A DNA stretch of 64,000 nt from an uncultured Pseudomonadales bacterium. GTDB lineage: Bacteria > Pseudomonadota > Gammaproteobacteria > Pseudomonadales > Azotimanducaceae. Positions 1 to 64,000 of the stretch are shown here, piece by piece. The notes below the pieces were generated by a model. It was not told the DNA's origin, did not search any database, and saw only the letters and a list, made by a program, of their open reading frames with translations. Numbering within the stretch: the stretch's first letter is position 1; each line of letters opens with the position of its first letter. A program made the position numbers and the translations under genes. The stretch covers positions 1,736,001-1,800,000 of the forward strand of contig OY282455.1 of NCBI GenBank assembly GCA_958296195.1, given 5' to 3'.

Positions 1-375
1 ATAGCAGTGGGCGCCGGGCAGGCGGAGGGTGCCGGTCTTGGCCAGTTCCGCATCCAGCAGGCCGCCGGTGCCGCAGTCCGCATAGGCCACCAGCACTTGC
101 TCGTGCTGGTCTTTGATGGCGGCCAGCTTTGCCGCCACCGCCGCTGGAATCCGCTCCGGGCGGTTGTGCAGCTCCGCCGGCAGGCAGTACAGGACCAGGT
201 GGGTCCAGCCGTTCAGGCGCCTGAGCTGATTCAGTTCCCGGGCGATGGCGCCGCAGGCCACTACGCCAACGGACTGGCGTTCGAACACCTCCGCCTTGGC
301 GGCTTGCGCAAGACTGTTCGGGGCCGACGGCGGACGCGGTGGGCGCTTGCCGACCCTTAGTTCACTGGTTTGCAT
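1..375 (-). CDS. DUF1638 family protein, C-terminus cut by window edge
   Basis: The frame opens at an ATG (375-373) and runs off the left edge, so about 125 residues are visible. Typical DUF1638 signatures can be read: VACGAIARE near residue 40, LPAELHNRPE near 70, then ADCGTGG and PGAHCY close to the edge. The Cys and His residues of the last two suggest a metal or thiol site, as in the family. DUF1638 genes are commonly found beside corrinoid proteins and MttB-type methyltransferases, and that is the context here: the corrinoid protein gene ends 40 nt upstream on the same strand. The biochemical role is not settled; a job in cobamide-dependent methyl transfer or its reactivation is inference. 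The ribosome site before this ATG is weak. Confidence 0.75.
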   Translation of the reverse strand, partial: MQTSELRVGKRPPRPPSAPNSLAQAAKAEVFERQSVGVVACGAIARELNQLRRLNGWTHLVLYCLPAELHNRPERIPAAVAAKLAAIKDQHEQVLVAYADCGTGGLLDAELAKTGTLRLPGAHCY

Positions 376-415
376 GGGGCATCCAACCCAAGGGCCGGGC
401 AGCGGTTGCCCCGCG

Positions 416-1135
416 TCAGCCGATGACCGCTTGGTGGGCGGACGCTTCGCGCTTGGCCGCCACCAGCCGCTTGGCCGTCTCCACGGCGGTGGCGGCGTCC
501 CGGCAGTAGGCGTCGGCGCCGACAGCCTTGCCGAACTCCTCGTTCAGCGGGGCGCCGCCCACCAGAATGACGTAGTCGTCGCGGATGCCCTTCTGCTCCA
601 AGGTTTCGATCACCACCTTCATGTAGGGCATGGTGGTGGTCAGCAGCGCCGACATGCCCAGGATTTCCGGCTTGTGCTCATCCAGTGCGTCCAGGTAGTT
701 CTGCACCGGATTGTTGATGCCGATGTCGATGACCTCAAACCCGGCGCCCTCCATCATCATGCCCACCAAGTTCTTGCCGATGTCATGGATGTCTCCCTTG
801 ACCGTGCCAATCACCATCTTGCCGACGGGCTTGGCGCCGGTCTCCGCCAGCAGGGGGCGCAGCACGGCCATGCCGGCCTTCATGGCGTTGGCCGCCATCA
901 ACACTTCGGGAACGAACAGGATGCCGTCGCGGAAGTCGATGCCCACGACGGTCATGCCATCGACCAAGGCGTTTCCCAGCACCTTGTCCGGCGGCCAGCC
1001 CCGACCCAGCAGAATACGCACGCCCTCGTCGATTTCCTCGGCCAAGCCATCGTAGAGGTCGTCGTGCATTTGCTGCACGAGATCGTCGTCGTCAAGGGTG
1101 GTTAGATCGAGATCGTCGTCGTTTGCATCCGACAT
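416..1135 (-). CDS. Corrinoid (B12-binding) methyltransferase protein, MtbC/MtgC type
   Basis: 239 residues, the usual size of free-standing methyltransferase corrinoid proteins. Residues about 15-100 form the helical B12-binding cap. The Rossmann-like B12 domain follows, with the DxHxxG signature at D115-IH117-DIG120; H117 would be the lower axial ligand to cobalt. The family accepts a methyl group from a substrate-specific MttB/MtgB-type enzyme and passes it to a second methyltransferase, which is not in this window. The acidic N-terminus (many Asp in the first 30 residues) is unusual but not disruptive. The start is supported by a strong GGGAGGTGA ribosome site. It diverges from the MttB-family gene across a ~300 bp region and is followed by DUF1638, so the three genes probably form one divergent regulatory unit. 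Confidence 0.92.
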   Translation of the reverse strand: MSDANDDDLDLTTLDDDDLVQQMHDDLYDGLAEEIDEGVRILLGRGWPPDKVLGNALVDGMTVVGIDFRDGILFVPEVLMAANAMKAGMAVLRPLLAETGAKPVGKMVIGTVKGDIHDIGKNLVGMMMEGAGFEVIDIGINNPVQNYLDALDEHKPEILGMSALLTTTMPYMKVVIETLEQKGIRDDYVILVGGAPLNEEFGKAVGADAYCRDAATAVETAKRLVAAKREASAHQAVIG

Positions 1136-1439
1136 GCGTCACCTCCCGAGGGCTGCCGACGCAGGTTAAGCGACCCGCGCCGGGCGTGCGCAAGCCTATG
1201 CCCCGACCCGCCAACAAGCGGTTGCCAAGGCGACATTGACTTGTCGAAATACGACCAACTGGCGCGAGCAGGCATCCCTATGTCGCAAACATCGCAACGA
1301 CCTCTACCGCTTGCGGCCATACTCGTTTTTCCAATTGGGGGAACGACCTACTTGACAATCCTGACCCATCCCGATTTCGACCAGTCGGAAACTGGCGAGA
1401 TTTGCTTCCGTTCAAGAACAAACCGGGGAGGGCGCCAAC
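1136..1439. promoter_or_regulatory. Divergent control region between corrinoid protein and MttB-family genes
   Basis: No gene is supported in these 304 bases. They hold an imperfect dyad (TTGTCG-N5-CGACCAA, about 1231-1248) and two direct copies of TCGCAA at 1283-1288 and 1292-1297, inside a stretch reading GTCGCAAACA at 1282-1291. The same 10-mer, also with a second TCGCAA close by, occurs at 22760-22769 upstream of the dehydrogenase/AraC pair. That makes both regions candidate targets of one GbdR-like activator. A TTGACA hexamer lies at 1352-1357 facing the methyltransferase gene, but no convincing -10 follows at 16-18 bp, which would fit an activator-dependent promoter. The operator assignment is inference. 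Confidence 0.4.
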
Positions 1440-2993
1440 GTGAACGACCAACGGCCTAGCCGCGCCTCAGGCGGTCGGGCGGCGCGGCTGAAGGCCCGCC
1501 AACAGGCGCAACTGGAAACCCGCACCGGAGCACCGCCCTACATCACCCGCCGCATCAAGCCGCTGGAGGTGCTCGACGCGGAAGGGCTGGAGCTGATTGA
1601 GCGCAACGCCGACCTGCTGCTCGAGGAAATCGGCATCGACTTCCGTGACGACCCGGAGGCCCTGCAGGTGCTCAAGGACGCGGGGGCGGACGTGGAGCAC
1701 GAGCGGGTGCGCTTTCCCCGGGGCCTGTGCCGCTCCGTCATTCAGGCGTCCGCACCCAAGGAGTTCGTTCAACACGCCAGAAACCCGCACCGCAACGTCC
1801 GCATCGGCGGGCCGCACACCGTCTTCGCCCCCGGCTACGGCCCACCCTTCGTGCAGGACCTAGAGGGCGGGCGCCGCTACGCCACCCTGGCGGACTTCCA
1901 GAACTTCGTGAAGCTCTCCTACCTCTCCCCCTACATGCACCACTCCGGCGGCACGGTCTGCGAGCCGGTGGATGTGCCGGTGACCAAGCGCCACCTCGAC
2001 ATGATCTACGCGCACATGCGCTACAGCGACAAGGCGTTCATGGGTTCGGTGACCCATCCGCAAAGGGCGGAGGACACCGTGGCGATGGCGAAGATCCTGT
2101 TCGGCGAGGAATTCGTGGGCAGCCACACCGTCATCGCCAGCCTCATCAACGCCAACTCCCCCATGACCTTCGACGCCACCATGCTGGGCGCCGCCAAGGT
2201 CTATGCCCGCAGCAACCAAGCCTGCATACTGTCCCCCTTCATCCTCTCCGGTGCCATGTCACCGGTGACGGCGGCGGGCACCCTCTCGCAAATCCTCGCT
2301 GAGGTGCTGGCCGGCGTATGCTTTCTGCAGCTCATCGCCCCTGGCGCTCCCTGCGTGTTCGGCACCTTTGCAAGCTCCGTCTCCATGCAGTCCGGGGCAC
2401 CTACCTTCGGCTCCCCGGAGGCCGCCTTGGTGCTCTACGGCGCCGCCCAACTCGCCCGTCGGCTGGGGTTGCCCTTCCGCAGCGGCGGCACCCTCTCCGC
2501 CGCCAAGATTCCCGACGCGCAAGCCGCCTTCGAGAGCGCCAACACCTTGCAGCCCACCATCCTGGCGGGCACCAACTTCGTCCTGCACGCCGCCGGCTGG
2601 CTGGAGGGCGGGCTGACGATGGGCTACGAAAAGTTCATCTTGGACTTGGACCAACTCGGCATGATGCAAACCTTCTGCAACGGCATCGACCTTTCCGAAA
2701 ACGGCCAAGCCTTGGACGCCCTGCGCGAAGTGGGGCCGGGCAGCCATTTCCTCGGCTGCGCCCACACCCAAGCCAACTTCTCCACCGCCTTCTACCACTC
2801 CAGCGTCAGCGACCACAACACCTTCGAGCAATGGCGTGAGGAAGGCGGTCTAAGCGCCAGCGACCGGGCCGGCCAAGTATGCCAACGAATGCTGAACGAG
2901 CATGAGGCGCCGCCATTGGACGAAGCGGTGGACGAAGCCCTGCGCGACTACATCGCCCGCCGCAAGGCGGCATTGCCGGACTCTGATGTTTAG
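1440..2993 (+). CDS. MttB-family (trimethylamine/betaine) corrinoid methyltransferase, non-pyrrolysine type
   Basis: 517 residues, matching the MttB superfamily. The start is GTG at 1440 behind a GGGGAGGG ribosome site. The N-terminal extension (residues 1-40) is basic and Ala/Arg rich; the TIM-barrel follows, with family-like stretches such as GCAHTQANF and YHSSVSDHN near the C-terminus. The reading frame is continuous, with no in-frame amber codon. It therefore belongs with the pyrrolysine-free MttB homologues, of which characterised members demethylate glycine betaine, proline betaine or carnitine. The substrate here cannot be read from sequence. The divergent corrinoid protein is the expected methyl acceptor. 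A dimethylglycine-dehydrogenase-like enzyme at 20.1-22.5 kb and a GbdR-like regulator suggest betaine, with dimethylglycine as product; that link is inference. Confidence 0.88.
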   Translation: MNDQRPSRASGGRAARLKARQQAQLETRTGAPPYITRRIKPLEVLDAEGLELIERNADLLLEEIGIDFRDDPEALQVLKDAGADVEHERVRFPRGLCRSVIQASAPKEFVQHARNPHRNVRIGGPHTVFAPGYGPPFVQDLEGGRRYATLADFQNFVKLSYLSPYMHHSGGTVCEPVDVPVTKRHLDMIYAHMRYSDKAFMGSVTHPQRAEDTVAMAKILFGEEFVGSHTVIASLINANSPMTFDATMLGAAKVYARSNQACILSPFILSGAMSPVTAAGTLSQILAEVLAGVCFLQLIAPGAPCVFGTFASSVSMQSGAPTFGSPEAALVLYGAAQLARRLGLPFRSGGTLSAAKIPDAQAAFESANTLQPTILAGTNFVLHAAGWLEGGLTMGYEKFILDLDQLGMMQTFCNGIDLSENGQALDALREVGPGSHFLGCAHTQANFSTAFYHSSVSDHNTFEQWREEGGLSASDRAGQVCQRMLNEHEAPPLDEAVDEALRDYIARRKAALPDSDV

Positions 2994-3021
2994 CAATGGT
3001 CGAGCGGCTCAGAACAATGCT

Positions 3022-5103
3022 TTATTCGGCTTGACGGAACCCGCGGCGTTGCCGGCCCGCTACGATTTCCGCATTCCAAGTCTGCCCGCCTTCAGTATAT
3101 TGGCCGGTGCGAATGAGAGCGAATTCATAGTCAGGAAGCGGGACGATCGCCAAGCACTTCCCATCCAGAATCAGCCCGTAATCCAGGAAGCTGAAATCCA
3201 AGTTGTCGAAGCCGTGACGGCGGCGATGCGTGGGCAGTTTCTGCAGATCGGTCGGAATGAAGTGCAGGAAGAATATCGCATTTGTGTCCTCTGCGGAACA
3301 GGGATTCCTAAAGTAGGCTAGCGCAGTTCCGTCGAGATAGACATCGAAGGCGGAGCGGTGCGTTGGCGGGCCGATGCTCCCAGAGACGATGGATTCATAC
3401 ACCTTCCGATACGGGTTCGATGGGGGCGCATAGCCCTTGTTGACTTTGAAAATGACTCCGTCCGCTAGATCCGCCACCGGCTCCAGTCCCTGCGACACGC
3501 GCATTCCGGCGGCGCCGTAGTCGTATAACCGGTTAATCCAAAAATGCTTGAACCAAACTATGTAACCGCCGTCCTGAAGCCAGGCCCAAGACCAGTTCCG
3601 CCCCGCCTTGGAGCTGCGGTTCTTCTTACCAACGCGCCTCTTGGGCAACATGCGGGTAGTTATGGGATCGTCATTGTTGAAATGCACAACCATGGGTAGG
3701 TTGCTGTAAACTGTGCCGGCTAAGGAATTTTCCCTGACGTATCGCAGCGTTTCGGAACCCGCCCAAGGCGGCGCGGCGTAGCCTCTGTTAGATTCGCCTA
3801 GGTTGGCTCCCACTATCTGTTGGATGTTCTTAATGGCCTGTCCACCCGTCCATAGCGCCAACGCCATCATCAGGACAGCGGTCAGCAGACTCGGCGTTCC
3901 AGTAAACCGCTCTACTATGGGCAGACCGCCAAGACCTCCCAGCAGCCTTTTCCGCCGCTCATAGATGAGAAGCCGATCCAGCATGAACGCGAAAACCAGC
4001 AGAAGCGGAATGTAAACAGGCGTCAAGTATCTTGGCCGAACGCTTGGGGCGATCTCGACCGACATCGCTGCAACAATAAGCAGGACGAGGTAAGTCAGCG
4101 CAAAGCCGCCAAAAGTAAAAAGGGGCCGCCACTCAAACTGGCGCCGCTCCCGACCGTGCCTTCCAACCGAAACCGGTCCAAACATCACCAGTAGCAAGGT
4201 CGCCACCGCCAACAGCCCAAGCGCGGCGCCATTAACAAGAAAATCCAAAGACGTCCATCTGCCCAAGGGCGGAATGTCAAAGGACATCCAGTTCCGTAGA
4301 GTCCCAAACACATCCGGCAATAGCGTCAGCAAAGTATGTTGCGTCGGAGCATTGTGTGCAGTGAGATCCCCAACGGTCAAATAGTTGCGCAGCAGCCATA
4401 CAACCATGGGCAGTGCCGTGATGAGCGACAAGACAGCAACGCGCCGTCCCCTTTGCAGCAGCGATGGACCCCGCTGCAGGAGAAGCAGCATGCCTATGAG
4501 TATCGGCAAGGCCACGCCTATGTACCTCACCTGCCAAGCTAGGGAACTGAAAGCAGCCGCCCAGAGCAGAGACCGAGCCTTGCCTTCGGTCAGGAACTTG
4601 TCGGTGCAGACGAGGGCGAGGGTCGCCAACAGAATGAAAACAGGTTCGGAAAGAACCCAAGAGGACCATTCCGTCAACGGCACCGATATGGCGACCGCGG
4701 TGCTGACCCAAGCCGCCACGAATAAGGATTCAACCCGCTGCCGCAGATATTGCCCCACAACAACTACAGTCAACCCGAAGACAGCGGCGTTAAGAGGGCC
4801 GGCAACTTCGAGAGGGTCGAGCACGCCAAAGCTGAGGGCGGCCAACAACAACGGGTAGAGGGGAGGCCACTTCGCGTAAATATATCCACTGAGGCTAAGG
4901 AAACCCTCCCCTTCCAGCAGGTTTCGGGCCACGGCTATGTAGTGTATGGAATCGTAGTGCAGCGCCGCACCATAGGTGACCTCCCGCGCCAACACCAAGG
5001 CAACACCCAACATCGACAGGAAGGCTATGTACAGCGTAAAGCCATCAAAGCGAAAACACGACTTTGCGGAACCAGCACCAGTCAAGTGCATCGAGTTCAG
5101 CAT
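3022..5103 (-). CDS. GT-C type polytopic glycosyltransferase with C-terminal two-Cys module
   Basis: 693 residues: about a dozen hydrophobic segments up to roughly residue 430, then a soluble C-terminal part. After the first membrane helix comes LHYDSIHYIAVARNLLEGEGF-like sequence (the family's first periplasmic loop, with Asp-Ser where GT39/ArnT enzymes usually show Asp-Glu), then WPPLYPLLLAA. This is a polyprenyl-phosphate-sugar-dependent GT-C (ArnT/PMT-like) signature. The donor and acceptor are unknown. Residues 586-680 form the module shared with five other membrane proteins of this window: FDVYL, PC, FFLH, GFDNLDF, GKC, LPDY, TGQY. It is the last gene of the eight-gene leftward operon and overlaps the preceding gene by 7 nt. 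It is a clear relative of the three tandem paralogues at 33.2-39.3 kb. Confidence 0.8.
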   Translation of the reverse strand: MLNSMHLTGAGSAKSCFRFDGFTLYIAFLSMLGVALVLAREVTYGAALHYDSIHYIAVARNLLEGEGFLSLSGYIYAKWPPLYPLLLAALSFGVLDPLEVAGPLNAAVFGLTVVVVGQYLRQRVESLFVAAWVSTAVAISVPLTEWSSWVLSEPVFILLATLALVCTDKFLTEGKARSLLWAAAFSSLAWQVRYIGVALPILIGMLLLLQRGPSLLQRGRRVAVLSLITALPMVVWLLRNYLTVGDLTAHNAPTQHTLLTLLPDVFGTLRNWMSFDIPPLGRWTSLDFLVNGAALGLLAVATLLLVMFGPVSVGRHGRERRQFEWRPLFTFGGFALTYLVLLIVAAMSVEIAPSVRPRYLTPVYIPLLLVFAFMLDRLLIYERRKRLLGGLGGLPIVERFTGTPSLLTAVLMMALALWTGGQAIKNIQQIVGANLGESNRGYAAPPWAGSETLRYVRENSLAGTVYSNLPMVVHFNNDDPITTRMLPKRRVGKKNRSSKAGRNWSWAWLQDGGYIVWFKHFWINRLYDYGAAGMRVSQGLEPVADLADGVIFKVNKGYAPPSNPYRKVYESIVSGSIGPPTHRSAFDVYLDGTALAYFRNPCSAEDTNAIFFLHFIPTDLQKLPTHRRRHGFDNLDFSFLDYGLILDGKCLAIVPLPDYEFALIRTGQYTEGGQTWNAEIVAGRQRRGFRQAE

Positions 5104-6659
5104 GGGGGTTCGTTCGGAATTTTGCCGGCTGCGCCGACTTGGTCCCCTGCCGACGCGGCGGCTCGATGCACACTAATCAAATTGCTGAAGTCAAAGAAAC
5201 CGTCAGGGAAAAACACGACTTCGGAAGCGATAACATGGTAGTCCTTACCCTCATGGATTTCAAACATCTTCGGGTGCTCTTCGGAAATAATGATCTTGGA
5301 CACCCGTTTTGAATTTTGGATGGCTATGGAGTAAGCCGGCCAAGTCCACGAGTCCGCATTGTGGAGCAGCCAACTACGCTCCACTTTGGAAAATTCACCT
5401 TCTATTTCGCAAGAGGATATGAAGGTCTTATTGGATTCTTTGACAATAAGCGCCGCCTGATTCTGAAATTCCCCCCAATACTTGGTGTTGCCCAATTGCC
5501 AAACGGAGCCGCCCGCCAATCCCACCGCCAAAATGAACTGCATCAAACTGCGCCATGCATGACCAATTTGCATCCTAGCCCACCAAAAGACAACGGCTAG
5601 GCCCATCCAGAACACCGAGCCGAAATTGACCAAGAAGCGATAGCTCTTCTCCGGCCAAGGTCTGATGTACCAAGGCTCATCAAATAGCACCACGGAAACC
5701 TGCAGTGCGAAGGTCGCGCAGACGATGGCAATTCCCCAGCACAACACAAGTACCGCCTTCGACAACCTCGGACTCCCAATGAATTTGCCCTGCAACCAAA
5801 TTCCGGCTAAGGACGCCACAAGCGCCACCCATGTGAGCAAACTTAAGCGGGTAGCGCCGCTTGCGTCCCACATCCTGTTGGGCTGCGCCCCCGTTAGATA
5901 GTTCAGAAACACCTGGGTCTGCTCGCCAACTGGATGACTCGCCTGCCAATACAGAACAAAGAGCGTATGCAGCAGGCTGGTCAGTCCTATAAGGCAAATG
6001 TGCAAGTCATTCTTCAGGACTGGGCGCCGTCGCGCTCGGATTAACCGTGCCGCCGCAGCGCAAAAAAGAACGACTCCCCACAACACCATGCCCTCATGCG
6101 CCCTAAAGAGCGCCAAAAGAACTACAACAACAACGGCGTGGTCAAGCACTCTCAACCTGAAATCCAGCAATACATAAGAGAGAAGCAGCCAACATAACGC
6201 CAACGTGGTGAATGCTTGGTTAAGGATGAAGAATTCCGATGGCATTGAGCAAGTGAGAACAGTGGCAACCACGAAAAAGAGAATCCGATAGTCCTTCGCT
6301 CTACGGCAATTTATATAGCACCCCAGGTAAATGATGACGGGTGTAAAGAAAAGCGCTGCTCCAAATAGCAGCTTAAGCGTCCGCAGATCCTCAACTCCAA
6401 CCTTGATCGCCATTGCCACAGGAAACTGATTTATGTAATTGACGAATAGGCGGATGTGTTTGGGGTCATCCACGAAGGGCCACCCAAAGTCCCTCGCCAA
6501 CAAGCCAGTGAAAAAGTGCGACCCGTCCGAATATAGGGCTCTTTCAGCCAGGACGGCGGCACACAGGTGCAACAGGTATAGACCAGCGGCGGCCGCCCCT
6601 AAACAGAGCAGTGCAAAAGGCAGAATATGAGTGCGGAAGCGACGTTGAAGAAAATTCAC
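5097..6659 (-). CDS. Polytopic membrane protein of the glycan operon, family not recognised
   Basis: 520 residues from a GTG at 6659 placed one base after the stop of the upstream gene. A longer in-frame extension to 7034 exists but lies wholly over that gene and reads as non-native sequence, so I reject it. About ten hydrophobic helices cover residues 10-420. The first periplasmic loop holds ALYSDGSHFFTGLLARDFGWPF, and a soluble tail of ~110 residues follows the last helix. The layout (loop after helix 1 with acidic residues, many helices, periplasmic tail) resembles GT-C glycosyltransferases or O-antigen-unit processing proteins, but no diagnostic motif is clear. It lacks the two-Cys module of its neighbour. 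Its position between the nucleotidyltransferase and the GT-C gene supports a role in the same surface glycan. Confidence 0.65.
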   Translation of the reverse strand: MNFLQRRFRTHILPFALLCLGAAAAGLYLLHLCAAVLAERALYSDGSHFFTGLLARDFGWPFVDDPKHIRLFVNYINQFPVAMAIKVGVEDLRTLKLLFGAALFFTPVIIYLGCYINCRRAKDYRILFFVVATVLTCSMPSEFFILNQAFTTLALCWLLLSYVLLDFRLRVLDHAVVVVVLLALFRAHEGMVLWGVVLFCAAAARLIRARRRPVLKNDLHICLIGLTSLLHTLFVLYWQASHPVGEQTQVFLNYLTGAQPNRMWDASGATRLSLLTWVALVASLAGIWLQGKFIGSPRLSKAVLVLCWGIAIVCATFALQVSVVLFDEPWYIRPWPEKSYRFLVNFGSVFWMGLAVVFWWARMQIGHAWRSLMQFILAVGLAGGSVWQLGNTKYWGEFQNQAALIVKESNKTFISSCEIEGEFSKVERSWLLHNADSWTWPAYSIAIQNSKRVSKIIISEEHPKMFEIHEGKDYHVIASEVVFFPDGFFDFSNLISVHRAAASAGDQVGAAGKIPNEPPC

Positions 6660-6660
6660 C

Positions 6661-7413
6661 TTAGCCCCGACCGCCGGATGCCAAATCCCCCTGAACAAAG
6701 GAGTCCAATTCCGCAGGTGTGCCCAAAGCAGCAACGCAGGATGCGGGCAAGACGGATATGGATATCCTGCCGCCCCGCCGAATGAGGTATTTATATAGAG
6801 GTGCCACATAACGTTCCCCCTTAGCCAATGCGGAGCCTTCCACCTCCATGTGTTCGTAGGCTTCCACGAAATCACCAGCCCTTGAGAACCAATACAAGCC
6901 GAGGGAGGCGTGGTCCGAAATGCGTTTCTTTTCCGCCACGTCAACCGCCCACCCGTCCTCCGCCAAGGCCACAAAACTCCAGTGATTTCCCGACAGCGGA
7001 GCGCAGGGGATCCACCCATGGGAACCGGCCTCAATCAGGCCTGGCGAAAGCCTATTGGGGTCAATGTGGGTGTCTATGTTGTAGATCAGCAAAGGCGCAT
7101 CCAGATGCCACAGGTCCCTGGACCGATAGGCGCTAGTCGCCTGCCCATCGGTTACCGCCGCCAACTCCCGAATTCGCGCATTGCCTATCGACAATCCAGA
7201 AAGACTCTTACGCAAAAAATCACCAGAGCGGTTTTCCCTTAGGCATACAAACACCAGCCGACTCTCGGGAGTGATGAAGTTGGCCAACGATGACAGAGAC
7301 CAATCAAACAAGCTTCGGCCCCTTGCTGAAATCTCATACTTGGGGACTTCGTAGCCGGCCTCCGCAAAGCGCTGGCCACGGCCTGCCATGGTAACCACAA
7401 TATTGACGTGCAT
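6661..7413 (-). CDS. RmlA/MobA-like nucleotidyltransferase, capsule/LPS precursor activation
   Basis: 250 residues. The N-terminus carries the sugar-nucleotidyltransferase signature MAGRGQRFAEAGYEVPK (GxGxRF...PK), and an Asp pair in YNIDTHIDP sits where the family binds metal and the activated product. Such enzymes join NTP and a phosphorylated sugar or polyol to give an NDP-activated precursor in the cytoplasm. It lies directly downstream of a HAD phosphatase and a kinase-fold protein (gaps of 5 nt or overlaps). The three could successively phosphorylate, dephosphorylate and activate an unusual precursor; similar trios occur in capsule loci. Which nucleotide and substrate are used is not visible. 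Confidence 0.78.
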   Translation of the reverse strand: MHVNIVVTMAGRGQRFAEAGYEVPKYEISARGRSLFDWSLSSLANFITPESRLVFVCLRENRSGDFLRKSLSGLSIGNARIRELAAVTDGQATSAYRSRDLWHLDAPLLIYNIDTHIDPNRLSPGLIEAGSHGWIPCAPLSGNHWSFVALAEDGWAVDVAEKKRISDHASLGLYWFSRAGDFVEAYEHMEVEGSALAKGERYVAPLYKYLIRRGGRISISVLPASCVAALGTPAELDSFVQGDLASGGRG

Positions 7414-7418
7414 AAACC

Positions 7419-7835
7419 CTATGACCCAATGCGATTGCCGCTGCGTTGCAACAGGTCATGGATTTCGTGCTCGGAGAGACGTAGAAATTCGTCCGGTCTG
7501 ATGGCCCGGTCATCAATGTAAAAACCCTTTTCTCGAGGCCAAGGCTTGCCGAAAATTATTTCGTCATAAGGCACATCCCATTTATCCAACCAACGGATCA
7601 GTTGCGGCGCCGTATGCTTATTGATCAGGCCAATGCTGCCGCTGTACGTCCTCATGTTGCGCGAGGAAAAGAGGCAAATTCTATACCCCTTACCCCAATA
7701 CTCCCGCAATTTCGCAAGCATGTCCTTTCTCGGCGCAAGATCATCGTAGGATTCACCTTCCTTCTTGAGATCGCACAGGGTGCCATCAACATCGACCACC
7801 AAAACCCCATCACCTGCATCATTGGCGCTAGACAT
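7419..7835 (-). CDS. HAD-superfamily phosphatase, capsule biosynthesis type
   Basis: 138 residues, the short cap-less HAD type. Motif I is VVDVDGTLCD near residue 15, motif II the Ser/Ser of CLFSSRNMRT near 55, followed by KPW with its lysine, and a terminal acidic motif FYIDDRAIRPDEF. All catalytic elements are present, so it should be active. Small HAD proteins of this kind sit in capsule and O-antigen loci and remove a phosphate from a precursor or act in its polymerisation. It overlaps the upstream kinase-like gene by 8 nt and precedes the nucleotidyltransferase by 5 nt, which argues for coupled translation and a shared pathway. The substrate is unknown. Confidence 0.8.
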   Translation of the reverse strand: MSSANDAGDGVLVVDVDGTLCDLKKEGESYDDLAPRKDMLAKLREYWGKGYRICLFSSRNMRTYSGSIGLINKHTAPQLIRWLDKWDVPYDEIIFGKPWPREKGFYIDDRAIRPDEFLRLSEHEIHDLLQRSGNRIGS

Positions 7836-9294
7836 TCTCGACCTCGTCCAATATCTCCTTCGCCCTCACAATGAAAGCCAAAATCTTATTGGGATGGTCC
7901 AAGTGCAGCGGAAGCATCGACAGAAACAAGGATGCCTCACATAGTCGAACGGCCGGTAGGCTGTATTGAGTGCCACCCAAGCGGGTTTTGAACATCTCCT
8001 GCAGCACGACGTGATTCGTCTGCCCAAGCAGACGCAGTTCCACAATATTGTCAGCAGCAAGACCAATATCAAAAAGGCCACTATTTATAAAATCATAGGC
8101 ACCCAAAATGCTATGGGAAATCTTGCCCAAGTCGTATAACGGATTTGTCCACAACTCGTCCTCCCCAATGGCCCCTCTAGGGTCAAGCAACATGAGTAGC
8201 TGGCTGTTCATGTCGTACAAAATGTTGGAAAAGCAGGGGTCACCGTGGCCGGTCACCATAAAGTCAAGCTCAATCCGCCGCTGGTTTTTTTTATACAGCC
8301 GCAAATAGCGGTCCAGTTGCTTGCGCACATCCCATTGCCCCTCGGGAAAATTTGCCGCCATTGCGTTGATTCTGCCCCCTCCCTCGGATTCAAGAAACCG
8401 CTCGACCCTACTCCTAGGCTTTTCCGCAAAAAGTTGATAGGCCGCGGCGCCGGCCTCTTCCCCACTGCACTTTCGATGAGCTCGCTCCCCAATAAATAGG
8501 AATAGGCGGTCTAGAAAGCGGGCGAAGCTGTCTTCGGTGAAAGCTCCATGCACCCACGGCAATGAAACATCAGCAACACGATAGCGGAGCATCTTGTACG
8601 ATGCCGTCTCGCCATCGTCCTGATAGTCAAATGGCTGCACCAGCCAAGGCTGCATTCTCTCATCAGTCAAGCCATAGAAGGAGTATTCGGCAAGGATTTT
8701 CGGCCGGTCTTTGGAGGATTTGGTGCAAAAATGAGAGTCAACCTGAATGCGATTGAAGTGCCGCGCTTCGGTGGCCCCCCCGGCAATCAGATTAAGGAAG
8801 TTGTCCAAGTTGGCAAGGTCAACCTGCTGAACCGACCGCAGGCGTTCACAGTCCTGCCAAGCTTCCTCCCAGTTGTGCAGAGGGCCTTTCTCAAACGCCG
8901 GCCATAGTTTCACTAGGTTATGAGCATCACGGAAAAATGCTATAAGGGGCTTGTACAGGCTGTCGGTAAAACTCTCCCTCGCATAGGGCAGCTTTTCGAC
9001 TAGCTGATGCAGGCGGCCGTAGTCGTGAAAGGCGGCGCGGCCCGAGACGACAAGCATTGCGGTGTTTTCACTAATAGTCTCAAGCATCTGGCGAAATTGC
9101 GCGATGTCTCCATCATCACGCAGGCGAATGACCGGAGACGCCCATTCCGGCATGGACGCTTGGAAGTGGCTGAACAGCCGCTTGCGCTGGAAAATGATGT
9201 CTCCATAGCGACGGTTGCCGACAAAACTCCGCAGGCGATTGGCCACCATTTCCCGATCGTCCACGACGATTAGAATGTCCTCATTCATGCGCAT
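7828..9294 (-). CDS. APH/choline-kinase-fold phosphotransferase linked to glycan precursor
   Basis: 488 residues. The C-terminal two thirds contain the kinase signature of the aminoglycoside-phosphotransferase fold: GHGDPCFSNILYD with H350 and D352 as catalytic-loop residues, then LLDPRG as the Mg-binding DxG-like motif, then YDLGKISHS. The first ~150 residues are an additional domain I do not recognise, perhaps nucleotide-sugar-like or regulatory. In polysaccharide loci such proteins phosphorylate a sugar, polyol or similar precursor that the neighbouring nucleotidyltransferase then activates. The start at 9294 is preceded by AGGGGAAGG at a suitable distance; a second in-frame ATG lies two codons later. 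Confidence 0.72.
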   Translation of the reverse strand: MRMNEDILIVVDDREMVANRLRSFVGNRRYGDIIFQRKRLFSHFQASMPEWASPVIRLRDDGDIAQFRQMLETISENTAMLVVSGRAAFHDYGRLHQLVEKLPYARESFTDSLYKPLIAFFRDAHNLVKLWPAFEKGPLHNWEEAWQDCERLRSVQQVDLANLDNFLNLIAGGATEARHFNRIQVDSHFCTKSSKDRPKILAEYSFYGLTDERMQPWLVQPFDYQDDGETASYKMLRYRVADVSLPWVHGAFTEDSFARFLDRLFLFIGERAHRKCSGEEAGAAAYQLFAEKPRSRVERFLESEGGGRINAMAANFPEGQWDVRKQLDRYLRLYKKNQRRIELDFMVTGHGDPCFSNILYDMNSQLLMLLDPRGAIGEDELWTNPLYDLGKISHSILGAYDFINSGLFDIGLAADNIVELRLLGQTNHVVLQEMFKTRLGGTQYSLPAVRLCEASLFLSMLPLHLDHPNKILAFIVRAKEILDEVENV

Positions 9295-9297
9295 GCC

Positions 9298-10170
9298 CTA
9301 AGACCTTCCCCTAACGAAGATTAGCAGAATCAACATCATCGCTAGAGTTCCCGCAATCAAGGCACCCGACCTGTAGGTTTCAAAGACGTGCGCGAATTGA
9401 TGCCCCGACAAGGACAAACCCGTAAAAAACGCATCGGAAAACATGGCTATCAGATGGGTGCTTTGATACTCGGCGATTTCAAGAAGTTTCGCAAAGGCCA
9501 GTATCTCCATTGCCCATATAAAGACGGACAACAGAAGAAACCCGGTCAACCGCCCGGTAATGGACCGGTGTATGTCCAACTCCAACCGGAAGATCACATC
9601 GCTCATTCGGAGCAAAGCCACGTCTCGACGCCGGTGCCCAGTCAGCACCAAATGACGGTTAAGGTAATGCAGAATTTTGCAGAGGGAAAACAAGCAAAGC
9701 AGGCCAAGAGACAGACCCAAAACCACCAAACTCAGCACCCCTTGGGGAATGCCTGAGATGTCCCCCTGCAAAAGCGTCAATCCGGCTATGAGGACAGCAA
9801 GCACGACGAGGTCGCCAAATCGTTCGATTATCCATACGGCGAGGGCTTTCTGCCGATAGTCGTAAACATAGTAGAACGATGCAAGGCGCAGGACTTCGCC
9901 AATCTTGAACGGCAGGAGGCTGCTGGGAAAGGCGGTTAGCGCATGGGCGAAGATCAGCGGCAACGCCTGGTGCCGGTCATCCAGCGTAAGCAACGCAAGG
10001 CGGAGCATGCGGAATAGGTGCGAACAGAGGTAAAGTGCGCAAGCGCCCAAGACGGGCAGCAGCGCTGCTTCTCTTACCGCCAGCAAGACGTCTTCTTGGC
10101 GCAGAACCACCCAACCCCCAACAACGCTGACCAGCAGGATAAGGTAAGTTCTTGGGACACTGCGGGTCAT
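9298..10170 (-). CDS. Flippase-like integral membrane protein (LPG synthase TM / UPF0104 family)
   Basis: 290 residues with about eight hydrophobic helices. The family signature is visible in the second quarter: SHLFRMLRLALL, then FPSSLLPFKIGEVLRLASFYY, with the conserved Pro-x-K/R-x-GE-x-xR pattern of the lysylphosphatidylglycerol-synthase membrane domain family (PF03706). Members act as lipid flippases or as partners of glycosyltransferases. Here it starts inside the stop codon of the upstream GT2 gene (ATGA), so the two are translationally coupled. A role in moving a lipid-linked sugar across the inner membrane for the ligase and GT-C enzymes of this operon is a reasonable inference but not shown. 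Confidence 0.8.
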   Translation of the reverse strand: MTRSVPRTYLILLVSVVGGWVVLRQEDVLLAVREAALLPVLGACALYLCSHLFRMLRLALLTLDDRHQALPLIFAHALTAFPSSLLPFKIGEVLRLASFYYVYDYRQKALAVWIIERFGDLVVLAVLIAGLTLLQGDISGIPQGVLSLVVLGLSLGLLCLFSLCKILHYLNRHLVLTGHRRRDVALLRMSDVIFRLELDIHRSITGRLTGFLLLSVFIWAMEILAFAKLLEIAEYQSTHLIAMFSDAFFTGLSLSGHQFAHVFETYRSGALIAGTLAMMLILLIFVRGRS

Positions 10171-11105
10171 TTGCCACCCTCAACGATTGGCTCCTTAGCC
10201 ACAACGGTAGCACCTGAATACGCCTCAACGGGAGCTGTTCTTAGGTCCTTGGCGAGAAAGGCGCTGCGCCCAACAAAAAAGCGAGCCAGCAGCCAGAGAA
10301 CACGGACTGCCTGCCGCATCAGCTTGACATTGGACAGTTGGTCCTCCTCCCGCCAGCTAATTGGGAAGAAACGCACCCGTTGGCGGCGCTGATAGCTTGC
10401 CAACAACATAGCATAGTTAAAGGTCAGATCGTCAGGAAAGCACTGATGGTGAAAATCCGAAAAGGCGGCTAGGCGATAGAGGTTCAGGCCAGATCCGAGG
10501 TCGTAAACAATATGGCCAGTAGCAGCGCTGAACAACAGATTGTAGAATCGATTTCCGATGTTGCGGACCCAAGAATAGCCCTTGCGCACGCTGCCCGCTT
10601 GAAAACGGGCGCCTAGGAGGCAATCCACCTGCTGGTGAGCCCCTTCTTCAAGGTGGGGAATGAGGTCCCCAATGTCTGCTTGATCATCCCCGTGGAGCAC
10701 CACGAGATGGTCGAAGCCTCGGTCGATGGCGTAACGGAAGGCGACCTTGTGGGAGCCGCCCAATCCGTAGTTGCAATCATTAAGCCATGCAACGAATTGG
10801 CATTGTCTGAGGCGCTGCCGCCCCCTGTTGATGGCGGCGTCCAAGGTGTCGTCCGGGGAGCGATTGTCCACTATTAGCACGGTGTCCACCCAGCTTTGCA
10901 CCCTGTCATCAAACTGGTCGATGACCCGCAACACCTGCTGTTCGCACCGGTAGGTGGGAATGAAAACCAATATCCGAGGCTTACGCTCTTCCGTAGCGCC
11001 GCTGGGCATCTGGCCGCTTTGTCGCTCTAGCTTTTTCGGCCTTCCAACCAATCTCTCTACGGCCGCGGGAGCTTTGCGACAGCGGTGCCGGGTGGGAGGG
11101 ATCAT
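10167..11105 (-). CDS. GT2 family glycosyltransferase, polyprenyl-phosphate type
   Basis: 312 residues. After a basic 40-residue N-terminal extension the GT-A fold starts with ILVFIPTYRCE. The family motifs IVDNRSPDDT and VLHGDDQAD (DxD equivalent) and a LGARFQ-like stretch follow, as in DPM1/GtrB-like enzymes. There is no clear C-terminal helix pair, so it is likely a peripheral enzyme at the inner membrane. It probably transfers sugar from a nucleotide donor to a polyprenyl phosphate or lipid-linked glycan. The start ATG overlaps the stop of the giant ligase gene (ATGA) and has an AGGAGA ribosome site inside that gene, so translation should be coupled. It overlaps the flippase-like gene in the same way. 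Confidence 0.85.
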   Translation of the reverse strand: MIPPTRHRCRKAPAAVERLVGRPKKLERQSGQMPSGATEERKPRILVFIPTYRCEQQVLRVIDQFDDRVQSWVDTVLIVDNRSPDDTLDAAINRGRQRLRQCQFVAWLNDCNYGLGGSHKVAFRYAIDRGFDHLVVLHGDDQADIGDLIPHLEEGAHQQVDCLLGARFQAGSVRKGYSWVRNIGNRFYNLLFSAATGHIVYDLGSGLNLYRLAAFSDFHHQCFPDDLTFNYAMLLASYQRRQRVRFFPISWREEDQLSNVKLMRQAVRVLWLLARFFVGRSAFLAKDLRTAPVEAYSGATVVAKEPIVEGGK

Positions 11106-14100
11106 GCGGGCTTCTCCTGCCGGCCGCGGTCCAACTCACCTATGCCCATGCCAATCAATATCCAGGAGCAGATGCCCACGCTCAGCAAATTCTGCAACAG
11201 GTAAACCTCAAAAATGTTTTGAATGATGACCATTACGATGCAGGTGGCGACAAACCGCTGAACCGGCGTGACCTCCACGCCTGTTCGCGTACGCACGCTG
11301 AATATAAGGGATGCGCACAACAGCGCCAACAGCGCCAGGCCAACGATGCCCGTTTGCAGCCCAAATTGCAGGAATAGGTTGTGGGCGGATTTGGCGACGC
11401 CCTTCCGTTCAGTAGGGTCAACAAGCTTGTTCAGCGCCTGGATGGCCGCGCCAATACCGGCGGCGGTGCCTTTAGCCTCTCTCCCGCAGACCGGCAGATC
11501 AAGCGTGTATTGCAAGTTGGAGCCGAACCGCTGCACCGAATCTGGCAAGCAGCCGGTGAAGTCGTTGCCAACCAGCTTCAGCACCCAAAGGGAGTCTATC
11601 CGACCCAACTCCGGAGGTATGGCCCCACTTAGGTGATTGCCCCCTAACCAAAGTTCCTCAAGGTTGACGAGATGCTGCAGTTGGGGCGGAATGGCCCCGG
11701 TCAACGCGTTGCCTTGCAAGGCCAGCTCCCGCAAGTTGGTCAACCAGCCGAGTTCCGGTGGTATCGCGCCAGTGAGTTGATTGTCGTTGAGGCGCAGCCA
11801 ACTAAGTTGGTCCAGCACCCCAAGTTCCGCTGGAATGCGACCGTTCAACCCCGCCCCTGACAAATTGACCGCAACCACCCGAGGCGGTGCGCCGGCCACG
11901 GTCACGCCCTGCCAAGACGTGATGGGTTCGCTGTAGCTCCAGTTCAATTTGGCCTCGCCAGCCAGAATGTCGCGCACGGCCATTAGAACGGCGGCGTCGT
12001 CAAGCAGAGGAGGTTTGCCCCAGGGTGAAGGGTCACAAGCGAAATCCAACTCCTGATTTGCATCCCCAAGGCCCCTGAGCGCTGGGGGCAGGCAGCCGAT
12101 GAATTCGTTGCCGCCAAGATGCAGAAAGACAAGCTTGTCGAGCAGCGCCAATTCCGACGGTACCAACCCGCCCAATCGGTTGTCTGCTAGGCGCAACTCC
12201 TCGAGTTCAGCGAGTTTTGTCAGCTCCATCGGAATGCTGCCGGTGAGTTCGTTGCGATCCAAGGCCAATTTCCGCAATGCGACCAGCCCCCCCAATTCCG
12301 GGGGAATTGCTCCGCTCAACCGATTGTTGCTGAGGCGCAGCAGTCTGAGGTTCCGTAAATCTCCCAACTGCGCGGGAATCGAGCCGGTAAGCCGATTGCC
12401 GCTTAGCTGCAGCGAGGCAAGCCGGTCCAATTTCGCCAAGTTTGCCGGAATGCGCCCGTCCAGCCCCGCGGAGGGAAGGTTCAAGGCCATGATGCGCACG
12501 GGTTCGCCGCCCGCCCAAACGCCCCGCCAAGCACTGATCGGCAGAGCCTCGCTCCAATTCAAATCGGCGCTGCCGGCCAATTCGTCTCTGGCGGCCAACA
12601 AGGTGGCGCAATCCATGCGCAAACCGGCAGCCTCAGCGCCAAGTTCACTGCACGTTAAGCCATCCTTCAATGCCTGGAGGGGTTTGTTGGTCTGGTCCTT
12701 TGGCGCACTTTCGGTTGCATTGCTGTACGAACGGGCCATCGAGTGAGCTAGGCGGTTGCCGCTAAGCCGAAGATGCCTTAGCTTGTCCAAATTCTCCAAT
12801 GCGGCGGGGATGACGCCAGTTAGGGCATTGCCGTTGAGCATCAATTCCTGCAGATTGGCAAGCCCGCCCAACGCCGCGGGAATTGGGCCTGTGAGCGCAT
12901 TGCGGCTAAGGCGCAGGGAAACTAGTTGATCCAAACCGCCAAGCTGCGCTGGAACGGTGCCCCGCAACCCCATGCGCACCAAGTCCAAGGCGATGACCCG
13001 CGGCGGTTCGCCGCCCAATGCAACGCCTCTCCATAGGCCAATCGGTGTCGAGGCATTCCAGTTCAGCGCAACTCCGCCCGTCAAGACGTCCCGTGCCTCC
13101 AGCAGGATGGCGCAATCCCTGAGCAAGCCGTTGGAGGGCGGGCGGGCGGAAGCACGATCGCACAGCTGAACCATGCCGCCCTCGCCGTTGACGATTCCAC
13201 TTGCCAAAACCCCAAGGTCTAGGGCCTCCATGTTTGGGGCATCGCTTTTTTCGAGGTATGACGAGGAGGGTACAGCGCCACCGAATGCATTGCCGTCCAG
13301 CCGCAGGTGGGGCAATGTTCCCATAGCGGTCGGAACAACGCCGCTGAGGCGATTGTGGTCTAGGTGCAGACTTTGCAAGCTCTCGAGGTCGCCCAGTTCG
13401 ACTGGAATCGGGCCGGTCAACGAATTGTGGCGAAGCGATAGGTGAGTGATCTTTTCAAGCCTGCCCAATTCCGCCGGGATCGGGCCAGTCAACGAGTTGT
13501 AACCAAGATATAAATGTTCAAGGTTTCCGAGATCGCCCAACTCGGCCGGGACCGGGCCAGTCAAAGAGTTGCTTCCCATGTACAGGTATTTGAGATTCTT
13601 CAGCTTGCCCAGTTCGGCCGGAATGGAGCCGTGCAGATTGTTTCCTCCCAAGTAGAGCGCCACCAACCGTTCAAGCCGACCGAGCGCAGCCGGAATGCGA
13701 CCGTCCAACAACGGCTTCTTCCAAGCAAGGTCCAACAACACCACCCTCTGCGGTTCGCCCCCAAGCACAACGCCATGCCAAGCGTTCATGGGCGCGGCCT
13801 CGCTCCAGTTCAGAGCAGCTGACCCGGCCAGCAGGTCACGGACAGCCAACAAATTGGCGCAGTCGTCCTGCAGGCCAAAGTTGCGCAACGGCACCAACGG
13901 ACAAGTGCGGCGACGGTTAAGGTCGCTGTCGGCCACCTGCCGCAAAGCTTCGGGAATGGGACCGGAGAAGTCGTTGCCGCCGAGGCGCAACAGGGACAGT
14001 TGGCCCAACGCTCCCAACTGCGCCGGCACGGGGCCGCTCAGCCGGTTGCCCCGCAAACGCAACTCGCGAAGGTTCCCAAGGTCGCCAATCTGCGGCGGAA

Positions 14101-17100
14101 CAGCGCCACTCAGGGCGTTGCGCTCCAGCGACAGCACCCGCAAGCCGGCCAACCCGCCGAGTTCCGGCGGCAACTGTCCGAGCAGCCCCTTCCCGTTTAG
14201 GTTCAACTCCCGAACACGCGGTGGGGCGCCGCCAAGCGCAACGCCCTCCCAAGCGCCTATGGGCATAGCCCTGTGCCAGTTCAGTTTGACGCTGCCGGCC
14301 AGGGCGTCCCGCACGTTCAGCAAAAGGGAGCAGTCCCCGAGCAGGGCGGCACCCGCCCCGGCGTGCGGCACACAGTACAGATCGTCGTCAAGGTCGTGGT
14401 CAGCCACCTCGCGCAATGCCGCCGGTGCGGCACCGGCGAAGGCGTTGCCGGCAAGGCGCAGCTTGCTCAGCAAGGGTAGCCCGCCCAACTCTTGCGGAAT
14501 GACCCCCGTCAGGGCATTATTCTGTAACTTTAGTTCGCGCAGGCGCCTCAAGCCACCCAGTTCCGGCGGAATGCTCCCCTTGAGGGCGTTCCAGTTGAGA
14601 TTCAGCTTTTCGAGCCGATCCAGCGCCGCCAGTTCGGCCGGCAGCCGTCCTAGCAGGCCCCGCTTCGGCAACTCCAAACCGATGACGCGCAGCGGCGCAC
14701 CGGCTATTAGAACACCGTCCCACAAACCCAAGGGCGTCGTTCGGCGCCAGTTCAGCCCTGCGCCCCCAGCCAGGGCGTCCCGAGCGGCCAATAACGTCTC
14801 GCAGTCCTTAAGCAGGCCGGGGCCAACCTCCGGCAGCGGCAGGCAGAACAGCTCTTTGCGCAAGGCGTCATCGTCCCAGATGCGCCGGTCGGCCCCCAAG
14901 CGAAGCTCGCCTAGGTTCCCAAGACCGCCCAACTCCGCCGGGATAGGGCCACTGAGGGCGTTGTCGGCGAGACGCAGCGACTCGAGACGTCCCAAGTCCG
15001 CAAGCTGCGGCGGAATTCGCCCGCGCAGACCTGCGCCCTCCAGGTCCAAGCCGACCACCCGCGGCGGTGCGCCACCCAGAATCACCCCCCGCCAAGCGCC
15101 TATGGGAGCGCCCTTCCGCCAATTCAACTCCGCCTCGCCGGCCAGTGCATCGCGCACCTCCAAAAGCAGGGCGCAATCTTCCAGCAGGCCCGCGCCAACC
15201 CCTAGGCCGCCGCCGGAGGAGGGCAGGCAGAACAAGTCGGGCGCATGGCCGCCGTCGAGCGGCGGCGGCCGCGGGGTCAGCCCGTCAAAGCTCCTGTCCG
15301 TGTAGCTAAGCGCCTCCAGCTTGGGCAGCGCCAGCAACTCCGGCGGCAGGCCTCCGACTAGGCGGTTGTTCTCTAGGGAAAGAAACGCCAGCTCGCCGAG
15401 GCGCGCCAACTCCGCCGGAACGGGGCCGGTGAATTGGTTGTTGGCAAGGTGCAACAACACAAGCCGGTCCAAGCCGCCAAGCTCCGCGGGAATGCGCCCG
15501 CTCAAGCCCGAGTCCTCCAAGGCTAGGGCGACGACGCGCAGCGGCTCGCCGCCAAGAATCACACCCCGCCATGCGACGAGCTTCTCACGCGGGAACCAGT
15601 TCAAGCGGTCAGCACCGGCCATGGATCTCCGAACCGACAGCAGAATGGTGCAGTCCCGCAGCAGCCCGGGGTTGAAACGGTCGGCGGGCAGCCCCGCCGG
15701 AGGTAGGCAAAACAAATCATCGTTGCGGACGCCGCGCAGCGCCGGCGGCAATGCGCCGGTGAACATGTTGCCGTCCAAGACCAGCGTCTCCAAGTTGGGC
15801 ATTGTCCCTAGGGCCGCCGGAACGACGCCGGTCAGGCGGTTGTTCGATAGCCAAAGACGCTTAAGCTGGCGAAGGTTGCTCAGCTGCGGCGGAATGGGGC
15901 CGGTGAGCGCGTTGTAGTCCAACACCAGGTTGTGCAGGTTGGCCAGGCGGCCGAGCTGCGGCGGAATGGGACCAGTCAGACCATTGCGGTCAAGAATCAA
16001 TTCCTTAAGCCCATCCAAGGCCCCCAACTGCTCCGGCAGCGAACCGCCTAGCCCCACTTGGCGCAGGCGCAGCTCGACCACCCGCAGCGGCGAACCGCCC
16101 AAAACCACCCCCTGCCAAGACGGAATGGGCGTCGCCGGCCCCCAATTCAGCTTGCCGGTGGGATCCAACGCACCCCGCGCCGCCAGCAAGACCGAGCAGT
16201 CCTTCTGCAACTCCGCACCAACGGTCCCAGGCAGGCACAGCAGGCCTCGGTCAAGATCATGCTCCTCAACTCGCCGCAGCGCCTCGGGGAAGGGACCTTC
16301 CAATTCGTTGCCGGCGAGCATTAGCTTGCGCAGGTTGGGTAGTTCGCCCAACTCGGCGGGAACGGCCCCGCTAAGTCGGTTGCCGTCCAGATACAGATAC
16401 CTGAGTTTCTTGAGCAACCCGAGCTCCGGAGGGATGGGGCCACTTAAGTCGTTATAGGCAAGCGACAGGGTTTCCAGATTGAACAGCCTGCTAAGTTCCC
16501 GGGGGATGGGGCCAGAGAAGGCGTTGACGGAAAGGTTCAGCGCGGTGAGTTGGTCCAGTCGCGCAATTTCCCTTGGAATCCCACCGCTAAGCGAGGTCCG
16601 CCAAGACAGGTCCAACTCAGTCACGCGGGGCGGCGCTCCGCCCAAGGTGACGCCCCGCCAAGAAGCAATGGGGTACGGGTAGTCCCAACTCCAAAGGTCC
16701 CCGACGCCTCCCGACAGGGCGCTGCGCAGGCCAATCAAAATGTTGCAGTCCGTCACCAATCCGGGATTGGCGTCATTCAGGCAGGCGTGGCCCCGCGACG
16801 CCGCCGCAATGACAGGCGACCTTTCCGCCTCTTGTTCTTGAAGGGGCGCGTCGGCACCGGTCGGCGGCGGGCCGCTCCCATCGGCGAGGCCAATGTCCGG
16901 ACCCTCCAGCCGCGCACTGGGCAGCGCGGTAATGACCGCGCCCGGCCCCTCGCCCAGCCAAGGCGATTCCGCCATGCCGGCGAGGGCCGCGCCCCAAAGC
17001 GTTCGCCGCCCGGTCTCGGCCCTGCCTCCGGTGTAGTCCTGAAAGACGCTGTCCACATAGCTTGCCGCGCCAATGGGCAGCGGCGCCATGAGGACCGCCA

Positions 17101-17875
17101 CGATGAGCCAGACCACCGCCGCGACCATGCCGACCAAAAGGCCGGTGCCCCTCCAGCCGCGCAGGAGATAGCGCCCTCCCCAATAGAGGGGATAGGCCAG
17201 CAGCAGCCCGACGACCAGCGCACGATGGCCGAAAACGATGCCATTGGCCACAAAAAGCAGGAAGAAGGCGTGTACCCACCAGTGCTGACGCCTTCCGTCT
17301 TCGCCGCGCACAACCAGCACTAGGCCGACGATCAACAGCAAGTAGCCCAGGATGGCGGCAAGGGTGTGGGCGTTGATGCTGGAGCCAGTGGCGTACAGCG
17401 GCAACAGCAGCAACAGCGCCAGCGCCAGCACGGGAATGGCGCCCTTGGAACGCACGATGGCCGGCCCGTTTTGGTGGCAGAAAAGAAAGACCAGGCCGGC
17501 CAGTAGAATCGCCGCCCAATGGCGGACGCCCTGCAGGCTGAACGCAAAGAGCAGGCCGATGCCGTAAAGGACCAACAGGGCGGCAAAGCAGAGCAGGACC
17601 GGCCAAGCCCCCGCTTGAACGCCCCTACGCAGCAGGGACAGGCCCATCAGAAGCGCCACTGCGGCAAAGACTGCGTCCGCAACGCCGCCGGGAAAGTGGA
17701 TGCGCAGCAGGTTCGCAAGCAGCAGCAGGGCCAGCAGCACGAGGCTGTCGCCGGGAAACGCCATGCGCTCCGACAGCCGCCGCAAGGCGAGTGCGCCGCG
17801 CCCCAACCAGCCCGGACCGGACGCTGGGCCGCTTTGCGCCAAACCGCCAACGCGGGACAGCCAATTTTGGCTCAT
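11102..17875 (-). CDS. O-antigen ligase-like protein with giant plant-type LRR array in its periplasmic loop
   Basis: 2,257 residues; usual O-antigen ligases/polymerases have about 400-450. Residues 1-320 hold about ten membrane helices, ending with the Wzy_C/WaaL-type signature GRRTLWGAALAGMAESPWLG plus EGPGAV. Residues about 363-2135 are leucine-rich repeats. The ligase fold then resumes with AHNLFLQFGLQTGIVGLALL (His2165 in the place of the conserved periplasmic His of the family) and about three final helices. The LRR part therefore sits where ligases have their large periplasmic loop. By eye there are ten modules, each opening with a plant LRRNT_2-like cap (Cys, LLxxRDxLAG, LNW, WxGV, RVxxLxL) and followed by 3-7 LRRs of the LxGxIPxELGxL type, about 47 in all. 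It is first in the operon, with a GGAG ribosome site. Confidence 0.88.
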   Translation of the reverse strand: MSQNWLSRVGGLAQSGPASGPGWLGRGALALRRLSERMAFPGDSLVLLALLLLANLLRIHFPGGVADAVFAAVALLMGLSLLRRGVQAGAWPVLLCFAALLVLYGIGLLFAFSLQGVRHWAAILLAGLVFLFCHQNGPAIVRSKGAIPVLALALLLLLPLYATGSSINAHTLAAILGYLLLIVGLVLVVRGEDGRRQHWWVHAFFLLFVANGIVFGHRALVVGLLLAYPLYWGGRYLLRGWRGTGLLVGMVAAVVWLIVAVLMAPLPIGAASYVDSVFQDYTGGRAETGRRTLWGAALAGMAESPWLGEGPGAVITALPSARLEGPDIGLADGSGPPPTGADAPLQEQEAERSPVIAAASRGHACLNDANPGLVTDCNILIGLRSALSGGVGDLWSWDYPYPIASWRGVTLGGAPPRVTELDLSWRTSLSGGIPREIARLDQLTALNLSVNAFSGPIPRELSRLFNLETLSLAYNDLSGPIPPELGLLKKLRYLYLDGNRLSGAVPAELGELPNLRKLMLAGNELEGPFPEALRRVEEHDLDRGLLCLPGTVGAELQKDCSVLLAARGALDPTGKLNWGPATPIPSWQGVVLGGSPLRVVELRLRQVGLGGSLPEQLGALDGLKELILDRNGLTGPIPPQLGRLANLHNLVLDYNALTGPIPPQLSNLRQLKRLWLSNNRLTGVVPAALGTMPNLETLVLDGNMFTGALPPALRGVRNDDLFCLPPAGLPADRFNPGLLRDCTILLSVRRSMAGADRLNWFPREKLVAWRGVILGGEPLRVVALALEDSGLSGRIPAELGGLDRLVLLHLANNQFTGPVPAELARLGELAFLSLENNRLVGGLPPELLALPKLEALSYTDRSFDGLTPRPPPLDGGHAPDLFCLPSSGGGLGVGAGLLEDCALLLEVRDALAGEAELNWRKGAPIGAWRGVILGGAPPRVVGLDLEGAGLRGRIPPQLADLGRLESLRLADNALSGPIPAELGGLGNLGELRLGADRRIWDDDALRKELFCLPLPEVGPGLLKDCETLLAARDALAGGAGLNWRRTTPLGLWDGVLIAGAPLRVIGLELPKRGLLGRLPAELAALDRLEKLNLNWNALKGSIPPELGGLRRLRELKLQNNALTGVIPQELGGLPLLSKLRLAGNAFAGAAPAALREVADHDLDDDLYCVPHAGAGAALLGDCSLLLNVRDALAGSVKLNWHRAMPIGAWEGVALGGAPPRVRELNLNGKGLLGQLPPELGGLAGLRVLSLERNALSGAVPPQIGDLGNLRELRLRGNRLSGPVPAQLGALGQLSLLRLGGNDFSGPIPEALRQVADSDLNRRRTCPLVPLRNFGLQDDCANLLAVRDLLAGSAALNWSEAAPMNAWHGVVLGGEPQRVVLLDLAWKKPLLDGRIPAALGRLERLVALYLGGNNLHGSIPAELGKLKNLKYLYMGSNSLTGPVPAELGDLGNLEHLYLGYNSLTGPIPAELGRLEKITHLSLRHNSLTGPIPVELGDLESLQSLHLDHNRLSGVVPTAMGTLPHLRLDGNAFGGAVPSSSYLEKSDAPNMEALDLGVLASGIVNGEGGMVQLCDRASARPPSNGLLRDCAILLEARDVLTGGVALNWNASTPIGLWRGVALGGEPPRVIALDLVRMGLRGTVPAQLGGLDQLVSLRLSRNALTGPIPAALGGLANLQELMLNGNALTGVIPAALENLDKLRHLRLSGNRLAHSMARSYSNATESAPKDQTNKPLQALKDGLTCSELGAEAAGLRMDCATLLAARDELAGSADLNWSEALPISAWRGVWAGGEPVRIMALNLPSAGLDGRIPANLAKLDRLASLQLSGNRLTGSIPAQLGDLRNLRLLRLSNNRLSGAIPPELGGLVALRKLALDRNELTGSIPMELTKLAELEELRLADNRLGGLVPSELALLDKLVFLHLGGNEFIGCLPPALRGLGDANQELDFACDPSPWGKPPLLDDAAVLMAVRDILAGEAKLNWSYSEPITSWQGVTVAGAPPRVVAVNLSGAGLNGRIPAELGVLDQLSWLRLNDNQLTGAIPPELGWLTNLRELALQGNALTGAIPPQLQHLVNLEELWLGGNHLSGAIPPELGRIDSLWVLKLVGNDFTGCLPDSVQRFGSNLQYTLDLPVCGREAKGTAAGIGAAIQALNKLVDPTERKGVAKSAHNLFLQFGLQTGIVGLALLALLCASLIFSVRTRTGVEVTPVQRFVATCIVMVIIQNIFEVYLLQNLLSVGICSWILIGMGIGELDRGRQEKPA
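11471..16789 (-). repeat. Ten-module LRR-encoding DNA repeat inside the ligase gene
   Basis: About 5.3 kb of in-frame degenerate repeats. The WxGV cap motif of successive modules (protein order) lies near 16653, 16109, 15573, 15090, 14716, 14242, 13771, 13025, 12520 and 11906. Module lengths differ: the seventh carries about seven LRRs, the fourth only about three. Internal LRR units are close to 72 nt (24 residues), and several neighbouring units in 13.3-13.6 kb are nearly identical. This fits growth by unequal crossing-over and suggests copy-number variation between strains. The frame stays open throughout, so the array is under selection as protein. Confidence 0.85.
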
Positions 17876-17966
17876 TTGCTCAGCTTCTCCACTTTGACCG
17901 GGTGCGCATGCCCTCCCCTTAGGGCCTCGACCGCCGCAGCGGGCCGTTTCGGCAACGCGGCTGCCC

Positions 17967-18008
17967 TTTACGGTGTTGCGTTATATTGTCGATAATACCA
18001 CCCTGCAA
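17967..18008. promoter_or_regulatory. Overlapping divergent promoters for the ligase operon and the 18.1 kb gene
   Basis: Leftward: TTGCAG (18008-18003), 17 bp spacer, TATAAC (17985-17980), which would start transcription about 100 nt before the ligase ATG. Rightward: TTTACG (17967-17972), 18 bp spacer, GATAAT (17991-17996), about 115 nt before the GTG of the downstream gene. The two core promoters overlap, so they may compete. This is the only AT-rich patch in the 243-base gap 17876-18118; nothing else is evident there. Confidence 0.5.
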
Positions 18009-18118
18009 CGGCCATGCGTGAACATGGCCAAGCCACCCGCAGTTTGCCCGTCGAGGCAATGCGTAGGCGCCTTGGCGCGAACCGCCACGATAGTTGTCAA
18101 ATGAAGGGGAGTAATTTG

Positions 18119-20110
18119 GTGCTGACCAGTCGTTTAGCTCACCTTCGGCCAAAGTGGATTGGGGAGTTGGGAATCTCCATCATTCCACTGCTTCTTTTCA
18201 TTCCTGTGCTGCACTACTCCCTGTCGACACCGATCGGCCTAATTGACAATGCTCCGGGGCTAGCGCGGAAATTCGATGACGCAAGTGCGTTTCTCCACTA
18301 TTTGCACAACACCTTCGTGGATTCCGGGCATGAGCGGTTCAGGCCGTTTTTCGACGTATGGATCGGGCTTATATATAAAGCCTTCGGCGATGCTCCATGG
18401 CCTCATCACCTCAGCCAGTGGATGTTCCACTTTGGCGCGGCCGCCCTATTCATCGCCACTTTTAGGCGCGTTTCAAGACCACCCCACTATGCTAACGCTT
18501 CACCTTCACGAACGGGGATGCCGTTGCGAACCATCCCGGTGGCCGTATTAGCGTCCCTGTGGCTATTCTTCCCAAACGTGCCAGCTGTTCGAGTACAAGC
18601 CCCGGAAGTTTATACGGTCTTCTTTCTCGGTCTTTGCAACTTAGCGGCGGCGCTCATGCTGACTACCGATAGGGGATGGTCCGCACCAAGAAACCATGTG
18701 CTGTTTTGCATGGGCTACCTAGGTCTCGTGTTCTGCAAGGAGGTTAACGTTGCCGCAGCGCTTTTCCTGCTTGCCTTTTGGTGGACCTTGGCGATTGTGA
18801 AGGGGGTTTCCACCAAAAAGATGCTATTGGGGGCAGTGCTCACCCTGACCCTGTTCGTTGCCATCCACAGAATAAGCCTTGCCTTGGAAATGGCCGCGAT
18901 TGGCGGCCGATACTTCGTCTCAACCTCGTCAATTCTCGATAGACTCCATGAGAACGCACCGAAAATTCTCCGAGGTCTGTTTCAATATGAAACCTCGGCG
19001 GCCGTAACCACAGTCTTCGCCTTTCTTCTAATATCCATCATCACTGCGGTCGGCGCCAGAATGCTACGCCGCAAAATTGACGGCGAGCTCGCATTTATTT
19101 TGCTGCTGCTTGGCGAGCTCGCAAGCATGTTCCTCATTCTAAGCCTTTCATACGGCGTCTCACTAAGATATTGGTACATCCTGGTGCCCTGCCTCGCCAT
19201 GCTGCTGGCCTTTGCCGCCAAGCTCCTGCTGGAGGCGGCCCAGCGTCACGGAGTTCTCGCCAACTGCACTGCATTGGCATTGACGATCTTCATTGCTTTC
19301 TTTGTATCGGCCAACTACTACAATTTTTTGCATCAGACCCTTGCCGCCCACAGCGCCCGCAATCTTGATGCCCGATTGATAGCGGAGGTTGCCCAGCTTC
19401 TTAACAGCGGACAATACGTCCAAGGCAGCGCTGATGATTGGAGTTTTGAGGAAATGAAGATTCTTGGGCAGCAAATGCATTGGCCCAAGTCTCCCTACGG
19501 TGCGCACAGCATACACAGGGTCCCTCCACAAGACCCGCAACAGCCCTATTACATTCTGGACATGCTGGGGAACCCCGATCTTATGGACACCCACGCCAGC
19601 TTGGTTGGCCGGACGGATTATGGAATTCTGAACCATGCCGGAAAGGTGGCGGGCCTTCTGCAGGGCAAAACTCCGCACCTGTCCAAAGACTACGGCATGT
19701 TTGCGTTGGGCGAGTACCGCTGGACCCTGTACGCCCTGCCGCACAACATGAGCGACTATGTGGACCAGCTAACCGCGGCGGCTGGCGAAGCCATTGCGCA
19801 ATCGATCTTTGACGTGCATCTTGACGGCGGAAGGATCCTGTACGCCAAGAAGCCCTGTGTTGAGGAGGATGTTGGGAAAAGGTTTTTCCTGCACCTGCTG
19901 CCGGCGAGAACAACTGACCTTCCGGAAAGCCGGAGGCCGCACGGGTTCGACAACCTGGATTTCCATTTTCGGGACTACGGCATCAGAAATGGCGGGGCTT
20001 GCCTAGCGGTGCGCACACTTCCGCAATATGCGATCACCAAAATCACCACCGGTCAATACCTATCGGGAAAAGGCCCAGTTTGGAGAGCGAAGATCCCGGT
20101 CGAAATTTAG
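18119..20110 (+). CDS. Polytopic membrane protein with C-terminal two-Cys module
   Basis: 663 residues from GTG 18119, chosen because AAGGGGAG stands 7 nt upstream; an ATG at 18101 and earlier in-frame starts are possible but lack such a site. About eleven to twelve hydrophobic helices fill residues 15-430. The first loop reads PGLARKFDDASAFLHYL and lacks the usual GT-C DE or DS motif, so I cannot place the catalytic family; a distant GT-C or O-antigen-processing enzyme is possible. A soluble segment follows, and the last 100 residues are the shared module (FDVHL, PC, FFLH, GFDNLDF, LPQY, TGQY). It is divergent from the ligase operon and overlaps the convergent dehydrogenase gene by 4 nt. Confidence 0.7.
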   Translation: MLTSRLAHLRPKWIGELGISIIPLLLFIPVLHYSLSTPIGLIDNAPGLARKFDDASAFLHYLHNTFVDSGHERFRPFFDVWIGLIYKAFGDAPWPHHLSQWMFHFGAAALFIATFRRVSRPPHYANASPSRTGMPLRTIPVAVLASLWLFFPNVPAVRVQAPEVYTVFFLGLCNLAAALMLTTDRGWSAPRNHVLFCMGYLGLVFCKEVNVAAALFLLAFWWTLAIVKGVSTKKMLLGAVLTLTLFVAIHRISLALEMAAIGGRYFVSTSSILDRLHENAPKILRGLFQYETSAAVTTVFAFLLISIITAVGARMLRRKIDGELAFILLLLGELASMFLILSLSYGVSLRYWYILVPCLAMLLAFAAKLLLEAAQRHGVLANCTALALTIFIAFFVSANYYNFLHQTLAAHSARNLDARLIAEVAQLLNSGQYVQGSADDWSFEEMKILGQQMHWPKSPYGAHSIHRVPPQDPQQPYYILDMLGNPDLMDTHASLVGRTDYGILNHAGKVAGLLQGKTPHLSKDYGMFALGEYRWTLYALPHNMSDYVDQLTAAAGEAIAQSIFDVHLDGGRILYAKKPCVEEDVGKRFFLHLLPARTTDLPESRRPHGFDNLDFHFRDYGIRNGGACLAVRTLPQYAITKITTGQYLSGKGPVWRAKIPVEI

Positions 20111-22542
20111 CTCCGCAATCGTTCGTTGTTCGGGTCAAAGGGACTTTCCGGCAGCACCAAGGCGCTGCGGCGCTCGCCGAGAATCTCGATTTCCAGAGCC
20201 GTTCCTGGCTGCGCCAACCCGGGGCGGAGCATGGCTAGGGCGAGGGACTTGCCCAGTCGATGGCCGTAGCCGCCGCTGGTGGCGCGGCCAACCAGTTCGC
20301 CGGAGTGGAACAGCGGATTGTTGCCGAGGGCGTCCGCGTTCTCCACGCCCTTGACCTCCAAGGTGGCGAAGGCGTTGGCGAAGCCGCGTTCCCGCCAAGC
20401 CAGCAGCCCTTCGCGGCCAATGAAGTCGCCCTTGTCCAGATGCACGAAGCGGTGCAGGCCGGACTCCAAGGCGGCGTATTCGATGGACAGTTCGGCACCG
20501 ATCATGCGGTAGGACTTCTCCAAGCGCAGGGCGTCCATGGCACGGATGCCGAAGGGCCTGATCTCCAGGTCCTCACCCGCCTCAAACAGCGCATCGAATA
20601 TCTGGTTTTGCATCTCCATGGGATGGTGCAGCTCCCAACCGAGCTCGCCGATGAAGTTCACCCGCATGGCCGTTGCTTGGGCTGGGCCGATGTTCAGGGC
20701 GCGGGCGGAGAGCCAAGGAAAGGCGGCGTTGCCGAAATCCGCATCCGAGACGCGCTGCAGCAGCGTTCGGGACTGCGGCCCGGCCACCACCAAAACGCCT
20801 AGAGTGCTGGTCAGATCGCTAAAGCGCACCGAGCCGTCGGCGGGCATGAGCTTTTGCAGGTAGTCGTGGTCCAAACGCTGCCAAGCGCCGGCGGAAACCA
20901 AGTAGAAGGACTGCGCCCCCTCCCGCAAGATGGTGAACTCGCTATGCACTCCGCCCTTGACGTTCAGCGCATGGCACAGGCCGACTCGGCCGGGCTTGGT
21001 CGGCAGGCGATTGGCCACCAGCCGGTCTAGGAAGGCGGCGGCGCCGGGACCGGACACCCGGCACTTGGCGAAGGCGGTCATGTCCAGCAGGCCCACATGC
21101 TCATGCACATGGCGGCATTCCTCGCCCACCGGGCCAAACCAGCGCGAGCGGCGGAAAGACCAGTGGTCTTCGGCGGCCACACCAGCAGGGGCGAACCAGT
21201 TGGCCCGCTCCCAGCCGAACTTCTGGCCAAACACCGCGCCCCGCGCCTTAAGGCGTTCGTAGCAGGGCGCGGTTCTCAACGGCCGCCCAGCGGGGCGCTC
21301 CTCATCTGGGTAGTGGATGGTGAAGACGTTGGCGTAGGCTTCCTCGTTCTTCCGCTTGAGATAACCCTTGCCGGCGTAGTCCCCAAAGCGACGCGGCTCC
21401 ACCCCCAGCATGTCGATGCTGGGCTGTCCTTCGACGATCCATTCGGCAAGCTGCCAGCCGGCGCCGCCGGCCGCGGTGATGCCGAAACTATGGCCCTCGT
21501 TCAGCCAAAAGTTGGGCAGCCCCCAGGCCGGGCCGACGATGGGGCTGCCGTCCGGAGTGTAGGGAATGGCGCCGTTGTACACCTCCTTGACGCCCACTTC
21601 GGCAAAGGCCGGCACTCGGTTCATGGCCGCTTCGATGTGTGGGGTCAGCCGCTCCAAGTCGGGGTCGAAGAGTTCGTACTCCACGTCGTCCGCCGGGGCA
21701 TCAACGTAGCAGCAGGGTGCGCCCCGCTCGTAGGGACCCAAGATGAAACCGCCCCGCTCCTCGCGCAAGTACCAGGAGCCATCCGACTCCCGCAGCACCC
21801 CCATCTCCGGCCGCCCCGCCGCGTGGCGGGCCAGCACCTCCGGGTGCGGTTCGGTGACGATGAACTGATGCTCCACTGGCAGCACCGGCACGTCCAAGCC
21901 GACCATCGCCCCGGTGGCCCTGGCGTAGCTGCCGGTGGCGGAGACGACGTGTTCGCAGCGGATGTCACCCCCGGTGGTGCGCACCAGCCATTCCCCAGCG
22001 CGCCTTTCAATGGCGGTGACCCGGGTGCGCCGGTGAATCTCCGCACCCTCGGCCCGAGCGCCCTTGGCCAAGGCTTGGGTGAGGTCCGCCGGCTGAACGT
22101 AGCCGTCCTCTGGGTGGTGGATGGCACCCACCAAGCCATCGACGTTGCACAACGGCCAAAGCTCCCGCACCTGCTCCGGCGTCAGGAAATCCACCCGCAC
22201 GCCGATGGTGCGGGCGGTGGCGGCGTACTGGCGGTACTCGTCCATGCGCTCGGCGTTCATCGCCAGGCGGATGTTGCCCACCTGCCGAAAGCCGACGGCC
22301 TGGCCGGTTTCCGCCTCAAGCCGTTGGTAGAGCTGCACCGAGTATTTGTGGATCTGGCCGACGCTGTAGCTCATGTTGAACAGGGGCAGCAGGCCGGCGG
22401 CATGCCAGGTGGCGCCGCAGGTCAACTCACCCTTCTCCACCAAGAGCGCCTCCGCGCCCCAGCCCTTCTTCGCCAAGTGATAGAGCGTGCTGACGCCGAC
22501 GACCCCGCCGCCAATCACGACAACCCGCGCCTGTGACCTCAT
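20107..22542 (-). CDS. Dimethylglycine/sarcosine dehydrogenase-like flavoprotein (DAO + GcvT domains)
   Basis: 811 residues from the ATG at 22542, backed by AAGGGAG six bases upstream; the frame is open further but that region is regulatory. Order: FAD-binding DAO domain with VVVIGGGVVGVSTLYHLA, the TWHAAGL motif whose His carries covalent FAD in dimethylglycine and sarcosine dehydrogenases, a linker domain, then the folate-binding GcvT domain (about 430-700) and its C-terminal barrel. Length and order match dimethylglycine dehydrogenase. Such enzymes oxidatively demethylate N-methylated glycines and hand the one-carbon unit to tetrahydrofolate. The product of a betaine methyltransferase would be its substrate, which connects it with the genes at 0-3 kb. 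Substrate choice is inference; related members act on other amines. Confidence 0.88.
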   Translation of the reverse strand: MRSQARVVVIGGGVVGVSTLYHLAKKGWGAEALLVEKGELTCGATWHAAGLLPLFNMSYSVGQIHKYSVQLYQRLEAETGQAVGFRQVGNIRLAMNAERMDEYRQYAATARTIGVRVDFLTPEQVRELWPLCNVDGLVGAIHHPEDGYVQPADLTQALAKGARAEGAEIHRRTRVTAIERRAGEWLVRTTGGDIRCEHVVSATGSYARATGAMVGLDVPVLPVEHQFIVTEPHPEVLARHAAGRPEMGVLRESDGSWYLREERGGFILGPYERGAPCCYVDAPADDVEYELFDPDLERLTPHIEAAMNRVPAFAEVGVKEVYNGAIPYTPDGSPIVGPAWGLPNFWLNEGHSFGITAAGGAGWQLAEWIVEGQPSIDMLGVEPRRFGDYAGKGYLKRKNEEAYANVFTIHYPDEERPAGRPLRTAPCYERLKARGAVFGQKFGWERANWFAPAGVAAEDHWSFRRSRWFGPVGEECRHVHEHVGLLDMTAFAKCRVSGPGAAAFLDRLVANRLPTKPGRVGLCHALNVKGGVHSEFTILREGAQSFYLVSAGAWQRLDHDYLQKLMPADGSVRFSDLTSTLGVLVVAGPQSRTLLQRVSDADFGNAAFPWLSARALNIGPAQATAMRVNFIGELGWELHHPMEMQNQIFDALFEAGEDLEIRPFGIRAMDALRLEKSYRMIGAELSIEYAALESGLHRFVHLDKGDFIGREGLLAWRERGFANAFATLEVKGVENADALGNNPLFHSGELVGRATSGGYGHRLGKSLALAMLRPGLAQPGTALEIEILGERRSALVLPESPFDPNNERLRS

Positions 22543-22882
22543 TAAGGCTCCCTTCGCATTCCGCGACGGGTGACCGCCGACACTCCCTTGCCCGCAGTGT
22601 ACCCGCTTGATGAGCCATTCTAAGAAGCCTAGTTCGGGCGATTGATCTGTTATGCGACTTGGCTTTGCAATTTCGCGCCAAAAGGCGCGGAGCTGACGGT
22701 TCGCGCCAAAGCGCACGGAGCTGACCGTTCGCGCCTCCGTGTCCGCCGCGCCGTCGCAAGTCGCAAACAAAGGTGGGCTGCATGACGTCCAAGGCGGTCC
22801 ATTCGGCAATAGGACTACTGCAAGGCTGCGCAAACCAGTAAACTCAGCCTCCTCTGGGCTCACCTAGCAGAACGGCGCATCA
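22543..22882. promoter_or_regulatory. Divergent control region with 28-bp direct repeats
   Basis: 340 bases without a supported gene, between the dehydrogenase and AraC-family genes. TTCGCGCC occurs three times at an exact 28 bp spacing (22672, 22700, 22728), each of the first two continuing with a similar unit containing GGAGCTGAC. Downstream, TCGCAA occurs twice (22754-22759 and 22761-22766), inside GTCGCAAACA shared with the region at 1282-1291. Direct repeats at constant spacing are typical of AraC-family operators. The likely user is the GbdR-like protein encoded next door; that assignment is inference. No clear -35/-10 pair was found. Confidence 0.5.
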
Positions 22883-23881
22883 GTGGACTCATACGCACAA
22901 CCGCTGCACATCGGCTTTCTGCTGCTCCCTCGATACACGCTGATCTCCCTTTCCTGCGCCGTATCGGTGCTGCGCATGGCCAATCGGCTAACGGGGCAGC
23001 CCCTGTATCGCTGGTCGCTGCACACCCAGACCGGCAACGCCGTCGAATCCAGCGACGGCCTATGCCTGCACATCGACGGTTCGTTGAGCGAAGCCGCCAA
23101 GGCTGGACAGCTGTTCGTCTGCGGCGGCATCAAGGTGGAGTCCACCTGCGACGGCGAGCTGCTCAACCTGCTGCGCGGCTTCGCCAAGCGCAGCACACCC
23201 ATCGGCGCCCTATGCACCGGCAGCTACGCCTTGGCGGCCGCCGGCCTACTCGACGGCTACCGCTGCGCCATCCATTGGGAGAACCTCGCCAGCCTGCGGG
23301 AAACCTTCCCGAAGGTGCAGGTGCAGCAGGGCCTGTTCGTGATCGACCGCAACCGCTACACCTGCTCCGGCGGGGTAAGCGCCTTAGACCTCATGCTGAA
23401 CCTAGTCGAGAGCCGCTACGGGCGCAAACTGGCGAGGGACATCTCGGAGCAGTTCATCTGCGAGCGCATCCGCACCCAGCAGGACAGTCAGCGCATTCCG
23501 CTGCAGCACTACCTGGGGACCAGCCAGCCGCGCATCGTCGAAGCGGTGGCGCTCATGGAGTCCAACGTGGAGGAGCCGTTGGGCATGGATGACTTGGCGT
23601 CCTATGTGGGCGTCTCCCGGCGCCAGCTTGAGCGCCTGTTCCACAAGCATCTCGGCTGCGCCCCCTCCCGCTACTATTTGGACTTGCGCCTGCGCCGGGC
23701 GCGCCTGCTGCTGCTGCGCACGGACATGCCCGTCATCGACATCGCCACGAGCTGCGGATTCTCATCGGCCCCCCACTTCAGCAAATGCTACAACGAACTG
23801 TTCGGGCGCTCGCCGCGGCAGGAGCGCCGCGAGTCCGGCCTCGGCGGTGAGCCTCTCGCGCCGTTGGCGACGCGCGGCTAA
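22883..23881 (+). CDS. GbdR/CdhR-like transcriptional activator (GATase1-like + AraC HTH)
   Basis: 332 residues. Residues 8-190 form a DJ-1/GATase1-like sensor domain: GFLLLPRYTLISLSCAV at the start, FVCGGIKVE, then PIGALCTGSYALAAAGLL with a Cys at the nucleophile-elbow position. Residues 215-315 are the double AraC helix-turn-helix with DDLASYVGVSRRQLERLFHKHLG and SCGFSSAPHFSKCYNELFG. This architecture is that of GbdR and CdhR, which activate betaine/dimethylglycine and carnitine catabolism, and of the arginine regulator ArgR of pseudomonads. Divergence from the dimethylglycine-dehydrogenase-like gene points to quaternary-amine sensing. The start is GTG with a poor ribosome site, so the exact N-terminus is uncertain by a few residues. 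Confidence 0.87.
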   Translation: MDSYAQPLHIGFLLLPRYTLISLSCAVSVLRMANRLTGQPLYRWSLHTQTGNAVESSDGLCLHIDGSLSEAAKAGQLFVCGGIKVESTCDGELLNLLRGFAKRSTPIGALCTGSYALAAAGLLDGYRCAIHWENLASLRETFPKVQVQQGLFVIDRNRYTCSGGVSALDLMLNLVESRYGRKLARDISEQFICERIRTQQDSQRIPLQHYLGTSQPRIVEAVALMESNVEEPLGMDDLASYVGVSRRQLERLFHKHLGCAPSRYYLDLRLRRARLLLLRTDMPVIDIATSCGFSSAPHFSKCYNELFGRSPRQERRESGLGGEPLAPLATRG

Positions 23882-23950
23882 GCGTTCCAATGCGCTCCAA
23901 TTCGGCTAACATGGCTGCAACTTCCCACTAGGGCCAAAAGGGTTAACAGG

Positions 23951-24520
23951 TTGCGCCAATCGAAACGGCGGCGTCACTGCGCGGCGCCAAACAGAACGAG
24001 GGCGCTTGCGGCGGCCGCCATTCTTGGCCTGACGCTCCTAAGCCCAAGTGCGGCGCTCAGCGACGCACCGGGACCTTTGCTCGCGGCAACAGCCAAGGGT
24101 CCAGCGCTGGTCATGCCCCTCGGCGCTCCCGCGGGGACCAGCGCCGTCGCCGGCCTGCAGGTGGAGGTCGCCGTGGAGGACGGGTTTAGGGTGTACCGCG
24201 TCCGCCACCGCGGGCGCACCCACACCGCCCATGTTCCAGTCCAAGGCCGGCCCAAGCACCTCGCCTTTGATTTCGAGCGGCAGCGCTTGGCGGAGGTGGC
24301 GCCGACCCTGCTGGTACGCATGGGCGCCGAACAGGACTTCAAGAGGATCGTCGAAGCGGCCGGCGCCTTGGGCGGCAAGGCGTACCCGGCCCTAGGCTGG
24401 GCGCTGCTGCGTCTGCCCCTGGAGGCGAATCCCGCCGCAGTGGCGCACAAGCTGGAATCCCAGGGACTGGCCGCCAGCGCCGAAGTGCAATTGCGGGGCG
24501 CTGTTTATGTCCCTCAGTAA
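23951..24520 (+). CDS. Secreted protein resembling a free-standing subtilase propeptide
   Basis: 189 residues from a TTG; the start is uncertain, but a signal peptide follows (basic KRRR, hydrophobic LAAAAILGLTLLSPSAALS). The mature part ends in about 75 residues that look like the inhibitory/chaperone prodomain of S8 proteases: LLVRMGAEQDFKRIVEAAGALGGKAYPALGWALLRLP, then ANPAAVAHKLESQG and a final AEVQLRG segment. No catalytic domain follows in frame. The next gene, overlapping by 14 nt, encodes an S8 protease with no recognisable prodomain. I infer that this protein folds and inhibits that protease in trans. Residues 40-110 are of unknown type. A broken fusion is the alternative. Confidence 0.6.
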   Translation: MRQSKRRRHCAAPNRTRALAAAAILGLTLLSPSAALSDAPGPLLAATAKGPALVMPLGAPAGTSAVAGLQVEVAVEDGFRVYRVRHRGRTHTAHVPVQGRPKHLAFDFERQRLAEVAPTLLVRMGAEQDFKRIVEAAGALGGKAYPALGWALLRLPLEANPAAVAHKLESQGLAASAEVQLRGAVYVPQ

Positions 24521-27152
24521 CCACGCCGGCGGCGGTTTGTTGACCCTCGGCGATTTCTTGCATCCAAAAGCCTCTGCGCCGGCGGTCGGCGCCTGCAAGG
24601 TTGGTTTTGGCGCCGGCGGCCGGTGGCGCCGGCCAGCAGGCGCTTGGCCGCACTTCTACGCCGGCGGCAGCACCGCACGGCTGCCGGCTTGGTCGATCTT
24701 TCTGCTCTGCGTCATTGCCGGGGTTTGCGAGGAAAGCGACCGGAGCGACCCAGTTGCACCGTCACCGCAAGGCGCCGCGGCGACCATCGCCATCACGCCC
24801 GCCGAACTTGAGGAATGGAATCCCAATGCAACCGCCGCGGTGACGGTCCAGGTCGACGAAGCGCTGGACGGCCCCCTGACCGTGCGCCTTGCCACCGGCG
24901 GCACCGCCATCGCCGGCGGCGACTACGACCTCAAAGACGCGGAATTGATCATCGCCGCCGGCGCAACCAGCGCCACAACGACGATTAGGCCGCTGCGGGA
25001 TTTCGAGCAGGAGGGCCCGGAAAGCGCCGAGCTCCGCATCAACGCCGTCAGTGGCAACGCCGATGTCGAAATTGGAGAGCCGGCTACGGCCAGCTTCACC
25101 ATCCTCGACGAAGGCGCGTTTCCCGACCCCAAGCGCTCCGTTGCCGCCGACCTGCTGGCCTCTGCCGGAGACACCCGCATCCATGCGAACCAAATCACCT
25201 TGGAGGCGTTGGTTTACAACTGGGGCGCGGTCCGCTCTTCCCCCACAGTCATGAATGTGCTCATCAACGACCAGCCGGATTGGTCCCAATCCAGCCTTTG
25301 GCGCGCCGAGGCGAACGTGCCGGCCATCGACCCGAAAGCCGGATTGTCCTTGAGTTTCGACATCACCCTAAGCGCATTCACCCCGGAACGAGATTACTAC
25401 GGGCTGATCGATGTGCTTGAAGTCACCGAGGAGCGCACCGGCCGCCGCTACACCAACCAAGACTTCTTCGGTTTTTCCCTGGACGCCTCGGGGCGGGTGG
25501 AGGTGCGCTGCCGGTCGGCGGCGGACGGCGCTGACCCCGGCGCCTTGGATCCCCTCACCAGCGAGCAGTGGCACTTGGTGAACAGGCAGCAGCGGGCCTT
25601 TGCCGATGCAGCGGGAGCGCCGGGGGAGGACCTCGGCATGGACGCCGCCTTGACGGACGGGCCGTTCGGCCAAGGCGTCCGGATCGCCGTCGCCGACACA
25701 GGCTTGGAGACCTGCCATCCAGACTTGGCGGCCAACATCGAATCCGGCGCATCCCACAACTTCAGTGCGGTCTATTGGGCCGGCGCCCGCAACAATGACC
25801 CCTTCCTGCCCTCGACCCTGGGCGACCACGGCACCTCAGTGGCCGGCGTTGCCGCGGCGGTGGCCGACAACGGCGTCGGCGGGCGCGGCGTGGCCCCCCG
25901 CGCCCGGCTGCGCGGCTACAACATCCTAACGGCCCAAGACCAAGACTGGCAGACCGCCTTGGTCGATTCTCTTGGCGGCAGCAGCGCCAACCCCAATTCC
26001 ACCGATGTTGACATCTTCAACCTGAGCTTCGGCAGCTTGGGAGACGAGAGCAATCCCCATCCAGACCTGCATGTCGGCCTGCTTGGGAACGGCGTGCGCA
26101 GCCTGCGCGAGGGCCGCGGGGCCATCTATGTCAAGGCCGCCGGCAACGGCTTCAATGCGTGCCGCTCCATGCGCCACTCGGTCAACGATGCAGTCGGCTG
26201 CGTCTCCGCCAATGCCGACGCGCTCAACAACCTGCCCTATTTGGTGGTGGTCGGCGGGTTCAACGCCGCCGGCCGGCGGGCCAGCTATTCGTCCGTCGGC
26301 GCCAACCTCTGGGTCAGCGCACCTTCGGGCGAGTACGGCTACAGCTTTCCGGCGATCATCACCACGGACCAAGCGGGGCGTAGCCGGGGCTATGACGCGC
26401 TTACTCCCGTCCGCCTGTCCGCCAACACCAGCCTGAACCCCAAAGGCAACTACATCAGCACCTTCAACGGCACTTCCGCCGCGGCGCCCAACACCGCCGG
26501 GGCCATCGCTGTGCTGATCGGGGCGCATCCGCAGCTAAGTTGGCGGGATCTGAAGCACATCCTGGCCAAGACCGCCCGCAAGATCGACCCGGACGCCCGA
26601 GCCGTGCGCTACGGCTTCGGCGATGCCGGCTACACCTTGCAATTGCCTTGGATCACCAACGCCGCCGGCTACAACTTCCACAACTGGTATGGCTTCGGCG
26701 CCGTCAACGTGGATGCCGCCTTGGCGCTTGCGGCCTCCCACCGTCCCGGCAGCCTAGGGGAGTTTACGGAAACCCAAGCATTCGGCAGCACCGCGGCGGC
26801 GTCCATACCGGACCACCACGGCGGCGGCCTCGTGGCGACAATGGACGTCGGCGGCTTGTCGGAGGACGCCAGCATTGAGGCGGTAACCTTGGAGATCGAC
26901 GTCACCCATCCCTTCACCAACGATCTCGGCATTCACCTGATTTCCCCTTCGGGGACCGAAAGCGTCCTGAACCCGGCCTTCAACGAAGCCTTGGCCGGCA
27001 ACGCGGACTTGGACTGGCAGCTTTTGAGCAACGCCTTCTACGGCGAATCACCCAATGGTGAATGGCGGCTCAAAATCGTTGATGCGGCGCCTGAAGATGT
27101 CGGCAGGCTGAACGGTTGGCGTCTGCGGTTCGCACTAGGCTCCCACCCCTAG
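24507..27152 (+). CDS. Secreted subtilisin/kexin-like S8 protease with Calx-beta and P domains
   Basis: 881 residues. A hydrophobic segment WSIFLLCVIAGVC near residue 70 is probably the export signal; the first ~55 residues are unusual (Gly/Ala/Arg rich, repetitive DNA), so the true start may lie later. Residues about 90-200 look like a Calx-beta domain (YDLKDAELIIAAGATSATTTI, AELRINAVSG). The catalytic domain shows D397 (VADTGLETCHPDL), H441 (DHGTSVAGVAA), N547 (AAGNGFNAC) and S657 (FNGTSAAAPNTAG), so the triad is complete. The last ~130 residues form a proprotein-convertase P domain (VTHPFTNDLGIHLISPSGT, NGEWRLKIVD, GWRLRF). Kexin-like enzymes of bacteria are secreted or surface proteases. 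The gene overlaps the propeptide-like gene. Confidence 0.85.
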   Translation: MSLSNHAGGGLLTLGDFLHPKASAPAVGACKVGFGAGGRWRRPAGAWPHFYAGGSTARLPAWSIFLLCVIAGVCEESDRSDPVAPSPQGAAATIAITPAELEEWNPNATAAVTVQVDEALDGPLTVRLATGGTAIAGGDYDLKDAELIIAAGATSATTTIRPLRDFEQEGPESAELRINAVSGNADVEIGEPATASFTILDEGAFPDPKRSVAADLLASAGDTRIHANQITLEALVYNWGAVRSSPTVMNVLINDQPDWSQSSLWRAEANVPAIDPKAGLSLSFDITLSAFTPERDYYGLIDVLEVTEERTGRRYTNQDFFGFSLDASGRVEVRCRSAADGADPGALDPLTSEQWHLVNRQQRAFADAAGAPGEDLGMDAALTDGPFGQGVRIAVADTGLETCHPDLAANIESGASHNFSAVYWAGARNNDPFLPSTLGDHGTSVAGVAAAVADNGVGGRGVAPRARLRGYNILTAQDQDWQTALVDSLGGSSANPNSTDVDIFNLSFGSLGDESNPHPDLHVGLLGNGVRSLREGRGAIYVKAAGNGFNACRSMRHSVNDAVGCVSANADALNNLPYLVVVGGFNAAGRRASYSSVGANLWVSAPSGEYGYSFPAIITTDQAGRSRGYDALTPVRLSANTSLNPKGNYISTFNGTSAAAPNTAGAIAVLIGAHPQLSWRDLKHILAKTARKIDPDARAVRYGFGDAGYTLQLPWITNAAGYNFHNWYGFGAVNVDAALALAASHRPGSLGEFTETQAFGSTAAASIPDHHGGGLVATMDVGGLSEDASIEAVTLEIDVTHPFTNDLGIHLISPSGTESVLNPAFNEALAGNADLDWQLLSNAFYGESPNGEWRLKIVDAAPEDVGRLNGWRLRFALGSHP

Positions 27153-27160
27153 GGCACCGT

Positions 27161-27180
27161 CCCGCAACCTAAGCGGGTTT
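27161..27180 (+). terminator. Possible weak terminator after the protease gene
   Basis: A short hairpin CCCGC (27161-27165), 7-nt loop, GCGGG (27173-27177) followed by TTT. The stem is only 5 bp and the T run is short, so it is at best weak. It stands 8 bases after the stop of the protease gene and before the convergent PHA synthase gene. Confidence 0.3.
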
Positions 27181-27270
27181 CAGCTGCGCGGGATTTTCAT
27201 TTTCCGACAAGGCGCGACAACGCCGTGCGGCAGGCCCCCACAAGGCGGAGCAACGCCGCCGGGCGATACG

Positions 27271-28950
27271 CTACTTCTCCGCCACATAGCGCCCCGGCGC
27301 CGGCTCCAAGGGCGCATGGGCCTTGGCGCCCAACCGCTGCGGCGCCGGCTTCAAGTCGGAGTGGGATTGCAGCCAGGCGATCCAGTGGTCCCGCCAGTTG
27401 CCGGGCGTCTCCTCGGCCAAGGCTGTCCATTCCTCCGCCGCATCCGGCAGTCGGTCCGCCATCCAATAGCGCAGATGCCGGTTGTCGGCGCGGGCGCTGA
27501 TGGTTTGGGTGTGGTTTTGGTTGGTGAGCACGAAGGTCACCTCGCCGCCAAACAGCCGGGCGCTCCGGTAGCAGGCCCGCCAAGGCGTAATGTGGTCGGT
27601 GGCACCGGCCATGATGTAGATGGGGTAGTCGGTGGTGGACAGGTCCACCCGCCGCCCCAGCACCCGCAGCTCCTTCTTCGGCAAGCTGTTCTTGAGCGAA
27701 AGGTCCAGAAAGTCGCACTGCATCTCCGCCGGCACCCGGGTGTAGTCCATGGACCAGAACAGCAGGGGATGGGCCAAGGGCGCTTCGCCGCGGAAGTAGT
27801 TGCTGCGGACGAAGCTGAAGATGCTCTCGTCAAGACGCAGCATGGCGAACATCTCCAGAATGTCCCGCTCGCGCATCATGCCTTGGCGGCGAATGGCCTG
27901 CTTCTGCGCGGCAACGGACTGCTCGGTCACGAACAGGGTGAAGTCGCTGTCCCCAAGCCGATTGTCGAGAATGCTGACGAACAGGGACAGGGAGTTGATC
28001 CAGCCCTCCCCGCGGACGTTCAAGGCGCCGGCGGCGGCGGCCGCGGTGGTGCCGCCGGCGCATAGGCCGATCAGGTCGATCTTGGGTTGGCGGGACACTT
28101 GGCGCACCACGTCCAAGGCGGTGATGACGCCCTCGGCGTAGGTGTCCAAGGACCAGTTGGCGTGCTGCCGGCCGGGATTGCGCCAGCTCATGGCGAACAC
28201 CTGAACGCCGGCTTCGACCAAGGCCTTGAATAGGCTTCGGTCCGGCGTCAGGTCGCCCAAATAGAAGCGGTTGACCTGGCTGAAGACGTACAGCAGCGGC
28301 CTCTTGCGCACCTTCTCCGTGGATGGTTGGTATTGAATGAGCTCGAACAGCTCGTTGCGGAAGATCACCGCGCCGGGGGTGGCCGCCACGTCCTTGCCCA
28401 GTTCAAAGGCGCCGCGATCGGCAACGGCGGGATAGCCGTGGTTGTTTTGCAGGTCGTCAACAAAGTTGTGGACGCCGCGGCCGAGGCTTTGGCCGCGACT
28501 CTCCTGCACGGCCTTCAGGGTTTCGGGCGTGTAGGGCTGGTTGACGGGCGCAAAAAGGTCCTTGGCGGCGTCCAGCACAAAGCGGGCCCTTTGCCGCTCA
28601 ATGCCCTGTAGCCCGGACTTGCGCAGCCAATCGTCAAGAGCGGCGGCCCAAGCGACATAGGACTGACGCAGACGCCTGAAGAAGGGGTCCTTGAGCCAAG
28701 CCTCGTCCGCAAAGCGCTTGTCCGCCGGCAGCGCCGGACCGCCATCGCCAAACCAGATGTTCAGCAACTCGGATTGCAGCCTTCCCGCAGACGTCCACAG
28801 CAGCCCCGGCTGCTTGAGGGCGTCCGCCATCACTTGACCCCAAGACCGCAGCAAGGCGCTTGGATCCGCGCCTAGGGCGCCCGTTAGGGCCACCCCCTCC
28901 AACTGCTCCGCCGGGCCCGGCTCCGCCGGCACTGCGGATGCTTCGCTCAT
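27271..28950 (-). CDS. phaC: Class I-like poly(3-hydroxyalkanoate) synthase PhaC
   Basis: 559 residues, a normal class I length. The N-terminal ~200 residues match the PhaC N-terminal domain (SAGRLQSELLNIWFGDGG, DPFFRRLRQSYVAWAAALDDW). Then come NRFYLGDLTPDRSLFKALVEAG, VFAMSWRNPG and the lipase-like box GLCAGG with C297 as nucleophile. The catalytic Asp is in GATDHITPW and the His in TNQNHTQT; the His motif differs from the usual SGHIQ but keeps the histidine. The enzyme polymerises 3-hydroxyacyl-CoA on granules in the cytoplasm. No phaA, phaB or phasin gene is nearby. The start has GGAGGGATGG upstream. It is divergent from the ThDP enzyme gene. Confidence 0.87.
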   Translation of the reverse strand: MSEASAVPAEPGPAEQLEGVALTGALGADPSALLRSWGQVMADALKQPGLLWTSAGRLQSELLNIWFGDGGPALPADKRFADEAWLKDPFFRRLRQSYVAWAAALDDWLRKSGLQGIERQRARFVLDAAKDLFAPVNQPYTPETLKAVQESRGQSLGRGVHNFVDDLQNNHGYPAVADRGAFELGKDVAATPGAVIFRNELFELIQYQPSTEKVRKRPLLYVFSQVNRFYLGDLTPDRSLFKALVEAGVQVFAMSWRNPGRQHANWSLDTYAEGVITALDVVRQVSRQPKIDLIGLCAGGTTAAAAAGALNVRGEGWINSLSLFVSILDNRLGDSDFTLFVTEQSVAAQKQAIRRQGMMRERDILEMFAMLRLDESIFSFVRSNYFRGEAPLAHPLLFWSMDYTRVPAEMQCDFLDLSLKNSLPKKELRVLGRRVDLSTTDYPIYIMAGATDHITPWRACYRSARLFGGEVTFVLTNQNHTQTISARADNRHLRYWMADRLPDAAEEWTALAEETPGNWRDHWIAWLQSHSDLKPAPQRLGAKAHAPLEPAPGRYVAEK

Positions 28951-29063
28951 GTCGCCATCCCTCCATTTATGGGCGTCCTTCCGCCACCTTTCCTGAATGT
29001 GCAGAAATTATAGCCTCGGCTAAACTACGCCACCCGTCGGCAACCACAGCAACTTAGGGACCA

Positions 29064-30731
29064 ATGATGCGCGGACGGCAAGTATTCATGGACAGTCTCG
29101 TCGCCCAAGGCGTTGACTGCATCTTCGGCAACCCCGGAACTACGGAGAGCCCCCTACTCGACAGCTTGGCCGACTATCCACAAATTCGCTACTTCGTGGC
29201 GCTGCATGAAGGCGTCGCCGTGGGTGCGGCCAAGGGCTACACCCAAGCGTCCGGCAGGACCTCCGTGGTCAACCTACATGTGGCGCCGGGCCTAGGCAAC
29301 GGCATCGGCATGATCTACGGTGCGCTCAAGGCCGGCACACCCATGCTCGTCACCGCCGGCCAGCAGGACACGCGCATGCGGTTGCGCGAACCTCTGCTCG
29401 GCCATGACTTGGCCGCCTTGGCGGCGCCGGTGGTCAAGTGGAGCTTCGAGCCGGCCAACGCCGACGAACTTGGCCTGGCACTGCATCGGGCCTTCAAAGT
29501 GGCCAACACGCCGCCCAAGGGGCCGGTCTTCGTGGCCCTGCCGATAAATGTCATGGAGCAGGAGACGACGCTCGGCGCTCAAGCTCCCGGCGAACTGCAT
29601 CTGCATCCGTCAGCGAACAGCGCCGCCATTGACGCTGCGGCAGCCGCTCTTCTGGCCAGCAAGGCCCCGGCGATCATCGCCGGCGACGACGTGGCCACAG
29701 CCGGAGCGTCCGAGGAACTGATCGCCTTGGCGGAACAACTCGGCGCTCCGGTGTGGCACGAACCGCTGCGCTCCCAAGCCGCCTTTCCCAGCCGCCACCG
29801 CAGCTATCGGGGCCGCATTCCCTTTGCCGCGGCGAGCATCCGCTCCGCTCTGGCCGACCGGGACCTGGTGCTGTTGATCGGCGCCAACCTCATTGAGGAA
29901 ATCTGGTTCGATCCCGGCCCCATGCTGCCGGAGGGCACCAAGATCATTCACCTCTGCGAATCCGCCGAGCGCCTCGCCGCCGTGCATGGAGTGGACATCG
30001 GCCTAGTGGGCGGCCTAGCAGACGCCATGAGCCGCATCACCGGCCAGCTCATCGAACAGGGAGACGCCGGCGCCAAGGCCGCTGCGGCGGAACGCAACGC
30101 CGCCTTGGCGAAGGCCCGCACCGCCGAGCGGGAGGCGGCGGACGCCGCCCTGCGGAAAGTTTGGGACGAACGCCCCATGACCCCCAAACGCGCCCTGCAC
30201 GAGATCAGCGCCGGCCTGCCGGAAGATGCGATCATCGTCGATGAGACCATCACCGGCTTTTTGGAAGTCGCCGCCCTGTTCAACTTCCGCGGCCCGGGGG
30301 ATTACTTTTCCGGGCGGGGCGGCGGCATCGGGCAGGGCGTGGCCGCAGCGCTGGGAGTGCAGGCGGCCTGTCCGCAGCGGCCCGTGGTCGCCCTCACCGG
30401 CGACGGCTCCGCCATGTACAGCATTCAGGCGCTGTGGAGCGCCGCCCATCATGACTTGCCGGTGATCTTCGTGGTGTTGTCCAACCGCGAGTACCGGGTG
30501 CTGAAACACAACATCGACGCCTACAGGCAGCGGTTCAACGCGCTGTCGAACCGGCCCTATCCGCACATGGACTTGCTGAACCCGACCTTGGGTTTCGTCG
30601 AGATGGCCCAGGGCATGGGCGTGGCCGGAGAGCAGGCCGCAACGCCGGAAGCCCTGGCGGCGGCGCTTAAGCGAGCGCTAGCCGGCGGCAAGCCCTACCT
30701 AATAGACGTGGTCGTTTCCGGCAAGCAGTGA
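29064..30731 (+). CDS. Thiamine-diphosphate-dependent decarboxylase/synthase (benzoylformate decarboxylase-like)
   Basis: 555 residues with the three-domain ThDP enzyme layout: N-terminal PYR domain with GNPGTTESPLL and FVALHEGVAV (the catalytic Glu), a central domain, and the C-terminal PP domain with GDGSAMYSIQALWSAAHHDLPV ending in the metal-binding Asn of VVLSNREY. The early GNPGTTE stretch is closest to benzoylformate decarboxylase and related 2-oxoacid decarboxylases rather than acetolactate synthase, but substrate cannot be fixed from sequence. Two ATG codons are adjacent at 29064 and 29067; AGGGA lies just upstream. It stands alone between divergent PHA synthase and convergent P450 genes. 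Confidence 0.8.
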   Translation: MMRGRQVFMDSLVAQGVDCIFGNPGTTESPLLDSLADYPQIRYFVALHEGVAVGAAKGYTQASGRTSVVNLHVAPGLGNGIGMIYGALKAGTPMLVTAGQQDTRMRLREPLLGHDLAALAAPVVKWSFEPANADELGLALHRAFKVANTPPKGPVFVALPINVMEQETTLGAQAPGELHLHPSANSAAIDAAAAALLASKAPAIIAGDDVATAGASEELIALAEQLGAPVWHEPLRSQAAFPSRHRSYRGRIPFAAASIRSALADRDLVLLIGANLIEEIWFDPGPMLPEGTKIIHLCESAERLAAVHGVDIGLVGGLADAMSRITGQLIEQGDAGAKAAAAERNAALAKARTAEREAADAALRKVWDERPMTPKRALHEISAGLPEDAIIVDETITGFLEVAALFNFRGPGDYFSGRGGGIGQGVAAALGVQAACPQRPVVALTGDGSAMYSIQALWSAAHHDLPVIFVVLSNREYRVLKHNIDAYRQRFNALSNRPYPHMDLLNPTLGFVEMAQGMGVAGEQAATPEALAAALKRALAGGKPYLIDVVVSGKQ

Positions 30732-30789
30732 ATGCCGGGACCGGCGGCACGGCAGCCCTTTCGAACTTGAAGCCAAGGGTTAAAGCAGC

Positions 30790-32061
30790 TTAATCAAGGC
30801 AACGATCAGCCCAGCTTGGGCGATCAAGGCGCCGATGCACGCGCACCGGCAGTTCAAGGTAGCCATGCACGAAGGACGACAGCGTGCGCACTGGCGCTCC
30901 CACCACCTCCACGAAGCGAAACCGCTGCATGATCTCCTCCCAGAGTATGCGCAACTGCATCTCCGCCAGCCGGTTGCCCATGCACCTATGGATGCCGAAG
31001 CCAAAGGACAGATGGTGGCGGGCGTTCTTGCGGTCGATGATGAAGGCGTTCGGATTTTCTATGGCCTGGTCATCCCGATTGCCGGAGACGTACCACATCG
31101 CCACCTTGTCGCCGGCGCGGATGCGCTGGCCGCAAAGCTCCACATCCGCCGTGGCGTTGCGGCGCATGTAGGCCAGCGGCGTCTGCCAGCGGATGATCTC
31201 CGAGACCATGTTGGGGATTAGGCTATGGTTGCCGCGCAGCTTTTCGTACTCATCGGGATGGCGGTTGAGGGCCAGCACACCGCCGGATATGGAGTTGCGC
31301 GTGGTGTCGTTGCCGCCGACGATGAGCAGAATCAGATTGCCGAGGAATTCCATTGGCTCCATCCGCCGAGTGTTTTCGCCGTGCGCCAGCATGGAAATCA
31401 AATCGTGGGCCGGGGGCTCGTTGACCCGTTCGTTCCACAGCCGGGTGAAGTACTCCAAGCACTTGAGCAGCTCGACGCGCCGCTCATCGAAGGACTTGAT
31501 GATGCCGCTCTCCGGCGTGGCCGTGGCCACATCGGACCAATAGGTGAGCTTGCGCCGCTCCGCAAAGGGAAAGTCGAACAGCGTGGCCAGCATCTGCGTG
31601 GTCAGCTCGATGGACACCAAGTCCACCCAATTGAAGGTTTCGTTCTCCGGCAGCGAATCCAGAATGCGCCCTGCCCGCTCCCGGATGGTGCCCTCCAATG
31701 CCTTGAGGTTGCGCGGCTCCACCACCGGTTGCACGGTGGCCCGCTGCACGTCGTGCTTGGGCGGGTCCATGGCGATGAACATGGGCGTGTCCATCACCTC
31801 CTCCTCGGGCACCGAAACCGGCGGGCCCAGGGTAATGCCGTCCGCCGAGGAAAAGGCTGCATGGTTCTTGTCCACGTTCAGGATGTCCTGGAACCGGGTG
31901 ACCGACCAAAACGGCCCGAACTGGCTATCCCGGCAGTAGTGCACGGGCGCCTCGCGGCGCAGGCGCTCGAAGTAGCCCCAATGGGCATCCTGCCGGAAGA
32001 TGTGGGGGTTGGAGAGGTCGAAGTCCTCAATGGGGACAGCGTAGGGGTCCGGAATGTTCAT
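30790..32061 (-). CDS. Cytochrome P450, CYP153-like alkane/fatty-acid terminal hydroxylase
   Basis: 423 residues. The haem-binding loop is FGFGIHRCMGNRLAE with C360 as thiolate ligand; the ExxR helix is SEIIRW; the I-helix reads LLIVGGNDTTRNS. The I-helix form GNDTTRNS, the preceding TPMFIAMDPPKHDVQR and the LRILWEEI helix are characteristic of the CYP153 family, which hydroxylates medium-chain alkanes, terminal fatty acids or alicyclic compounds. It is soluble, without a membrane anchor. CYP153 enzymes need a ferredoxin and reductase, and none is adjacent, so it must borrow electron partners. The start ATG has a poor ribosome site. Confidence 0.88.
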   Translation of the reverse strand: MNIPDPYAVPIEDFDLSNPHIFRQDAHWGYFERLRREAPVHYCRDSQFGPFWSVTRFQDILNVDKNHAAFSSADGITLGPPVSVPEEEVMDTPMFIAMDPPKHDVQRATVQPVVEPRNLKALEGTIRERAGRILDSLPENETFNWVDLVSIELTTQMLATLFDFPFAERRKLTYWSDVATATPESGIIKSFDERRVELLKCLEYFTRLWNERVNEPPAHDLISMLAHGENTRRMEPMEFLGNLILLIVGGNDTTRNSISGGVLALNRHPDEYEKLRGNHSLIPNMVSEIIRWQTPLAYMRRNATADVELCGQRIRAGDKVAMWYVSGNRDDQAIENPNAFIIDRKNARHHLSFGFGIHRCMGNRLAEMQLRILWEEIMQRFRFVEVVGAPVRTLSSFVHGYLELPVRVHRRLDRPSWADRCLD

Positions 32062-32272
32062 GGCCGTGACGCTCGAATGTTGATGGCCTTGAGACTAGCG
32101 CAAAACTCGCCGCCACACCACCAGTAAACAAGCGCTGGGGGCAAGGCCGCCGGGCTTGAGTTCCACGCAGTTCTTGGCGCATCATTGGCGAATGCATTCA
32201 AGCCGGCCAGAGCGGCGGCCCAGCCGCAAGAACACCGGGGCTGCGGCCCCAAAACGCGACGGGGAAGTCCTA

Positions 32273-33259
32273 ATGTCCGTCGTGGTGCCCTGCTTCAACG
32301 AAGAGGCGGTTCTGCCTGAGACCCACGGCCGGCTCGTCGGCGTCCTCGAAAAAGTCCCCGAACTCGGCTTCGAGCTCATCTACGTCGATGACGGCAGCCG
32401 TGACGCCACGTTGGAAGTCCTTCGGGAATTGCAGCGCTCGGATGCGCGTGTTCGGGTTATTGCCTTGTCGCGCAATTTTGGCCAGCAGATCGCTTTCACC
32501 GCCGGCTTGGCGGAAGCCTCCGGAGACGTCGCCGCCATCCTGGACGCCGATCTGCAAGACCCGCCTGAGGTTCTTCCCGAGATGCTCGAGCGTTGGCGAT
32601 GCGGTGCGGACGTCGCCTACGGCGTCCGCACCCAGCGGGACGGCGAAAGCGTCTTCAAGCGCTGGACATCCAAGGCGTTCCACAAATTCAACAACCGCAT
32701 CTCCGAAATTTCCATTCCGCTTGACACCGGGGAATTTCGCCTGATGGACCAAAGGGTGGTGAACGCTTTTTTGAACATGCCGGAAAGACACCGATTCCTG
32801 CGCAGCATGGTCGCTTGGTCCGGCTTTCAGCAGGAGCCGATTTACTTTCGCCGCCCGCACCGCGCCGCCGGCCAAACCAAGTGGTCCCGGTCCATGATGC
32901 TGCAGCAGGCGGCCAACGGCATTTTTTCGTTTTCCCTGCTGCCGTTGCGCCTAGCCGTTTGGGCTGGTTTGATCGCCATCGGCTTGGCTTTTTTTGGCAT
33001 CGGCTACGCTCTGGTCGCGCACCTGCTCACCGATGCCTGGGTGAGTGGCTGGACCCTTTTGTTCATCGCCATTTTGCTGCTCAGCGGCGGGCAGTTCATG
33101 TTTATCGGCATCATCGGCGAATACATCGGGCGCATCTTCAACGAAGTAAAGCAGCGCCCACTATACTTGGTGCGGGAGCGGCTGGGATTTCCGTCTCCAA
33201 GCCCCAAGGAGGAGCCCTTGCAAGGGCCGGCGGCGGGCAGTGCGCCGTTCAACGGATAA
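32273..33259 (+). CDS. GtrB/ArnC-like GT2 polyprenyl-phosphate glycosyltransferase
   Basis: 328 residues from ATG 32273, chosen because GGGGAAG lies five bases before it and the protein then begins MSVVVPCFNEEAVLPE as the family does; the frame is open back to 32156. Motifs: YVDDGSRD, RNFGQQIAFTAGL, ILDADLQDPPE (DxD), and two C-terminal membrane helices (LRLAVWAGLIAIGLAFFGIG; LLFIAILLLSGGQFMFIGI) ending with GRIFNEVKQRPLYLV. This is the GtrB/DPM1/ArnC type, which makes polyprenyl-phosphate sugar on the inner leaflet. The next three genes encode GT-C enzymes that would use such a donor in the periplasm. It overlaps the first of them by 20 nt, so they are probably one operon. Confidence 0.88.
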   Translation: MSVVVPCFNEEAVLPETHGRLVGVLEKVPELGFELIYVDDGSRDATLEVLRELQRSDARVRVIALSRNFGQQIAFTAGLAEASGDVAAILDADLQDPPEVLPEMLERWRCGADVAYGVRTQRDGESVFKRWTSKAFHKFNNRISEISIPLDTGEFRLMDQRVVNAFLNMPERHRFLRSMVAWSGFQQEPIYFRRPHRAAGQTKWSRSMMLQQAANGIFSFSLLPLRLAVWAGLIAIGLAFFGIGYALVAHLLTDAWVSGWTLLFIAILLLSGGQFMFIGIIGEYIGRIFNEVKQRPLYLVRERLGFPSPSPKEEPLQGPAAGSAPFNG

Positions 33260-35324
33260 ACAGGCCGAATTCATCCACAGACATGCATCCACCGCCATGA
33301 CCGAGGCGTTGCGTCGCCGCAGCAGATCGACTCTCCTTTTGTGCATCCCGGCGGTTCTTGGCGCAGCCCTGGTTCTGGCTCGGCAGGCATCCTATGGAGT
33401 GGGATTGCACAGCGATTCCGTAATCCTCGTCGCCGTAGCCAGGAACCTGCTCGCGGGAGAGGGCTTTCTTCAGTTCGTCCAAGAGTGGATGCCCATGATG
33501 GCTTGGCCGCCCCTCTATCCACTGCTGCTCGCCGCCCCCGGCCTGTTCGCCGTAGATCCGCTGGACGCCGCCGGGCCGACCAACGCCGCCGTCTTCGGGC
33601 TGACCGTTCTAGTCGCCGGACTCTGGCTGCGCCAACGCCTGCATTCCAAGTGGCTGGCCTTGTGGGGCGGCCTCGCCGTCATGCTCTCCCTGCCCTTGAC
33701 AGGCGAGGCTTCCTGGGCGCTGTCCGAACCCCTTTTCATTCTGCTGATCACCCTGTCGCTGGTGCAGGTGGACGGGTTCATGGAGAACGGCAAGCATCGG
33801 TCCCTAGCCTGGGCGGCGGCGTTCGCCGCCCTTGCCTGCCTGACCCGCTACATGGGCGTCGCCCTAGTGGCCGCCACCGCCCTGCTCCTAGCCTTGCAAC
33901 CCGGTGCAGCCATGTCGCTGAAGGCCAAGCGCATCGCCGCGCACGCGCTCATCTCCCTGGTGCCGTTGGGCTTGTGGATGCTGCGCAACTGGCTGCTCAG
34001 CGGCCAGCCCACTGGGTTCAGAGACGGTTTTTACTACGCCCTGCCGGAAATTCTGGACGGCGTTTTGCGCAGCTTCATCCTTTGGGCTTACCCCGATTCA
34101 TCCCTGCAACGCTTTCCCTTCGCGGCCCATGCCTTCACGGTCGCGCTTTGGCTCGCCCTAGCGCTGGCGGCGGGCTATCTGCTGCTCCGCTCCCGCCGCT
34201 GGCGCCCGTTCTGCACCTGGACCCTCTTCGCTTTAGCCTACGTCGCCTTGGTCGCCGTCGCCATGATGGCCGGGACCATTCGGGGTGGATTTCAGCCCAG
34301 ATATTTGTCCCCAGCCTTCCTGCCCGCCCTTCTGGCCGCCGCGTTTGCGCTGGACAGGCTGTTCAGCCGTGACCGCGAGGGCTGGCTTTCGAGCACCCCC
34401 AACAATCCTTCGGCGTTGCGATCGATTGCCCTGGCGGCCGTCGGCAAGGACGGCGTGGCCGTGCGACGCTTGCTGTCGATCGTTGCGCCGACGGCGCTGT
34501 TCGGATGGCTCGCTTGGAGCGCCGGCTGGCAGGCATTGGAGATCAGCAGGGCGCAGGTCGGCGGCATCCACAACAGCATCGGCAGCCAAAGACTGGGATC
34601 CGAAGTTATGCAGCACCTTCGGGACCGCCCAAACTTCGGCGAGGTCTATAGCAACGACGTTTATGCCCTGTATCTCGCCAACGAGGCGGCGAATATCCAT
34701 GTTTTGGAGCCCGGTTGGGAACACACCAAGCAGTTGCTCGCCGGCCTGTCTGAGCCGGCGCAAATCGTTTGGTTTGACGATTGGCAGCAGAATATCGCTT
34801 TTGGCTACAACGACTTCGACCTCCGCTTTCTGCCCGGCGTTGCGGTTGAGGCGGAACTGGCGGACGGGGCAGTGCTCCGGACCGTTCCCGGCAAAGCCTT
34901 TGACGAAACCAGCTACAACGCAGCCAAGGGGCGCCACATCAACCAGATTATTGCCGCAGCCGGCGAACGGCTGGCCCGCGCCAATTTCGACCTGCACCTA
35001 AGGGGGCGCACGCTGGCCTACGTCAAGGCCCCCTGCGCGGAGGCTGACACGAGGGCGCGCTTTTTCCTGCACATCCGGCCGGATGACCCAAGCGATCTGC
35101 CCGCCCGCAGCCGCCGGCGTGGGTTTGAAAACCGGGACTTCATCTTCGAAAAAGCCGGCCTGAGGTTCGACGGCAAGTGCGTGGTGGCGCGTCCCCTGCC
35201 AAGCTACGGCATCGCCGGCATCAAAACGGGGCAGTTCACCCACGGCGGCAGGAAGCTGTGGACAGCGGAAGTGGCTCCGTTCGGGCATTCACGCAACACG
35301 CCGACATGCGCCATCGGCTGCTGA
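33240..35324 (+). CDS. GT-C glycosyltransferase paralogue 1 with C-terminal two-Cys module
   Basis: 694 residues from GTG 33240; ATG 33297 is an alternative that would remove 19 residues. About a dozen helices follow the family pattern: LHSDSVILVAVARNLLAGEGF in loop 1, WPPLYPLLLAAPGLFAVDP, and LTRYMGVALVAATALLL. The soluble tail carries VYSNDVYALYLANEAA and WFDDW, then the module from residue 583 (FDLHL, PC, FFLH, GFENRDF, GKC, LPSY, TGQF). It is very similar to the next gene from residue ~75 to the C-terminus but not at the N-terminus. A role using the polyprenyl-phosphate sugar from the upstream GT2 is inferred. Confidence 0.82.
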   Translation: MRRSTDKQAEFIHRHASTAMTEALRRRSRSTLLLCIPAVLGAALVLARQASYGVGLHSDSVILVAVARNLLAGEGFLQFVQEWMPMMAWPPLYPLLLAAPGLFAVDPLDAAGPTNAAVFGLTVLVAGLWLRQRLHSKWLALWGGLAVMLSLPLTGEASWALSEPLFILLITLSLVQVDGFMENGKHRSLAWAAAFAALACLTRYMGVALVAATALLLALQPGAAMSLKAKRIAAHALISLVPLGLWMLRNWLLSGQPTGFRDGFYYALPEILDGVLRSFILWAYPDSSLQRFPFAAHAFTVALWLALALAAGYLLLRSRRWRPFCTWTLFALAYVALVAVAMMAGTIRGGFQPRYLSPAFLPALLAAAFALDRLFSRDREGWLSSTPNNPSALRSIALAAVGKDGVAVRRLLSIVAPTALFGWLAWSAGWQALEISRAQVGGIHNSIGSQRLGSEVMQHLRDRPNFGEVYSNDVYALYLANEAANIHVLEPGWEHTKQLLAGLSEPAQIVWFDDWQQNIAFGYNDFDLRFLPGVAVEAELADGAVLRTVPGKAFDETSYNAAKGRHINQIIAAAGERLARANFDLHLRGRTLAYVKAPCAEADTRARFFLHIRPDDPSDLPARSRRRGFENRDFIFEKAGLRFDGKCVVARPLPSYGIAGIKTGQFTHGGRKLWTAEVAPFGHSRNTPTCAIGC

Positions 35325-37345
35325 CTCGACTGAGGCCGGACGGCTTCACCTTGCTGCTGACCGCATTCGCGGCCACGGGCACGGCCCTCGTCTTGGCGCG
35401 GGAATTGAATTTCGGCGTGGCCCTGCACACCGACTCGGTCCTTTACGTCTCCGTGGCGAGAAGCCTGCTGGCGGGGGAGGGTTTTCTGCAGTTTGTCCAA
35501 GGCTGGGGGCCCATGACTATATGGCCGCCGCTCTATCCACTGCTGCTCGCTGCGCCCGGCCTGTTCGCCGTGGATCCGCTGGACGCCGCCGGACCGCTCA
35601 ACGCCGTCGTCTTCGGGCTGACCGTTCTTGTCGCCGGGCTTTGGCTGCGTCAACGCCTGCTGTCCAGATGGCTGGCCTTGTGGGGCTGCCTCGCCGTCAT
35701 GCTCTCTCTGCCCTTGACCGGCGAGGCTTCCTGGGCGATGTCCGAACCCCTTTTCATTCTGCTGACCACCCTGTCGCTGGTGCAGGTGGACAGGTTCATG
35801 GAGCACGGCAAGCATCGCTCCCTAGCCTGGGCGGCGGCGTTCGCCGCCCTCGCCTGCCTGACCCGCTACATGGGCATCGCCCTGGTGGCGGCCACCGCCC
35901 TGCTTCTCGCCCTGCAGCCGGGCGCCGCCATGCCGTTGAAGGCCAAGCGCATCGCCGCGTATGCGCTCGCTTCCTTAGCGCCGATGGGTTTGTGGATGCT
36001 GCGCAACTGGCTGCTTACCGGCCAGCCCGCTGGGGTCAGAAACAGTGTTTACTACACCCTGCCGGAAATTCTGGACGGCGTTTTGCGCAACCTCATCCTT
36101 TGGGTTTACCCAGATTCGCCCGTGCAACGCTTTCCCTTTGCGGCCCATGCCTTCACGGTCGCGCTTTGGCTGGCCCTAACGCTGGCGGCGGGCTATCTGC
36201 TGCTCCGCGCTTGGCGGCGCTGGCACCCGTTCTGCACATGGACTGTCTTTGCCTTAGCCTACGTCGCCCTGCTCGCTGTCGGCATGATGACCGGGAACGC
36301 CTGGGGCGGATTTCAGCCTAGATACTTGCCCCCGGCCTTCCCTCCCATCCTTCTGGCCGCCGCGTTTGCGCTGGACAGGCTGCTCAGCCGTAACCGCGAG
36401 GGCTGGCTTCCGAGCGCCCACAGCAATCCTTCGGCACTGCGATCGATTGCCCTAGCGGCTTTTGGCAAGGACGGCGTGGCGGCGCGGCGCCTGCTGTCGA
36501 TCATTACGGCGGCGACGCTGTTCGGATGGCTCGCTTGGAGCGCCGGCTGGCAGGCCGTGGAGATCAGCCGAGCGCAGGCCGACGGCATCCGCGGCAGCAT
36601 CCACAGCCAAAGGTCAGGCTCCCAAGTCCTTCGGCACCTTCAGGCAAGGCCCAACGCCGGCCTGGTCTATGGCAACGACATTTATGCCCTGTATCTCGCC
36701 AATGAGGCGGCGGAGATCCATGCTTTGGTGCCCGGCTGGGCACACAACAAGCAGGCAATCGAACGTCTGCCTGTGCCCGCCCGAATCGTTTGGTTTGACG
36801 ATTGGCAGATGGCCGCCGCCTTCGGCTACAATCATTTCGATCTCCGCTTTCTGCCCGGGGTTGAAGTCGAGGCGGAGCTGGCGGACGGCGTGGTGCTCCG
36901 CACCGTTCCCGGCAAACCCTTCGACGAAGCCAGCTACAACGCAGCCAAGGGGCACCACATCAACCAGGTTATTGCCGAAGCCGGCGAACGGGTGGCCCGC
37001 GCCAACTTCGACCTGCACCTAAGGGGGCGCACGCTGGCCTATGTCAAGGTCCCCTGCTCGGAGGCCGACACCGCGGCGCGCTTCTTCCTGCACGTCCGGC
37101 CGGACGACCCAAGCGACCTGCCCGTCCGCAGCCGCCGCCACGGGTTTGAAAATCGGGACTTCGTCTTCCAAAAGGCCGGCCTGAGGTTCGACGGCAAGTG
37201 CGTGGTGGTGCGCCCCCTGCCGGGCTACGGCATCGCCGGCGTCAAAACGGGGCAGTTCAGCCGCGGCGGCTCGAAGATATGGGAAACGGAAGTGGCCCCC
37301 TTCGAGCGTTCACGCAACACGCTGACATGCGCCACCGGCTGCTGA
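35306..37345 (+). CDS. GT-C glycosyltransferase paralogue 2 with C-terminal two-Cys module
   Basis: 679 residues from ATG 35306 (MRHRLLTRLRPDGF), which overlaps the end of paralogue 1 by 19 nt. The frame is open back to 35177, but the extension lies over paralogue 1's own C-terminal code. Its first ~60 residues nearly match paralogue 3, whereas from FVQ...WPPLYPLLL onward it nearly matches paralogue 1, including LTRYMGIALVAATALLL, WFDDW and the module (FDLHL near DNA 37007). This is a mosaic expected from duplication plus gene conversion. Loop 1 has LHTDSVLYVSVARSLLAGEGF. Like its neighbours it should be an inner-membrane enzyme with a periplasmic tail. Confidence 0.82.
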   Translation: MRHRLLTRLRPDGFTLLLTAFAATGTALVLARELNFGVALHTDSVLYVSVARSLLAGEGFLQFVQGWGPMTIWPPLYPLLLAAPGLFAVDPLDAAGPLNAVVFGLTVLVAGLWLRQRLLSRWLALWGCLAVMLSLPLTGEASWAMSEPLFILLTTLSLVQVDRFMEHGKHRSLAWAAAFAALACLTRYMGIALVAATALLLALQPGAAMPLKAKRIAAYALASLAPMGLWMLRNWLLTGQPAGVRNSVYYTLPEILDGVLRNLILWVYPDSPVQRFPFAAHAFTVALWLALTLAAGYLLLRAWRRWHPFCTWTVFALAYVALLAVGMMTGNAWGGFQPRYLPPAFPPILLAAAFALDRLLSRNREGWLPSAHSNPSALRSIALAAFGKDGVAARRLLSIITAATLFGWLAWSAGWQAVEISRAQADGIRGSIHSQRSGSQVLRHLQARPNAGLVYGNDIYALYLANEAAEIHALVPGWAHNKQAIERLPVPARIVWFDDWQMAAAFGYNHFDLRFLPGVEVEAELADGVVLRTVPGKPFDEASYNAAKGHHINQVIAEAGERVARANFDLHLRGRTLAYVKVPCSEADTAARFFLHVRPDDPSDLPVRSRRHGFENRDFVFQKAGLRFDGKCVVVRPLPGYGIAGVKTGQFSRGGSKIWETEVAPFERSRNTLTCATGC

Positions 37346-39267
37346 CTCGACTGCGGCCGGACGGCTTCACCTTGCTGCTGACCGCACTCGCGGCCGGCGG
37401 CGCGGCCCTCGTCTTGGCGCGGGAGTTGAATTTCGGCGTGGCCCTGCACAACGACTCCGTCATTTACATCTCCGTGGCGAGAAGCCTGCTGGCGGGCGAA
37501 GGCTTTATGCAGATCACCTGGGGCCCCATGGCCCATTGGCCGCCGCTCTATCCACTGCTGCTCGCCGCCGCCAGCCTGTTCGTGTTCGACCCGCATGAGG
37601 TGGCCGGATTGGTCAACGCCACCATCTTCGGGTTGATCGTATTTTTTGTGGGGCGATGGCTGCGGCAACGGCTGCAGTCTCGATTTCTGGTTTTGTGGGC
37701 CGGCCTTGCGACGATGCTGTCGTTTCCCTTGGTTTGGGAAGCCTCCTGGGCGATGACGGAGCCCCTCTTCATACTGATGGCGACGCTGTCACTGACGCAT
37801 TTGGATAAATTTCTAAGGGGCGGCCAAGGCGCAGCGCTGCTATGGGCTTCTGTGTTCGCGGCCTTGACCTGCCTAACCCGCTACATGGGCGTCGCCTTGG
37901 TGGCGGCCTCCGCGCTGCTGTTGCTCTCGCAGCCAGGCGTGGCGCCCTTGCAAAAAGCAAGACGCATCGCTTCCCATGCACTCATTTCCCTAAGCCCAGT
38001 CTGTCTATGGATGATGCGCAATTACCTAATTTGGGGGCACGTCACCGGAAGGCAACCCGGCGTAACCTACTCGATTTCCCCAACGGACTTTTTGGATGGT
38101 GTTCTGCGCGTCCTAGCCTCCTGGCTGCATCCCGAATGGATCCTGGAGCAGTTCCCACTTGCAGCCGAGGTGTCGCTGCTCGCCTTTTGCCTTGCACTGG
38201 CAATGACGACGGCCTACCTCTTCGTCCGCGCCCCGGCCCACTGGCGCGGGTTCTGCGTATGCAGCGCCTTCGCCTTGACGTACCTCGCCACCCTTGCGGC
38301 CACAATGGGCGGCATTAGTTGGACCTTCCTTGACCCAAGATACCTAACGCCCCTCTGCCTCCCCCTGTTGCTAATGACTGCTTTCGCCGCGGACAACCTG
38401 CTATGGCGCTCCGGGGTCAAGGGGCGGGCAGGGACCATTCAGAGCACGTCAAAGTTTGCGTTGGTTGCTTCGCTTTGCCTTTGGCTCGGCTACAGCGCGA
38501 CGCTGCAAGCTGGGCAAATCCGCCTAGCATTGGGCGACGGCCCCGCACACAGCCTAACCAATTCCAAATGGACCGGCGCCAAGGTCATTCAATACATCCA
38601 AGAGAATCCAGTGGAAGGCCCCATATACAGCAACGAGGTGATTCCCTTATACATGCACAGCGACCCAACGAAGGCCTACCACTACCTAAGGCCGCAGGAG
38701 CACGATCTGCGCCGATTGATCGAGAACGCCGAGGACGGCGCATCCATAGTTTGGTTCTACGACCAGTGGGTAGGCGGGAAGTTGCACTACAGCGATTTCC
38801 ACATAAGAGCCCTGCCAAACGCGGAAATCGCCGCCGATCTTCCCGACGGGCTAGTCCTTCGCCTCAAGCCAAGCGGACGGTTTGACGAAGCTGCCTACCA
38901 GGCCGGCAAGTCCGCACGCGCCAACGAAGTCATCAACGCCGCCGGCCGAGTGGCGTTACGCTCCAAGTTCACCGTGCATGTCAGCCAGGGGACGCTCACC
39001 TACACACGGGACTCATGCACCAAGGCTGACACGGCGGCGAAGTTTTTCCTGCACGTTACACCAGAGAACAAGGATGACCTACCCCTGCATCGTCGGCTCT
39101 ACGGGTACGACAATCTGGACTTCGAGTTCGACCGGCGCGGCTTCCGGTTCGCCGAACGGTGCGCGGTAAGGATCAACCTCCCTGAATACCGCATAGTGCG
39201 CATAGCAACGGGGCAATTTGAAACTGGGAAGGGCAGAATCTGGAAAGGTGAAATTGCCTTCCACTAG
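37327..39267 (+). CDS. GT-C glycosyltransferase paralogue 3 with C-terminal two-Cys module
   Basis: 646 residues from ATG 37327, again overlapping the previous gene by 19 nt with an almost identical junction sequence. The N-terminal ~60 residues match paralogue 2, then the protein diverges clearly while keeping the framework WPPLYPLLLAA, WEASWAMTEPLFIL, LTRYMGVALVAA. The tail contains YSNEVIPLYM, WFYDQW, and the module at 38968-39264 (FTVHV, SC, FFLH, GYDNLDF, ERC, LPEY, TGQF). The divergent core suggests a different sugar acceptor from paralogues 1 and 2. It is the last gene of the rightward operon and is followed by a hairpin shared with the convergent gene. Confidence 0.82.
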   Translation: MRHRLLTRLRPDGFTLLLTALAAGGAALVLARELNFGVALHNDSVIYISVARSLLAGEGFMQITWGPMAHWPPLYPLLLAAASLFVFDPHEVAGLVNATIFGLIVFFVGRWLRQRLQSRFLVLWAGLATMLSFPLVWEASWAMTEPLFILMATLSLTHLDKFLRGGQGAALLWASVFAALTCLTRYMGVALVAASALLLLSQPGVAPLQKARRIASHALISLSPVCLWMMRNYLIWGHVTGRQPGVTYSISPTDFLDGVLRVLASWLHPEWILEQFPLAAEVSLLAFCLALAMTTAYLFVRAPAHWRGFCVCSAFALTYLATLAATMGGISWTFLDPRYLTPLCLPLLLMTAFAADNLLWRSGVKGRAGTIQSTSKFALVASLCLWLGYSATLQAGQIRLALGDGPAHSLTNSKWTGAKVIQYIQENPVEGPIYSNEVIPLYMHSDPTKAYHYLRPQEHDLRRLIENAEDGASIVWFYDQWVGGKLHYSDFHIRALPNAEIAADLPDGLVLRLKPSGRFDEAAYQAGKSARANEVINAAGRVALRSKFTVHVSQGTLTYTRDSCTKADTAAKFFLHVTPENKDDLPLHRRLYGYDNLDFEFDRRGFRFAERCAVRINLPEYRIVRIATGQFETGKGRIWKGEIAFH

Positions 39268-39275
39268 CCCCACGG

Positions 39276-39310
39276 GGGCGTTCAGCAACGCGCTGGAAGC
39301 GGGAACGCCC
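39276..39310. terminator. Possible bidirectional hairpin between convergent glycan genes
   Basis: GGGCGTTC (39276-39283) pairs perfectly with GAACGCCC (39303-39310) around a 19-base loop. It lies 9 bases after the stop of paralogue 3 and touches the stop codon of the convergent gene. There is no T tract on either side, so intrinsic termination would be inefficient. Confidence 0.35.
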
Positions 39311-41508
39311 TAGTCGGAGCGCCGATGGAACTCCTCCTCCCAAAGCCGCTCGCCGCCGGCGAACTGCCCGGTCCAAATCGAGGCGATGTCATACTTCGGC
39401 AACGGACGCGCCACGATGCATCTTTGCGGCCTGCTTAAGTCCTTGTAGGAGGGATAAAATTGAAAGTCGAGATTGATAAAGTCCCTCCCCTGGGCATGGT
39501 CGCGCAGGTGCGTCTCGTCCACGGGGCGAACGTGCAGGAAAAAGCTGGTGGCTCGGTCCTCCTTTGTGCATTGATCCTTAAGGTAGATCAGCTCGTTGTC
39601 GATGAGGTAAACGTCAAAGCGGGAGCGAATGATGGGGCTGGCCTCCTCAATGGCCCTTAGAACTCGCTGCTGCTTCCGCTTAAAGTCACTTCGGCAATAC
39701 TCCGCCTCCCAATGCCCTTGAGACGCTTGGATGCAAGAGACGTCATAGTCCGGAAGCGGGCGAACCAAAATGCACTTCCTATTGCGGATTGCATGTTGGT
39801 AGGAGTAGTATCGGGAAGCGAAAGTGAAGTCCATCTCCTCGTATCCGCGCCGCCAAGGGTCGCCGGAAAGATCTTCGACACGGCGCGGCAGCACATCCAA
39901 ATAGAAGCGGCCGTCAACTTCCCGGTCGGCGCAACGGTCCTTGACATAAACCAGCTTGTCATCAAATAGGTACAGGTCAAATTCTGAGTACACGATTGGG
40001 TCGGAGCCCTCAATCTTGCTGATGAAAAAATTTTCCTCGACCCGCAAATAAAGCAGGAGGGCCGCAGCGCATGCGAACAGGCTGCCGAACAGAACGATCA
40101 AGCCTCGCCTATTCAACTTAAGAACGACCAAAATCAGGCCGGACGCGCTCAGGCCGAACGGCACGAACAAAAATCTTGCAGATCTGGCAGGAATGTCATC
40201 ATACATCACGAAGTTGGGGACATTGGCCAAAAGCAAGCCCAGGATCCACAGGATGTCCAGAGACGACTTGAAGCGACCGCCAGCGGATGGGGGCCGACCG
40301 CCACCCGTCGCCGCCGCCTTGCTCCCACCAATGCGGCCAAATATCTGGAGGACGACGAATGTTATGGAGGCCACCAATGCAAACAGGGAGAAGAACGCCA
40401 GCAGCTCTCCAACTAGAACGTATCGCTTCCCCATTGCCATAAAATGGAATAGTCCAAGGTACTGCCCCCAAGTGTCCATCAGGCTAGGGGTTTTCTCCGC
40501 CGCTTTGGTGAATACATAGATTACTTGCCGCCAGAGCTCATCCCACGCCCCATCGATCAAAGCAGCCTTGACTATGAAGCCGAGCGCATAGCACACCACG
40601 AAACCGACGAGGTACAACAAAACGCAGGAAACGGCGTCTCTGCCCATCGCCGGACGGCCCAAGTGGCGGCCTCCGAAATAGGTCACCATGCCGATCAACG
40701 TAATGGCAAGAAAGACTTGGCCATCACCTAGAAGCCACATAAAGCAGGAAACCATGCCCGTGAAGAAACAGACGAGCTTCACCACCTCCAGGGGCGCGTA
40801 CGGGCTGGACGCTTCGCGCCGCATCAAGAGGGCCAATGCGGATGCGGACAGCACCAGCCACAAGTTGGGGGCACCATTGACTATGTCTGAGAAATATCGA
40901 ATGCCGGAGAAGAAGCAGCCGTAAAGCACCAACGGCGAGACAACCAACAGCGTCCTAGGGGAGAGAAGCAACAGGGACAGAGCCAGCAACGCATAGGCGG
41001 CGTAATTGCAAGCTTCCAAGAGATCCCGAACCTCTAGGGCGGATAAATGACGCAAGGCGATGGCGAAGAGCGCCTTGGCACCCCACCAATAGCGGGCCTT
41101 GAAGGTGGCCTCCTCCTGTTCAACGCCGTTCAGCGCCGCCTTCAATCTGGAGCAAGGCGCTCCCCTGCGCCCTAGCGTTTTCAGCGCCACGGCGTCAAAA
41201 AAGGCATTCTCGCCGGCCGACCGTCTCTCGGCCATCTTGAGTATGGTGAGCGAGATCTCGCAGTACACATACGGGCCGTTGAAAAGATTTCCCGGCCTGA
41301 CATGGGACGAGTCTCGCTGCTCGGCGGCGGCGAGTCTCTGCTCAGCCAATTGGTATGGGAGTTGGTTGCCTAGATGGTGCAGGAAGAAGAAAAACGCCGT
41401 TCCGACAATTGCCACGGCAGCGTACAGCGCAAGAGTGCTAAGGGAAGGAAGCAAACCTACTAAGGAAGCAGCGCTCCGCCCCGCCGACAAGCAGCGGTCA
41501 ACCGCCAT
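39310..41508 (-). CDS. Polytopic membrane protein with two tandem copies of the two-Cys module
   Basis: 732 residues. About ten helices in residues 20-500, with a first periplasmic loop of ~110 residues after helix 1. I do not recognise the membrane part; it lacks the GT-C DS/DE loop of the nearby paralogues. The C-terminal third carries the shared module twice: residues ~510-605 (FDLYL, RC, FYLDV, GYEEMDF, RKC, LPDY) and ~631-732 (FDVYL, QC, FFLHV, NLDF, QRC, LPKY, TGQF). Copy 1 is more divergent and has lost the TGQ motif. A tandem pair implies the module is a self-contained folding unit. It faces the rightward GT operon, and a DUF2304 gene lies 100 nt upstream on the same strand. Confidence 0.72.
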   Translation of the reverse strand: MAVDRCLSAGRSAASLVGLLPSLSTLALYAAVAIVGTAFFFFLHHLGNQLPYQLAEQRLAAAEQRDSSHVRPGNLFNGPYVYCEISLTILKMAERRSAGENAFFDAVALKTLGRRGAPCSRLKAALNGVEQEEATFKARYWWGAKALFAIALRHLSALEVRDLLEACNYAAYALLALSLLLLSPRTLLVVSPLVLYGCFFSGIRYFSDIVNGAPNLWLVLSASALALLMRREASSPYAPLEVVKLVCFFTGMVSCFMWLLGDGQVFLAITLIGMVTYFGGRHLGRPAMGRDAVSCVLLYLVGFVVCYALGFIVKAALIDGAWDELWRQVIYVFTKAAEKTPSLMDTWGQYLGLFHFMAMGKRYVLVGELLAFFSLFALVASITFVVLQIFGRIGGSKAAATGGGRPPSAGGRFKSSLDILWILGLLLANVPNFVMYDDIPARSARFLFVPFGLSASGLILVVLKLNRRGLIVLFGSLFACAAALLLYLRVEENFFISKIEGSDPIVYSEFDLYLFDDKLVYVKDRCADREVDGRFYLDVLPRRVEDLSGDPWRRGYEEMDFTFASRYYSYQHAIRNRKCILVRPLPDYDVSCIQASQGHWEAEYCRSDFKRKQQRVLRAIEEASPIIRSRFDVYLIDNELIYLKDQCTKEDRATSFFLHVRPVDETHLRDHAQGRDFINLDFQFYPSYKDLSRPQRCIVARPLPKYDIASIWTGQFAGGERLWEEEFHRRSD

Positions 41509-41609
41509 GAAAAGCCGCCCGGTCCTCCGGCGCCCTAGCTTTGGCTAGCCGTGCTTGGCGTTGCGATCTTGGCGCAAGGCTGAAAACCCTAGTCTTGTGC
41601 GCCGAAGAA

Positions 41610-41999
41610 TCAAGTGTCCTCATGCGCAGCTTCAGCTAGTGCCGATTTTCGGCGGTTCAATTCATGCTTTAGAGTTGCGGTCTCTTGAATCAGATTTTTA
41701 ATCTTGCTTGAGAATTCGCTGATCTTCAAAGACAACTGCAGGATCAAAGACAAGCAAATGAAAATGCCCAGGAACAGCACGATGTTTATGGGCTCGCTTA
41801 TCTGCAACCGCTGCGAGAGCGCTTCCACGGGCCCAATCCACCAGCCGTACGTCATGCACCCCAAGGCCAGCACAATCCACAATACGGCATAGCGCTCCTG
41901 CAAACGGGACCTGCGGATCAAGTCAACAACAAGCGCCAAGAGCACGAGCCCAAAAAAGGCGGCAAAGAGGAGATGGGGCGACGGAATCTGAGCAGTCAC
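41610..41999 (-). CDS. DUF2304 membrane protein
   Basis: 129 residues from GTG 41999, with AAGGGAGGG upstream. Three hydrophobic segments are visible (LLFAAFFGLVLLALVVDLI; ERYAVLWIVLALGCMTYGWW; INIVLFLGIFICLSLILQLSL), then a charged C-terminal helix likely to form a coiled coil (residues 92-125). Length, the RRSRLQERYAVLWI stretch and topology fit DUF2304. Genes of this family usually accompany GT2 and other surface polysaccharide enzymes; their molecular role is unknown. Here it precedes the double-module membrane protein on the same strand. Confidence 0.8.
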   Translation of the reverse strand: MTAQIPSPHLLFAAFFGLVLLALVVDLIRRSRLQERYAVLWIVLALGCMTYGWWIGPVEALSQRLQISEPINIVLFLGIFICLSLILQLSLKISEFSSKIKNLIQETATLKHELNRRKSALAEAAHEDT

Positions 42000-42081
42000 T
42001 TAAGCCCTCCCTTCTGCTGGCTTGCGGAGGCTGGAAACGAGCATTGGCGGAATTACTTTGGGGGCCGCACGGATAGGTCGG

Positions 42082-42807
42082 TCAATGGGCGTGGCGCTCC
42101 AAAAAATCCAGCACACGCCGCCGCGCCGCCGCAACGGCGTCGCCCTCCTTCCAATCCTCGATCAGTTCGGCGTTGGCCGCCAAGCTGGCGACTTCCCTGG
42201 ATATGGCGGCGGGATGGTAGAGATCGTTGCCCTTTAGCACCAGCAGCGGCGTGGTGAGGGTGCGCACAAAGTCCCGTGAGACGTTGAACGTGAAATCCCC
42301 CCCGTACAGGTTCTCGCGCAAGGCGCTCCAAGCCTCTTCCGGGACCTCCGGGCGGCTTGGCATCAACTCGTTCGCCCAGCCGTCGTACATCTGATAAAAC
42401 GCCTCCCGGTTGTTCTCCAAGCCGATGGGCTGAAACAGCACCGCCGCGGCAATGCGCTCCGGCGCCGCTTCCATCAGGCCTAGGCAGTAGGCCCCGCCGA
42501 TGCACATGCCCGCCGCTAGAAAGCGGTGGGCGCCCAGATGTTCCATCAAGTGCAGCTGATCCGCCGCATAGCTGCCCCAGGAGTCCTGCGCCGCCACTGG
42601 CGCAGTGGAGCGGCCGGCGTTGCGCTGATCCATGGCGATGACGCGGAAGGTCTTGGACAGATGCTCCACCGGGTTCCAAGGCGCGTTGGCCCAAAAGGGA
42701 ATGGCGGACTTCATGCCGCCGGGCGCTATGAGCAGAACCGGGAAGCCGTCCGCTGGGCCGGATTCCTCATAGTAGATGCTGACGCCGTCCTTGTGGAGGT
42801 GGGGCAC
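42082..42807 (-). CDS. Alpha/beta-hydrolase with cysteine at the nucleophile elbow
   Basis: 241 residues, a compact single-domain hydrolase. The oxyanion region is LLIAPGGMKS; the helix before the nucleophile carries MDQRNAGRS; the elbow reads AAGMCIGGAYCLG, i.e. G-x-C-x-G, so Cys replaces Ser as in dienelactone hydrolase. A late acidic residue (GNDLYHP) and the terminal His region (LERHAH) could complete the triad, but the exact His is uncertain. The substrate is not known. It lies downstream of an SDR gene on the same strand (gap of 83 nt), perhaps in a degradation pathway. Confidence 0.75.
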   Translation of the reverse strand: MPHLHKDGVSIYYEESGPADGFPVLLIAPGGMKSAIPFWANAPWNPVEHLSKTFRVIAMDQRNAGRSTAPVAAQDSWGSYAADQLHLMEHLGAHRFLAAGMCIGGAYCLGLMEAAPERIAAAVLFQPIGLENNREAFYQMYDGWANELMPSRPEVPEEAWSALRENLYGGDFTFNVSRDFVRTLTTPLLVLKGNDLYHPAAISREVASLAANAELIEDWKEGDAVAAARRRVLDFLERHAH

Positions 42808-42890
42808 TATGGAAGCTCCCTAAAGCATTTGGCGGAAAACTACACCACAACGCCGGTTTGTGGAAGCCTAGGCGAGCGCCGGCTGCACAC

Positions 42891-43667
42891 TCAAGCGTTT
42901 CTGATGGTCAGCCCGCCGTCCACCGGCAGCACCACGCCGGTGATGAAGCCGGCCGCCGGCAGCACTAGGCTGAGGGTGCCGTGGGCCACCTCCTCGGGCT
43001 CGGCGTAGCGTTTCAGGGCCACCCGGCGGCGGGCGAACTCCCGCTTGTCCGCTTCGGGAATGGCCTCGGTCATACCGGTGCGGATGGGGCCAGGGCAAAT
43101 GCAGTTGACGGTGACGCCCTCCCCGCCCAGCTCCACCGCCAAGGAGCGGGTCAGCCCGATCACGCCGGTTTTGGCCGCCGTGTAGGGGCTGCCATACTTG
43201 GTGGCGCCCAGCCCCTCGGTGGAGGCGATGTTGACGATGCGCGGATGCTCCGCTTGACGTAGATGCGGCAAGGCGGCGCGGATGGTGCGGGTGTGGGCGG
43301 TGAGCAGCACGGCCAAGGACTTGCTCCAAGCGGCCTCGAAGCCCTCCCCGTCGATGGGCGTCGGCACCGAAATGCCGGCGTTGTTGACCAGAATGTCGAT
43401 GCCGCCGAAGTGGGCGGCGATTTCCGCGAACCGCGCCCGAATGGCCTCCGCATCCGTCAAGTCCAGCACCCAGCCGCGCACCGGGCGGCCTTCGGCCTCG
43501 ATCTCCCCGACCACGCGGGCAAGGCCCCCACCATTTAGGTCGATGGCCGCCACCTGGGCGCCCTCATCGGCAAAAAGCTTGGCCGTGGCCTCGCCCATGC
43601 CGCTGGCGGCGCCGGTCACCACTGCGACCTTGCCGGCAATGGACCGGCTGAGTTGGGTCAAAGCCAT
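42891..43667 (-). CDS. Short-chain dehydrogenase/reductase (FabG-like)
   Basis: 258 residues from ATG 43667 with an excellent AGGAGG ribosome site; the upstream in-frame extension is not used. Classical SDR motifs in order: VVTGAASGMGEATAK (cofactor TGxxxGxG), LDLTD, LVNNAGIS (NNAG), then the Ser of NIASTEG with YTAAK (Tyr-x-x-x-Lys), and PGPIRTG. All catalytic residues are present. An NAD(P)-dependent oxidoreductase on a secondary alcohol or ketone is expected; the physiological substrate is unknown. The hydrolase gene follows on the same strand. Confidence 0.88.
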   Translation of the reverse strand: MALTQLSRSIAGKVAVVTGAASGMGEATAKLFADEGAQVAAIDLNGGGLARVVGEIEAEGRPVRGWVLDLTDAEAIRARFAEIAAHFGGIDILVNNAGISVPTPIDGEGFEAAWSKSLAVLLTAHTRTIRAALPHLRQAEHPRIVNIASTEGLGATKYGSPYTAAKTGVIGLTRSLAVELGGEGVTVNCICPGPIRTGMTEAIPEADKREFARRRVALKRYAEPEEVAHGTLSLVLPAAGFITGVVLPVDGGLTIRNA

Positions 43668-43831
43668 AGTGCCTCCTGAACAGCTATAGGGAAGGAAATG
43701 TAGGCGGGCTGGACAGGGAATGCAATCGAAACGGACGACTGCGCTAAATGCGCGGCGGCCTATGGCGCACACAATCGAGCCTAGAGCCTGAGCCAAGGCA
43801 GGGCCGGAGCAAGTCGCCCAACTCCAGCCCG

Positions 43832-44686
43832 TTAGCGCCTAGATTGGCCCTCGTGGTCCACCCCCAGCCGCCGCGCCAGCCGCTGCAAGGCTTCCTGAGT
43901 GCGGTTCAACTCCGCCACCAGCTCTTCCCGAGTGGGCGGCGTCCGCAAGGCCTGCAGACGCTCCTGCTTGGCTTCGTCCAAGTTGTTCAACACCACGGCG
44001 ATGAACAGGTTGATCACCACGAAGGTGCCGAGCACCACAAAGCTCACGAAGTAGATCCAGGCCCACCAATGCACCGCCATGGCCGCGTACATGATGTCCG
44101 TCCAATCCTCCAAGGTGACGATGCGGAACAGCGACAGCAAGGAGATGCCGAGGTTGCGCCAATGAGTCGGATCCACTTCGTGGAACAGGTGGTAGCCGGC
44201 GACGCCGTATATGTAGAAGATGATGGAGAGCAGCATGATGACGTTGAACATGCTGGGTATGGAGCGCAGCAGCGTGGAGACAATGAGCCGCAGCTCCGGG
44301 AGGGCGGAAATAAGGCGCAACACCCGCACGAGCCGGGCCAATCGACCAACCGTGGCGAGAGCGCCGGTGCCCGGCACCAAGCTGATGACGATAATGGTGA
44401 AATCGAAGACATTCCAACCGTCGGCAAAGTAACGGTGGATGCGCGGGTGGTGGGCCGCCATCTTGAGCAGCGCCTCAACCACGAAAATGCCGAGAAAGAG
44501 GTCGTTGGCGCCCTCCAACAGGGCACCGTAGCGGACGCTCAACGTCTCGGATGTATCCAAGCCGATGACCGCCGCGTTCAGCAGGATGACCGCGGTGACG
44601 CCATGCCCGAACCAACCGGAGGACACGATGCGCCGCGCCAGCGCCGCCGACCGGGCGGAGGCCCTTTCAGGACGTGCGGAACTCAC
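43832..44686 (-). CDS. Voltage-gated sodium channel homologue (NavBac/NaChBac type)
   Basis: About 284 residues; the start is not certain (GTG 44686 or TTG 44695, both with weak ribosome sites). Single six-helix ion-transport domain: S1 GHGVTAVILLNAAVIGLD, S2 DLFLGIFVVEALLKM, S3 WNVFDFTIIVISLV, S4 VGRLARLVRVLRLISALPELR with arginines at three-residue steps, S5, a pore loop with TLEDWT in the selectivity-filter place (TLESWS in NaChBac), and S6 FVVLGTFVVINLFIAVVLNNL. A charged C-terminal helix of ~45 residues matches the coiled-coil tetramerisation tail of these channels. It should form a homotetrameric Na+-selective channel in the inner membrane. It appears to be monocistronic. Confidence 0.87.
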   Translation of the reverse strand: MSSARPERASARSAALARRIVSSGWFGHGVTAVILLNAAVIGLDTSETLSVRYGALLEGANDLFLGIFVVEALLKMAAHHPRIHRYFADGWNVFDFTIIVISLVPGTGALATVGRLARLVRVLRLISALPELRLIVSTLLRSIPSMFNVIMLLSIIFYIYGVAGYHLFHEVDPTHWRNLGISLLSLFRIVTLEDWTDIMYAAMAVHWWAWIYFVSFVVLGTFVVINLFIAVVLNNLDEAKQERLQALRTPPTREELVAELNRTQEALQRLARRLGVDHEGQSRR

Positions 44687-44886
44687 TCGGCTCAATCCAA
44701 AGCTTCAGCCATCCAAGTGTGCTGCCCCCTGAATAAGCGGGTTTTTGCCGCACCTACCAGTTACAGCCGTAGCTCAGCCGCAGATGCGCGAACCCGCCGG
44801 TCAAACCGAAAGGTGTACCCGTCCACAAGGTGGCACACGGAGCGTCCAGCTCGACGCGGGCCGGCAATTCTTCGGCGCGGCGGCGA

Positions 44887-46056
44887 CTATACATTATCTC
44901 GACTCAAAATGACGGTGCAATGACTGGAAAGAATGCCGCCCTGAGCGTGGACCAAGGCGGTCTCCGCCCCGGCCACTTGCCGCTCCCCAGCCTGCCAACG
45001 CAGTTGCCGCACCGCCTCGGTGAGGGCGAACATGGCCCCCGGATTGCCGGGATGGCAGTGGGAAAGCAAGCCGCCGTGGGTGTTCATGGGCAATTCCCCA
45101 CCTAGGCGGGTGCGCCCTTCGGCGACGAAGGCGCCGGCTTGTCCCCGTGCGCAGAAGCCCAAGTCCTCCAGCTCGATCAACACCACTGGGGTGAAGCAGT
45201 CGTAAAGCTCCACCAAGTCCATGTCCTTTGGCCCCAGCCCGGCCATGGCGTAGGCTCGCTGCCCGGCGTAGCGGGCGTGGGAGCTGGTCAGGTCATCCGC
45301 TTGGCTGATGTGCTCATGGCCGTGGCCCTCCCCGGCGCCCAGCAGGTAAACCGGCGGCTGCCGGCAGTCCCTCGCCCGCGCCGCGCTGGTCAGCACCACC
45401 GCGGCGCCGCCGTCGGAGATCAAGGAGCAATCCAGCAGCCGCAAGGGATCGGCGATCAGGCGGCTGGCCAGCACCTCCTCCACGGTCAGCGGCTGACGCA
45501 TCTGCGCCCCAGGATGCAGGGCCGCATGGGCGCGGGCGGTGACAGCCACCGCAGCAAACTGCTCCGCGGTCGCCCCGTACTTGTGCAGGTAGGCGTTGGC
45601 GATCAGGGCGTAGTAGCCGGGCACCGTAGCCCCGTAGGGGGTCTCGAACTGCGGATGGCCGGAGGAGGACTGCATGACCATCGCCTGCTCCCGGGAAAGG
45701 CCGCTGCGCAGGCTGTCCGCCATGCTGATGAGGACAGTGTTGCAAACCCCGTGCATGATCGCCAAGGCGGCTTGGTAGAGGACCGTGAAGGTGGTGCCGC
45801 CCCCGGCCCCGGCGCTGACGCAGTAGCTAGGGAAGATGCCCAGATGCTCGGCCATCGCCTCGGCGTGGTACAGATGCGGCTCGGCCATGCTGTTGCAGGT
45901 CACCAAGCCATCGATCGCGCCCTTGTCCAAACCGGCGTCCTGCAGCGCCTTGCAAGCCGCGTCGATGCACAGGCCGGTGGCGCTGATGTTGGGCACCTTG
46001 CCCACCTCCGTATCGGCGGCGCCGACGATGGCGACCTGGCCGCGCAACGAAGTCAA
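44887..46056 (-). CDS. SCP-x/Ltp-type thiolase-like protein
   Basis: 389 residues from TTG 46056, which has CGGGGG six bases upstream; TTG 46089 would add 11 residues. The thiolase-fold stretches VAIVGAADTEVGK, LVTCNSMAE, VELYDCFTPVVLIELEDLG and MNTHGGLLSHCHPGNPGAM are those of SCP-x/lipid-transfer thiolases. The usual nucleophilic Cys motif is replaced by VSAGAGGGTT, as in the Ltp2 group, some of which act as retro-aldolases in steroid side-chain catabolism. The tyrosine of YDCF is retained. With the acyl-CoA ligase and two dehydratases upstream on the same strand it forms a CoA-dependent degradation set. The compound degraded is unknown. Confidence 0.8.
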   Translation of the reverse strand: MTSLRGQVAIVGAADTEVGKVPNISATGLCIDAACKALQDAGLDKGAIDGLVTCNSMAEPHLYHAEAMAEHLGIFPSYCVSAGAGGGTTFTVLYQAALAIMHGVCNTVLISMADSLRSGLSREQAMVMQSSSGHPQFETPYGATVPGYYALIANAYLHKYGATAEQFAAVAVTARAHAALHPGAQMRQPLTVEEVLASRLIADPLRLLDCSLISDGGAAVVLTSAARARDCRQPPVYLLGAGEGHGHEHISQADDLTSSHARYAGQRAYAMAGLGPKDMDLVELYDCFTPVVLIELEDLGFCARGQAGAFVAEGRTRLGGELPMNTHGGLLSHCHPGNPGAMFALTEAVRQLRWQAGERQVAGAETALVHAQGGILSSHCTVILSRDNV

Positions 46057-46149
46057 CCTAGACCCCCGTGCATCATCTTCGTTAGCCAACCGCGCATGGG
46101 GACGCCGGATGGGAACCGACCTCCGGTACAGGAAGCTGCGGACATAAGT

Positions 46150-46566
46150 TTAGGCCCCTGCCAAAGCAAAGCGCACCAGCGCTTTACCAGGGGTGATGAC
46201 GGCGCCGGCTGCGTTGCGGATGAACAGGTCTAGGGTGGCTTCTCCGGTGGCCGCATCCAGCGTCTTGACCTCCCCGCCAGCGGTCAAGGTCTCACCGATG
46301 TAGGCGGCACCGCGGTTGGAGTACTCAAGGTTCAAGAGAACCCCGTTCTCGCCCAACCAGTCATCCACGCACTGGCCGAGCCAGTCCCCCATCAGCGGGC
46401 CGGCGATGACGAGGCCGGGGTAGCCCTCCACATCCGTGGCGTAGGGCAGATCAAAGTGAATGCGGTGCGCGTTCCACAGCGCCGCGTTGTAGAAGAACAA
46501 CTGCACGTTGTCCGGTTTATGGGTTCGTTCCGGCAGCGAGTCCCCGGGCTTGGGCAAAGCAGTCAT
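46150..46566 (-). CDS. MaoC-like hot-dog dehydratase, subunit B
   Basis: 138 residues from ATG 46566, which overlaps the stop of the preceding dehydratase gene (ATGA). The MaoC signature FFYNAALWNAHRIHFDLPYA contains the catalytic Asn...His spacing, followed by PGLVIAGPLMGDWLGQCV. Enzymes of this type hydrate enoyl-CoA or dehydrate 3-hydroxyacyl-CoA. Two half-size hot-dog proteins encoded in tandem usually pair as a heterodimer, with one subunit (this one) carrying the active site. The thiolase-like gene follows. Confidence 0.82.
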   Translation of the reverse strand: MTALPKPGDSLPERTHKPDNVQLFFYNAALWNAHRIHFDLPYATDVEGYPGLVIAGPLMGDWLGQCVDDWLGENGVLLNLEYSNRGAAYIGETLTAGGEVKTLDAATGEATLDLFIRNAAGAVITPGKALVRFALAGA

Positions 46567-47015
46567 CGCAGCAGCCTCGTGGTCTTTTCCGTGATGACCG
46601 GGCTGCCGTCCTCGCGCTGCACCTTGAGCACCACCTCGTAGAAGATCAGCGGCCCGGAGCGGCCCTCCTTTTCGTAGATGTCCGTCAGCGTCCGGTGGCC
46701 GACCAGAACGTCGCCGGGGCGAATCTTGCTGTGGTAGCTGATGTTCAGGCCGCCGGCCATGGCCCGCTCCAAGGGGAATTTCGGCAGCAGCTTGTCGATG
46801 GAGACGCCGTCCGGGTTCAGTTCGTTCAGTTCCACCACGTCCCAGAACAGGGCCACATGATAGAGGGGCGGCGCCTCGTCGCCGTCCAGGTACTTGCGCT
46901 GTCGTTGGTTGGTGGCGATGGCGTACTTGCGGATGTCCCGCCGGGTCACCACCTCCGTGCGCGGCGCCGCCGCCTTGCCGATGTTGGCCAGCAGTTCCGG
47001 CGTCAGCAGGCCCAT
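46563..47015 (-). CDS. FAS1-like/MaoC N-terminal hot-dog dehydratase, subunit A
   Basis: 150 residues from ATG 47015 (MGLLTPELLANIGKA), with GGGGG seven bases upstream; a GTG at 47042 could add nine residues. The pattern TRRDIRKYAIATNQRQRKYLDGDEAPPLYHVALF is that of the FAS1-like dehydratase (MaoC_dehydrat_N) family, with a second half PGDVLVGHRTLTDIYEKEGRSGPLIFYEVVLKV. This half lacks the His-Asp catalytic core and probably forms a composite enzyme with the overlapping downstream gene. The arrangement recalls ChsH1-ChsH2 and related steroid or fatty-acid side-chain dehydratases, although no DUF35 domain is present here. Confidence 0.8.
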   Translation of the reverse strand: MGLLTPELLANIGKAAAPRTEVVTRRDIRKYAIATNQRQRKYLDGDEAPPLYHVALFWDVVELNELNPDGVSIDKLLPKFPLERAMAGGLNISYHSKIRPGDVLVGHRTLTDIYEKEGRSGPLIFYEVVLKVQREDGSPVITEKTTRLLR

Positions 47016-47136
47016 AGCGTCGCCCCCGGCACTCTCGGCCACCCCATCCGGTCAGCGGACCGATGCCGCCAAAAGCACGCCAGCCCATCGTCAAGAGCGG
47101 CGGGAGGACGGCTCGCAACTGCGCTCCAACCAGCCG

Positions 47137-48684
47137 TCACACCTTGCGCCCTTGGTCGCGCCAATAGGGTTCGCGCAACTCCCGCTTGAGGATCTTGCCG
47201 GTGGGGGCCTTGGGCAGGCTTGCCACGAAATCCACGCTGCGCGGTTTTTGATAGGAGGCGAGCTGGGCCTTGGCGGTGTCGATGATCTCCTGCTCCGTGG
47301 CGCTTGCCCCCGGCTTCATCACCACCACGGCCTTCACCGCCTCGCCCCACTGTTCATCCGGTACGCCGATCACCGCCGCCTCCAGCACGCCGGGATGCTT
47401 GTGGATGGCCGCCTCCACCTGGGTGGAGTAGATGTTCTCGCCGCCGGAGATGACCATGTCCTTGGCCCGATCGACGATGAAGATGTAGCTGTCCTCGTCC
47501 CAAGTGGCCACGTCTCCGGTCCACATCCAGCCATCGCGCATGATCTCGGCGTTCATGTCCGGCTTGCGCCAGTAGCCCAGCATGTTGGCTGCGGATTGAA
47601 TGACGATCTCCCCCGGCGTCACGCCGTCCTTGGGAACGTCCCGGCCCTCTGTGTCAACGACGCGGGCGCGGGTGACGAAGCCCTCCCGCCCGCAGGAGTT
47701 CAGCCGCTCCGGGCGGATGCCGGCCACGGCTTGGGCGTGGTCCTCTTGGGAGAGGAAGGTCATGGTCATGCCCTCGGTCTGGCCGTAGCCCTGGATCAGG
47801 GTGCAGGGGAAAGCGTCCAGCGCGGCCTTGACCACGGTGGCCGGCATGGGGCCGCCCCCGTACTGAATGTTGCGCAGGCTGGACAGATCGTAGCGGTCGA
47901 AGCCGTCCACCGCCATCATCCAGTTGAGCATGGTGGTGATGCCGAGAAAGGCGGACACCCGCTCCGCCTCGATGATTTGCAGGGCCTCGGCGGCGTCGAA
48001 GTTCATCAGCACCACCGGGCAGCCGTGGGCCATGTAGTTCATGGCCAGGGCTACGGGAATGTGGAACATCTGGCCGGTGAGCATGTAAACGTCGCTGGGC
48101 ACGATGCGCTCGGCGACGGTCTGGTTCAGCATGCCCATGTACAGGCTGCGGTGGGAGTGCAGCGCCCCCTTGGACAGGCCGGTGGTGCCGCCGGTGTAGA
48201 GGATCAGCACCGGGTCGTCGTCCCCTGCCCTCGCCTTGGGCGCTAGCGGTTGCGTCCGCGCTTTCAACCGTTCAAAACTGCCGCTGCCGCCCTCGCCGAA
48301 CTCAAGCCAATGCGTAATGTCCAACCGCCCCGCCAAGACGCTCTTCTCGGCGGCGAATTCGGTTGCGGTGACGAAGACCGAGGGTTCGCCGTCCTCCAGA
48401 ATGCGGGCCAACTCCGCCGCGCCTAGGCGCCAATTCAGCGGCTGCGCAATCAACCCGCTGCGGGCGCAGGCGTAGTAAAGCTCGAAATACTCGATGCTGT
48501 TCTTGGCTAGAACAGCCACCCGGTCGCCCTTCGCCAAGCCCAAGCCGAGCAGCCCGTTGGCCAAGCGCAGCACGGCTTGCTCCAACTCCCCAAAGGACAC
48601 GCGCCGGTTGCTGGGAATGTCCACCAGCGCCGGGCGGGCCGGGTCCAAGTTGGCCCACTTTGCGGTGATGTCCGCAAGGTTCAT
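47137..48684 (-). CDS. Acyl-CoA synthetase (AMP-forming ligase)
   Basis: 515 residues with all ANL-superfamily motifs in order: P-loop LYTGGTTGLSKGA near residue 170, the QGYGQTEG motif near 310, WMWTGDVATWD with the ribose-binding Asp, the hinge VDRAKDMVISGGENI, and the catalytic lysine in PTGKILKRELR near the C-terminus. It activates a carboxylic acid to the CoA thioester in the cytoplasm. It is the first gene of a leftward set with the two hot-dog dehydratases and the thiolase-like gene, so it should feed that beta-oxidation-like route. Chain type (fatty, aromatic or steroid acid) cannot be told. Confidence 0.87.
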   Translation of the reverse strand: MNLADITAKWANLDPARPALVDIPSNRRVSFGELEQAVLRLANGLLGLGLAKGDRVAVLAKNSIEYFELYYACARSGLIAQPLNWRLGAAELARILEDGEPSVFVTATEFAAEKSVLAGRLDITHWLEFGEGGSGSFERLKARTQPLAPKARAGDDDPVLILYTGGTTGLSKGALHSHRSLYMGMLNQTVAERIVPSDVYMLTGQMFHIPVALAMNYMAHGCPVVLMNFDAAEALQIIEAERVSAFLGITTMLNWMMAVDGFDRYDLSSLRNIQYGGGPMPATVVKAALDAFPCTLIQGYGQTEGMTMTFLSQEDHAQAVAGIRPERLNSCGREGFVTRARVVDTEGRDVPKDGVTPGEIVIQSAANMLGYWRKPDMNAEIMRDGWMWTGDVATWDEDSYIFIVDRAKDMVISGGENIYSTQVEAAIHKHPGVLEAAVIGVPDEQWGEAVKAVVVMKPGASATEQEIIDTAKAQLASYQKPRSVDFVASLPKAPTGKILKRELREPYWRDQGRKV

Positions 48685-49011
48685 GGCGGCATCCCGTCAG
48701 CGTCCGCGGATGGCGCAGGGACCGTCGCCCGACACTCTAATGCGCCCATTTTCGCAACGGCCCCAGTCCCGCCGGCCTGCCGCCCTGCTCGACCATCACA
48801 TGGTTCATGATCGCCGCGCAAGCCTCCCTGCTTGGGCCTCTGGCCAGGGAAGCGGCGGCACTATTGAAAGCCCTAGGCACATGCCCTGGATTCCAAAACC
48901 CTCAAGAAGCAACAAGGCGAATGCGTGGGCCTAGCGCCACCCGGCCCAATCAGGCAACCGTTTCCGCTGAGAGGGGCCTTGACTGCCGCTGCGGCGCACA
49001 TCGTTGCAGCG
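48685..49011. other. Intergenic region before the acyl-CoA ligase operon
   Basis: 327 bases in which I see no supported gene; the open frames there look like GC-rich chance frames. CGCTGC (48987-48992) pairs with GCAGCG (49006-49011) directly after the stop of the luciferase-like gene, but no T run follows. The promoter of the ligase operon is presumably here; no clear -35/-10 pair was found. Confidence 0.3.
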
Positions 49012-50082
49012 TCAATAGGTTTGCCAGGACTGGAGTTCCGGCAGCACCTTGTCCGCGAACAGGCGGATGCTCGTCTCCGCCTGCTCCCCGGTCAGGCCGC
49101 CGTAGCTGACCTGCACGGTGAGGTCGAAGTCCCCGATCTGCTGGCGGCGCTGATCCATCTTGTCGAGGATTTGCTGCGGCGTGCCGAAGGTGTTGATATC
49201 GACAAAGGCGTTGGCGGCGTCCTCCATGCCGGCGTCCCGCAGCAGCTGGGCGTTGTCCGCGTAATCGCCATAGCCCTTCATCTTGCGGAAATGGTCGCTG
49301 GTCATCTCGTAATGCTCCATGACCGTCATGTAGTAGTTGGACATGTACTTGCGGGCGTTGGCTTCGGCCAGTTCAGCGCTTGCGTCGCAGCTAAGGAAAT
49401 CCACGCATACCGGGGATGGCGGCTGCGTGTTGTGGTGCTCCCGGTAGAGGTCCCGGTAGCGGTTGAAGTGGGGCGCCATCTCCGCCCAGGGCTTCTGCGC
49501 GAAGCTCATCATCTTGGCCCCCAGCCGGGCCACCACGGGCACGGAGTCCGACGACATGCCCACCGCGTAGAAGCGGTCCTTGAAGCTGGCGTAGGGCGCC
49601 GGGCGCACCTCCGTGCGCACCTGCTTGTAGTAGGGGCCATCGCCCTCCACCACCCCGGTCTCCAGGCCGCGGATGATCATCTCCGCCGCCTCGTCAAAGC
49701 GGTCCCGCGCCTCGTTCATATCGACACCGAAGGTGTCGTACTCCCGCCGCGCCAAGCCCCGCCCAATGCCGAACAGGGCGCGCCCGCCGCTGAGGTGGTC
49801 CAGCACGATCATGCGCTCCACCACCCGCAGCGGGTCATTCCACGGCAGGATGACCGCCCCGGTGAGCAACCCAATGCGCTCCGTCCTGGCCGCCATGTAG
49901 CTCAGGTACTGCAGGTTGTCCGGCGACATGGCGTAGTTGAAGAAGTGATGCTCCACGGCGCTCAGGGTGTTGAAACCCAAGGGTTCGGCCAGCCCGCCGA
50001 GGACAATGTCCCGCTCCCACGCCTCCTGATCGGTTGTTCCATCCTCAAAGTTCTGGAACACCATTAACAGCCCTACCTTCAT
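49012..50082 (-). CDS. Luciferase-like monooxygenase (LLM) flavoprotein, bacterial luciferase family
   Basis: 356 residues with AGGGAG before the ATG. N-terminal KVGLLMVFQNFEDG, then LGFNTLSAVEHHFFNYAMSPDN with the family's double His, ERIGLLTGAVILPWNDPLRVVERMIVLDHLSGGRALFGIGRGL, and a C-terminal YGGL segment. These are the (beta/alpha)8-barrel landmarks of flavin-dependent LLM oxygenases. Members act with reduced FMN on varied organic compounds in catabolism; the substrate here is unknown. It stands on the same strand as the acyl-CoA ligase operon but 327 bases upstream of it. Confidence 0.85.
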   Translation of the reverse strand: MKVGLLMVFQNFEDGTTDQEAWERDIVLGGLAEPLGFNTLSAVEHHFFNYAMSPDNLQYLSYMAARTERIGLLTGAVILPWNDPLRVVERMIVLDHLSGGRALFGIGRGLARREYDTFGVDMNEARDRFDEAAEMIIRGLETGVVEGDGPYYKQVRTEVRPAPYASFKDRFYAVGMSSDSVPVVARLGAKMMSFAQKPWAEMAPHFNRYRDLYREHHNTQPPSPVCVDFLSCDASAELAEANARKYMSNYYMTVMEHYEMTSDHFRKMKGYGDYADNAQLLRDAGMEDAANAFVDINTFGTPQQILDKMDQRRQQIGDFDLTVQVSYGGLTGEQAETSIRLFADKVLPELQSWQTY

Positions 50083-50226
50083 GATTCGCTCCCTAATTGC
50101 ATGTCAAGCCCCAGAATGGAATGCGCCCTAATATAGCGAAGTCGGCAAAAACAGTCACGGCTGACTTTTGCCCTGCGACCGGCGCTATTGGACGGAAGTG
50201 GATGGACCAAGCACCGCCCTGAACAA

Positions 50227-50673
50227 TCAATCGGCAGACCACTCTTTCAGAAGGCGGTCAACCTTGGCTTCCACCCTGTCCAGCTTCTCCGATAGCTCCT
50301 TCATCTTTGTTTCCGTGTTGTCCACCAATGCACCCAAGGCCGCAAAAGCACCCTTGGCCGTTGCCTGACCAGCGCTGGAGGTGGCAGGAGTTTGCTGATT
50401 TACGTCCTCCAGAAATTTCCGCGCCTCTTCCGGCGTGGTTGTCTGCCGGAGCTTCTGGTGGTTCTCCTCTGCTCGTTTTACGGCGCTAGCCGGGCTCACT
50501 GCCGGGAAGTCGCCAAGGCGCAAATGACGCCTCTCGCGCTGCCAACGCAAGTCTTGGAACCATCGCTTGCCTCCGAGTGCATCAACATAGAACTCCAAAC
50601 CAAGTCCATCCCCATAGCTGTAACATCCCGGCTTAGGGTTTCCATAAAGCTCCGCCTCCGCCAGTTTGCCCAT
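50227..50673 (-). CDS. Stand-alone integrase Arm-type DNA-binding domain with coiled coil
   Basis: 148 residues from ATG 50673. Residues 15-75 resemble the N-terminal Arm-binding domain (DUF4102) of phage-type tyrosine integrases: SYGDGLGLEFYVDALGGKRWFQDLRWQRERRHLRLGDFPAVSPASA. The rest is not integrase: a Thr/Ala linker and a C-terminal amphipathic heptad helix (KMKELSEKLDRVEAKVDRLLKEW) likely to form a coiled coil. No catalytic Arg/His/Tyr core is nearby. It may be an integrase relic recruited as a DNA-binding protein. It lies 134 bases downstream of the PIN-domain gene on the same strand, in a lower-GC patch. Confidence 0.6.
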   Translation of the reverse strand: MGKLAEAELYGNPKPGCYSYGDGLGLEFYVDALGGKRWFQDLRWQRERRHLRLGDFPAVSPASAVKRAEENHQKLRQTTTPEEARKFLEDVNQQTPATSSAGQATAKGAFAALGALVDNTETKMKELSEKLDRVEAKVDRLLKEWSAD

Positions 50674-50807
50674 AGCGCTGTCTCCGTATCTATCTGAAGG
50701 GACGGCAGCTATGCTATCGTAGCGCTGTCTGAACTGCAAAACCCTACACAGGCGCTTTAGTGTTGGTGCCGGGCCGGAATGCTCTGCGCCGCAGACAGCC
50801 TCCGTAG

Positions 50808-51947
50808 CTACTCGACAGTGGTTTCGACAAACCCCAGCGCACTCCCCGGCGCATTTCTTTTGCTGCCGGCGCGACCACCGGCGGAGGCACTCCAACTCTT
50901 CCACGATAGCGGAAAGTCATCCAGCGCTACGGAAACGTCAATATATCCTGGTCTGTCCACCGTAGGTGACCCAAAATGCCGTTTTGCCCGTGGGTCGTCG
51001 GGGTAGTTTTGCTGCGTCCTCTCGATGGCTTCCAAGGTAATTCCCTCTGGATAATCATCGTCAAGGAAGTAAACACTTCTGACCTCGCATACTGTCCACG
51101 AGCGATCATCCACAATCGATATACGGTCACGGCCGGGAACAAGATAGGGTTTCCAGTTTTTGCCTTTGGAGGGCAGTGGATGGCGGTAGGCGAGATACCA
51201 ACCACCCTTGCCGCCACGCCTGTCCACCCAAAGTGGTTTGCCAAGGCGAGGATGGTTATCGTAGTATGGACCCAGCGGATGGCCAAGGCCGCTGCCGTAG
51301 TATCGCAATAGGCTCTGACGGATCATGGAATGCAAAGTCTCCGGTTGTTTCGTATCCTTCTTCTGGGGTTGAATAGACTCGCGATGGTCCAATATGAGGA
51401 GCGGTTTTCCGGTGCGCTTTAGCGCAATAAGCCCCGCGTTTTCCTTGTCTCCTTCGGCTGCCATTTTGACGTTGAACGCACTCTTGAAGTCGCCATCGTT
51501 GCTTACCAACACGTCCGCCCGCATTTCTATGGCGGATGCCAACACCAAGGAGTCCTGCAAGTTCAAATTCGTCTTGGAAAATATCTCCATCGAAATACCG
51601 TACACGTCAGGGCTTAGCTCCTTTACCGGAAACAGCGGGATCGAATCAGTATCGGACCGCACTCGAGCATGCTCGATTTCCACAAACTTGGGGAGGCAAA
51701 TTCGAGATTGGGGGCACACCAAGCGCAGGAAGCGATCTGTCCCGCTAAGTTGTTCGTGCCGGTCATTAAGAGTATTTGAAATGTGCTCTTTTACGGCCTC
51801 ATCGTAAAACACGCTCTCCCAAGATTCGTTGATCTTCTTCCTTTGCGCATCCAGCGATTCGCCCTTGCTCTGAAGATTGAGCACGACGCCAATATCGATT
51901 GAAGCGTTGGTGTCCAAACAAAGGAGTGGCTTTCGTGTCGTCGTCAT
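50808..51947 (-). CDS. PIN-domain protein with unrecognised C-terminal domain
   Basis: 379 residues. The N-terminal ~165 residues look like a PIN nuclease domain: LLCLDTNASIDI (first Asp), EIEHARVRS, LNLQDSLVLASAIEMRADVLVSNDGDF (further conserved acids). The acidic residues needed for metal binding appear present, so it could be an active RNase. Residues ~200-379 form a second domain with GHPLGPYYDNHPRL, GGKGGWYLAYRHP and SVYFLDDDYPEGITLEAI that I do not recognise. It is longer than VapC toxins (~130 residues) and no small antitoxin gene precedes it. Base composition is lower in GC than neighbours, which suggests acquisition. The ribosome site is weak. Confidence 0.6.
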   Translation of the reverse strand: MTTTRKPLLCLDTNASIDIGVVLNLQSKGESLDAQRKKINESWESVFYDEAVKEHISNTLNDRHEQLSGTDRFLRLVCPQSRICLPKFVEIEHARVRSDTDSIPLFPVKELSPDVYGISMEIFSKTNLNLQDSLVLASAIEMRADVLVSNDGDFKSAFNVKMAAEGDKENAGLIALKRTGKPLLILDHRESIQPQKKDTKQPETLHSMIRQSLLRYYGSGLGHPLGPYYDNHPRLGKPLWVDRRGGKGGWYLAYRHPLPSKGKNWKPYLVPGRDRISIVDDRSWTVCEVRSVYFLDDDYPEGITLEAIERTQQNYPDDPRAKRHFGSPTVDRPGYIDVSVALDDFPLSWKSWSASAGGRAGSKRNAPGSALGFVETTVE

Positions 51948-52017
51948 CTTTGACTTCGGGTAGGATTGGAAACGTGGCAGAAGCGCCGATTGCTGCCACT
52001 TTCGGAAAAGTCTAGTG

Positions 52018-52092
52018 TGGGGCGGGTGGCAGGATTCGAACCTACGTCTCTGCCTTGTACTGGCAGCGCTCTGCCGTCTGAGCTACACCCGC
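52018..52092 (-). tRNA. Aberrant tRNA gene, anticodon position reads TAC (Val) but lacks U33
   Basis: A full cloverleaf folds on the minus strand: acceptor GCGGGTG/CACCCGC, D arm GCTC...GAGC, anticodon stem CTGCC/GGCAG, T arm GTAGG-TTCGAAT-CCTGC, discriminator C and an encoded CCA. The anticodon loop is AGTACAA: position 33, almost always U, is G, and the triplet at 34-36 is TAC. A C73 discriminator is also unlike tRNA-Val, and the variable loop is short (AGAC). Read in the other direction the same arm would give TTGTACT, with T33 and GTA. It may be a decayed or altered tRNA, or an inverted anticodon arm. It borders the PIN/Arm-domain islet. Confidence 0.6.
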
Positions 52093-52266
52093 AATTCCTT
52101 CACGAACGGTGACTTTTACCTCTGGCTTGCTCTGTAGTCAAGCTGGCGAGCGGAATTTTCATTTTGCTTCCAGTTTTTCCCGAGACGCTCCGCGATTGCT
52201 CCGGCGCTGGAGTTGGCTAAGACTGCGCCTAACGCAGCCTGGGCAGGGGCGGCTACGGCAACCTAG

Positions 52267-53691
52267 TCACGTCGCCAGCCTTGGCCGCGACGCGAAGGGC
52301 AGCAGCACTGCCGTGGCAGCGGCGATTGGCCCCATGCGCTCCAGGATGTCGCCTGGGGTGTCGGGCAGAAGGTAGAAGAGGACCGACAGGCCGAAGCCGG
52401 TGACGATGGACAGCAGCACACCCAACGGCCGCAGTTGCCAACCGGCCAGCCGCAGGATGATGGTGGGGCCGAAGGCAGCGCCTAGGGCGATCCAGGCCAC
52501 CGCCACGCGGCTGAAGATGCTTTCCGGCAAGTAGAGGGCCACCAGCACGGCCAGCACCACCAAGGCGACAATGGTGAGGCGGGAGATCAGCAGGGTGCGC
52601 TGCGGGCGGTTCTTGCCCAAGCCGAGGTCATGGGAAAGGGCGGAGGCGGCCACCAATAACTGACTGTCCGCGGTGGACATGATGGCGGACAGGACCGCCG
52701 CCAATAGAACGGCGCCCACCACCGGCGTGAACAGGGTGTCCGTCAGCAGGAAGAAGATGGTTTCGGGATTGTCGATTTCCATGTGCAGGATGCGCCCCGC
52801 CAAGCCCAGGAAACACATGCCCGCAAACACCAGAAAGTACCAACCAATGGCGATGAGCCTAGCTTGGCGCAGGGCCTTGTCGTCGCGCAGCGCCATAAAG
52901 CGCACCAGCAAGTGGGGCTGGCCGTAAGTGCCGAAGTTCATGGACAGGTTGCCGAAGACCACGCCCAGCGCGGCCAAGCCAACATTGCCGGCGGTGAAGC
53001 TGAGTTGATCGGCTGTGCTGACCGCCGCCAGCTTATCGACAAACCCGGCAATGCCGCCCAACTCAAGCAACGCCGCCAACGGCAGCAGCAGCGCCGTCAG
53101 GGCCATCAACAGCCCCTGCACGGTGTCCGTGACACTCACCGCCCAGAAACCGCCCAGCAGCGTGTAGATCATGATGATGGCCGCGCCTATGAGAATGCTC
53201 TCCACAATCGACAGGTTGAAGCTGCTGGCGAAGGTGTTGCCGGCCCCCTGAAACTGCGCCGACACATAGAACACAAAGGTACACACCACGATCAGCGAGG
53301 CAACGCCCGTAATCCAAGTGCGCATTCGCCCGGAACAGTCATGGCTGACCACCTCGGTCAGGGTGATGTAGCTGTGCTGGCGGGTGAAAGCCCGCATTCG
53401 CGGCGCCATCCAGAACCAAGCAACGAACATGCCCAATATGGACCCACCCACCAGCCACACGGCGGACACGCCAATGACATAGGCAATGCCGCTGACGCCC
53501 AGCAGGGTCCAGGCGGAGGACGCGCTGGAGCAGTAGCTGACCGCCGCCACCAAAGGCCCCAAGCCGCGCCCGCCCAAGAAGAAGTCCTCGGTGCTGCGGG
53601 TGCGCGAACTGGCCCAAAAGCCGATGCCGAGCAAGACGACCTTGTAGGCGATCAGCGTGATGAGGATGGTTGTCGCTTTGTCCATCTGCAT
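52267..53691 (-). CDS. Sodium/solute symporter (SSS family, PutP-like)
   Basis: 474 residues from ATG 53691; the frame is open to 53862 but the extension has no family character. About thirteen helices. The SSS pattern is clear: ITLIAYKVVLLGIGFWASSRTRSTEDFFLGGRGLGPLVAAVSYCSSASSAWTLLG, then VTDTVQGLLMALTALLLPLAAL, NFGTYGQPHLLVRFMALRD, and AVLSAIMSTADSQLLVAASALSHDL. The nearest characterised type is the Na+/proline symporter. The STADSQLL helix carries the Ser/Thr residues of the second sodium site. Transport substrate cannot be fixed; proline, betaine-like compounds and other small solutes all occur in the family. Confidence 0.87.
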   Translation of the reverse strand: MQMDKATTILITLIAYKVVLLGIGFWASSRTRSTEDFFLGGRGLGPLVAAVSYCSSASSAWTLLGVSGIAYVIGVSAVWLVGGSILGMFVAWFWMAPRMRAFTRQHSYITLTEVVSHDCSGRMRTWITGVASLIVVCTFVFYVSAQFQGAGNTFASSFNLSIVESILIGAAIIMIYTLLGGFWAVSVTDTVQGLLMALTALLLPLAALLELGGIAGFVDKLAAVSTADQLSFTAGNVGLAALGVVFGNLSMNFGTYGQPHLLVRFMALRDDKALRQARLIAIGWYFLVFAGMCFLGLAGRILHMEIDNPETIFFLLTDTLFTPVVGAVLLAAVLSAIMSTADSQLLVAASALSHDLGLGKNRPQRTLLISRLTIVALVVLAVLVALYLPESIFSRVAVAWIALGAAFGPTIILRLAGWQLRPLGVLLSIVTGFGLSVLFYLLPDTPGDILERMGPIAAATAVLLPFASRPRLAT

Positions 53692-53865
53692 ACTGTTGTC
53701 AGCGGCCTTCAATGCCTCGGGCTTAACCCCAACAGATAGCCCCGCTTGCCCAAAGGCAAGCATTTTCCACGAAACAACATCCCCTGCCCAACAACGCTTG
53801 TGCTTTTTGGCGCTGCGCAAGCAACCGCACGGCGCCTTAGGCCCGAGGGCGCTACCGCACACCCC

Positions 53866-53924
53866 TGACTAAACTAGCCGTCATCGCAAATTAGTCTTGA
53901 CTAAACGACGATGCTGCTAATAAT
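53866..53924 (+). promoter_or_regulatory. Promoter and candidate operator before the DUF4143 ATPase gene
   Basis: TTGACT (53897-53902), 16 bp spacer, AATAAT (53919-53924) make a good sigma-70 promoter 12 bases before the ATG, so the mRNA may be nearly leaderless. TGACTAAAC occurs at 53866-53874 and 53898-53906, 32 bp apart (about three helical turns), and a perfect dyad TTAGTC-TT-GACTAA covers the -35 element. A repressor binding here would block the promoter. Its identity is unknown. Confidence 0.45.
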
Positions 53925-53935
53925 GGTCGGCCATT

Positions 53936-55144
53936 ATGTCAGCAGTGCCGCGCATCTACGATTCCTTGGTGGCTGACCATCTGGCCAACAACCGGCAGAT
54001 GGCCTTCGTCAGCGGGCCGCGGCAAGTGGGCAAGACCACTAGCTGCCGGCGCCAAGCCAACGCCTATGTCAACTGGGACAATCTTGATGACCGGGACCTC
54101 ATCCTCGCCGGCCCCAACCGCATTGTGGAGAAGTTCGGCCTGAACCGGCTGGCCGAAGCCGCACCTGTTGTCCTGTTTGACGAGTTGCACAAGCTGCCGC
54201 GCTGGAAGGAGTTCCTGAAAGGCTTTTTTGACGCCTACGCCGACCAAGTGCGGATATTGGTGACGGGCAGCAGCCGTTTGGACATTTACCGGCGTGGTGG
54301 CGACAGCCTGATGGGGCGCTACTTCTCGTACCGGATGCATCCTTTTTCGGTGGCCGAGACCATCACTCAGGAGTTGCCCGACGCAGAACGCATCCTGCGC
54401 CCGCCAAGACCCGCCAAGGAAACCGACTTCGCCGCCCTGTGGCGTCACGGCGGCTACCCAGAGCCGTTTCTGAGACGTGATGCCCGCTTCAGCCGCCGCT
54501 GGCAATCACTTCGCCTGCAACAGCTAGTCCGGGAGGACATCCGCGACCTGACCCAAGTGCAACAGCTTGACCAACTGCAAACCATGGTCCGCCTGCTGTC
54601 CAGCCTTTCCGCCCGGCGGCTCGTGTTCGGCAACCTAGCCAAGCAGGTGCGTGTGGCGGCGGACACCGGCCGCCGCTGGGTCGCCGCGCTGTGCGACTTC
54701 CACTTTGGCTTCACCGTTCGGCCTTGGTTTGAAAACGTCTCCCGCTCCCTGCGCAAGGAGCCCAAGTGGTACTTGCGGGATTGGGCGGCCATCAAGGACG
54801 AAGGCAGCCGGACCGAAACCTTCGTGGCCTGCCACTTGCTCAAGGCGGTGGAGGGATGGAGCGACCTAGGCCTAGGCGTCTTCGAACTAGGCTACCTGCG
54901 CGACAAGGAGCAACGGGAGGTCGATTTTGTGGTGGTGCGGGACGGCAAGCCTTGGTTTCTGGCGGAGGTGAAGCACCGCGACGACTCCTTAAGCCCAGCG
55001 CTCAAAAGGTTTCAGGGGCAACTTCGCACGCCCTTCGCCTTTCAGGTCGTACTGGAAGCGGACTACGTTGACGCGGATTGCTTCGCCCAGCCCAGCGGCC
55101 CTTTGATCGTTCCCGCCCGAACCTTGCTGTCCCAGCTATTGTGA
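53936..55144 (+). CDS. AAA-type ATPase with DUF4143 (AAA_14 family)
   Basis: 402 residues. Walker A is GPRQVGKTT (residues 27-35), Walker B VVLFDELHKL near residue 80, sensor region ILVTGSSRLDI near 105. The C-terminal ~200 residues are DUF4143: RRWVAALCDFHFGFTVRPWFENVSRSLRKEPKWYLRDW, then REVDFVVVRDGKPWFLAEVKH, which resembles the D-xVK core of PD-(D/E)xK-type nucleases. These proteins are widespread in bacteria and archaea, often in variable regions; function is unsettled, with proposals in toxin-antitoxin, defence or mobile element biology. It has its own promoter and stands alone on its strand. Confidence 0.85.
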   Translation: MSAVPRIYDSLVADHLANNRQMAFVSGPRQVGKTTSCRRQANAYVNWDNLDDRDLILAGPNRIVEKFGLNRLAEAAPVVLFDELHKLPRWKEFLKGFFDAYADQVRILVTGSSRLDIYRRGGDSLMGRYFSYRMHPFSVAETITQELPDAERILRPPRPAKETDFAALWRHGGYPEPFLRRDARFSRRWQSLRLQQLVREDIRDLTQVQQLDQLQTMVRLLSSLSARRLVFGNLAKQVRVAADTGRRWVAALCDFHFGFTVRPWFENVSRSLRKEPKWYLRDWAAIKDEGSRTETFVACHLLKAVEGWSDLGLGVFELGYLRDKEQREVDFVVVRDGKPWFLAEVKHRDDSLSPALKRFQGQLRTPFAFQVVLEADYVDADCFAQPSGPLIVPARTLLSQLL

Positions 55145-55182
55145 CTGGCGATGGTTCTCAAGCGCCTTGCAGCCATTCCCCA

Positions 55183-57024
55183 TCAGGGAAGGGCGAACAA
55201 CACAGTGTGGTCGTCTTCGTATTCAATGACTAGGCTGCTGCGCATGTAGTCGCCCCAGCCGGCCCATTTCCGAAGACTGAGCATATCGCGCTTCGCCGCT
55301 ATGAAGGATACGCCCTTTGCCGACAACTCGCCGATGAACCCGCTGGCGTCTTGCCCGTATGTGTCAAAGAAATAGTTATAGCTGGAGATTCCGTAGTAGT
55401 CCCCGATAACGCGATTGTTCCGAACGTAGGTCAGCAACGCACCAGTCCCCATCTGATAAATCCTTTCGTTCTCCATCCCGGTGTTGCGCAAATGCTGGAT
55501 AAGGCCGTATTCCTGAATCCTCTTCGCCAAAAAAGCCTCGCGGTCCATCACTAGCAGACGGGCCTTGTCCGGAAAGATCAGCCATCGATTGTCAAAATTG
55601 AGGATCAGCAACAGCAGCAAAACCAAACTCGAAGCAATGGAGCGCAACTGCGTAGATGAATCGCCGAGCGCCTTCCTCGGCAGGACCGTTCTGCCAATCA
55701 GCGTGAGCAGCCAAATCAAAAACCACACGCAAAAGAAGCACCACAACGGCAGAAAGACGGTCAAATAGCGAAACACCTGAGCGCTGAAAAACCAGACTAC
55801 AAACGCAATCAACAAGAGGACCGCGAAGGGCTTGATCTTCGCGTCCATCCAAGGAATCAGAAAAAAGCACGGGAAAATGGCCATTGCAACCACGGGTATT
55901 GGAGGCGACGAAAAGTGCCAATGGTTGACCACCAGATTGTACGGCAGCATCAGCAGCTCTAGCGGAGACTTGCCAAAGCCGCGGCTCTCGAAGTTGTGAA
56001 TTTGGCCGATCATGTCCTCCGCGCGCCAAGGCCAATAGCCAAAAACCTCCCCGGCAAAGGGCGAAATGGGATTGCCCGTGTGGATGGCGTTATAGACGTA
56101 CCAAGGCAGGCCCGCCGCCAACGCAACGGCAATGAACAGCAACGTGGGACGCCAACTCCTTGAATAATAGTAGGCCCAAGCCAGCATTATGGGTATGTAG
56201 GCCAAGGCTAGGTACTTGGAGCCCAAGCCGATGCCGAGCAACAGGCCGGCGCAGAGAATCAGCGGCAAGCCGGCGTTGTTCCTGCAATGGCTGAGGCAAA
56301 CTATGGCGGCAAAGGTGAAGCAGGCCAACCCCAAGTCGATGTAGGCGGAGGCGGCAAGCTGCAGGACGGTGGGCAACGTCAGGAAGAGCAGAGCGGAGCA
56401 GAAGGCGGTAAGAGCGTCGGTGAGCCGCCGGACTAGGACGTACAGATTCAGCGCCGCCAGGAAGCCCAACATGAAGTGCATGAAGTGGGTGGTAACGTCA
56501 TCGCCGATCAACAACGCGAACGAATAAAGCAAGTTAACGTTGAGCGTAAAGAAGGGGTAACGGAGGTGCAGGTCGGGAACGATCGCCCCCTGCTCCACGA
56601 AATGCAGCGCGTAAGGCAGGTGATATCTAATTTCGTCCGAGTGGTAAGGCGGCGTCAGGGGCACCAGCACGATGGGCGCCAAAAGGATAAGCGCGGCAAT
56701 GAGCAACAGGATCTTTAGCGGCGTGGCGCGCAGCCGCAGGGTCCGCAAGCCGCCTAGCCACAGCCGTGGCTTGAGGCGCCATGCAGACAGCAGCAGCAAC
56801 AGGCCGACGCAGCCCAACACAGGCGCTAGGGAGAGGAAGCCCAGCAGCCCCAGCGCGAAAAGCAGCAAAATGAGGATGCCCAGCCCAGCCGGCGTCAGCA
56901 GGGCCACTTCCTCCAAAGCCGCTAGCTGAAGCGAGCTTCGGAACAGGCCCTTGGCGATGACAAACGCGAGGAATCCAGTGCCGAGCATAAGCAGCATTTG
57001 CTTGCCGACATAGAGAAATTCCAT
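55183..57024 (-). CDS. GT-C type membrane glycosyltransferase, no two-Cys module
   Basis: 613 residues with about thirteen helices. After the third or fourth helix the first large periplasmic loop has PPYHSDEIRYHLPYALHFVEQG, the GT-C Asp-Glu catalytic motif, then RYPFFTLNVNLLYSFALL. The C-terminal ~110 residues form a soluble periplasmic domain with YQMGTGALLTYVRNNRVIGDYYG. Unlike the other GT-C proteins of the window it lacks the FFLH/GFDNLDF module and keeps the canonical DE. It diverges from a GT2-GtrA fusion gene, which could make the polyprenyl-phosphate sugar it uses. That pairing is inference from context. Confidence 0.78.
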   Translation of the reverse strand: MEFLYVGKQMLLMLGTGFLAFVIAKGLFRSSLQLAALEEVALLTPAGLGILILLLFALGLLGFLSLAPVLGCVGLLLLLSAWRLKPRLWLGGLRTLRLRATPLKILLLIAALILLAPIVLVPLTPPYHSDEIRYHLPYALHFVEQGAIVPDLHLRYPFFTLNVNLLYSFALLIGDDVTTHFMHFMLGFLAALNLYVLVRRLTDALTAFCSALLFLTLPTVLQLAASAYIDLGLACFTFAAIVCLSHCRNNAGLPLILCAGLLLGIGLGSKYLALAYIPIMLAWAYYYSRSWRPTLLFIAVALAAGLPWYVYNAIHTGNPISPFAGEVFGYWPWRAEDMIGQIHNFESRGFGKSPLELLMLPYNLVVNHWHFSSPPIPVVAMAIFPCFFLIPWMDAKIKPFAVLLLIAFVVWFFSAQVFRYLTVFLPLWCFFCVWFLIWLLTLIGRTVLPRKALGDSSTQLRSIASSLVLLLLLILNFDNRWLIFPDKARLLVMDREAFLAKRIQEYGLIQHLRNTGMENERIYQMGTGALLTYVRNNRVIGDYYGISSYNYFFDTYGQDASGFIGELSAKGVSFIAAKRDMLSLRKWAGWGDYMRSSLVIEYEDDHTVLFALP

Positions 57025-57105
57025 TTGGCAACCCTGTATGATTCGTGCTGGTACACGGCAAGCTCAGCGCTGCCGCCCAGATTGGATAGGCGGACCGACG
57101 GCCCA

Positions 57106-57145
57106 TTATAGGCCGAAAGACCAGCTTATAGGCCGAAAGACCAGC
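57106..57145. repeat. Perfect 20-bp tandem duplication in divergent promoter region
   Basis: TTATAGGCCGAAAGACCAGC occurs twice head to tail (57106-57125, 57126-57145) without a mismatch, in the 206-base gap between the divergent GT-C and GT2-GtrA genes. Two exact copies suggest a recent duplication or a variable-number element. No clear promoter hexamers surround it. Confidence 0.75.
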
Positions 57146-57230
57146 AATGCCGGCTAGCCCTAAGCCATGCGAGCCGGAATTCCGCTTCTGCCGCAGAGAA
57201 TTTGGCGCAGCATTTCAAAACAGGGGCGTT

Positions 57231-58337
57231 ATGCTAGCGCCATCAGGCATCGGAGGTTCAGCCATTAAATCACCCGCCATCTTCTTGGTGGTGCCAGCCT
57301 ACAACCCCGGCGGGAGCATCATCGAGGTTGTCAGAAAGGCCCTGCCCCATGTTGCGCAGGTCGTCATCGTTGACGATGGTTGCGATGCGGTGGAAGGGGC
57401 CTACTTGCGGCAATGCCTGACGGACGAGAAAGTCACGCTCTTAGTACACGGCTTCAACAAGGGCAAGGGCGTTGCCCTGCACACCGGCATTAGCCACTGC
57501 CTTGCCGGAATGCAGGAGGATGACTTCATTCTCACCATGGACAGCGACGGCCAGCACGACCCGGAGGACATTCCCAAATTCAAACATTTGCTGGCTCAGG
57601 AAGGGGATGTCCACTTCGTCTTGGGTGAGAGGTTCGAAGACGGCGAGATGCCGATCAAAAGCAGACTTGGCAACAGTTTGGCCCGCTGGTTGTTCCGAGC
57701 CCAGTTCGGCGGCAAAGTTCACGACACCCAGACGGGGTTCAGGCTGCTGTCCGCCACTTTCGCCAAATCCTTCGCGGCCAGTGTGCAGCCAGGCCGATAT
57801 GAAACGGAAATGGACATGCTGATTTTGGCGTCCCACACGCTCCCGGCCATCCATTCAGTGGCGATACGCACCATCTATTTGCATGACAACAGAAACACGA
57901 AATACAGAGCCTTCGCAGACTCCTACAACATCGCAAAACTGTTCATCAAATACGGCGCGGTCTCCATCGCGTCATTCGCGGTCGATTATCTGGTCTTCAT
58001 CGCCTTGACCTATGCGCTGGAGATACCTTATCTGGTGTCCAACGTACTGGCCCGCTGCGTTAGCACCATCGTCAATTTCTCCGGCCACAGGCAGTTTTCG
58101 TTCAGGTCTCGGGGGCGCCTAATCAGCCAAGCGATGCGCTACGCCTTGGCCGTCGTCACTGCATTGGCGATGGCGACCATATTGCTGTATCTATGTGTTG
58201 CCGGCCTAGGCATTCCCGAGTACCTCGCCAAACCCATGGTCGATGCGGCGGTCTTTGTCATGAACTTTCTTATCCTGAGCCGGCTGGTTTTCCCGGAGCG
58301 GGGCGCACCCAGCAAGGGTGGCGCCCTTTCACTCTGA
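57231..58337 (+). CDS. GT2 glycosyltransferase fused to GtrA-like membrane domain
   Basis: 368 residues from ATG 57231 (AGGGGC upstream); an extension back to 57147 is possible but unsupported. Residues 15-240: GT2 fold with FLVVPAYNPGGSI, VDDGCD, GFNKGKGVALHTG and TMDSDGQHDPED (DxD). Residues ~240-360: four helices of the GtrA/DPMS family (FIKYGAVSIASFAVDYLVFIALTY, NVLARCVSTIVNFSGHRQFSF, a third and a fourth helix near VDAAVFVMNFLILSRLVF). It thus joins in one protein the sugar-polyprenyl-phosphate synthase and the GtrA component of serotype-conversion systems, while the divergent GT-C may be the third component. Its 3' end overlaps the convergent LLM gene by 9 nt. Confidence 0.85.
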   Translation: MLAPSGIGGSAIKSPAIFLVVPAYNPGGSIIEVVRKALPHVAQVVIVDDGCDAVEGAYLRQCLTDEKVTLLVHGFNKGKGVALHTGISHCLAGMQEDDFILTMDSDGQHDPEDIPKFKHLLAQEGDVHFVLGERFEDGEMPIKSRLGNSLARWLFRAQFGGKVHDTQTGFRLLSATFAKSFAASVQPGRYETEMDMLILASHTLPAIHSVAIRTIYLHDNRNTKYRAFADSYNIAKLFIKYGAVSIASFAVDYLVFIALTYALEIPYLVSNVLARCVSTIVNFSGHRQFSFRSRGRLISQAMRYALAVVTALAMATILLYLCVAGLGIPEYLAKPMVDAAVFVMNFLILSRLVFPERGAPSKGGALSL

Positions 58338-59351
58338 TCGAAGGCTGTCCCGCAGCCGCGGCAGCACCTGCTTGGCGATGTACTCAATCCGACGGCTGCC
58401 GCTCTCCACCGGCTCGCCGGGGAACTGGGCCCAGAAATGCACATCGATGATCTCTGGATAATCGGCAAGCATCTTGGACAGGCTCGCCACTGCGCCATCT
58501 GCATCGCAAAGCTCGTACAGGCCGCCGGCAATGGCGCTGGCGGCGTCCGGGAACAACGGGGTTTGCTCCGGCGGGCCGAAGGCGCCCCAAGAGATGTATT
58601 GATTGGTCTGATAGAGCACATGCTCGCCAACCCGCGCCGCCTCCGCTTCCGGGTCCGGCGCTATGATGGACCAGTTGCCGGCGCAGATGGCACCGGCGGA
58701 GCGGGGCTTGCCTTGCTCCTCAAGCGCTTGGACGTAGAGGTCGTGGCCGATGCCGCCAGTGGAAAGGAAGCCGTCGCCAAGGCGGGCCGCCCGGGCGATG
58801 GCCGGCGGGGCCATGCCGCCCATGTACAGTTTCGGCGGCTGCTCCGGGGCCGGGGCCACCGTCAGGCTGTCGATTTGGTAGCGGCGGCCCTCAATGCGCA
58901 CCGGCACTCCGCCCCAGGCTTGGCGGATGATGTCGATGCCTTCCTCCATCAGGCTGGGCCGATGCTTAAGCTGGCGCCCGAAATAGTCGAACTCCAGCTG
59001 CCGGTAACCCAAGCCCACCCCTAGGTCAAAGCGCCCGCCGGTTAGGATGGAGAGGGTGGCCGCATCCTCCGCCAACCGCACCGGGTCCGCCAGCGGCAGC
59101 AGCATCAGGTTGGTGCCGATGCGCATCCGCTGGGTGCGTTCACCGATGGCGGCGGCCACCACCAAGGGCGACGGTGTGTAGCCGTCCTCGCAGAAGTGGT
59201 GCTCGGTCAGCCACACGGAATCAAAGCCGAGGGACTCGGCCCAAGCGATCTGGTCCAAGCAGGCCCGATACAAATCCGTAAAGCCGACTGCGCTGGGCGG
59301 TGGGTTGCGGAAGTCGTACCAAAGGCCGAAGTTGACGTGCCGGGCGCTCAT
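58329..59351 (-). CDS. Luciferase-like monooxygenase (LLM) flavoprotein
   Basis: 340 residues. Landmarks: NFGLWYDFRNP, AESLGFDSVWLTEHHFCEDGYTPSPLVVAAAIGERTQRMRIGTNLMLLPLADPVRLAEDAATLSILTGGRFDLGVGLGYR, and LYMGGMAPPAIARAARLGDGF. All barrel strands of the LLM family are recognisable, so it should bind reduced flavin. Closer in style to TIGR03619/F420-type relatives than to bacterial luciferase itself; cofactor choice cannot be read. It is the last of four leftward genes (61857 to 58329) and overlaps the hydrolase gene by 4 nt, so the hydrolase, MFS and EthD-like proteins are likely partners in one catabolic route. Confidence 0.83.
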   Translation of the reverse strand: MSARHVNFGLWYDFRNPPPSAVGFTDLYRACLDQIAWAESLGFDSVWLTEHHFCEDGYTPSPLVVAAAIGERTQRMRIGTNLMLLPLADPVRLAEDAATLSILTGGRFDLGVGLGYRQLEFDYFGRQLKHRPSLMEEGIDIIRQAWGGVPVRIEGRRYQIDSLTVAPAPEQPPKLYMGGMAPPAIARAARLGDGFLSTGGIGHDLYVQALEEQGKPRSAGAICAGNWSIIAPDPEAEAARVGEHVLYQTNQYISWGAFGPPEQTPLFPDAASAIAGGLYELCDADGAVASLSKMLADYPEIIDVHFWAQFPGEPVESGSRRIEYIAKQVLPRLRDSLRSE

Positions 59352-60160
59352 GAATCGATCCCTCCAAGAAAGTTCAGCAACGCCGAGTGGTAGCGCTCTG
59401 GATCCTCCAGAAAGACCGCGTGGCCGCAGCCTTCGAACTCCAGCAGTTCGGCTTGGCTTAGGCGCTGCGCCGCGTCGCGGCTAATGCCGGGCGAAACCAC
59501 GCCGTCTTCCACGCCCACCGCAACCAGCGCCGGGCAAGTCAGACGAGCCAGGTCCTCCCGTTGGTCCAGCTGGGCTAAGTCGGCCAAGGAGGCGTCCGCG
59601 CCGGGGCTGGCCTGCAGGGCGATGCGCCAGCACCAATCCTTGACCGCCTCTCCGGGATCCCGGGCGAAGACACCATCGAAATACAGCGCCCGCAAAAAAT
59701 TCACCCGGTCCGCTCGCAAGGCGGCCACTGTGGCGGCCACGTCCTCCGCCTGACCGCCGTGGGGGAAGTCCTCCGCCTGTGTATATCTTGGCGTCGCTGC
59801 CCCGGTCAGCACCAGCCCGCCAACATTGGCGCCAAGGCGGGCGGCGGCGTCCACCACGACGGCGCCGCCAAGCGACCATCCGTTCAGCGCCGGGCGCTCA
59901 AGCTGCAAATGCTCGCACAAGCGGACCAGGTCGCCGCCCAGCGCTGCAACCGAGACATCGGCAAAGTCCTTGTCCGAGGCGCCGCAACAGCGATGGTCAT
60001 AAACCACTACGCCGTGGCCGGCGTCCTGCAGACGGGCCGCAGTGTTGTCCCATACACGGCAGCCCATACCCCAGCCGTGCGACAGCACCACTGTGGTCCT
60101 GCCGCCCAAGTAGTGCTCAAAGTAAATCCGCCGGTCCCCGGCAACGGTCAATTGCGCCAT
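59348..60160 (-). CDS. Alpha/beta-hydrolase (esterase/lactonase-like)
   Basis: 270 residues. Oxyanion segment VVLSHGWGMG, DHRCCGASDK after the second strand, nucleophile elbow LNGWSLGGAVV (G-x-S-x-G), a helical cap around residues 130-200, the acid in VAVGVEDGVVSP and the His in FEGCGHAVFLEDPERY. A complete triad, so an active esterase, lactonase or C-C hydrolase is expected. It overlaps the LLM gene (ATGA) and lies 9 nt from the MFS gene. A Baeyer-Villiger-like oxidation followed by ester hydrolysis would make sense of LLM plus hydrolase, but that is speculation. Confidence 0.85.
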   Translation of the reverse strand: MAQLTVAGDRRIYFEHYLGGRTTVVLSHGWGMGCRVWDNTAARLQDAGHGVVVYDHRCCGASDKDFADVSVAALGGDLVRLCEHLQLERPALNGWSLGGAVVVDAAARLGANVGGLVLTGAATPRYTQAEDFPHGGQAEDVAATVAALRADRVNFLRALYFDGVFARDPGEAVKDWCWRIALQASPGADASLADLAQLDQREDLARLTCPALVAVGVEDGVVSPGISRDAAQRLSQAELLEFEGCGHAVFLEDPERYHSALLNFLGGIDS

Positions 60161-60169
60161 CGATCCCCC

Positions 60170-61507
60170 CTAGTCAGTTGTTGAACGCAGAGCGACTGCC
60201 GCCTCCGCTTCCGCCAAAGCCCGGCGCAGGGGCCTCAAGCTGAGCGCCAAGCACAGGGCGGCAACGCTGTAGTTAACCACGGCTAGGCTGGCCAAGGACA
60301 GATCGATGGCGTCCTCCCTACCGAACACAAAGTCGTTCATCACACCGATGATGAGCGGCGCGAACAGATAGGAAAGGAAGGAGACGCAGATTAGATACAG
60401 GGCGATGAGCTGCCCGCGCATCTGGTTCGGGGCGATGGCCTGCAGGGCGGCGTTGCTCAGGCCCGGCGGCATCGCCATAGTGAAGGTGATCGGCACCAGC
60501 ATGGCCGCCGCCAGCAAGCCGCTGTCCAGCAGCGGCAGCACCACCGCCACCGGGCCGAGCACCAAGGTGCCCCAGAGCGTCACCCGCATGGGGGCGTCCC
60601 CACCGCCCCGGGCGATTAAGCGGCCGGCGTAGAAGCCCGCCCACACACTGCCGATGACGCCGACGATCAAGGCGATGAAGCCGTACAGCAGGCCGATCTC
60701 CGTCTTCGTCCAAGCATGCTTGCGCACGAAGAACTCCACCACCCAGGTCAGGAAGGCGAAGCCCTGAATGGACAGGCACAGGTAGGCGATGAAGTGGTAG
60801 GTCAGGTACTTGCCCCGGGATCTGACGAAGGCCCAAACCTCCCGCATGGGAAAACCCGCCGCTGCGTCCTCAAGCGCCCCCCGCCTCTTCGGTTCGAGGA
60901 TGGAAAACATCAGCGCCGCCAGCAGGATGCCCGGCAGCCCCACGGTCACCAGCACCATCTGCCAGGAGTAGAGCTCGCCGAACAGCGGCAGGTGAAAGTT
61001 GGGCCGCGCCTCCAGCCAGTCGATCAGCGGCCCGCCGACGATGTTGGCGAGGCCGGTGCCGATGAAGGGCGCGGCGCCGACGATGCCGTAGGCCAAGGGC
61101 AGCCGGTCGTCATCGAAATAGTCCGCCAGCAGCGAAGTCGAGGCCGGCCCCAGGCTCGCTTCGCCGATGCCCACTCCCATGCGCGCCAGGAACAGGCTGC
61201 GGAAGCTGTCGGCCTTGCCGGCCAGCGCCGTCGCCAAGCTCCAGGCGAAGATGCCGGCGGCGATCAGGTTGCGCCGATTGGCCCGGTCCGCCAGCCGCGC
61301 CAAGGGCCAGGTCGCCAAGGTGTAAACCAGCGAGAAGGCCAAGCCGATGATGAGCGATATCTCCGTGTCGCTCAGGCCCCCCAAGTCCCGCTTGATGGGG
61401 CCGATCATGACGTTGAGGATCTGCCGGTCGATGAACGACAGGGTGGCCGCCAAGGTCAGCAGCAGCACCACATACCACTGGGTGCGGCTGGAGTAAGGGG
61501 AACTCAA
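60170..61507 (-). CDS. Major facilitator superfamily transporter
   Basis: 445 residues with about twelve helices. The loop 2-3 MFS motif appears as ATWPLARLADRANRRNLIAAG, and the N-terminal helix 1 region FIDRQILNVMIGPIKRDLGGLSDTEISLIIGLAFSLVYT is that of the hexuronate/aromatic acid/spinster-like branch (DRxIL...PIxxDLGLSD). It should move an organic compound, perhaps the substrate or product of the neighbouring LLM and hydrolase. It lies between the EthD-like gene (5 nt gap) and the hydrolase gene (9 nt gap) on the same strand. Confidence 0.86.
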   Translation of the reverse strand: MSSPYSSRTQWYVVLLLTLAATLSFIDRQILNVMIGPIKRDLGGLSDTEISLIIGLAFSLVYTLATWPLARLADRANRRNLIAAGIFAWSLATALAGKADSFRSLFLARMGVGIGEASLGPASTSLLADYFDDDRLPLAYGIVGAAPFIGTGLANIVGGPLIDWLEARPNFHLPLFGELYSWQMVLVTVGLPGILLAALMFSILEPKRRGALEDAAAGFPMREVWAFVRSRGKYLTYHFIAYLCLSIQGFAFLTWVVEFFVRKHAWTKTEIGLLYGFIALIVGVIGSVWAGFYAGRLIARGGGDAPMRVTLWGTLVLGPVAVVLPLLDSGLLAAAMLVPITFTMAMPPGLSNAALQAIAPNQMRGQLIALYLICVSFLSYLFAPLIIGVMNDFVFGREDAIDLSLASLAVVNYSVAALCLALSLRPLRRALAEAEAAVALRSTTD

Positions 61508-61512
61508 GGGCC

Positions 61513-61857
61513 TTAGACCCCGAACGCCAGTTCCTCCAAGTACCAGCCGGCGCCCACCACGGCCATGGAGTTGTTGTGCGGCTGCCGCTTGGCCCAGCCG
61601 TTCGGGTCCGCTTGGTAGGCGGCCAGCACCTGCTCCGCCGCTTCGGCGTCCTCCCCCTCGAACTCATAGATGGTGAGGAACTGCGACGGCGGCACCCCCA
61701 TGAAGCCGCGGGCGGCCTTGAAGCAGCGCACGGACTTCACGTTCGGGCAGTTGTAGGTGTCCTCCACATGGTTGCCCAAGTACCACTGGTTGAACGCCTC
61801 CACCAAGTCCTCGCTTTCCGGCTGCACCAGCCCAACCAACACCAGTTTCTTGCCCAT
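61513..61857 (-). CDS. EthD-like small ferredoxin-fold (Dabb-type) protein
   Basis: 114 residues from ATG 61857, behind GGGGGG; five more residues are possible upstream. The pattern KKLVLVGLVQP, DLVEAFNQWYLGNHVEDTYNCPNVKSVRCFKA and FLTIYEFEG is typical of EthD-like dimeric alpha/beta-barrel proteins, with the WYxxxHV motif conserved. Such proteins act as small lyases, isomerases or accessory proteins in degradation pathways. It is first in the four-gene operon with MFS transporter, hydrolase and LLM enzyme. Confidence 0.75.
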   Translation of the reverse strand: MGKKLVLVGLVQPESEDLVEAFNQWYLGNHVEDTYNCPNVKSVRCFKAARGFMGVPPSQFLTIYEFEGEDAEAAEQVLAAYQADPNGWAKRQPHNNSMAVVGAGWYLEELAFGV

Positions 61858-61981
61858 AGCGACCCCCCGCAAACATTAGAGCGGGCAGATTAACCGTTGC
61901 GGGCGCCAATCTCCACCCAAACCGGCGGGTGCGGGGTTACGAATGGACCACCTTGTCGAACTGCTATGCAGGGCTAAAGGC

Positions 61982-62767
61982 TTAAGAGTGCGCTGCCGAC
62001 GACGGCTCGGCCGGTTCGGCCACCAGAATCAGTCCATCCGCAGCAAAGGGCCGGCCCAGATAGCCCAAGAGCCGTTCCAACGCAAAGACAGCCTTGGCGC
62101 TAACGACGTCCCAAAGGGGCCGATTTTTTTGGTTAGCGATGACCGGTATGTAAGTGGCGGTCTCAAGGGTGCGCCAGCCGTGTCGGCGGGCCAGCTCGGT
62201 GAGCGTTCGCCAAGTGAACGCCGTCACATGGTCGGGATGGCAAATCTCCACCCCTCGCAGGACCGCGGCGGCCGTGTTGATGAGGCCATAGGCGTTGGGC
62301 GTGGTGATGACCAACCGCCCGTCTGGCCGACACAGGCTTTGCAAGCCGTCCAAAAAGGGGCCGGGCTGGTCAATATGCTCGATCACCTCGCTGGCCACCA
62401 CCCGGTCCGCCGGCTCGAGCCCGAGGGCGGCAACTGCGTCGGGGTCGGTGCAATCGACGGCGTGGGCCTCGTAACCCAAGCCGACGGCGTCCGCCACCCC
62501 GTCCGCATCAACGTCGATTCCCACAAGCGACGACGCCACTTCGGCCAGATTGCCGTGCAGCCACTGCTGTTCGCGCTTATGAAGGCCGGCGAACCCGTGG
62601 TCGGTGAACCCAACGTGGATGACCCGACGGTCCTGGCATTGCTCCATCAGCCACGCGGTCTTGTTGACTATCCGGGCCCGGGGCAGCGCATGGAGCAGGT
62701 CGCCAACCTCATACCCGTCCGCATCGGCAGCAACCCCCGGTTCATCGGCAAGACCTCTTAGCTTCAT
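61982..62767 (-). CDS. SAM-dependent class I methyltransferase
   Basis: 261 residues from ATG 62767; the frame reads back to 62959 but the added stretch (Cys/Arg/Pro rich) looks non-coding. The Rossmann motif I is degenerate (RRVIHVGFTDHGF instead of D-x-G-x-G), motif II ASSLVGIDVDADGV is good, and VVASEVIEHIDQPGPFLDG is the Methyltransf_11/23 motif near residue 130. Then RPDGRLVITTPNAYGL. It probably methylates a glycan, lipid or small molecule; similar proteins occur in polysaccharide loci. The degenerate motif I lowers certainty about activity. No operon partner is adjacent. Confidence 0.75.
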   Translation of the reverse strand: MKLRGLADEPGVAADADGYEVGDLLHALPRARIVNKTAWLMEQCQDRRVIHVGFTDHGFAGLHKREQQWLHGNLAEVASSLVGIDVDADGVADAVGLGYEAHAVDCTDPDAVAALGLEPADRVVASEVIEHIDQPGPFLDGLQSLCRPDGRLVITTPNAYGLINTAAAVLRGVEICHPDHVTAFTWRTLTELARRHGWRTLETATYIPVIANQKNRPLWDVVSAKAVFALERLLGYLGRPFAADGLILVAEPAEPSSAAHS

Positions 62768-63012
62768 GAGTTCATTGGCCCAAGGAACACGCCCATCTTG
62801 CGGGGCAGAAGTGAGCCGCTCCCAAATAAAAGCCGCTGCGGGCTTCCGCCACCGCCGTGAACACCGGCAGCAAGGGAACGAGGCCAGACCGAGCCGTATG
62901 CATGGAGGGCTTCTCCTTGGAAGCGGAGAGATGCTGAACATCTCCATTATAGTCCGCATTGAATGACGTCGGCCCCAACCAGTTCCGCCAGCGCCGGTTG
63001 GCGAAATTGAGC

Positions 63013-63041
63013 TTGTTTGCGTAGCGTTGCCCGCTTACAAT
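63013..63041 (+). promoter_or_regulatory. Promoter of tRNA-Lys
   Basis: TTGTTT (63013-63018), 17 bp spacer, TACAAT (63036-63041), followed by a GC-rich discriminator (TCGCGGCC). Transcription would begin about 10 bases before the tRNA. The rest of the gap 62768-63057 shows nothing else I can support. Confidence 0.65.
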
Positions 63042-63057
63042 TCGCGGCCTTGCTGCG

Positions 63058-63133
63058 GGGTCGTTAGCTCAGTTGGTAGAGCACCGGGCTTTTAACCCGT
63101 TGGTCCTGGGTTCGAGCCCCAGACGGCCCACCA
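63058..63133 (+). tRNA. tRNA-Lys (anticodon TTT)
   Basis: 76 bases with encoded CCA. Acceptor GGGTCGT pairs with ACGGCCC (one T-G), D arm GCTC-AGTTGGTA-GAGC, anticodon stem CGGG/CCCG with loop CTTTTAA giving anticodon TTT and U33 present, T arm CTGGG-TTCGAGC-CCCAG, discriminator A. A canonical, functional-looking gene. Confidence 0.95.
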
Positions 63134-63463
63134 CAGCGGACGCTTCACCTCATTCTCAGGTGGAGCTGCCTCCACCGGCTTCCATCCAACCCATGCAAAG
63201 TTCAGCCCGATTAGTGTTGACGGCCCTTAATTGGCGACCAGCGGGAAATAATCTTCACATTGTGCGGGCATTGTCTGTTACTATCCGGTTTAGGTGGCCT
63301 GCGGAGGTTGCGTCTGCACAGGGGCGTTCTTCCAGGGCCAGGATGGAGGAGCTTGGAGAGGCTCAACCCTAAGACCAAAGCAACGGCTGCATCACAAGTG
63401 GTGCCCAGTGCCGCTGCGCCTCCACGCAATTACCCACACTCACCACTTTAGAGGGGTTCTGAA
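63134..63463. other. Intergenic region between tRNA-Lys and the TonB-dependent receptor
   Basis: 330 bases. No gene is supported. TTGACG lies at 63217-63222 and AATAAT at 63247-63252, but their 24 bp spacing is wrong for a sigma-70 promoter. The receptor's promoter is presumably here. A hairpin terminator for the tRNA was not found. Confidence 0.3.
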
Positions 63464-64000
63464 ATGTTGAAAATCACCCACACCAAGCTAGGGTTCGGCT
63501 TGGCGGCTCTAGCGGCCGCGCTGGCGTTGCCGCCAGCCCTCCATGCACAGGAGACCGATGAATCCGCGGAAGTCGAGCGAGCCATGGAAACGGCGCCCAT
63601 TGAGGAAGTGGTGGTCACCGGCTCGCGCATCGTACGCGCCAACCTGGTCAGCGCCAGCCCGGTCACCCAAGTCGATGCGGACGAGTTTCTGTACCAGGGC
63701 ACGGTTCGCCCTGAAGACCTAGTGCGCACCCTGCCCCAGGTTTGGTCAGACCAGAACACCGGGCAGTCCAACGGTGCCACCGGCACCGCCACCATCAACC
63801 TCCGCAACCTCGGATCGGAGCGCACCTTGGTGCTGGTCAACGGCAGCCGCTTGCCGGCCGGTTCGCCTATACAAGGAGGGATCGGCGCGGACATCAACCA
63901 AATTCCGGGCGCCTTGGTGGAACGGGTGGAGGTGCTGACCGGCGGCGCCTCCGCCACCTATGGTTCGGACGCCGTGGCCGGGGTGGTCAACTTCATCATG
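63464..64000 (+). CDS. TonB-dependent outer membrane receptor, N-terminal part (cut by window edge)
   Basis: 179 residues visible from ATG 63464 (AGGGG nine bases upstream); the frame continues past the end. A signal peptide (LGFGLAALAAALALPPALHAQ) is followed by a TonB box-like IEEVVVTGSRI near residue 47, then the plug domain: PVTQVDADEFLYQGTVRPEDLVRTLPQ, INLRNLGSERTLVLVNGSRLP, INQIPGALVERVEVLTGGASATYGSDAVAGVVNFI. The last segment is the highly conserved end of the plug. TonB receptors of this oligomer-uptake style (GSRI, GGASATYGSDA) usually import large molecules such as glycans; the ligand is unknown. Confidence 0.92.
   Translation, partial: MLKITHTKLGFGLAALAAALALPPALHAQETDESAEVERAMETAPIEEVVVTGSRIVRANLVSASPVTQVDADEFLYQGTVRPEDLVRTLPQVWSDQNTGQSNGATGTATINLRNLGSERTLVLVNGSRLPAGSPIQGGIGADINQIPGALVERVEVLTGGASATYGSDAVAGVVNFIM

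What the first reader, a model, noticed from the sequence alone, without database searches (positions are those of the whole stretch)
11102..17875. O-antigen ligase whose periplasmic loop carries a ~1,770-residue plant-type LRR array
Seen: a Wzy_C/WaaL-like membrane core split at the position of the large periplasmic loop (GRRTLWG...EGPG before, AHNLFLQFGLQTG after) by ten modules of LRRNT_2-like caps plus about 47 LxGxIP-type repeats. Known: WaaL-type loops contain the catalytic surface, and plant-type LRRs bind peptides or glycans. Inference: the array is a built-in recognition or acceptor-presenting scaffold for ligation of O-antigen or another glycan, or is displayed as an outward-facing binding surface. 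I know of no described ligase with this architecture.
Basis: partly seen in the sequence, partly recalled or inferred. Interest (0 to 1): 0.92.

Follow-up and report, generated by a model that had tools for sequence, protein, structure and literature searches.

The report
Glycan ligase with long LRR loop
A bacterial membrane enzyme of the family that attaches sugar chains carries, inside one loop, a long chain of plant-like binding modules, and related bacteria show the same thing in a second, different enzyme of that family, so it is a real and recurring design whose purpose is unknown.

Summary
One uninterrupted 2257-aa gene (11102-17875, minus strand) holds a Wzy_C/WaaL-type membrane core, split in its large presumed periplasmic loop by ten capped plant-type LRR modules (42 LRR units). 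It is no artefact: the genome is a single contig, a paralogue in it has 7 modules, and orthologues in two single-contig genomes of another genus have 17 each. The array lies between the equivalents of E. coli WaaL R288 and H338. In three further genomes of the family a second, very different Wzy_C core carries homologous modules elsewhere in the same loop (between R215 and R288 equivalents): 12 apparently intact genes and two pieces; 9 of the 12 stand in clusters with GT4 glycosyltransferase genes. Two array-less cousins carry another ~130-aa insert at that slot. The array is under purifying selection. Best reading: a periplasmic recognition arm that selects or presents acceptor or glycan to a Wzy_C glycan transferase. 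O-antigen ligase, polymerase or protein glycosyltransferase remains open. Display outside the cell is unlikely, because both ends are anchored in the inner membrane.

The parts
16940..17875 (-). N-terminal membrane core (aa 1-312): 8 hydropathy peaks (a ninth segment near aa 223-245 is my reading), ends in block R290/R291-TLWGAALAGMAESPWLGEGPG
   Evidence: Wzy_C profile 19-105; 43% and 39% identical to two homologues. Scanned alone by hmmscan this part gives no Pfam family
17222..17224 (-). R218, equivalent by motif and spacing to E. coli WaaL R215
   Evidence: R215-R288 spacing 73; here 72-73
17003..17008 (-). R290/R291; R290 is the invariant one, equivalent to E. coli WaaL R288
11519..16795 (-). 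array of ten capped plant-type LRR modules (aa 361-2119; module starts aa 361, 542, 724, 883, 1007, 1164, 1321, 1570, 1738, 1943)
   Evidence: plant receptor ectodomains are the best PDB sequence matches; modules 5-6 model pLDDT 88.2
13916..14857 (-). modules 5 and 6 (aa 1007-1320), the part modelled by AlphaFold2
   Evidence: each module = cap helix, strands, LRR arc; pTM 0.56, so the angle between modules is uncertain
11105..11518 (-). C-terminal core (aa 2120-2257): linker, catalytic-type motif HNLFLQFGLQTGIVG, three hydrophobic segments
   Evidence: Wzy_C 25.2 bits, profile 102-148; fits H[NSQ]X9GXX[GTY] (the motif itself is recalled)
11381..11383 (-). H2165, equivalent to E. coli WaaL H338 (catalytic His)
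10167..11105 (-). GT2 glycosyltransferase, start overlaps the ligase stop
9298..10170 (-). LPG_synthase_TM (flippase-like membrane protein), overlaps the GT2 gene
7828..9294 (-). 488-aa protein without Pfam match, same strand, 3 bases downstream
5097..7034 (-). 645-aa protein, hydrophobic by eye, no Pfam match; start codon unsure
3022..5103 (-). 693-aa protein, PMT match below cut-off (14.9 of 22.7 bits), with a C-terminal domain also seen near two other ligases of this kind

Best explanation
It is an intact inner-membrane glycan transferase of the WaaL/Wzy_C superfamily whose large periplasmic loop (TM9-TM10 by analogy with WaaL) has become the attachment site of a chain of ten capped plant-type LRR modules. 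Shown: one gene, a split Wzy_C core with the R...R...H signature kept, the array between R288- and H338-equivalents, the same design in four type-A genes and in a second core, and purifying selection. Inferred from topology: the array lies in the periplasm, held at both ends. Inferred as mechanism: the LRR faces bind a partner (acceptor such as lipid A-core or a secreted protein, or the nascent glycan) and bring it to the R218/R290/H2165 site, so the array sets which acceptor-glycan pair is joined. Module number, and paired GT genes in type B, would then diversify specificity among paralogues.
For: Split core: consecutive Wzy_C halves in p1, p2 and p3 (p3 whole 32.9 bits, over the 31.7 cut-off). 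WaaL-like motif order and spacing; hydropathy peaks 8 before and 3 after the array in p1, against 9 and 3 in E. coli WaaL. Recurrence: p2, 7 modules; p3 and p4, 17 each; type B in G001, G241, G044, where the array sits before the R288-like block (profile break about 69-82 against about 102-122 in type A). The slot holds another insert in two array-less cousins. Periplasmic signs: 9 of 10 p1 caps have at least 2 Cys just before the cap Trp; LptD present. Selection p3/p4: array omega 0.37, LRR framework 0.07, concave x 0.66, other x 0.54. Context: the window operon has a GT2 and a flippase-like gene; 9 of 12 intact type-B ligases lie in clusters with nine GT4 genes 59-89% alike. LRRs of this class in plants bind peptides and other ligands (recalled).
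Against: No binding partner, no activity, no core structure. p1 itself is below the Wzy_C cut-off (18.3 of 31.7 bits), its N half alone gives no Pfam match, and the N half of one type-B protein (G241a) gives no Wzy_C match; neither the A1 profile (N cores of p1, p2, p3) nor the p1 C part has a credible PDB match. p3 and p4 show only 2 hydropathy peaks after the array, and p1 and p4 also have peaks near threshold inside the array. Concave positions evolve only slightly faster than other variable positions, untested for significance. In the type-B pair the core is not more conserved than the array (omega N core 0.65, array 0.42, C core 1.25 on 145 codons with dS 0.06). The window locus has no GT4; p3's neighbours differ from p1's; three intact type-B genes have no GT4 recognised nearby. 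Module number is the same in p3 and p4, so no rapid variation is seen there.
Confidence: 0.5

Rival explanations
1. Envelope tether or assembly scaffold: the array does not choose substrate but ties the enzyme to peptidoglycan, the outer membrane, the Lpt bridge or other glycan enzymes, concentrating the pathway at one place.
For: Arrays of 10 to 17 modules are long compared with a periplasm of about 20-25 nm (recalled, no length was computed); the array starts and ends in the inner membrane.
Against: Module number varies from 1-2 to 17 among homologues (counts by a pattern that misses some caps), which fits poorly with spanning a fixed distance; the loop chosen is the one at the active site, in two cores.
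Confidence: 0.2
2. Protein O-oligosaccharyltransferase: the enzyme glycosylates protein, and the LRR array either selects the protein acceptor or is itself the acceptor.
For: The C parts of a type-B protein and of an array-less cousin match TfpM (O-linking OTase) and PEP_O_lig_1 weakly (16-28 bits, far below cut-offs 600 and 188). OTases share the Wzy_C domain with WaaL (PMC12645811, passages).
Against: p1 matches none of these. Ala/Pro/Ser/Thr/Gly-rich linkers, similar to PglL-type acceptor regions (PMC12645811, passages), are absent from p1 and from all 14 type-B sequences by the cut-off used, and present in p2 (1), p3 (3) and p4 (3); this speaks against self-glycosylation of p1.
Confidence: 0.15
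3. Passenger: LRR cassettes from secreted proteins of these LRR-rich genomes landed in a tolerant loop and persist without a role tied to catalysis.
For: Other LRR proteins with related, weaker caps occur in the same family; a different insert occupies the same slot in two cousins.
Against: Framework omega 0.07 and 17 modules kept in both p3 and p4; two insertion positions in two cores.
Confidence: 0.1
4. Surface-exposed receptor or adhesin, anchored by a dead ligase core.
For: LRRs are typical binding domains; the window's genome has other LRR proteins and a giant Calx-beta-like protein.
Against: Both ends of the array are in the inner membrane and an outer membrane is present (LptD); R, R and H are kept in 4 of 4 type-A proteins.
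Confidence: 0.04
5. Assembly artefact joining two loci.
For: None found.
Against: Single-contig genome; four type-A genes in three genomes and 12 intact type-B genes in three more; no long near-identical repeats in the gene.
Confidence: 0.01

Closest known systems
WaaL-type O-antigen ligases (CAZy GT121; E. coli K-12 WaaL, C. metallidurans WaaL 7TPG/7TPJ)
   Same: Arg-Arg-His signature at matching R-R spacing, similar hydropathy layout, Wzy_C halves
   Different: R288 to H338 is 50 residues in E. coli and R290 to H2165 is 1875 here; no sequence similarity to solved ligases was detected
WadA, bimodular O-antigen ligase (five genera including Brucella and Mesorhizobium)
   Same: A ligase core with an extra functional domain (PMC9938171, passages; PMC10920833, passages and its O-antigen ligase section)
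   Different: There the extra domain is an N-terminal cytoplasmic glycosyltransferase (GT25), not an insertion in the periplasmic loop and not LRR
Protein O-oligosaccharyltransferases (PglL, PglS, TfpO, TfpM)
   Same: Share the Wzy_C domain; PglL/PglS carry further domains PglL_A and Wzy_C_2 predicted to face the periplasm (PMC12645811, passages)
   Different: Those domains are not LRR and none was matched in p1
Plant LRR receptor ectodomains (GSO1, MIK2, FLS2, ERL1, SERK1)
   Same: LxGxIP repeats plus N-terminal cap; for p1 modules the alignment to GSO1 runs from the cap's W.GV into the LRRs, for a type-B protein SERK1 aligns from near its start
   Different: Bacterial, in short capped modules strung together, inside a membrane enzyme loop
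Xanthomonas XopAC / XopAE / XopL LRR proteins
   Same: LRR similarity
   Different: LRR similarity only, far below family cut-offs (278 of 600 bits for XopAE, 257 of 450 for XopAC)

Membership tests
Wzy_C (PF04932) / O-antigen ligase superfamily | score over Pfam's curated cut-off (31.7 bits) | tested here: inconclusive
   p1 18.3 and p2 26.6 bits, not met; homologue p3 32.9 bits, met; type-B G001a 36.2 bits, met, four other type-B proteins 24.6-30.8, not met
Wzy_C (PF04932) / O-antigen ligase superfamily | profile matched in order along one chain | tested here: met
   p1 halves 19-105 and 102-148 on either side of the array; p3 1-104 and 118-146, p2 2-109 and 122-146 (13.6 bits, weak), type-B G001a 3-69 and 82-149
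WaaL-type ligase (GT121) | Arg (R215), Arg (R288), His (H338) signature | tested here: met
   R218, R290/291, H2165 in p1, equivalents in 4 of 4 type-A proteins; that these residues matter in WaaL is recalled, with support in passages of PMC12800693 and PMC9938171
WaaL-type ligase (GT121) | 12 TM with the large loop between TM9 and TM10 | tested here: inconclusive
   Hydropathy only: p1 8 peaks before and 3 after the array plus one near threshold inside it; p2 8 and 3, p3 8 and 2, p4 8 and 2 with two inside; E. coli WaaL 9 and 3. No topology predictor was available
WaaL-type ligase (GT121) | GT-C fold of the core | not tested
WaaL-type ligase (GT121) | transfers Und-PP glycan to lipid A-core | not testable with these tools
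   needs biochemistry
Protein O-oligosaccharyltransferase (PglL/PglS/TfpM) | PglL_A / Wzy_C_2 domains or an NCBIfam equivalog match | tested here: not met
   No such domain or match in p1; weak C-part matches to TfpM in one type-B protein and one cousin
Plant-specific class LRR with N-terminal cap | LxxLxLxxNxLxGxIPxxLGxLxx repeats preceded by cap with W.GV and Cys | tested here: met
   42 units, 10 caps, 0 units in shuffles; PDB sequence matches to plant receptors; AF2 model of modules 5-6. No fold comparison could be run
Xop type III effectors | NCBIfam cut-off | tested here: not met
   278 of 600, 257 of 450 and 143 of 500 bits

The most novel reading that the evidence does not exclude
These bacteria have repeatedly turned the active-site loop of glycan ligases into a socket for exchangeable recognition arms. 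Capped plant-type LRR chains of 1-17 modules (or another insert) decide which acceptor receives which glycan, and tandem ligase-plus-GT4 clusters make this a diversifying, repertoire-like system for envelope glycans.
Probability: 0.25. Interest if true: 0.92.

Novelty: new variant of a known kind. Interest (0 to 1): 0.78.

Why it matters
How WaaL-type enzymes choose acceptors is, to my knowledge, poorly understood. Searches for papers that pair O-antigen ligase or Wzy_C with leucine-rich repeats found none of relevance in an open-licence library. A family of natural ligases that differ mainly in a modular binding arm would give a direct way to study acceptor choice in glycan transfer. It would also be an unusual bacterial use of plant-receptor-like LRR modules: inside the loop of an inner-membrane enzyme rather than in secreted or injected proteins.

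Tried and rejected
Assembly artefact: rejected (recurrence in single-contig genomes). Rapidly varying array by recombination: not seen; p1 has no long near-identical DNA repeats, and p3 and p4 have 17 modules each and align over 3401 codons. Loss from short-read genomes as the reason why only single-contig genomes have it: the modules look too diverged to collapse, and strong cap hits (over 60 bits) came only from the six genomes, so shared habitat or sequencing project is as likely; unresolved. Self-glycosylation through low-complexity linkers: linkers absent in p1 and type B. Mobile element carriage: no match of the N core in the plasmid or phage collections. An Ig-like reading of the other slot insert rests on recall only: Pfam and PDB sequence searches found nothing for it, and among 521 long ORFs of the fetched loci it occurs only in the two cousins (one cousin is held twice). 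Type A and type B as one recent family: hhalign sees no similarity between their N cores, though both profiles are shallow (Neff under 2), so this is weak. The genome-contig scan gave two Bacteroidetes loci that match only in the array region at 25-30% identity; not examined further. Taxonomy: best 16S match in the plasmid collection only 85.3% over 68% of its length, a gammaproteobacterial record; no name could be given. Sponge-symbiont papers were searched as a guess about habitat (listings only) and not used.
Full report
WHAT IS THERE. The ORF 11102-17875 on the minus strand codes for 2257 aa without a stop. Residues 1-312 are a membrane core that ends in GRRTLWGAALAGMAESPWLGEGPG; residues about 361-2119 are ten capped LRR modules; residues 2120-2257 contain AHNLFLQFGLQTGIVG and three hydrophobic segments. 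Pfam sees LRR_8 at 270 bits and Wzy_C in two stretches at 18.3 bits, below its cut-off of 31.7. The six-frame search places the two Wzy_C halves at profile 19-105 and 102-148, on either side of the array. The genome (G000) is one contig of 4.31 Mb and encodes LptD. Its 16S is nearest, within a plasmid collection, to a gammaproteobacterial record at 85.3% over 68% of its length.

SAME DESIGN ELSEWHERE (TYPE A). The same genome holds a paralogue (p2) of 1749 aa with 7 caps. Two single-contig genomes of another genus of the same family hold orthologues (p3, p4) of 3434 and 3406 aa with 17 caps each. The N cores of p2 and p3 are 43% and 39% identical to that of p1, and both flanking motifs are present in all four proteins. 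With one N core as query, 2 of 97 relatives matched; with the N-core profile, 3 of 206 genomes of the family and 1 of 369 in a class sample, the window's own. The first modules correspond across type A and so, mostly, do the last ones (best matches, where p4 is an exception for p1's last module; the tree groups the four last modules, weakly, 84/41), while the number between them differs. p3 as a whole scores 32.9 bits for Wzy_C, over the cut-off; p2 26.6.

A SECOND CORE WITH THE SAME MODULES (TYPE B). A search with the cap profile hit 18 of 206 family genomes. Of the 12 genomes with only weaker hits I fetched the locus of 8; they hold other large LRR proteins, some with metallopeptidase-like C termini (by eye; no family search was run). 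The strong multi-module hits outside G000, G046 and G226 lie in G001 (same genus), G241 and G044. There the modules sit in 14 ORFs: 12 look intact (783-2214 aa) and two are probably pieces of one gene, about 26 kb apart, one running into a transposase-like sequence (by eye). These have another Wzy_C core: in G001a the N part matches profile 3-69 and the C part 82-149; in the other four type-B proteins scanned the C part begins at 81-83, and the N part of one of them (G241a) scanned alone gave no Wzy_C match. The two N cores show no similarity by hhalign, on shallow profiles. In type B the array comes before the block around FEKAMEAPVFGHG, and the block-to-His distance stays 33-34 in the 11 of 14 ORFs where my pattern found both, close to the 38 of an ordinary Wzy_C protein of G000; in type A the array lies between block and His. 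In E. coli numbering, type A is inserted between R288 and H338, type B between R215 and R288. That these residues matter in WaaL is recalled; passages of PMC12800693 and PMC9938171 support the Arg/His role in WaaL-like enzymes. So arrays of one stock appear to have been fitted into two cores at two places, by two events or by one event and a transfer.

THE LOOP AS A SLOT. The type-B N-core profile also finds array-less cousins: 546 aa in G000 itself and 505 aa in G241, which carry a different insert of about 130 aa at the type-B site. Pfam found only Wzy_C in these proteins and the PDB sequence search nothing credible for the insert of one of them. A Wzy_C survey found a match in 126 of 206 family genomes; in the rows printed the matches run through most of the profile in one stretch, and the table of places was cut off. 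LRR-split ligases were seen only in the six genomes named. All six are single-contig assemblies: 6 of 7 single-contig and 0 of 119 other genomes among the 126 (my count; Fisher p 1.4e-9). This is confounded by project and habitat, which I cannot see. The cap profile at E 1e-8 found no genome outside the family: 2 of 332 in an order sample (both in this family) and 1 of 340 in a class sample, the window's own.

SELECTION. p3 and p4 align over 3401 codons at 80.4% identity. Omega (Nei-Gojobori) is 0.40 for the N core, 0.37 for the array, 0.21 for the C core; inside 60 repeats 0.07 for framework positions, 0.66 for concave x and 0.54 for other x positions. The type-B pair G241d/G044f gives array 0.42, framework 0.21, concave 0.74, other 0.55, but N core 0.65 and C core 1.25 (145 codons, dS 0.06). 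So the LRR fold is maintained; the excess at concave positions is small and untested; in type B the core looks no more constrained than the array.

CONTEXT. In the window the gene is first in a same-strand run with a GT2 (overlapping), an LPG_synthase_TM protein and larger proteins without firm Pfam matches; four of these genes have GC 53-57% against 61.7% for the window. The paralogue p2 lies beside a polysaccharide flippase and GT genes. In G001, G241 and G044, nine intact type-B ligases are interleaved with nine GT4 genes, three and three per genome, the GT4 proteins 59-89% alike (Pfam was run on the three of G001 only). The other three intact type-B genes stand alone, with no GT4 recognised near them in the ORF lists (no family search was run there). 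p3 has other neighbours, including an LPG_synthase_TM gene some 4 kb away.

STRUCTURE. AlphaFold2 on modules 5-6, with the window's own modules as alignment, gave pLDDT 88.2 and pTM 0.56: two LRR arcs each with a cap helix, relative placement uncertain. By sequence the best PDB matches are plant receptor ectodomains, and the GSO1 alignment starts at the cap's W.GV. The core and the fold search could not be run.

HOW IT MAY WORK. The array is fixed at both ends by inner-membrane helices, so in a cell with an outer membrane it should stay in the periplasm; paired cysteines in most caps fit that (9 of 10 in p1, 6 of 7 in p2, 13 of 17 in p3 and in p4). It is inserted beside the catalytic-type His in type A and on the other side of the adjacent conserved block in type B. 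A recognition arm that presents acceptor or glycan is my first choice (0.5), a tether or scaffold second (0.2), an OTase-related role third (0.15).

NOVELTY. Known ligases with extra domains carry them elsewhere (WadA, N-terminal: PMC9938171 passages, PMC10920833 O-antigen ligase section; PglL/PglS, PglL_A and Wzy_C_2: PMC12645811 passages). Searches joining O-antigen ligase or Wzy_C with leucine-rich repeat gave 0, 1 (a tomato RNA paper) and 0 papers, in an open-licence library only. Both building blocks are known; the architecture appears new.

Noticed in passing
window 18014-20110(+) and 3022-5103(-); also L101 near 19089(-), L066 near 7626(+): A C-terminal domain (FFLH...DLP..RR.HGFDNLDF.F...) recurs near ligases of both types: 4 hits in 3 of 38 long loci scanned (two in the window, L101, L066); other ligase loci had no hit with the pattern used, so the link is only suggestive.
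   Followed up: partly
L098:11174-11827(+): Shrunken type-B ligase remnant (217 aa) without array, between two GT4 genes in G241: deletion inside the cluster.
   Followed up: no
L102:2381-5272(-) and L103:11508-15014(-): A type-B array gene of G044 apparently in two pieces about 26 kb apart, one piece running into a transposase-like sequence (by eye).
   Followed up: no
L049 and L050 (G000:C1:3666493-3689769): A 7758-aa protein, by eye with Calx-beta-like and Fn3-like repeats and an LRR part near its end, of a different LRR type.
   Followed up: no
family survey: LRR ligases occur in 6 of 7 single-contig genomes and 0 of 119 others among Wzy_C-bearing genomes of the family; cause (habitat, project or assembly) unknown.
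   Followed up: partly
window 1440-2993(+), 20107-22863(-), 24507-27152(+): Trimethylamine methyltransferase (MTTB), a DAO plus GCV_T protein of dimethylglycine-dehydrogenase type, and a subtilase with Calx-beta and P-domain.
   Followed up: no
L055:2943-3575(+): Another Wzy_C match of G000 has a TAG stop inside, possibly a decayed ligase.
   Followed up: no
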